A DNA stretch of 20,602 bases from a virus. The stretch is taken from positions 1 through 20,602 of IMG/VR virus record IMGVR_UViG_3300042478_001659; one strand, given 5' to 3'. Positions 1 to 20,602 of this stretch are shown in pieces (positions within the stretch are counted from its first letter, which is position 1; each line of letters opens with the position of its first letter). Made by a program: the position numbers and the translations under genes. Below the pieces are notes generated by a model. It did no database searches, was not told the origin of the DNA, and saw only the letters and a list, made by a program, of their open reading frames with translations.

Positions 1-1
1 T

Positions 2-1114
2 CAGATTGTCATAACAAATTCAACAAATAGAGGATATGAAAAGTCTGAAGGATTTGTTTTTCAAACAGCAACTGGAACTGGCGAGATAGTTATAACGGCA
101 AGTAGTGGAACTCTTAATGCGATTGAAAACTATTACTCAGGATATACATTCTACGTAACAAGCGTATTTGGTAATGACTCGAGGTCTTACGTAGTAGATA
201 CTTATACTTACGATCCTGCTTCAAAAAGAGCAGTCATTACGTTAACCGAAGCACCGGATTATACCGTTCTTACTGACTCCGCTTCTTACAAACTATTACC
301 TCGCATTGAAATAAAGGGCGATGGAACTGGAGCAGTTGGGCTAGCCGATGTGTCGGCAAATGGTTCTATAATAGGTGTCACAATGCTGTCCAAAGGTTCT
401 GGTTATAAGAATGCAACCGCGTTTGTTCCAGACCCGTTTTCTTTCGACCCAAATTCGCTAAACTCTCTTAATGAAAGAGCTATACTAAGACCAATTCTTT
501 CTTCGGCTGGTGATCATGCTTCGAACTTAATCGATGAACTTATGTGCAGGCACATTCTTGCGTACACGACTCTTACGGAGACAGACAACTTTACAGTTCC
601 AGCTACAAACGACTTCACGAGCATTGGTATTGTTAAGAACCCTGAGTTTAAAAATGCAGGAAACAATGACATATTTGATAACCGTATAGAACTAGCTCTT
701 GACAGTCACTCTCTTTCTGTAAATGAAATAGTTACACAGATAGAAACGGATGTTAATAGTTCATTCTATAACGAGGTAATATTTAGCGGTAAAGTTCATC
801 AAGTTTCAAATAACTTTGTGTATATATGTGAGTACATGGGGCCGTATCCAAATTCCTCTTCATTTGCAAACACTGATTTTAGCGACATCTCGCTTAACAT
901 AAATCTGCCGATAAGATCTGCAGACAATCAAATACTTAATATAAATACAGATAACGATCCAGAGTATCCACTAGAATATGACATAGATTACCCAGGGTTT
1001 TCAATATCACCATATGTTCAGAGAACTGGAGAAGTTTACTATATGAATAGCTTCTTTCCAATTACGAGAACTGAAGAGTCAAGGGAACGATTTAAGATAC
1101 TTCTTGAATTTTAA
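2..1114 (+). CDS. Baseplate wedge protein, gp8-like (5' end missing)
   Basis: The reading frame is open from base 2 without a stop, so this is the last 370 residues of a gene that begins before the window. A GTG at 350 could look like a start, but the upstream codons read as ordinary protein and are kept. Around residues 105-130 there is a Gly-rich beta hairpin pattern (GDGTGAVG ... GSIIGVTMLSKGSGY) common in baseplate and tail proteins of marine T4-like phages. The C-terminus (GEVYYMNSFFPITR followed by a charged ERFKILLEF end) resembles the end of T4 gp8-type baseplate wedge proteins as I remember them, including the PITR stretch. Gp8 sits in the outer baseplate wedge between gp7 and gp10. 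The next gene starts 10 bases later and is a DUF4815 virion protein, which fits baseplate gene order in this group. The gp8 name rests on remembered motifs and context. Structural identity is safer than the exact gene. Confidence 0.6.
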   Translation, partial: QIVITNSTNRGYEKSEGFVFQTATGTGEIVITASSGTLNAIENYYSGYTFYVTSVFGNDSRSYVVDTYTYDPASKRAVITLTEAPDYTVLTDSASYKLLPRIEIKGDGTGAVGLADVSANGSIIGVTMLSKGSGYKNATAFVPDPFSFDPNSLNSLNERAILRPILSSAGDHASNLIDELMCRHILAYTTLTETDNFTVPATNDFTSIGIVKNPEFKNAGNNDIFDNRIELALDSHSLSVNEIVTQIETDVNSSFYNEVIFSGKVHQVSNNFVYICEYMGPYPNSSSFANTDFSDISLNINLPIRSADNQILNINTDNDPEYPLEYDIDYPGFSISPYVQRTGEVYYMNSFFPITRTEESRERFKILLEF

Positions 1115-1124
1115 GGAAAAATAA

Positions 1125-4100
1125 ATGCCAATTAATAAAGACCTGAATGTTGCGCCGTACTTTGATGATTTTGATATAACGAATCAGTTCCATCGCGTGC
1201 TTTTTAAACCGTCTTACGCGGTTCAAGCTAGAGAATTGACTCAGATGCAAACGATTCTTCAGAATCAGATCGAGCAGTTTGGTGATAATATATTTAAAGA
1301 AGGATCTATCATAAAGGGATGCAACTTTACAGAGTTATCAGACTTAAACTACGTTAAGCTTACGGATGTTACTGGATTTGACCCAACTCAATATGTTGGA
1401 TTTACAGATACGGTCACTATAAGCGGTGTTGATTACGTAAGAGATAACACATACGAACTCGAAGGAGTTGTGACAGGAGTCCGAGCGACCGTCTTAGCTG
1501 CGACGCGTGGTTTTGAAACAAGAAACCCAGATCTTAACACGTTCTTTATTAACTACAAAACAACATCTTCTGGAAATAAAGTCTTTCAGGCTGGCGAAAG
1601 ACTTAGAATATACAAAGTAAGTGTGTACGAACAAGGAACGAGCATCAATAGAGACGAAACAGAAGTTCTGACTGATAAGACTATCAACGTTACTACGTTC
1701 GCTGGGGCAGTTGGCAACTCTTTCGGACTTAAATCTGCGCCAGGTATCATATTCCAAAAGGGTCACTTCCTATACGCTGAAGAGCAGCTTGTAATTGTTT
1801 CAAAGTATACGAATGTACCGAACAGTGTGTCGATAGGTTACACAGTTCAGGAAAGAGTAATTAATGCGTTCCAAGACTCGTCTCTATATGACAATGCAAA
1901 CGGATCTTTTAACCAAAATGCTCCTGGCGCAGATAGACTAAAACTTATTCCAATACTTACAGCTCTTCCAACTTCTGAAGCTGATGCTGACACTACATTC
2001 TTTACTCTTACACGCTATGTAAACGGTAATGCAGTTCTTCTTAGAGACGTATCACAGTATAACATTTTAGGCGAAGAGATGGCTCGTCGCACGTATGAAG
2101 AATCTGGTGACTACATTGTCAATGACTTTCAAACTACAGTCGTAAGAAGAGATGGTAATCTAAAAGCTTCTATCGGAAGTGGAGTCGCGTATGTTAAGGG
2201 TCATAGAGTAGAAAATCTTAGAGAGATTTTCCTCGATATAGATGACATATCGGAAGCTTCGGTTGATGATAGAGCAAATCAGGGCGTATCTTTTAACTAT
2301 GGCGGGTACCTTGACATACTCGATACTAGCGTAGGAGGCGTAGTCCCATTAGGAACATTTGCAACCGTTTCTCTCAGAGACGGTGGAAACTCTGTCCTAG
2401 GAACTGCGAGAGTTCGTAACATCACTGATACCAAAATCTTCCTGTTTGATGTTAGATTGTCGGGTGCTAATCAGATATCGCAAGTGGAAAGAGTTGTTGG
2501 AACTTCCGGGTACATACCAGTTGCAAACAATTCTGTTATAAAAGAAACAAGTTCTTCATCAATGGTATTTGACACGGGAATGCTGAGTCTTAAATCTACT
2601 AGCAACCTGTCAATTCCAGTAAGAGCAAGAAAAACTATTACTGGAACTGCTACTACTTTTAACATCACGCCTGACGCTGGCGAAGATTTTAATCTAGAGA
2701 ATGATGATATACTCTTTGTAGATAACACAAGTACTAGAAGAGATGTGACTAGTGCTGTTCTATCTGGTGCTGACCTCCAAGTCACCCTTGGTTCTACACC
2801 ATCGACTCCTTCTACGATCTATTACAATAAGAGAATTACTAGTGCAAGCCCGTTTACGAAAGTTAGCGCTGAACTATATGTTAAGTGCACCTTCGCAAAT
2901 AACGACATCGTATCATCCACAACTAGATATAATCTAGGTTTTCCAGATGTGTATGAGATCGTCTCTATTACAGACTCAGAAAGCAAAACTGTTACTTCTA
3001 GCTTTAAGCTTAAAACCAACCAAAGAGATAACTTCTACGATCATTCTTATATAGAATATATTCCTGGAAGACCAGTACCCGCGGCCGGTTTAATGACAGT
3101 TCGTTTTAAAGCATTTAAACTAAACGACACAACAGGAAGCTACTTCTTTACTGTAGATAGTTACCCTGGTGCTGTCGCCAAGAATAAGATACAGCCGTTC
3201 GTTTCATCTTCAGGAAAGGTCTATAATCTCAGAGACTGTCTTGACTTTAGACCATACGTACAACCGCTATCGCCGGCCACATATATAAATGCGGCTGTTC
3301 TTGGTACAGCGCCAACTGTAAGCAATGGATCAACAGGTGTTAACGTTGCGCCGAGCTTCTCCGGTTCATATACGATACTTACACCATCTCACGATCAGTT
3401 TGGAGAGATAGACTACGAGTTCTACCTAAACAGAACCGATGCGGTAATTCTTGACTCTTATGGCAGAATATCATTGTTAAGAGGAACGGAAGTAGAGAAT
3501 TCTATTCCGCCAATCATATCTGGCGATCAGGTTAAGATCGCGGAAATATTCGTACCAGGAGCGCCAGCACTTACACCAGAAGAAGCTGACGAACAGGATA
3601 GACCTCAGTATGCTGTGCAGATCGTTCCTAAAGGTACAAAATCTTATCGTATGAAAGATATCGAAAACTTAGAAAAGAAGATCGACAGCTTAGAGTATTA
3701 TGTTCTGCTGAACACCCTAGAAGCCGATACAAAAAATCTAAACATTGTTGATGAAAACGGTCTAGATCGTTTTAAGAACGGCATCATAGTTGATCCCTTT
3801 AACGATCTTAGTATAGCCAACCTAGAGAATGTGGAATTTAATGCTGCGCTGGACTTTACAGAACAATCGCTTATGCCATCTGTAAAAACATTCCCGTTAA
3901 ACCTTAAGTATAAGTCTGCATCTTCTGCGACGCTGTTCCCAACCACGTCAAATGCAAAGGTCGGAACACTTCAGAGAAACACCGACGTATCCATCATATC
4001 GCAACCCTACGCCACAGAATTTAGAAACTGCGTAAGTAACTTCTATTCATATCGTGGCATTGGCGAAATAGAACCGGAATACGACGCAGTCTATGATACT

Positions 4101-6404
4101 GTCACTAACCCAGTTAATATAGGTTTGAATAGAAGACGCTTAACTGTGTCGACTGCCGCTACACAAGAGCTTAATCCGTTAACGTCAACCGCTATTCAAG
4201 CCAACACAAATAACACGAACCAACGCCGCGTTGGCGATTTTGTTACGAACTTTACATTTAATCCATTCATGAGAGGCCGTGACATTAATATATACATGTC
4301 TGGTCTTCGCCCTAACACTCGCCACTATTTCTTCTTTGATGAAGAAGATGTGAACCAATTTGTGTTCCCAGGAAGCAATGTTAACTCCCCGAGTGAAATA
4401 AGAAGACGCGGTGTTGCTAACGCGGCGGTCGAAACAGATGCGAACGGCGTCTTGAGGGCGGTGTTTAGTCTACCATCATCAAGGTTCTATGTTGGAGACA
4501 GAAAACTAGAAGTAGTTGACGTTGACACGCACGCTGCGATTGATAGCGCCAGCACATCGTATGGTTTTGTAACCTATAGAGCATATAACTTCTCTGTAGA
4601 AAAAGCATCTTTAACAGTCTCAACTCGCCGTGCAGCTTCTACTGCAACAACAACCACGGATAGAAATGTTACAAGAAGACCAACTGAAGGTGATCGCGGG
4701 CGAGACCCGTCGCCAGATCCAATTGCTCAGACCTTCTTCATAAAATCTGGCATGGGTCTTGGATCTGACACTGTATTTGTCTCTAAAATAGATCTGTTCT
4801 TCAAGAGAAGAAGTAATATAAACGGCGTAAATGTTGAATTAAGAGAAGTTATAAATGGTTATCCTTCATATGACGTGATACCGTTCTCTAAAGTACACCT
4901 AACTCCATCAGAAGTACTTACTTCAGATGATGCTTCTGTCGAAACAACGGTAACTTTTAATGCCCCAGTTCGTCTTGATGTTGAAAAAGAATATGCAGTA
5001 GTCGTAATACCAGATGCAGCCGATCCTGACTATCTAATCTTTACATCAAAGGTTGGTGGAGTTGATCTAACACCAGGCGCGAATCAAGGACTTCCAATCG
5101 TCCAAGACTGGGGTGATGGTGTTCTATTCACATCTACAAACAATCGCGCGTGGAAGTCATATCAAGACGAGGACATTAAGTTTGTACTGTATCGCCATAA
5201 CTTCAATGCAAGTGCTGGCACTATCACACTTACAAATGATGACCACGAGTTTATCTCAACAGAGAACAACATCGGAACATTTAAAGTTGGAGAGACCGTA
5301 TACAAGCTTGAGTCTAAAGACGGGACTACTGGAGCTAACTTAAGCACCGTTTCCGGAAATAATCAGATCAGCGGAACGAATCTTTCAGCCACATATTCTG
5401 CCGGCGACTTTGTTCTGATAAGCAACGGTACTACAAACAGACAGATCTTTAAAGTTGTTAGCGCAAACTCTACAGTGATAGTTGCGGATAGACCATCATA
5501 TTTCACGGATAGTACAAGTGGTTTACCGATTACAATGGGTATACTTCGTCACTATGACTTTAGATATCCGGATTTTATCATTCTCGAAGAATCTTCTGCA
5601 ACTTCTACACGAAAGTTTGCTGCCGGTAACACAGTGTACGGATTTGATAGCGCTGCAGCTGCGACGATAACCACGGTTGATAACGTTGAGTTCAGCTACA
5701 TTCAGCCAATGATTCATAGAACGAACGATAGCGTAACCGCAACGACTCTATCTGGAACACTCGTCGATCCAGCCAACCCGTCAAACACATATAGCTTGCC
5801 GATGCAATTCAATGACAAGGCGTTGTTTAGTAAGACCGGCATGGTTGTGTATAGTAAGTCTAATGACATCGCAAGAGAAAAGACTCTAGACCTTACGGTG
5901 TCTATGTCTAACAACTCGAATGTCACTTCGTCTCCTTTCATTGACATCGAGACTGCGTCCATTCTTGCTTATCAGTGGAAGATCACCAACGATTCGACAA
6001 CTACTTCTAAGTACATATCTAAAACCGTAGAATTGGCTGAAAACCTAGATGCAGAAGATTTCCGTATCTATGTAACAGGATACAGACCACGTGGTACAGA
6101 TATCGCAGTATACATCAAAGTGCAATCAGCAGATGACCCAACTGTGTTCGAAACGAACGATTGGATAGAGTTAGAACTTACTGGTGGAGTTAATCTATAT
6201 TCATCTGTAAGCAATGTTAATGACTTTAAAGAGTATGTGTATCAAGTATCTAACACCAATAAAAACTTAGGTGTGATTACATATACGAATGGTATTGGAA
6301 CCTTTGAAGGTTATCGCAGATTTGCAATAAAGATAGAGTTACTCTCCGAAGATATCTTTAAAGCGCCAAGACTTCTAGACTACAGAGGAATATCACTAAC
6401 ATGA
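1125..6404 (+). CDS. Giant virion structural protein with DUF4815 domain
   Basis: This 1759-residue protein opens with the hallmark of the DUF4815 family seen in marine T4-like phages: near residues 12-65 it has YFDDFD, FHRVLFKPSYAVQARELTQ and QTILQNQIEQFG followed by FKEGSIIKG. Around residues 842-890 lies a short coiled coil (MKDIENLEKKIDSLEYY) followed by DENGLDRFKNGIIVD, a conserved block in these proteins. From about 1195 to 1310 there is a beta-rich section beginning PIAQTFFI with FFKRRSN and a VNGYPSYDVIPFS-like segment, also typical. Family members are virion proteins of the baseplate or tail-fibre base. A gp10-like role in attaching fibres is plausible but not shown. An AAGGAAAA ribosome binding site lies just before the ATG, overlapping the stop of the gp8-like gene. 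The last four bases (ATGA) overlap the start of the next small gene. Family assignment is strong; exact position in the particle is unknown. Confidence 0.9.
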   Translation: MPINKDLNVAPYFDDFDITNQFHRVLFKPSYAVQARELTQMQTILQNQIEQFGDNIFKEGSIIKGCNFTELSDLNYVKLTDVTGFDPTQYVGFTDTVTISGVDYVRDNTYELEGVVTGVRATVLAATRGFETRNPDLNTFFINYKTTSSGNKVFQAGERLRIYKVSVYEQGTSINRDETEVLTDKTINVTTFAGAVGNSFGLKSAPGIIFQKGHFLYAEEQLVIVSKYTNVPNSVSIGYTVQERVINAFQDSSLYDNANGSFNQNAPGADRLKLIPILTALPTSEADADTTFFTLTRYVNGNAVLLRDVSQYNILGEEMARRTYEESGDYIVNDFQTTVVRRDGNLKASIGSGVAYVKGHRVENLREIFLDIDDISEASVDDRANQGVSFNYGGYLDILDTSVGGVVPLGTFATVSLRDGGNSVLGTARVRNITDTKIFLFDVRLSGANQISQVERVVGTSGYIPVANNSVIKETSSSSMVFDTGMLSLKSTSNLSIPVRARKTITGTATTFNITPDAGEDFNLENDDILFVDNTSTRRDVTSAVLSGADLQVTLGSTPSTPSTIYYNKRITSASPFTKVSAELYVKCTFANNDIVSSTTRYNLGFPDVYEIVSITDSESKTVTSSFKLKTNQRDNFYDHSYIEYIPGRPVPAAGLMTVRFKAFKLNDTTGSYFFTVDSYPGAVAKNKIQPFVSSSGKVYNLRDCLDFRPYVQPLSPATYINAAVLGTAPTVSNGSTGVNVAPSFSGSYTILTPSHDQFGEIDYEFYLNRTDAVILDSYGRISLLRGTEVENSIPPIISGDQVKIAEIFVPGAPALTPEEADEQDRPQYAVQIVPKGTKSYRMKDIENLEKKIDSLEYYVLLNTLEADTKNLNIVDENGLDRFKNGIIVDPFNDLSIANLENVEFNAALDFTEQSLMPSVKTFPLNLKYKSASSATLFPTTSNAKVGTLQRNTDVSIISQPYATEFRNCVSNFYSYRGIGEIEPEYDAVYDTVTNPVNIGLNRRRLTVSTAATQELNPLTSTAIQANTNNTNQRRVGDFVTNFTFNPFMRGRDINIYMSGLRPNTRHYFFFDEEDVNQFVFPGSNVNSPSEIRRRGVANAAVETDANGVLRAVFSLPSSRFYVGDRKLEVVDVDTHAAIDSASTSYGFVTYRAYNFSVEKASLTVSTRRAASTATTTTDRNVTRRPTEGDRGRDPSPDPIAQTFFIKSGMGLGSDTVFVSKIDLFFKRRSNINGVNVELREVINGYPSYDVIPFSKVHLTPSEVLTSDDASVETTVTFNAPVRLDVEKEYAVVVIPDAADPDYLIFTSKVGGVDLTPGANQGLPIVQDWGDGVLFTSTNNRAWKSYQDEDIKFVLYRHNFNASAGTITLTNDDHEFISTENNIGTFKVGETVYKLESKDGTTGANLSTVSGNNQISGTNLSATYSAGDFVLISNGTTNRQIFKVVSANSTVIVADRPSYFTDSTSGLPITMGILRHYDFRYPDFIILEESSATSTRKFAAGNTVYGFDSAAAATITTVDNVEFSYIQPMIHRTNDSVTATTLSGTLVDPANPSNTYSLPMQFNDKALFSKTGMVVYSKSNDIAREKTLDLTVSMSNNSNVTSSPFIDIETASILAYQWKITNDSTTTSKYISKTVELAENLDAEDFRIYVTGYRPRGTDIAVYIKVQSADDPTVFETNDWIELELTGGVNLYSSVSNVNDFKEYVYQVSNTNKNLGVITYTNGIGTFEGYRRFAIKIELLSEDIFKAPRLLDYRGISLT

Positions 6405-6577
6405 TAAGAGACGAAAGATCGAGAGCACTTATCAACGATGACCTGGCTGCTCTAAATAAATACAAAGTAGACAGGGATCGAGTGAGAAAGATAGAACAAA
6501 TCTATAAAGAGTTACCAGAGATAAGAAGAGTTCTTTCTTCCTTATGTGAAAGATTAGACAAGATAGAGAGCACATAA
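6401..6577 (+). CDS. Small charged helical protein (58 aa)
   Basis: An ATG at 6401 overlaps the stop of the DUF4815 gene in an ATGA arrangement and gives a 58-residue frame ending in TAA two bases before the next ATG, filling an otherwise empty gap exactly. The product starts MIRDERSRALINDD and is rich in Lys, Arg, Glu and Leu with heptad-like spacing (IEQIYKELPEIRRVL, LCERLDKIE), so it is probably one or two helices or a short coiled coil. No signal peptide or membrane segment is present. I do not recognise a family. Its coupling to the DUF4815 gene and position before a fibre gene suggest a small assembly factor or minor virion component, which is inference. The exact fit between two genes is the main evidence that it is real. 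Confidence 0.75.
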   Translation: MIRDERSRALINDDLAALNKYKVDRDRVRKIEQIYKELPEIRRVLSSLCERLDKIEST

Positions 6578-6579
6578 AC

Positions 6580-7602
6580 ATGGCAAAAACCGGTATAAGT
6601 CAGGTCACTACTTCGGACACGTTTCAACAATGGTTGGATAGGACCAACGACTTAGTAGATATAGTGAGTTCCGATGCTATGACGGCCTCAGCATTAGGCG
6701 ATACCACAACTGGTAATTCGACTCTGATTGGATCGTTCACTGCAAATACTGTGATTGCATTTAATACTTTGCGCGCTAATACCTTATCTCCTAAAGTAGG
6801 ATCGTCAGCAATAGAAGTTACGTCACCTGTAACAATTAATACACCAACACAAACGATTCAAACTCTTATAAGCACGAACGCACCTAGAGTGAATTATTCA
6901 AATGCTTCCGTGATATGGCAAGTTGGCTTTGAGTCAAACGCAAACACCAGTTTTATAGTTGACACTGGATCGGGAACTAGAAAACTTTCTGTATCTCCAT
7001 CTGGCGATCTTACTATTGCAGGAAATATGAATGTTGGAAACAATCTTGTTGTTGATAATAACCTTACTGTAACTGGAACGATAACTGGAAATATTTCTGG
7101 TGCAGTGACTGGAAATATAACTGGAAACGCAGCCACAGTCACAAACGGTGTATACACGATTGGCAACCAATCAATTGCTGGCATTAAGACATTTACTAAT
7201 AACACACCGAGTACTAGTAGGACGACTGGTTCTGTCGTCATCACGGGCGGTCTAGGTGTAAGCGGAGCTATTAACGCAGGTGGCGAGATCACGGCTTTTG
7301 CTACTTCTGATAGAGAATTGAAAACAAATGTAGAAAATATTACAGACGCTCTATCAAAGATTGAAAAACTGAATGGTGTTACTTTTAATTGGAATGACTT
7401 AGCTAAAGAAGTTGAGAGTAAAGATACTAGTGTTAAAGAAGTTGGTGTCATCGCTCAAGAAGTAAACCAAGTATTACCGGAAGTCGTAACAACTCGAGAA
7501 AACGGATACATGGCTGTTCGTTATGAAAAATTAGTACCGCTATTAATCGAAGCGATTAAAGAACTTCACGAAGAAATAAAAACTTTGAAGAATGGTAGTT
7601 AA
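6580..7602 (+). CDS. Fibre-like protein with C-terminal S74 chaperone domain
   Basis: This is a 340-residue protein. Its N-terminus (MAKTGISQVTTSDTFQQW) looks like the particle-binding end of short marine phage fibre proteins. The middle (about residues 140-235) is a run of short beta repeats of the form TGNI/TGAV, followed by the VVITGGLGVSGAINAGG pattern that often precedes S74 domains. The last 98 residues are a Peptidase_S74 / intramolecular chaperone domain: Ser243 in TSDRELKTN, with Lys248 five residues on, then GVIAQEVNQVLPEVV and a C-terminal helix. In this family (endosialidases, phage GA-1 neck appendage) the domain drives trimer folding and then cuts itself off at that Ser using a Ser/Lys pair. 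Both residues are present, so release of a roughly 11 kDa chaperone is expected. The start is fixed by the upstream stop two bases away. A role as tail fibre, whisker or appendage cannot be told apart. Confidence 0.85.
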   Translation: MAKTGISQVTTSDTFQQWLDRTNDLVDIVSSDAMTASALGDTTTGNSTLIGSFTANTVIAFNTLRANTLSPKVGSSAIEVTSPVTINTPTQTIQTLISTNAPRVNYSNASVIWQVGFESNANTSFIVDTGSGTRKLSVSPSGDLTIAGNMNVGNNLVVDNNLTVTGTITGNISGAVTGNITGNAATVTNGVYTIGNQSIAGIKTFTNNTPSTSRTTGSVVITGGLGVSGAINAGGEITAFATSDRELKTNVENITDALSKIEKLNGVTFNWNDLAKEVESKDTSVKEVGVIAQEVNQVLPEVVTTRENGYMAVRYEKLVPLLIEAIKELHEEIKTLKNGS

Positions 7603-7674
7603 AACTCTTTGTTCTCTAAATATCATGTTGGTATTTCTTCGATATAAATAAAAGAAAAAGGGATCTCGACAACC
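7603..7674 (+). other. Intergenic gap carrying a late promoter
   Basis: This 72-base AT-rich stretch is the largest clean gap within the structural region. It holds an exact TATAAATA (7643-7650) and a weaker CTAAATA-like variant near 7616. A purine-rich AAAGGGA lies about a dozen bases before the next ATG and is a rather distant ribosome binding site. No stable hairpin was seen. Confidence 0.6.
7643..7650 (+). promoter_or_regulatory. T4-type late promoter (TATAAATA)
   Basis: The octamer TATAAATA matches the late promoter consensus used by T4-like phages with the gp55 sigma factor and gp33/gp45 system. It lies about 25 bases before the ATG of the 854-residue fibre protein, in a true intergenic gap, and transcription would start a few bases downstream. 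In AT-rich DNA about one exact match per strand is expected by chance in a window of this size, so location is the main support. Confidence 0.65.
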
Positions 7675-10239
7675 ATGTCTAAAATATCCGAACTTGGTAA
7701 AATTACCGGCGGTAATACAAAATCCAGAGACTTGTTTGTAACTGTCAGCCTCGATCAGGGCGACGACGGCACGAAGAATATTACTCGTGCCGAACTAGTA
7801 AAAGCTATTCAGCAAGAAGTTTTTACTAATATAAAGATTAATGGCGGCGATTATATTCAAAACATCCCGCTTACAAACGTAACGATTACGGGCTCGGTCA
7901 TCAACACTTCTACGATGAACAACTCGACTATCAATACGTCGGTGTTGAATAACTCGGATATTAATAACTCTGACATAGACGAATCCGATATCACGAACTC
8001 TACGATGGAATCATCCGTCATTAACATTTCAACTATGAATGCGTCGTTTATTAACGCATCGATACTAACAGACGTTATCATAGACGATTCAACTATAAAC
8101 GACGCAATTATAAATGATTCCACTATAAACGACGGGATCATAAATGACTCAACAATAAACGACCCGAACATTAACGTTGATGAAGCATTTGCTCCTGACA
8201 TATCAAATACGGATTACTTCTATCTTAAGGACGTTTCTTTAGGCAGAACTGTCGCGATCTCTTACGAGGATCTATACAAAGAGATATCTAAAACCGCAAA
8301 GAAAGCAAACAAAGTATACGTCGGTGTTGATGGAGATGATACGAACCCAGGAAGTTATCTAAAGCCAGTTGCAACTCTCGCGCGGGCATTCGAACTTGCA
8401 CAAGAAGCTGCGGCCGGTGGTATACCTTCTGGTTATCCTGGAGATAACAGCCCAGGCATCCCAACGGCGATTACCGTTTTTCCTGGCGACTATTACACAA
8501 ACGGAAACCTTTCTCTTCCGGATCGTTGCACGATGGTGTCGACAAACGGACAGTATGCAACTCGTATCATTCAGAACCCTGGATACGAAAGAGAAAACGT
8601 CATACTCATAGGATCTGGCTGCTATGTTCAAGGTTTTTCTTTCTTTAATAATATTGTTGATAACTTTGACTATCCGTCTAAAGGGTTCGCTTTTTCGTTC
8701 CGCCCTGGTGCTAAAATCATTCGTTCGCCATATTTAAGAGACTGCAGTCAGATAGCGAACTACTTTGGAAGAGAGATCCCTCCTCTATTAAATCCATTCA
8801 ACAGCCGTGGTACAATTGAGGATCTAGGATACGAGGTAGAAGTTACCGGAGTTACCGGAACTTGGGAAGTTGACGACCTAGTTACGGCTAACAACGGCGT
8901 AACAGGATATGTGTCAAGAGTCACCGAGATTGGATCTGGAACGATATACATCAGAAACAATAGCGATGATCTTGAAGTTGGGTCACTCATTACATCTTCA
9001 TCCGGCGGAACGGCTATCATTGATGCAGTTCTAGAAGAAGACTATCCTAACAAAGAAGTAGGAAGAGGTGGGGGGACTGTACTCGCAGACCGAGCATTAG
9101 TCGACCAAGACTCAATCTTCCCATACATACTTTGCTTTGGTGTTACACCTAGAACTCAGAATGGTTTGGGTTATGTTGCGAAGAATGGCGCAGGTATTAA
9201 TGGCATCAGCTCTCTTTCCATCTTCTCGCGCTGTGCGTTCTATTCTCTAAACGGCGGTCAGATTACTCTAAACAACTCTGGTACTCAGTTCGGCGACATA
9301 TCTATGCGCGCGAAGGGATCTACTCCGGTCCAAAACCCTAGATTAACGACCGCTACTCTTGTAGAGAACGACGGTCTTGCAGATGAAATACTCGCAGGCG
9401 CAAACACAATCATAGACGACATGTGGGACTATCTAACGATCACTGAAGGGTATTCTGCAAACACTGTAAACGAAGAACTTACTCGTAGAGATGCTCTAAA
9501 CTTTATACGTTCTATCACAAACGATTTTCGTGAAGGTACACAAACAGGAACTCGTATATTTACAGCTGGCCTCTTTAATTATGAAGGAAGACATGTATTC
9601 TCGGTGTTTAATCCAAACACCGATGGCTTAAGATACATAGGAAGCGTAGCTACTGTTGGAGCTCTACCTAGTGGAGTTACGGTAGAAGTAAATGATGCGT
9701 ATGTTGTATATACCAGTGTATCAAATATCTATGACGGAGACGTCTACTACTGGGATGGATCTGCGTGGACTAACGACGGGCCAAATGATATAACTCTTCT
9801 TAACGCCTTTACAGATTCGTTTACTCATATGGGTGACTATATTAAGATAAACTTTACACTAACCGCCACAGAAGAAAATATGGTTGACGGTCTTGTAGAT
9901 GACGTCCTCATAGCAAGCTTAAGAAATCCTCGCATTCTTCGTTTCGGTAGCCTCGTAGAGAGTCTCTCACACCAGTTTAACCTCGCAAGTGCAGGCGTTA
10001 ACGTTAACGCGCTTCCACTTAACTTCAGAAGACTTGGCCAGCCTATATCAGCCGCTGCATCTGTTCTTCAAGAAGATGGTGGAAGAGTACGTTGGTCTGG
10101 AGCCGACGAACTAAATAACCAGTACTTCGCTAGAGGTCTTAAAATTAACGGTCGTACCGGAAGAATTGAAGGAAGGCCATTCACATCATCTGTTAGAAAA
10201 CTAGCTCGTAGAGCTTCGCAAAGTAGGGCATCAATATGA
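7675..10239 (+). CDS. Fibre-like protein: pentapeptide-repeat stalk plus pectin-lyase-like domain
   Basis: The 854-residue product has three visible parts. Residues 1-65 (MSKISELGKITGGN ... RDLFVTVSLDQGDDGTKNITRAEL) resemble the N-terminal capsid- or baseplate-binding part of marine phage fibre proteins. Residues 70-164 are nineteen back-to-back five-residue units of the form x-(I/M/L)-(N/D/T)-x-S, a pentapeptide-repeat pattern that predicts a square right-handed beta-helix. From about residue 205 (KVYVGVDGDDTNPGSYLKPVAT) begins the pattern seen at the start of pectin-lyase-like beta-helix domains, running through the Asn/Gly-rich middle to about residue 500. The C-terminus (NQYFARGLKINGRTG, then a basic tail) has no S74 domain. 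Such proteins bind or degrade host surface glycans, but no catalytic residues can be named here. The late promoter lies just upstream. The stop overlaps the next start in ATGA. Confidence 0.8.
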   Translation: MSKISELGKITGGNTKSRDLFVTVSLDQGDDGTKNITRAELVKAIQQEVFTNIKINGGDYIQNIPLTNVTITGSVINTSTMNNSTINTSVLNNSDINNSDIDESDITNSTMESSVINISTMNASFINASILTDVIIDDSTINDAIINDSTINDGIINDSTINDPNINVDEAFAPDISNTDYFYLKDVSLGRTVAISYEDLYKEISKTAKKANKVYVGVDGDDTNPGSYLKPVATLARAFELAQEAAAGGIPSGYPGDNSPGIPTAITVFPGDYYTNGNLSLPDRCTMVSTNGQYATRIIQNPGYERENVILIGSGCYVQGFSFFNNIVDNFDYPSKGFAFSFRPGAKIIRSPYLRDCSQIANYFGREIPPLLNPFNSRGTIEDLGYEVEVTGVTGTWEVDDLVTANNGVTGYVSRVTEIGSGTIYIRNNSDDLEVGSLITSSSGGTAIIDAVLEEDYPNKEVGRGGGTVLADRALVDQDSIFPYILCFGVTPRTQNGLGYVAKNGAGINGISSLSIFSRCAFYSLNGGQITLNNSGTQFGDISMRAKGSTPVQNPRLTTATLVENDGLADEILAGANTIIDDMWDYLTITEGYSANTVNEELTRRDALNFIRSITNDFREGTQTGTRIFTAGLFNYEGRHVFSVFNPNTDGLRYIGSVATVGALPSGVTVEVNDAYVVYTSVSNIYDGDVYYWDGSAWTNDGPNDITLLNAFTDSFTHMGDYIKINFTLTATEENMVDGLVDDVLIASLRNPRILRFGSLVESLSHQFNLASAGVNVNALPLNFRRLGQPISAAASVLQEDGGRVRWSGADELNNQYFARGLKINGRTGRIEGRPFTSSVRKLARRASQSRASI
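7882..8166 (+). repeat. Nineteen pentapeptide units in the fibre protein
   Basis: Translated in frame, residues 70-164 split without gaps into TITGS, VINTS, TMNNS, TINTS, VLNNS, DINNS, DIDES and so on to TINDP. The second position is nearly always Ile, Met or Leu and the fifth is usually Ser. The last units alternate IINDS with TINDx. Pentapeptide repeats fold as a four-sided beta-helix with the hydrophobic residue pointing inward. Confidence 0.85.
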
Positions 10240-10661
10240 CATATAGCATAGTTACAACAAGCCAAGCGCCTGACGCAAAGCCAATTGGTCTAAGCGTAAC
10301 CTTAACTGACGACTGGGAGACTATTATTGAAGTTCCTAGTTTTGAAGTACCCGAATTAGTATTCGGCGGCGACACCGTCGTCGTTCCCGGGGTGGCAGAA
10401 ATTATCAGTCCAATGATTATCACTAATATTGATGTTCAGACTGTAGATGTAAGCGTAAGAATATACAGAGCAAGTTCTAACACGTCATTCATAATAGCTA
10501 ACGAACTACCAGTTCCTGCGTTTGATGTTCTTCCACTTCCATTAAACGGTCAGTTCATATACACTGGAGACACGGTTGATGTAAAAGCATCTATAAATGG
10601 GTCAGTAAATGTAACAATATCCTACACAATAGGACAAGCGGAGCAGGATGATGTCGCTTAA
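10236..10661 (+). CDS. Small beta-rich virion protein (141 aa)
   Basis: The product has no Cys, no signal peptide and no membrane segment. It reads as a beta sandwich: DDWETIIEVPSFEVPE, then IITNIDVQTVDVSVRIY, VPAFDVLPLPLNGQFIY, a GDTVDVKASINGSVNVTISY strand pair, and a short acidic tail. This layout (a Leu/Val-Pro strand, an ITNID strand, then GD-x-V-x-V-x-A and a final V-x-ISY) resembles a small structural protein often found next to fibre genes in marine T4-like phages, in my recollection. It overlaps the previous gene by ATGA and the next gene by about a dozen bases, so translation is probably coupled through all three. A role as a fibre cap, adaptor or head decoration is possible and cannot be separated here. 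Confidence 0.75.
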   Translation: MTYSIVTTSQAPDAKPIGLSVTLTDDWETIIEVPSFEVPELVFGGDTVVVPGVAEIISPMIITNIDVQTVDVSVRIYRASSNTSFIIANELPVPAFDVLPLPLNGQFIYTGDTVDVKASINGSVNVTISYTIGQAEQDDVA

Positions 10662-13620
10662 GACAGTAAGAGGAAGAACACCTATAATAGGACCCGGTAT
10701 TAGGCAGTCCTACCCTATCGCTCTAGATCCTGGTGTATACGAAGGCTCGATTGTTTATGCAAACACAGATTCTTCAAACACTAGTATTATGTACTATTCT
10801 GATGGTTCTGATTGGATAGAAATCGGGATATCAGTCCAGGGTCTTCAAGGTCCACAAGGTCCACAAGGAGTACAAGGTGTACAAGGTAACTTTGGCCCTG
10901 CGATTAAAATCATCGGTGAGGTCGCAGATGTAAATGCTAACACCAACCCAGACGGCCTTCTTTCAGCTTTCTTTCCATCAGCGCTAGTTGGCGATACGGT
11001 TGTTGACCAGGCATTAGATGAACTATGGGCTTATATCGGAAATGACGATTGGTTAAACCTCGGCCCGTTTAGAGGTACACAGGGTATTCAGGGACCGCAG
11101 GGACCGCAAGGAGTTCAGGGTAACCAAGGTAACCAAGGTCGTCAGGGTAACCAAGGTACACAGGGTACTCAAGGTAGACAAGGCGGGCAAGGTTTACAAG
11201 GCGAAACTGGAACTCAGGGTACTCAAGGTAGACAAGGAACCCAAGGTACTCAAGGTCGGCAGGGTACTCAAGGATCGCAAGGTCTGCAGGGTATTCAGGG
11301 TGTAGGTGCAACTGGTGCTGCTGGCTCACAAGGTGTTCAAGGTATTCAGGGTTCTTTAGGCAATCAGGGTATTCAAGGACCGCAAGGGACACAAGGCACC
11401 CAGGGATCACAGGGTATTCAAGGTCTTCAGGGTACACAGGGTCGTCAAGGAACTCAAGGAACTCAAGGTCTTCAGGGTACACAAGGAACTCAAGGTCTTC
11501 AGGGTATTCAAGGTACTCAGGGTATACAAGGACTGCAGGGAACACAGGGACGTCAAGGTATACAAGGTCTTATCGGTCCATCCATTAATCTTATCGGTTC
11601 TGTTGCAGACGTAAACGTAGCTCCGCCTAACAATCCACAGACTACTCTAAACGCAGCATTTCCAAGCGCAACTGCCGGAGATGCAGTTATAGACGAGTTG
11701 GAAGGAGATGTTTGGGCGTATAACGGAACTACGTGGACAAACGGAGGCCAGATCAAAGGTCCTCAGGGTACGCAAGGTCGTCAAGGGACACAGGGAACTC
11801 AAGGAACTCAAGGTCTTCAGGGTATACAGGGAACACAAGGAAGACAAGGTACTCAAGGTATCCAAGGTCTTCAAGGTATACAGGGAAGCCAAGGTAGACA
11901 AGGTATACAAGGTATACAGGGAATTGGAACCCAAGGTTTACAAGGACAGGCCGGCGCAGCCGCCAATCAAGGTATTCAAGGTACGCTTGGTATCCAAGGC
12001 GCTCAAGGAATTAGCATTCAAGGTGCGACTGGCGCTGCTGCTTCTCAAGGTCTTCAAGGTTTGCAAGGAACTTTTGGTAATCAAGGTCTTGCCGGACAGG
12101 CAGCTGCGCAAGGTATCCAAGGTCGAACTGGAACACAAGGATTCCAGGGCCTTCAAGGTAGACTTGGAAACCAAGGCATTGAAGGAGCCGCGGCTGCTCA
12201 AGGTATTCAAGGCACGCAAGGTCTTCAAGGTAGACTTGGAAACCAAGGCATTGAAGGAGCTGTGGCTGCTCAAGGTATTCAAGGTAGGCAAGGCGGGCAA
12301 GGCATTTCTGGAACCGGCACTCAGGGAAATCAAGGTATTGCAGGTGTAGTCGCCGCTCAAGGTTTCCAGGGTAGGCAAGGTACAACGGGTGGCCAAGGAC
12401 TACAGGGTCTTGTAGGAACAGGCGCAACTGGTGCTAGCGGCGATCAAGGTATTCAAGGTACGCAAGGGTTCCAGGGAAGACAGGGTACGCAAGGGTTCCA
12501 GGGTATTGCTGGATCGGGTGCAACTGGTGCAACTGGTTCACAAGGTATTCAAGGTACGTTTGGTATCCAAGGTCTTAGCGGCTCAGCTACATTCCAAGGT
12601 TTCCAAGGTAACCAGGGTACTCAAGGTATTGCTGGAACCGGTAATCAGGGTATCCAAGGTCTTACTGGTGCTGCCGCAGCGCAAGGTTTCCAGGGAAGAC
12701 AGGGCGTCCAAGGTATACCTGGAGAAGGTAACCAAGGTTTCCAAGGTACTGCCGGTACTGTCCAAGGTTTCCAAGGTAGACAAGGTACACAAGGCATTAG
12801 CGGAGCTGGTAGTCAAGGTATTCAAGGTCTCAATGGTGGTGCAGTTGCTCAAGGCTTCCAAGGAAGCCAAGGTATTCAAGGTCAAGACGGTGGAGCAGTA
12901 GCGCAAGGCTTCCAAGGTCGTCAAGGTACTCAAGGCATTCAAGGTACTCTAGGTACACAGGGTACAACAGGGTCTGGCTCTCAAGGATTAACCGGAACAA
13001 CTGGCGGACAAGGGCTTCAGGGTATTCAAGGGAGACAAGGTACAACAGGATCCGGTTCTCAAGGATTGACCGGAACAGCGGGTAGTACTGGTGTACAAGG
13101 TACCGCGGGTGTTCTAGGATCGAACGGATTGAACGGTTCGCAAGGCATTCAAGGTAGACAAGGAACTACTGGTACACAAGGCTTGGCCGGACCATCTAGC
13201 ACAATCAATGCAGCAGACTCGACGTCTTCTACGGTTCACTACCCAGTCTTTGTTGCCGGTTCTGGAAGCGACCAAACAGCAAGAGTAAGAACTACAGCCA
13301 CAGCGTTCTCATTCCAACCATCAACCGGAAACCTAGCCGTCGGTGGAAACGTAACAGCTTATTCTGATGAAAGACTTAAGACGAATATTCGCACAATCGA
13401 TAGCGCTCTTGAAAAAGTTGATCTAATGAGAGGTGTGTATTTCGAAAGAGACGGAAAGCAGAACGTAGGTGTGATCGCGCAGGAAGTTGAAAAGATACTC
13501 CCAGAAGTAGTTCATGACATAGGTGAATATAAATCAGTAGCGTATGGTAACATAACAGCCGTTCTTATTGAAGCTGTAAAGGAGCTATCTGCTCGTCTAG
13601 ACGAAGTTGAGAAAAAGTAG
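10648..13620 (+). CDS. Collagen-like fibre protein with S74 self-cleaving chaperone
   Basis: This 990-residue protein has an N-terminal binding part (residues 1-63, including PIIGPGIRQSYPIALDPG), then Gly-x-Gln collagen-like triplets in three blocks (about 64-84, 143-309 and 371-847). The blocks are separated by two copies of a roughly 60-residue domain (about 85-142 and 310-370), each carrying IGxVADVN ... FPSAxxGDxVxD ... WAY. After a Ser/Thr-rich linker comes a C-terminal S74 domain: Ser906 in YSDERLKTN with Lys911, then GVIAQEVEKILPEVV and a last helix. The chaperone should trimerise the chain and then cleave itself off, matching a trimeric collagen-like rod. Triplets carry Gln or Thr/Arg rather than Pro, as usual for phage collagens without hydroxylase. 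Two ATGs lie together (10648 and 10651); GGAG at 10640-10643 is spaced better for the second. The gene overlaps the previous one. Most likely a long tail fibre or appendage. Confidence 0.9.
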   Translation: MMSLKTVRGRTPIIGPGIRQSYPIALDPGVYEGSIVYANTDSSNTSIMYYSDGSDWIEIGISVQGLQGPQGPQGVQGVQGNFGPAIKIIGEVADVNANTNPDGLLSAFFPSALVGDTVVDQALDELWAYIGNDDWLNLGPFRGTQGIQGPQGPQGVQGNQGNQGRQGNQGTQGTQGRQGGQGLQGETGTQGTQGRQGTQGTQGRQGTQGSQGLQGIQGVGATGAAGSQGVQGIQGSLGNQGIQGPQGTQGTQGSQGIQGLQGTQGRQGTQGTQGLQGTQGTQGLQGIQGTQGIQGLQGTQGRQGIQGLIGPSINLIGSVADVNVAPPNNPQTTLNAAFPSATAGDAVIDELEGDVWAYNGTTWTNGGQIKGPQGTQGRQGTQGTQGTQGLQGIQGTQGRQGTQGIQGLQGIQGSQGRQGIQGIQGIGTQGLQGQAGAAANQGIQGTLGIQGAQGISIQGATGAAASQGLQGLQGTFGNQGLAGQAAAQGIQGRTGTQGFQGLQGRLGNQGIEGAAAAQGIQGTQGLQGRLGNQGIEGAVAAQGIQGRQGGQGISGTGTQGNQGIAGVVAAQGFQGRQGTTGGQGLQGLVGTGATGASGDQGIQGTQGFQGRQGTQGFQGIAGSGATGATGSQGIQGTFGIQGLSGSATFQGFQGNQGTQGIAGTGNQGIQGLTGAAAAQGFQGRQGVQGIPGEGNQGFQGTAGTVQGFQGRQGTQGISGAGSQGIQGLNGGAVAQGFQGSQGIQGQDGGAVAQGFQGRQGTQGIQGTLGTQGTTGSGSQGLTGTTGGQGLQGIQGRQGTTGSGSQGLTGTAGSTGVQGTAGVLGSNGLNGSQGIQGRQGTTGTQGLAGPSSTINAADSTSSTVHYPVFVAGSGSDQTARVRTTATAFSFQPSTGNLAVGGNVTAYSDERLKTNIRTIDSALEKVDLMRGVYFERDGKQNVGVIAQEVEKILPEVVHDIGEYKSVAYGNITAVLIEAVKELSARLDEVEKK
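10900..11074 (+). repeat. Collagen-interrupting domain, copy 1
   Basis: This segment codes for about 58 non-collagen residues starting KIIGEVADVN, with FFPSALVGDTVVD and LWAYIGNDDW, and ending LGPFRG just before triplets resume. It matches a second copy at 11578-11757 in order, length and key positions. Confidence 0.8.
11578..11757 (+). repeat. Collagen-interrupting domain, copy 2
   Basis: This is the second copy of the same domain, with NLIGSVADVN, AFPSATAGDAVID, VWAYNGTTW and GGQIKG. It has diverged clearly from copy 1 at the DNA level, so the duplication is old. Confidence 0.8.
12151..12294 (+). repeat. 72-base tandem duplication in the collagen-like gene
   Basis: Two adjacent 72-base units (24 residues each, GLQGRLGNQGIEGA ...) begin at 12151 and 12223. 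Their first 38 bases are identical and the rest differ at only a few positions. This is far closer than any other neighbouring repeats in the gene and points to recent slippage or unequal recombination. Confidence 0.85.
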
Positions 13621-13632
13621 ACTTATTGAATT

Positions 13633-14805
13633 GTGATAAATTTATTTCGCGATATTCCTTCTTCAAAACCAAACTTCTACTTTCTCGCGAACGGATCTAA
13701 GTTTTATAATAACGTAGAAGCATTTTCAGAAGCAAGTAAGAGAAGAGACTCTAGGATAGAGTTTGTTCTTGACTATGACGTGTATCGTAATCCGCAGGCA
13801 TGGAGAGTAGAACCTCTTCTTGAATCTAAAGACTATTTCAGGAAGCACGCAAGAATCCTTGCGGAAAAGTATGATGACATTACGATTCACTACAGTGGAG
13901 GAACTGATAGTCATACAATACTCGATGCATTTATAGATGAAGGTATAAGAAATGTTAAACTTTGGCATAGAGCCGGGTTTGGTTTCGAAGATTTTAATCC
14001 AAAAATAAAACTCTTTGGACAGATTCGTGATACTCTTATGAGTAAATACAGCGAGAAGTTAAAGCAACTCAACTACACGGTAGAAGGTTTAGACAAACCG
14101 AATTATCTTGCACCAAACGACCCGGCAGAATGGAGACTTGCTCTTGAGAATTTCGTAGGTGATTATCGTACTATGGTTAAGTTACCGGAATCTATAGGCC
14201 AATATCACTCAAGACACAAGAGAGTGAATAAGACTAAACCGCGATCTTGTATGATATGGGGATTAGAAAAACCTCGTGTAACTTTGGTAAACGGAGATTG
14301 GTTTTGGGCTACTAATTCTGGAATGTGGTGGCAATATGATACTCCATCATCTAATGACTACGATACAATCTTCTTTTTCTCTACTGACGACGTCCCAGAA
14401 ATACAGATAAAGCTCGCGTGGCTTAAGATATCAGCGATTGAAAGTATTGTCAAGGCACGTGGAAATATTAGTAAGAGCGAAGCAGAAAAACTTGTGAGTG
14501 AAGTTCAACACTTTTCTAGTTCTTACTATACACTTATAAATGAATCAATGGGATATAAAGCCTTGAGTCATGTATTGAATGGAAATTATTGGAGAGCGAG
14601 TCCAGATTATTCCGGATGGTTAAAACATCTTCATTTAAAAAGAGAAAAGATTGGAATTATTCGAGAAACTCAGCATTTCTTTGAAGAAGAAATATCTAGA
14701 AGAGTTGACGCAAGATACATAGATGAAGAAAATAAAACATTAAATTCGATTCCTTCTAGGTCCATATACATAAGAAAATCCACTTTAGAGTTAAGAGATA
14801 GTTGA
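13633..14805 (+). CDS. PP-loop ATP-pyrophosphatase-like protein
   Basis: The 390-residue product carries SGGTDS at residues 88-93 after a beta strand (DDITIHY) and before a helix (HTILDAFIDEG), which is the PP-loop that binds ATP pyrophosphate in the adenine nucleotide alpha hydrolase superfamily. Such enzymes adenylate a substrate before amidation, thiolation or ligation. The usual subfamily marks are missing: only one Cys (Cys206) is visible, so the four-Cys zinc site of QueC and the CxxC pairs of TtcA are absent, and no PAPS reductase ECGLH end is seen. Later it has a Trp-rich block (NGDWFWATNSGMWWQYDTP) around residues 220-240. The start is a GTG 12 bases after the collagen-like gene with no clear ribosome binding site, but no in-frame ATG lies before the PP-loop. 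One base separates its stop from the TctA start, so the two are probably co-translated. The substrate is unknown. Confidence 0.7.
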   Translation: MINLFRDIPSSKPNFYFLANGSKFYNNVEAFSEASKRRDSRIEFVLDYDVYRNPQAWRVEPLLESKDYFRKHARILAEKYDDITIHYSGGTDSHTILDAFIDEGIRNVKLWHRAGFGFEDFNPKIKLFGQIRDTLMSKYSEKLKQLNYTVEGLDKPNYLAPNDPAEWRLALENFVGDYRTMVKLPESIGQYHSRHKRVNKTKPRSCMIWGLEKPRVTLVNGDWFWATNSGMWWQYDTPSSNDYDTIFFFSTDDVPEIQIKLAWLKISAIESIVKARGNISKSEAEKLVSEVQHFSSSYYTLINESMGYKALSHVLNGNYWRASPDYSGWLKHLHLKREKIGIIRETQHFFEEEISRRVDARYIDEENKTLNSIPSRSIYIRKSTLELRDS

Positions 14806-14806
14806 A

Positions 14807-16138
14807 ATGATAGAAATGGTTGTTTCTTTTCTTGTTGCGACCTTCTTTGGCGTCTTGTCCGGATTGATACCAGGAGTGTCCGTGTTTGTGACGCTGTCTC
14901 TAATGTATCCGTTTCTAATGGGAATTGACCCAGCAAACGCGTTAGCAGTATATGTAGTAGTTGCAAGCCTGAGCCAATACTTTGGATCTGTGTCAGCAAC
15001 TATCTTTGCTGTCCCTGGTTCTATGACATCCATTCCTTCGTTAATCGAAGGTCACGAATTGTTTCGTCGTGGAGATGGTGATAGGGCAATAATGTATGCA
15101 GCGATAGGAAGCTTCATAGGATCTCTTCTCTCTATCATGGTGTCGTACATCTTTATTCAGTATAGTTACTATATGTTCTCTATGTTTGATACGCGCATAA
15201 AAATGCTGCTTACTTTTCTGTGTCTAATAGCATTTATAGTAGTGAGTAAGAATAAGTACTGGATCAGTTGCGCATTTATAATCTTGGGTTTTATCTTAGC
15301 GCACGTCGGGATGGATAAAAATACAAACACCGCATTTCTTACATTTGGTAACAATTATCTGTTAAGCGGGCTTCCTACAATCAGTGTCGTCTTAGGAATA
15401 TACGTAATACCGTATATCCTAGATCAACTTGAAGTAGGCTCAAGAAAGATAGTGATGAATAAGTTGCAACTTTCAGGTTATGTTGTGTCGTTTAAGAATA
15501 TGTTACAACATTGGGGAGTTGTAGTTCGTGGATTCTTGATAGGTTATGTATCCGGGTTTATACCAGGAGTTACGTATCATCTTGGAACAACACTTGCGTA
15601 TCTACTCGAAAAAAGAATAAAAAAGAAACAAAACAAGTATCAGGTTGGTGATATAGACTGTCTTGTTGCGGCCGAGACTGCAAACAACGCAGGTGTTTTT
15701 TCACAAATAATTCCTTTATTTCTCGTAGGTCTTCCAATTACTAGTACACAATCTTTTATATATAGTATAGTCGAGAGTAAAGGAATACATATAACAACAA
15801 ACTTCTTCTATCACATGCTTCCTTATATGATGGTTGTCTATATGCTTAGCGCGATTATCGGCGTATTCATAGCAGGAAAGTATGTAAATTGGATAAGAGT
15901 TTTTTCAAGGATAGACTTTAGATACATATATATCTTTATTATTGCGATGCTCTTTGTCGTCGCGTATATTACTGGATCTATGTATGGTCAGTCCGTGTAC
16001 TATGTAGTACTTCTTATAGCTTTGATACCAATTGGTTATCTGCTCAAGAGTTACGATAGAACACCAATAGTCTTTGCATTTCTGCTTCACGACATGCTGT
16101 ACTACAGCATAATGACATTCAACGCTCTATACTTATGA
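14807..16138 (+). CDS. tctA: Tripartite tricarboxylate transporter permease, TctA family
   Basis: This 443-residue membrane protein shows the two-half layout of TctA. The first half has GVLSGLIPGV (Gly19-Val24) followed by an Ala/Val/Tyr-rich segment, GSVSATIFAVPGSMTSIPS, and EGHELFRRGDGDRAIMYAAIGSFIGS. The second half repeats the glycine motif as GFIPG (250-254), then AYLLEKRI, and the family hallmark AAETANNAG (Glu290-Gly296) with IIPLFLVGLPIT. I count about ten to twelve hydrophobic stretches, including near 4-24, 103-123, 151-168, 185-205, 337-361, 372-390 and 394-415. TctA is the large channel of a secondary uptake system for citrate and related acids, working with TctB and a periplasmic TctC. 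At 443 residues it is a little shorter than the roughly 500 usual in bacteria. A TctC-like gene follows within 9 bases, but no TctB is visible. In a phage it would be an auxiliary metabolic gene; the substrate is unknown. Confidence 0.85.
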   Translation: MIEMVVSFLVATFFGVLSGLIPGVSVFVTLSLMYPFLMGIDPANALAVYVVVASLSQYFGSVSATIFAVPGSMTSIPSLIEGHELFRRGDGDRAIMYAAIGSFIGSLLSIMVSYIFIQYSYYMFSMFDTRIKMLLTFLCLIAFIVVSKNKYWISCAFIILGFILAHVGMDKNTNTAFLTFGNNYLLSGLPTISVVLGIYVIPYILDQLEVGSRKIVMNKLQLSGYVVSFKNMLQHWGVVVRGFLIGYVSGFIPGVTYHLGTTLAYLLEKRIKKKQNKYQVGDIDCLVAAETANNAGVFSQIIPLFLVGLPITSTQSFIYSIVESKGIHITTNFFYHMLPYMMVVYMLSAIIGVFIAGKYVNWIRVFSRIDFRYIYIFIIAMLFVVAYITGSMYGQSVYYVVLLIALIPIGYLLKSYDRTPIVFAFLLHDMLYYSIMTFNALYL

Positions 16139-16146
16139 GGTAAAAT

Positions 16147-16974
16147 ATGATTAAATACATCACAGCGCTCTTTATGATGATTTCTACACCGCTCTACGCA
16201 AACGAATTAGTTCGCATCATAAATCCATACAATCCAACCGGAGCTGCCTTTAAACTAGGAAACTATCTACACGAGTCAAACCCTTCTCTTTTTGGAAGTG
16301 TAGAAAAAGTAGAGTCCTGTGCCACAGCAGCAAGCATTCTTAAAACTGAGACTAACCCAACCATAGTAATATGGCAGCCAATTGCAGAACCTTTTTCAGC
16401 AAGTGAAGAATGTAAGGAAACACTCACAAAAGATAATTTTATCACTGTTCACATCTCTTCGTATAACTATATCTGCACAAAGAAAGATTCCGGTAAAGAT
16501 CTCGAATACTTTATAAACGGAAACGCAAAGATAGGTTATGCTATTGATTTTCTATACAAGTTATCTTTAGAAAATAATGTAAAAGCAGTACAGAGTAATG
16601 CTACGATCATTCCGTATAAGAGCGCGAATGAATATATGGCAGCTTTTGAAATAGACGAGATAGACTTTGTCTATACGACCAAGCCAAGCGATATTATGAG
16701 CTGCGTGCTGACTACAGATCCAAACAGCACTGAAATTACACCGCTAGTTAATTACAGTGATGACGTCTTCTCTACAGCCGGTATGAAGTTCGCATTCCTT
16801 GGAGTAAATGTTGATCTAGAAGAGATGAAGCAGGTTTTAAACGATTCTACCTCTTCAGATTCTTGGAAAGAAATGTTTAACACATATAGTCGTGAGCTTT
16901 CATTACTCGATAGAGAAGCACAGCTCGAAGCTATACAGAAAGAAGTGTCTGCCTACCAAAGTCAGGTGCAGTAA
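16147..16974 (+). CDS. Secreted periplasmic binding protein, TctC/Bug-like
   Basis: The 275-residue product begins with a classic signal peptide: MIKY, a hydrophobic core (ITALFMMISTPL), and a likely cut after LYA at residue 18. The mature start, VRIINPYNPTGAAFKLGNYL, is a degenerate version of the Bug/TctC opening in which a phosphate-like Pro-Gly loop is followed by a helix. Later come VYTTKPSDIMS and a C-terminal FLGVNVDLEEMKQVL ... SWKEMF helix, in the layout of the family's end. It is slightly shorter than the roughly 300 residues usual. Four Cys are present and could form disulfides in the periplasm. A GAGG ribosome binding site overlaps the tctA stop, so it is translated with the permease. 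The TctC call leans on this neighbourhood as well as the sequence. A different type 2 periplasmic binding protein remains possible. A strong hairpin follows the stop. Confidence 0.6.
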   Translation: MIKYITALFMMISTPLYANELVRIINPYNPTGAAFKLGNYLHESNPSLFGSVEKVESCATAASILKTETNPTIVIWQPIAEPFSASEECKETLTKDNFITVHISSYNYICTKKDSGKDLEYFINGNAKIGYAIDFLYKLSLENNVKAVQSNATIIPYKSANEYMAAFEIDEIDFVYTTKPSDIMSCVLTTDPNSTEITPLVNYSDDVFSTAGMKFAFLGVNVDLEEMKQVLNDSTSSDSWKEMFNTYSRELSLLDREAQLEAIQKEVSAYQSQVQ

Positions 16975-16984
16975 TCATATAGAA

Positions 16985-17009
16985 AAGAAGCGGGCATTGC
17001 CCGCTTCTT
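16985..17009 (+). terminator. Hairpin terminator after the transporter genes
   Basis: AAGAAGCGGGC and GCCCGCTTCTT form a perfect 11-base-pair stem around a three-base ATT loop, GC-rich at the top. It sits 10 bases after the TctC-like stop. The 3' arm ends in CTTCTT rather than a clean T run, so it may act as a weak intrinsic terminator, an mRNA-stabilising hairpin, or both. Confidence 0.75.
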
Positions 17010-17032
17010 CATACAATGAAAAGGAATACATT

Positions 17033-18058
17033 ATGAAAAGAATATTAATCACTGGCGGAGCCGGTTTTATTGCCCACCACCTCGTATGTAAAGTGCTCAA
17101 AGAGACGGATTGGGAGGTAGTTACTCTAGATAGATTGGACTACAGTGGAAACTTGAATCGCCTCCACGACTCACTACAGGAGTTCGACGCCGAAACTCGT
17201 AAGAGAGTAAGCGTGGTATTTCACGACCTGAAGGCCGACATGAACCCACTCGTTCGTTCAGAAGTAGGATCCGTAGACTACATCGCTCACCTTGCAGCAG
17301 GGTCACATGTTGATCGTTCTATCGACTATCCGATGGAGTTCGTTCTTGATAATGTTGTCGGAACGTGTAACATTCTCGAATTTGCAAGAGCGCAAAAGAG
17401 CAATCTTAAGAGGTTCATCTACTTCAGTACCGATGAAGTCTTTGGTCCTGCGCCGGATGGAATTAAGTATGGTGAAAACGATCGCTATAACTCTACGAAT
17501 CCTTATAGCGCATCAAAAGCAGGCGGCGAAGAACTTGCTGTTGCGTATGAGAATACCTACGGCTTGCCGATCTATATCACTCATACTATGAACGTCTTTG
17601 GTCAGAGACAACACCCGGAGAAGTACATACCAATGTGCATCAAGAAAGCTCGTGATGGCGAGAAGATTACAATCCATAGCGATAGAACAAAGACGATCCC
17701 GGGATCACGTCACTACATCCACGCAGAAGATGTAGCAGATGCAGTTTTATTCTTACTAAATGGGAATTTTGATCTAAAGGAAGAATGGGGTGGAGCTAAG
17801 TGCCCCAAGTTTAACATCGTCGGCGCAGAAGAGATCGATAACTACGAACTTGCAAGGATCATCGCAGACGCGCAAGGTAAGGAACTCAACTACGAGTTTG
17901 TCGACTTTCACTCGAGTCGCCCAGGCCACGATCTTCGCTATGCCCTAGACGGAAACAAGATGAAGAGTCTTGGATGGGAACCAGCCACTTCAGTCCGCGA
18001 AAGAATTGCAGAAGTAGTAAAGTGGACTCTAGAGAACGAAAGATGGCTAAAGACATAA
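17033..18058 (+). CDS. Nucleotide-sugar 4,6-dehydratase (extended SDR family)
   Basis: The 341-residue enzyme opens with the NAD-binding Rossmann motif TGGAGFIA (Gly8, Gly9, Gly11; the usual third Gly is Ala14). It has LAAGSHVDRSI near residues 90-100, STDEVFG (132-138) with the Asp-Glu pair typical of 4,6-dehydratases, and the catalytic Tyr158-x-x-x-Lys162 (YSASK). MNVFGQRQHPEKYIP and RHYIHAEDVADAV complete the RmlB-like pattern. These enzymes turn NDP-glucose-type sugars into 4-keto-6-deoxy sugars for surface polysaccharide. dTDP-glucose is the best guess from RmlB likeness, but the nucleotide is not proved. The frame is open to an ATG at 16892, but that would overlap the TctC gene and the hairpin. 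The ATG at 17033 has an AAAAGGAA site and puts the Rossmann motif at the N-terminus. It may serve phage or host glycan changes. Confidence 0.88.
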   Translation: MKRILITGGAGFIAHHLVCKVLKETDWEVVTLDRLDYSGNLNRLHDSLQEFDAETRKRVSVVFHDLKADMNPLVRSEVGSVDYIAHLAAGSHVDRSIDYPMEFVLDNVVGTCNILEFARAQKSNLKRFIYFSTDEVFGPAPDGIKYGENDRYNSTNPYSASKAGGEELAVAYENTYGLPIYITHTMNVFGQRQHPEKYIPMCIKKARDGEKITIHSDRTKTIPGSRHYIHAEDVADAVLFLLNGNFDLKEEWGGAKCPKFNIVGAEEIDNYELARIIADAQGKELNYEFVDFHSSRPGHDLRYALDGNKMKSLGWEPATSVRERIAEVVKWTLENERWLKT

Positions 18059-18063
18059 GTTGT

Positions 18064-18071
18064 GATAAATA
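18064..18071 (+). promoter_or_regulatory. Late-promoter-like motif (GATAAATA)
   Basis: GATAAATA differs from TATAAATA only in the first base and lies in the 45-base gap after the dehydratase, 32 bases before the ATG of the 55-residue gene. Placement between a metabolic gene and a structural gene fits a late promoter that restarts structural transcription. Confidence 0.5.
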
Positions 18072-18090
18072 GATACAGCTAATAGTTCTA

Positions 18091-18097
18091 AAGGAGA
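18091..18097 (+). promoter_or_regulatory. Strong ribosome binding site
   Basis: AAGGAGA six bases before the ATG at 18104 is the best Shine-Dalgarno sequence I noticed in the window. It fixes the start of the small gene that follows and probably drives the next, closely spaced gene as well. Confidence 0.75.
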
Positions 18098-18103
18098 GCG
18101 AAG

Positions 18104-18271
18104 ATGGCTGTTAAGATATCTGGAACAACCGTTATTGACGATAGCAGAAATATAACAAACATACTCACGGCAACCTCAAACACTGCCGTGATTACTTATT
18201 TGCAGGACAGTTCAAATAGAACTCTAAAGATCCTTAATGCGGCAGGAACTGTAGTCTGGGGTTCTGTATAA
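18104..18271 (+). CDS. Small fibre-module protein (55 aa)
   Basis: The 55-residue product runs MAVKISGTTVIDDSRNITNI to a TVVWGSV end. The KISGTTVIDDSRNI segment resembles a short module I know from the N-terminal ends of phage fibre and tail proteins, where it occurs joined to larger domains; here it stands alone. It has no signal peptide, Cys or membrane segment and looks like a small beta unit. It has a strong ribosome binding site and a late-promoter-like motif upstream. Its stop is one base before the ATG of a very large repeat protein, so the two are probably translated together and may act together. Adaptor or minor fibre part is inference. Confidence 0.8.
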   Translation: MAVKISGTTVIDDSRNITNILTATSNTAVITYLQDSSNRTLKILNAAGTVVWGSV

Positions 18272-18272
18272 T

Positions 18273-20602
18273 ATGGCAAGACCAAATGTCCTTACCTATA
18301 AGGGCAGTGGCATATTACAGATCATAAACGACTCTGAGTTTGAAGCGATCGCTGAAGTTGTTCTTGAAAAGTTTGCTTCTGTTGACGGGCCCGGTAACAT
18401 ATACAACGCACAAGGTGCAAACACCGCTTATGTAGCAATAGGTGATTTCACTGATACACGATATCAGGGAGCTATTGGAACTGGAGACGTTACACTTCTT
18501 TCTACAACATACACTCTTTATCAGGATAGAACGAGTAACTACGGATCTGTCACGAATCCACCATTACATTGGAACGGAACTGATATTAAGATCGCGAACA
18601 ATACAGAGCTCAACGATCTTGCCGATGCTATTATACAATATATGGTTATTGGAGATGGCCCAGGTGGTTACGTGTTAACAAGCGCCGCGCCGGCTGGAGG
18701 TACTTGGGTATCCATCGGAAGCATTAACAACGTTCAAGACACAGCAAATACTACTGTAACCACGTTATTTAAAAAGATATCGGGTACTACCACTCTTACA
18801 CACAGTCCTCTTAAACATGTATCTGGCGGAACCATTCAGATCATGACTCAGGCCGAAATAGAACAGCTAGTCGAAAAAGTAAGAGAAAGAATTATAACAA
18901 CACAGATAGGTTACTATGCATTTCAGCTAGCTGCGCCAACGCCAGGGACTTGGGCTGAAATGGGTACTATCCTTGACACAAGACCTACGATATCTGCGCA
19001 AGATTATGTAGGCCCGATATATACTTCTGATGTGAATTATACCGGTATTATTCCTATAAGCTATCTTGGCGGTTCGGACGTACCGTATGACACAGATTAC
19101 ATAGGAACATACGACACTGATTACGTTTCTTCTGTTATTGTTGGTTATGACGGTGTTGCACCGGCGGCATACACTACCACCTTTGAAGGGCCTAGTGGTA
19201 TAAACTATCTAGGTCCGGGTTTTGCAACATACGATGGAGACTATCTTGGCGGGATTGTATACGATGGAGTTGCGCCAACGAACTATGTCGGCGATTACAT
19301 CGGTCCTATTTCTTATGTCGGCGTTACACCGGCTACTTACGTAGCAGATTATGTAGGACCAGCTACGTACGTTGGTATCACTCCTATCACGTATGTGACT
19401 GGGTTTATTGGTCCAGTCACATACGTTGGACCTGCAGAGGTTACCTATGATAGTACTCGATTCGTGACAGTTAACTATCTTGGTCCGTTGGCGGACTCTA
19501 TTAACTATGCAGGAACGACTCCGGCTTCATATCTAGGACCCTCTGCGCCAGTCACATATATTGGGCCTTTGGATGGAGTTCTATATGTATCTACGGATAC
19601 GGACGGTGCTCCTTATGCATCTCAATCCGGAGTCCCAAACGTAAACTATCTTGGTCCTGGCCCGGCAAACTTTACAAACTATACGTTATTTCCTCTATAC
19701 TTAGGTCCTAGCGCAGAACCTTTCTATCTAGGAGACATTACAACTGTTAACTACCTTGGCCCAGGAGGTCCTGCTGCGAACTACACTTCGTTAGTTGCTA
19801 ACGTCACAAACTATCTTGGCCCGGGCACGGCGAATGCTATAAATTATGTTGGGCCAGGCGCAGCGAATTCTATAAACTATCTCGGGCCAGGGCCGGGCAT
19901 CACGTACGTGAGAACCAAAACATTATCATACGTTGGCCCTGGCCCGGCGAATGCTACAAACTACCTCGGCCCTGGTGCAGCTACAAGCTACCTCGGCCCT
20001 GGCGCGGATACCAACTACTTAGGCCCAGGAAACCAAGATTATCAAGGGTCGCAAAAACTAAACTTCGTAGATTATACTTCCATACCATCAATTAACTACG
20101 TAGGTCCTGCGACTCCGGATGCCATAAACTACGAGTCAGACAACGCAATAAATTATCTTGGATCTGGTGCACCAGTTAACTATCTCGGTGCCGGGCCTGA
20201 TGTTAGTTACTTGGGCCCTCTTGACGGCCCTACATATATCGGTCCAGGAACTACTCCAGACGGAGCCGGATATATTGGTATACCGGAAGTATTATATACT
20301 GCGCTCATTGCTGCAGATTATCTCGGAACAAACCCAGATGGAGCGGTTTATGATACGGTTATAGCCTATCTTGGCAACTACGCTGGATTAACTCCAGATG
20401 CTGGCAGTTATATATTATCTGTTACATACGAGAGTGAATACGCCGGTGTGACTCCCGCAAGCTACGTTGGAGTGTTAACATACGATATAGATTACTTAGG
20501 AGTGACGGCGGCAAACTATGACAACACAGTTGCTTATCTAGGAGACTACGTTGGTATTGGACCGGTGTCGTATATAAGTGAAACTACATATCTAGGACAA
20601 TT
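18273..20602 (+). CDS. Giant repeat-rich virion protein (3' end missing)
   Basis: From the ATG at 18273 the frame stays open to the end of the window, giving at least 776 residues with no stop. Residues 1-240 are a structured head: MARPNVLTYKGSGILQII, then two related blocks (APAGGTWVSIGSI near residue 140 and APTPGTWAEMGTILDTRP near 230) around TQAEIEQLVEKVRERI. These blocks resemble virion proteins of marine T4-like phages. From about residue 244 the chain is almost wholly made of Tyr-(Leu/Val/Ile)-Gly units, often NYLGPG or TYVGP, spaced irregularly by 6 to 20 residues. I count about forty before the window ends. Such regular aromatic-Gly repeats suggest a beta-structured fibre shaft. No enzyme motif was seen. 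It follows the 55-residue gene by one base. The true length and C-terminus lie outside the window. Confidence 0.85.
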   Translation, partial: MARPNVLTYKGSGILQIINDSEFEAIAEVVLEKFASVDGPGNIYNAQGANTAYVAIGDFTDTRYQGAIGTGDVTLLSTTYTLYQDRTSNYGSVTNPPLHWNGTDIKIANNTELNDLADAIIQYMVIGDGPGGYVLTSAAPAGGTWVSIGSINNVQDTANTTVTTLFKKISGTTTLTHSPLKHVSGGTIQIMTQAEIEQLVEKVRERIITTQIGYYAFQLAAPTPGTWAEMGTILDTRPTISAQDYVGPIYTSDVNYTGIIPISYLGGSDVPYDTDYIGTYDTDYVSSVIVGYDGVAPAAYTTTFEGPSGINYLGPGFATYDGDYLGGIVYDGVAPTNYVGDYIGPISYVGVTPATYVADYVGPATYVGITPITYVTGFIGPVTYVGPAEVTYDSTRFVTVNYLGPLADSINYAGTTPASYLGPSAPVTYIGPLDGVLYVSTDTDGAPYASQSGVPNVNYLGPGPANFTNYTLFPLYLGPSAEPFYLGDITTVNYLGPGGPAANYTSLVANVTNYLGPGTANAINYVGPGAANSINYLGPGPGITYVRTKTLSYVGPGPANATNYLGPGAATSYLGPGADTNYLGPGNQDYQGSQKLNFVDYTSIPSINYVGPATPDAINYESDNAINYLGSGAPVNYLGAGPDVSYLGPLDGPTYIGPGTTPDGAGYIGIPEVLYTALIAADYLGTNPDGAVYDTVIAYLGNYAGLTPDAGSYILSVTYESEYAGVTPASYVGVLTYDIDYLGVTAANYDNTVAYLGDYVGIGPVSYISETTYLGQ
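19002..20602 (+). repeat. Tyr-(Leu/Val/Ile)-Gly-Pro coding repeats
   Basis: In frame the DNA repeats TAY-CTN/GTN/ATH-GGN, mostly followed by CCN. A denser group at about 19730-20030 has near-identical units such as AACTATCTTGGCCC. Synonymous codons differ between units, so most copies are old, but the dense group shows closer DNA similarity. The repeat continues past the window end. Confidence 0.85.

Follow-up and report, generated by a model that had tools for sequence, protein, structure and literature searches.

Why would a phage carry a permease of the tripartite tricarboxylate transporter (TTT) family among its late genes? The question is raised by the window analyzed here, a 20,602-nucleotide stretch of a viral record, in which a sequence-only reading had proposed a TctA permease followed by a secreted, TctC-like binding protein.

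A transporter gene pair in a phage genome

The permease gene (14807–16138, plus strand) encodes 443 residues, of which 7–417 align to positions 3–415 of the TctA profile PF01970 (E 1.5e-69; 235 bits against a curated cut-off of 28.9). Its product is a confirmed, phage-borne member of the TctA family, the large membrane subunit of the TTT. A crude hydropathy count yields ten segments, inside the range of 9–12 membrane helices of bacterial TctA. According to the relevant passage of a review, TctA proteins carry the consensus G-Hy3-G-Hy3-G-Hy2-P-G-Hy-G, duplicated, in TM1 and TM7 (PMC5812351). Against this passage, both copies are recognizable in the phage protein (A11-TFF-G15-VLS-G19-LI-P22-G23-V-S25 and G242-FLI-G246-YVS-G250-FI-P253-G254-V-T256), with deviations: the first glycine of copy 1 is alanine and its last is serine, the last glycine of copy 2 is threonine, and each copy has one serine among its hydrophobic positions. 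The sequence-only reading had described two Gly-Pro-Gly motifs; the duplication is there, but its core is Pro-Gly and some positions deviate. The AETANNA hallmark that it had named occupies residues 289–295. The TctA alignment profile matched no solved structure.

The product of the adjoining gene (16147–16974, plus strand; 275 residues) has, taken alone, no match in Pfam (E ≤ 1, PF03401 included), PHROGs (E ≤ 0.1) or NCBIfam (E ≤ 1). Since single-sequence family searches yielded nothing useful, its identity rests on fold and alignment profiles. The AF2 model (pLDDT 93.5) superposes on Bug27 with Z 22.0 (3.0 Å over 253 residues; VIA-align), the eleven best entries are all of TctC/Bug type (Z 22.0 to 17.7, the next entry falling to 13.7), and a Foldseek search of the model is further support for this type. 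A profile of the viral family (3 of 31 rows left out) matches the solved proteins TphC (3.4e-38), BugD (5e-31), Bug27 (6e-30) and MatC (1.6e-19), helped by the true PF03401 members that it contains; PF03401 itself is matched by 10 of 28 relatives of the protein (best 3.6e-36). The N-terminus, judged from hydropathy and by eye, is hydrophobic and signal-like and ends in YANE. Profiles and predicted fold thus confirm a TctC/Bug-type binding protein, putatively secreted. The boundaries originally given for both genes are exact, and the proposed phage-borne TctA with a TctC-like partner bearing a signal-like N-terminus is upheld. Structure prediction returned the periplasmic binding fold that had been anticipated, while the anticipated PF03401-type relationship emerged for the viral family profile and not for the window protein alone.

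As had also been noticed, the pair lies within late structural genes: genes for a baseplate wedge and a tail fiber with an S74 chaperone flank it, as does a 1759-residue protein whose relatives are annotated as VrlC. The window is part of a 217,966-base record (about 218 kb) that matches its positions 652–20602 at 100% over 19,951 bases and carries terminase (170721–171332) and gp23 (179824–180882), so that phage hallmark genes and cassette share one genome. Because the capsid and terminase of this record are of T4 type and the window is 100% identical to it, the window is phage DNA. An assembly artifact joining bacterial DNA to a phage contig, a danger that the sequence-only reading had raised itself, or a false viral call might still be considered, given that TctA is frequent in bacteria and that a related contig (L088) is binned as a bacterium. 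We regard either as exceedingly improbable: the separate 218-kb record repeats the context without a difference, which led us to reject host contamination; of 21 viral records with TctA that were examined, near-duplicates counted, 9 have terminase or gp23 on the same contig; and viral TctA proteins form their own group in trees, apart from 21 cellular TctA with support 100/100. The other viral TctA are only 20–47% identical to that of the window.

A PP-loop protein next to the permease

A third gene, unmentioned in the sequence-only reading, ends one base upstream of the permease gene (13633–14805, plus strand; GTG start, 390 residues). It opens a cassette of PP-loop, TctA and TctC-like genes that are adjacent and all on the plus strand, with gaps of 1 and 8 nt. 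Directly past the stop codon of the TctC-like gene, a strong hairpin (16985–17009, plus strand; −20.6 kcal/mol, z −5.74, none of 200 shuffles equally stable) possibly marks the end of a transcription unit; it has no long T run, is not a textbook intrinsic terminator and is unlisted by the terminator scan. Promoter scans of the T4 late type gave no signal (34 matches, 35.5 expected), and a sigma-70 scan found 8 where 14.3 were expected.

The product of 13633–14805 contains the motif HYSGGTDSHT. Among 57 proteins of its family, SGGxDS is exact in 45 and present with close variants in 54, with none found in the other 3; over the 45 rows of the alignment (five divergent rows of 50 left out), G89, G90 and D92 are invariant and S93 nearly so. 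By this motif and its predicted fold, the protein qualifies as a member of the PP-loop ATP-pyrophosphatase superfamily. Its family is essentially absent from Pfam, the window protein gave nothing useful in single-sequence family searches, and none of 45 members is matched in PHROGs.

The position of this family within the superfamily was approached by sequence and by structure. None of its 45 members matches PF00733, the asparagine synthetase family, and no glutaminase family match was obtained for the PP-loop proteins. HHalign aligns the P-loop region only, with TilS (P 5e-5) slightly ahead of AsnB (P 1.5e-3). Given these PF00733 and HHalign results, sequence cannot place the family in AsnB. 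None of 11 AsnB-type proteins is matched by the family HMM, which does reach one cellular PF01171 protein, L204, at 6.9e-5. Because of this L204 score, the weak matches to L047 (5e-8) and to four ORFs lying at about 14–21 kb in the L044 contig (between 1e-7 and 8e-5) are secure at the superfamily level only. The structural matches of the model (pLDDT 80.5) are mostly PP-loop enzymes, the nearest by VIA-align being AsnB (Z 9.9), beta-lactam synthetase (9.7) and carbapenam synthetase (8.3), with alignments that span 271–294 residues. This likeness is modest, with Z around 10 at 5–6 Å rmsd and 7–10% identity, where, according to the tool's own note, models that lack a clear Foldseek match typically reach 7–8 at best, and AsnB leads TilS and GMPS by only 1.6 to 2.3 Z. 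Foldseek returned nothing below E 0.001 for the model, the best entry being LarE, a sulfur transferase.

Recurrence in viral records and cellular controls

Scans for TctA only, with near-identical records merged (L035, L037, L040 and L046 before an initial count of 16; L221 and L222 into L220), gathered 26 viral records. The HMMs were seeded with L002, L029 and L041, and two records from the PP-loop scan (L052, L056) are outside the 26. DNA similarity within L033/L036/L038/L039, L213/L214, L227/L230 and L032/L034 means that these records are not independent. A TctC-like gene adjoins TctA in all 26, so the pair recurs in other viral genomes, where the sequence-only reading had suggested looking for it. 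A PP-loop gene lies near TctA on the same strand in 21, a count that includes L047 and not L044. In the initial set, it overlaps, or is at most 31 nt from, 12 of 17 TctA genes; the cassette genes occur in four gene orders, which indicates that the link between PP-loop, TctA and TctC outlives rearrangement. In a later out-of-sample test, six of ten new records had the PP-loop gene. The four that lacked it near TctA (L227–L230) belong to one TctA subclade, and the main clade was positive throughout (6/6).

The PP-loop family is also present in 27 viral records without detected TctA, and the enzyme therefore does not need the TctA transporter. Some records pair it with TctC-like genes, TctA being undetected, and other PP-loop genes lie near DctP binding proteins or near radical SAM protein and desaturase genes. 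DctP-like genes were rejected as part of the window cassette, as none is in the window's ORF list. L213 and L214 each have an AsnB-like gene adjoining the PP-loop gene (both above the PF00733 cut-off), and in L039 one lies a single gene away (below the cut-off); none was seen in the window. The PP-loop gene of L062 is flanked by genes resembling IscU and IscA (by eye; a NifU_N match fits), and in G005 the set adjoins an RNA ligase gene and HD- and phosphoesterase-like genes (the latter two by eye). The set of 131 neighbor proteins is not representative: 126 came from an automatic, length-limited list (150 of 191), and five, including one of seven DctP proteins, were added by hand because they had already been noticed. 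No tRNA-modification family appears among the 25 of 69 neighbor families listed.

Four PP-loop queries found no match in INPHARED, and hence no cultured phage with the gene there. The window TctA hit seven INPHARED records by tblastn (21–26% identity). In the four of these that were examined, the TctA HMM matched 4/4, a TctC-like gene was present in 3/4 and a PP-loop gene in 0/4, and two show the ordinary order of TctC, small hydrophobic gene and TctA amid bacterial-looking genes; none was counted as a phage cassette. Relatives of DctP occur in 14 INPHARED records and relatives of TctC in one (MT836965, examined).

As a cellular control, we used 80 TctA loci, the best 80 of 369. The PP-loop HMM matched only at L088, a virus-like contig binned as the bacterium TMED46, and at none of the other 79. 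The PP-loop profile found nothing in 385 alphaproteobacterial-class and 369 gammaproteobacterial-class genomes, and it matched in the genome of L088 at 3.5e-47. An earlier scan of genome contigs with the PP-loop alignment (103 stretches) returned no relative; as it missed the L088 gene, which was present there, its emptiness shows little, and the absence from cells rests on the other scans. Judged by these searches, the family is apparently virus-specific, being absent from the cellular genomes searched save virus-like L088. The same loci differ in TctB: a crude hydropathy test, for a hydrophobic ORF of 100–230 residues within 1.5 kb of TctA, was positive at 62 of 79 cellular loci and at 0 of 31 viral TctA genes; a host may supply TctB. 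The relevant part of the review describes TctB as essential in one characterized system (PMC5812351).

Possible roles and comparison with known systems

The reading that we tentatively favor, holding it close to but short of probable, is a phage-specific operon for import and activation. We infer its substrate, direction and chemistry as follows. During infection, the TctC-like protein would capture a small periplasmic carboxylate and pass it to the phage TctA, perhaps with a host TctB, and TctA would import it using an ion gradient. In a step like those of asparagine and beta-lactam synthetases, the PP-loop enzyme might then adenylate the carboxylate, spending ATP and releasing pyrophosphate, and join it to ammonia or an amine, probably towards an amide; in some phages the ammonia could come from the nearby AsnB-like protein. 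The product may serve infection as a nitrogen or amino-acid supply or as a modified small molecule. That the same set is kept in distant uncultivated phages suggests such an import of a small molecule followed by its chemical activation. A bolder version, of which we are somewhat less sure, holds that a virus-specific module is common to large T4-like phages and other uncultivated ones: a reduced, TctB-less TctAC together with a new, virus-specific class of AsnB-like synthetase that adenylates the imported carboxylate, making an amide that the host does not supply, in at least four gene orders, with tandem copies and with permease-less versions where TctC or DctP accompanies the synthetase.

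The sequence-only reading had suggested feeding of the host TCA cycle. This now appears disfavored: no TctB gene is seen, and the PP-loop gene found with the pair in most records points to import with ATP-dependent activation instead of simple feeding. In its wider form, TctA and TctC would import a citrate-like acid for host energy or carbon, and the PP-loop gene would be a separate auxiliary gene in a shared modular island. The unbroken TctA–TctC pairing against the 21 records with PP-loop, the PP-loop genes that occur without TctA or near radical SAM and desaturase genes, and the organic acids given as TTT substrates in that part of the review (PMC5812351) all fit. Hitchhiking, however, hardly explains a PP-loop gene so close to, or overlapping, 12 of 17 TctA genes, the four gene orders or the low TctA identity of 20–47% to the window protein, nor the retention of the PP-loop gene in every new main-clade record, and we consider plain uptake unlikely, if worth keeping in view. 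The other role that the sequence-only reading had proposed, diversion of a host transporter by the binding protein, loses ground when the virus has its own TctA and fits the PP-loop/TctC-like records in which TctA was not detected.

Somewhat more doubtful than plain uptake is a role of the PP-loop protein in sulfur transfer or in RNA or nucleotide modification, as an enzyme of LarE, TtcA or TilS type, with a transporter that supplies its precursor or is unrelated. The Foldseek, HHalign and HMM results with LarE, TilS and L204 lean this way, as does the IscU/IscA setting in L062, but full-length structural alignment prefers the AsnB, beta-lactam and carbapenam synthetases, AsnB-like genes are nearby in three records, and the neighbor families listed include none for tRNA modification. 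Host-range functions often cluster near tail-fiber genes, which the window cassette follows, and its membrane and periplasmic proteins might act at the cell surface, for example as a receptor block or decoy excluding superinfecting phages. This we judge quite improbable: the G005 set adjoins no tail genes, the conserved transporter motifs and ligand-binding fold favor transport, and a cytoplasmic ATP-pyrophosphatase has no obvious part in exclusion.

If import and activation is the correct reading, phages would carry a permease and a binding protein in a single unit with an ATP-using enzyme coupled to them, and infection would alter bacterial uptake with a product usable at once. The reading offers a concrete, testable target, one ligand and one enzyme reaction. 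The cassette adds an apparently virus-specific PP-loop family, unrecognized by PHROGs and barely by Pfam, and gives context to an earlier, isolated report of viral contigs with tctA.

That report, on marine SUP05 viral contigs, lists tctA as a putative auxiliary gene and gives its role as unknown (Roux et al, 2014; PMC4164917). It is the only prior mention in the primary literature as far as searched, and the view that the pair is no well-described phage function holds to that extent. The evidence there is no more than a domain match, the contigs having been identified as viral by non-reference methods; "tctC" is absent from the main text, and the tctA passage mentions no PP-loop gene. Compared with the cellular tctCBA systems (TC 2.A.80; for example, the Salmonella citrate system), the phage cassette likewise has the TctA profile, the duplicated motif and a TctC-type gene adjoining TctA on the same strand. 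It differs in its PP-loop gene, very divergent binding protein, separate TctA group and lack of a TctB-like gene; a complete TTT encodes a four-TM TctB with TctA and TctC, and the hydropathy test showed none in the viral cassettes. The window binding protein shares the fold of TctC, Bug, TphC and MatC proteins over 250–256 residues (Z 17.7–22) and a signal-like N-terminus, at only 9–14% identity. The PP-loop protein shares with asparagine synthetase B and beta-lactam synthetase an SGGxDS-type motif and the nearest global fold, but its profile likeness is confined to the P-loop. The PstS of marine phages, as described in the source passage, is likewise a virus-borne binding protein for host nutrient uptake (PMC6359870); here, a membrane permease of an organic-acid family and a PP-loop enzyme are encoded as well.

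The transporter pair and its phage surroundings

The gene at 14807-16138 of the window matches the TctA family (PF01970, E 1.5e-69), as the sequence-only reading had proposed, and an ORF check placed both this gene and its neighbour at 16147-16974 exactly where that reading had them. The AETANNA motif it named is present; the duplicated motif is also there, but it is of a Pro-Gly type with a few deviations (motif definition from PMC5812351) rather than Gly-Pro-Gly in both halves. Single-sequence family searches with the 16147-16974 protein returned no Pfam, PHROGs or NCBIfam match. Its AlphaFold2 model, built on a 28-row alignment, has a mean pLDDT of 93.5, and the eleven best VIA-align entries are all of the TctC/Bug type, from Bug27 (Z 22.0, 3.0 Å over 253 residues) to MatC (Z 17.7), with other binding proteins following from Z 13.7. 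The predicted fold is of the TctC/Bug type, in agreement with the secreted TctC-like partner suggested earlier. The profile of its viral family matched TphC at 3.4e-38, a value to be taken with caution as 10 of the 28 sequences in the underlying alignment are themselves PF03401-matching relatives.

The window, itself a record of 20,602 bases, is phage DNA, because positions 652-20602 are 100% identical to a stretch of a 217,966-base IMG/VR record on which genes for a terminase and a T4-type gp23 capsid protein are also present. Upstream of the transporter genes lie a baseplate wedge subunit, an S74-chaperone tail fibre and a protein of 1759 aa whose relatives (~30-34% identity) come from Sinorhizobium, Caulobacter and Pelagibacter phages; a nucleotide-sugar epimerase lies downstream. 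A strong hairpin (16985-17009) possibly marks the end of the operon. Two repeat proteins were also observed: a 990-aa collagen-like protein with a chaperone-like end (10648-13620), with similar repeats seen again in the 218-kb record between 147 and 153 kb, and a protein longer than 776 aa (18273-20602) that contains numerous degenerate NYLGPG-type repeats and matched no PHROG. Of 21 viral records with TctA that were checked, counting near-duplicates, nine show terminase or gp23 on their contig; the remaining 12, many of them short, show neither.

A recurrent PP-loop neighbour

One base before TctA ends a gene (13633-14805) for a 390-aa PP-loop (ATP-pyrophosphatase-like) protein with the motif HYSGGTDSHT. 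A DNA pattern for AETANNAG located the same three-gene cassette in two different phages (one represented by two records), with identities to the window of 46 and 30% for TctA, 30 and 21% for TctC and 34 and 20% for the PP-loop protein, respectively. Scanning viral contigs with a TctA alignment gave 20 loci, reduced to 16 records with 17 TctA genes once near-identical ones were merged; three of the 16 had seeded the models. A TctC-like gene lies within 284 nt of TctA in 17/17 cases; in 16/17 there is a PP-loop gene on the TctA strand, at most 1,130 nt away. The last two scans served as a test set, with the models frozen beforehand. Here, new records of the main TctA branch contained a PP-loop gene within ~2.2 kb in 6/6 cases (two of the six being close relatives), and those of a second branch contained TctC in 4/4 and a PP-loop gene in 0/4 within the fetched DNA (~11 kb each). 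Combined, the transporter pair that the sequence-only reading suggested seeking elsewhere occurs in all 26 viral records found by TctA, and the PP-loop gene in 21, although these records represent fewer than 26 lineages, as several pairs or groups share DNA. The fifth miss is L044, whose contig contains four ORFs, at ~14-21 kb and 12-18 kb from TctA, that can be called PP-loop with security at superfamily level only. Gene order varies (PP-TctA-TctC, PP-TctC-TctA, TctC-TctA-PP and TctA-TctC-PP). One 66-kb viral record (L039, 1782-9596) holds two complete cassettes in tandem with a ClpP gene just upstream, and another viral contig (L229, 2196-11293) holds three genes for TctA and two for TctC-like proteins, one of the latter weak, together with genes resembling fatty-acid desaturases; one L229 TctA groups with cellular ones.

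Among cellular TctA loci (the best 80 of 369 relatives), the PP-loop HMM, with hits accepted up to E 0.01, matched one: L088, a contig of 9 kb that had been assigned to 'bacterium TMED46' in binning. Its other genes look viral by eye, and it is probably a viral contig inside a bacterial MAG; its cassette is accompanied by genes resembling 2OG oxygenases and a DegT aminotransferase. The PP-loop profile found nothing at E 1e-6 in 385 alphaproteobacterial and 369 gammaproteobacterial genomes, drawn from the classes of Pseudooceanicola (L090) and an Oceanospirillaceae MAG (L117), and recovered the L088 genome at 3.5e-47. Across these genomes, the enzyme is apparently virus-specific. With L088 set aside, a TctB-like hydrophobic neighbour accompanies 62 of 79 cellular TctA loci and none of 31 viral TctA genes (19 and 12 in two checks). 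Viral TctA and L088 (18 rows) split from 21 cellular rows with support 100/100, which does not amount to monophyly against all TctA because the cellular set was picked by pattern; in a larger quick tree 28 rows split likewise, with one of the three L229 proteins on the cellular side.

Fold and proposed chemistry of the PP-loop protein

Across 45 PP-loop relatives, the motif's G, G and D do not vary; SGGxDS is exact in 45/57 PP-loop proteins and recognizable in 54/57 with close variants, three having no match. PHROGs matched 0/45 family members; Pfam recognized a single one, by a weak hit to 'PP-loop family'. By VIA-align, the structural model (pLDDT 80.5) is closest to asparagine synthetase B (Z 9.9), beta-lactam synthetase (9.7) and carbapenam synthetase (8.3), with 271-294 residues aligned; TilS (8.3) and GMP synthetase (7.6) follow over ~150 residues. 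These scores are modest, as models without a clear Foldseek match typically reach a best Z of 7-8 according to the tool's note. Foldseek alone ranked LarE first with nothing below E 0.001, and HHalign of the family confined the likeness to the P-loop region. We therefore place the protein in the PP-loop superfamily without filing it as AsnB, and lean towards AsnB-like amide chemistry. In L062 (5306-7469), a PP-loop gene is flanked by genes that appear by eye IscU-like and IscA-like, which hints that part of the family may be involved in sulfur chemistry.

AsnB-type enzymes activate carboxylates. Since the substrates of bacterial tripartite tricarboxylate transporters are in turn mostly organic acids (PMC5812351), the simplest joint reading is that TctC/TctA would take up a carboxylate, which the PP-loop enzyme would then activate in an ATP-dependent manner.

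Other partners and relation to known systems

Two closely related loci carry an AsnB-like gene between TctC and the PP-loop gene (L213, 7236-8489; L214, 7246-8523), matching PF00733 at 9.5e-9 and 2.5e-6, above the cut-off, and GATase_7 at 4.9e-4 and 3.5e-6. Their P-loops are degenerate (SSGIDAG, SAGVDAG) next to an intact PP-loop gene, so the two neighbours could share one reaction, the PP-loop protein supplying the missing half-reaction. A relative cut by the locus end (L039, 3-1100; E 1e-51 to the L213/L214 model, below Pfam cut-offs) is separated from the first cassette by the ClpP gene. A TctC profile matches 11 of 27 viral records, some near-duplicates, that have a PP-loop gene and no detected TctA, not always adjoining that gene. 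Among 131 neighbour proteins, no family is more frequent than DctP, a TRAP-type binding protein, with seven members, one added by hand; six were tested and match PF03480 at 3e-24 to 2e-54. DctP genes close to phage PP-loop genes include L043:4987-5955, L045:7299-8237, L047:8214-9203, L059:2408-3352, L069:7174-8154 and L071:4881-5837. No signal peptide is visible by eye in the DctP proteins, and a cytoplasmic DctP would be odd. Iterated HMM searches also revealed runs of several PP-loop genes (L053, L059, L061, L073, L075, L083), some adjoining desaturase-, GNAT-, acyl-carrier-, SpeD- or Rieske-like genes, an arrangement suggestive of biosynthetic clusters carried by large phages.

In the primary literature, we found tctA on viral contigs reported once, as a domain match on SUP05 contigs with its role given as unknown (PMC4164917); a review table repeats it (PMC6359870). 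We found no mention of a phage PP-loop/TctA/TctC cassette in literature whose coverage is thin for subscription journals and bioRxiv preprints. The earlier observation of a phage TctA with a TctC-type partner is upheld, and its interpretation is supported in part. The two transporter genes represent a known transporter in divergent form, with no TctB visible; what is new is that they recurrently accompany an apparently virus-specific PP-loop enzyme.
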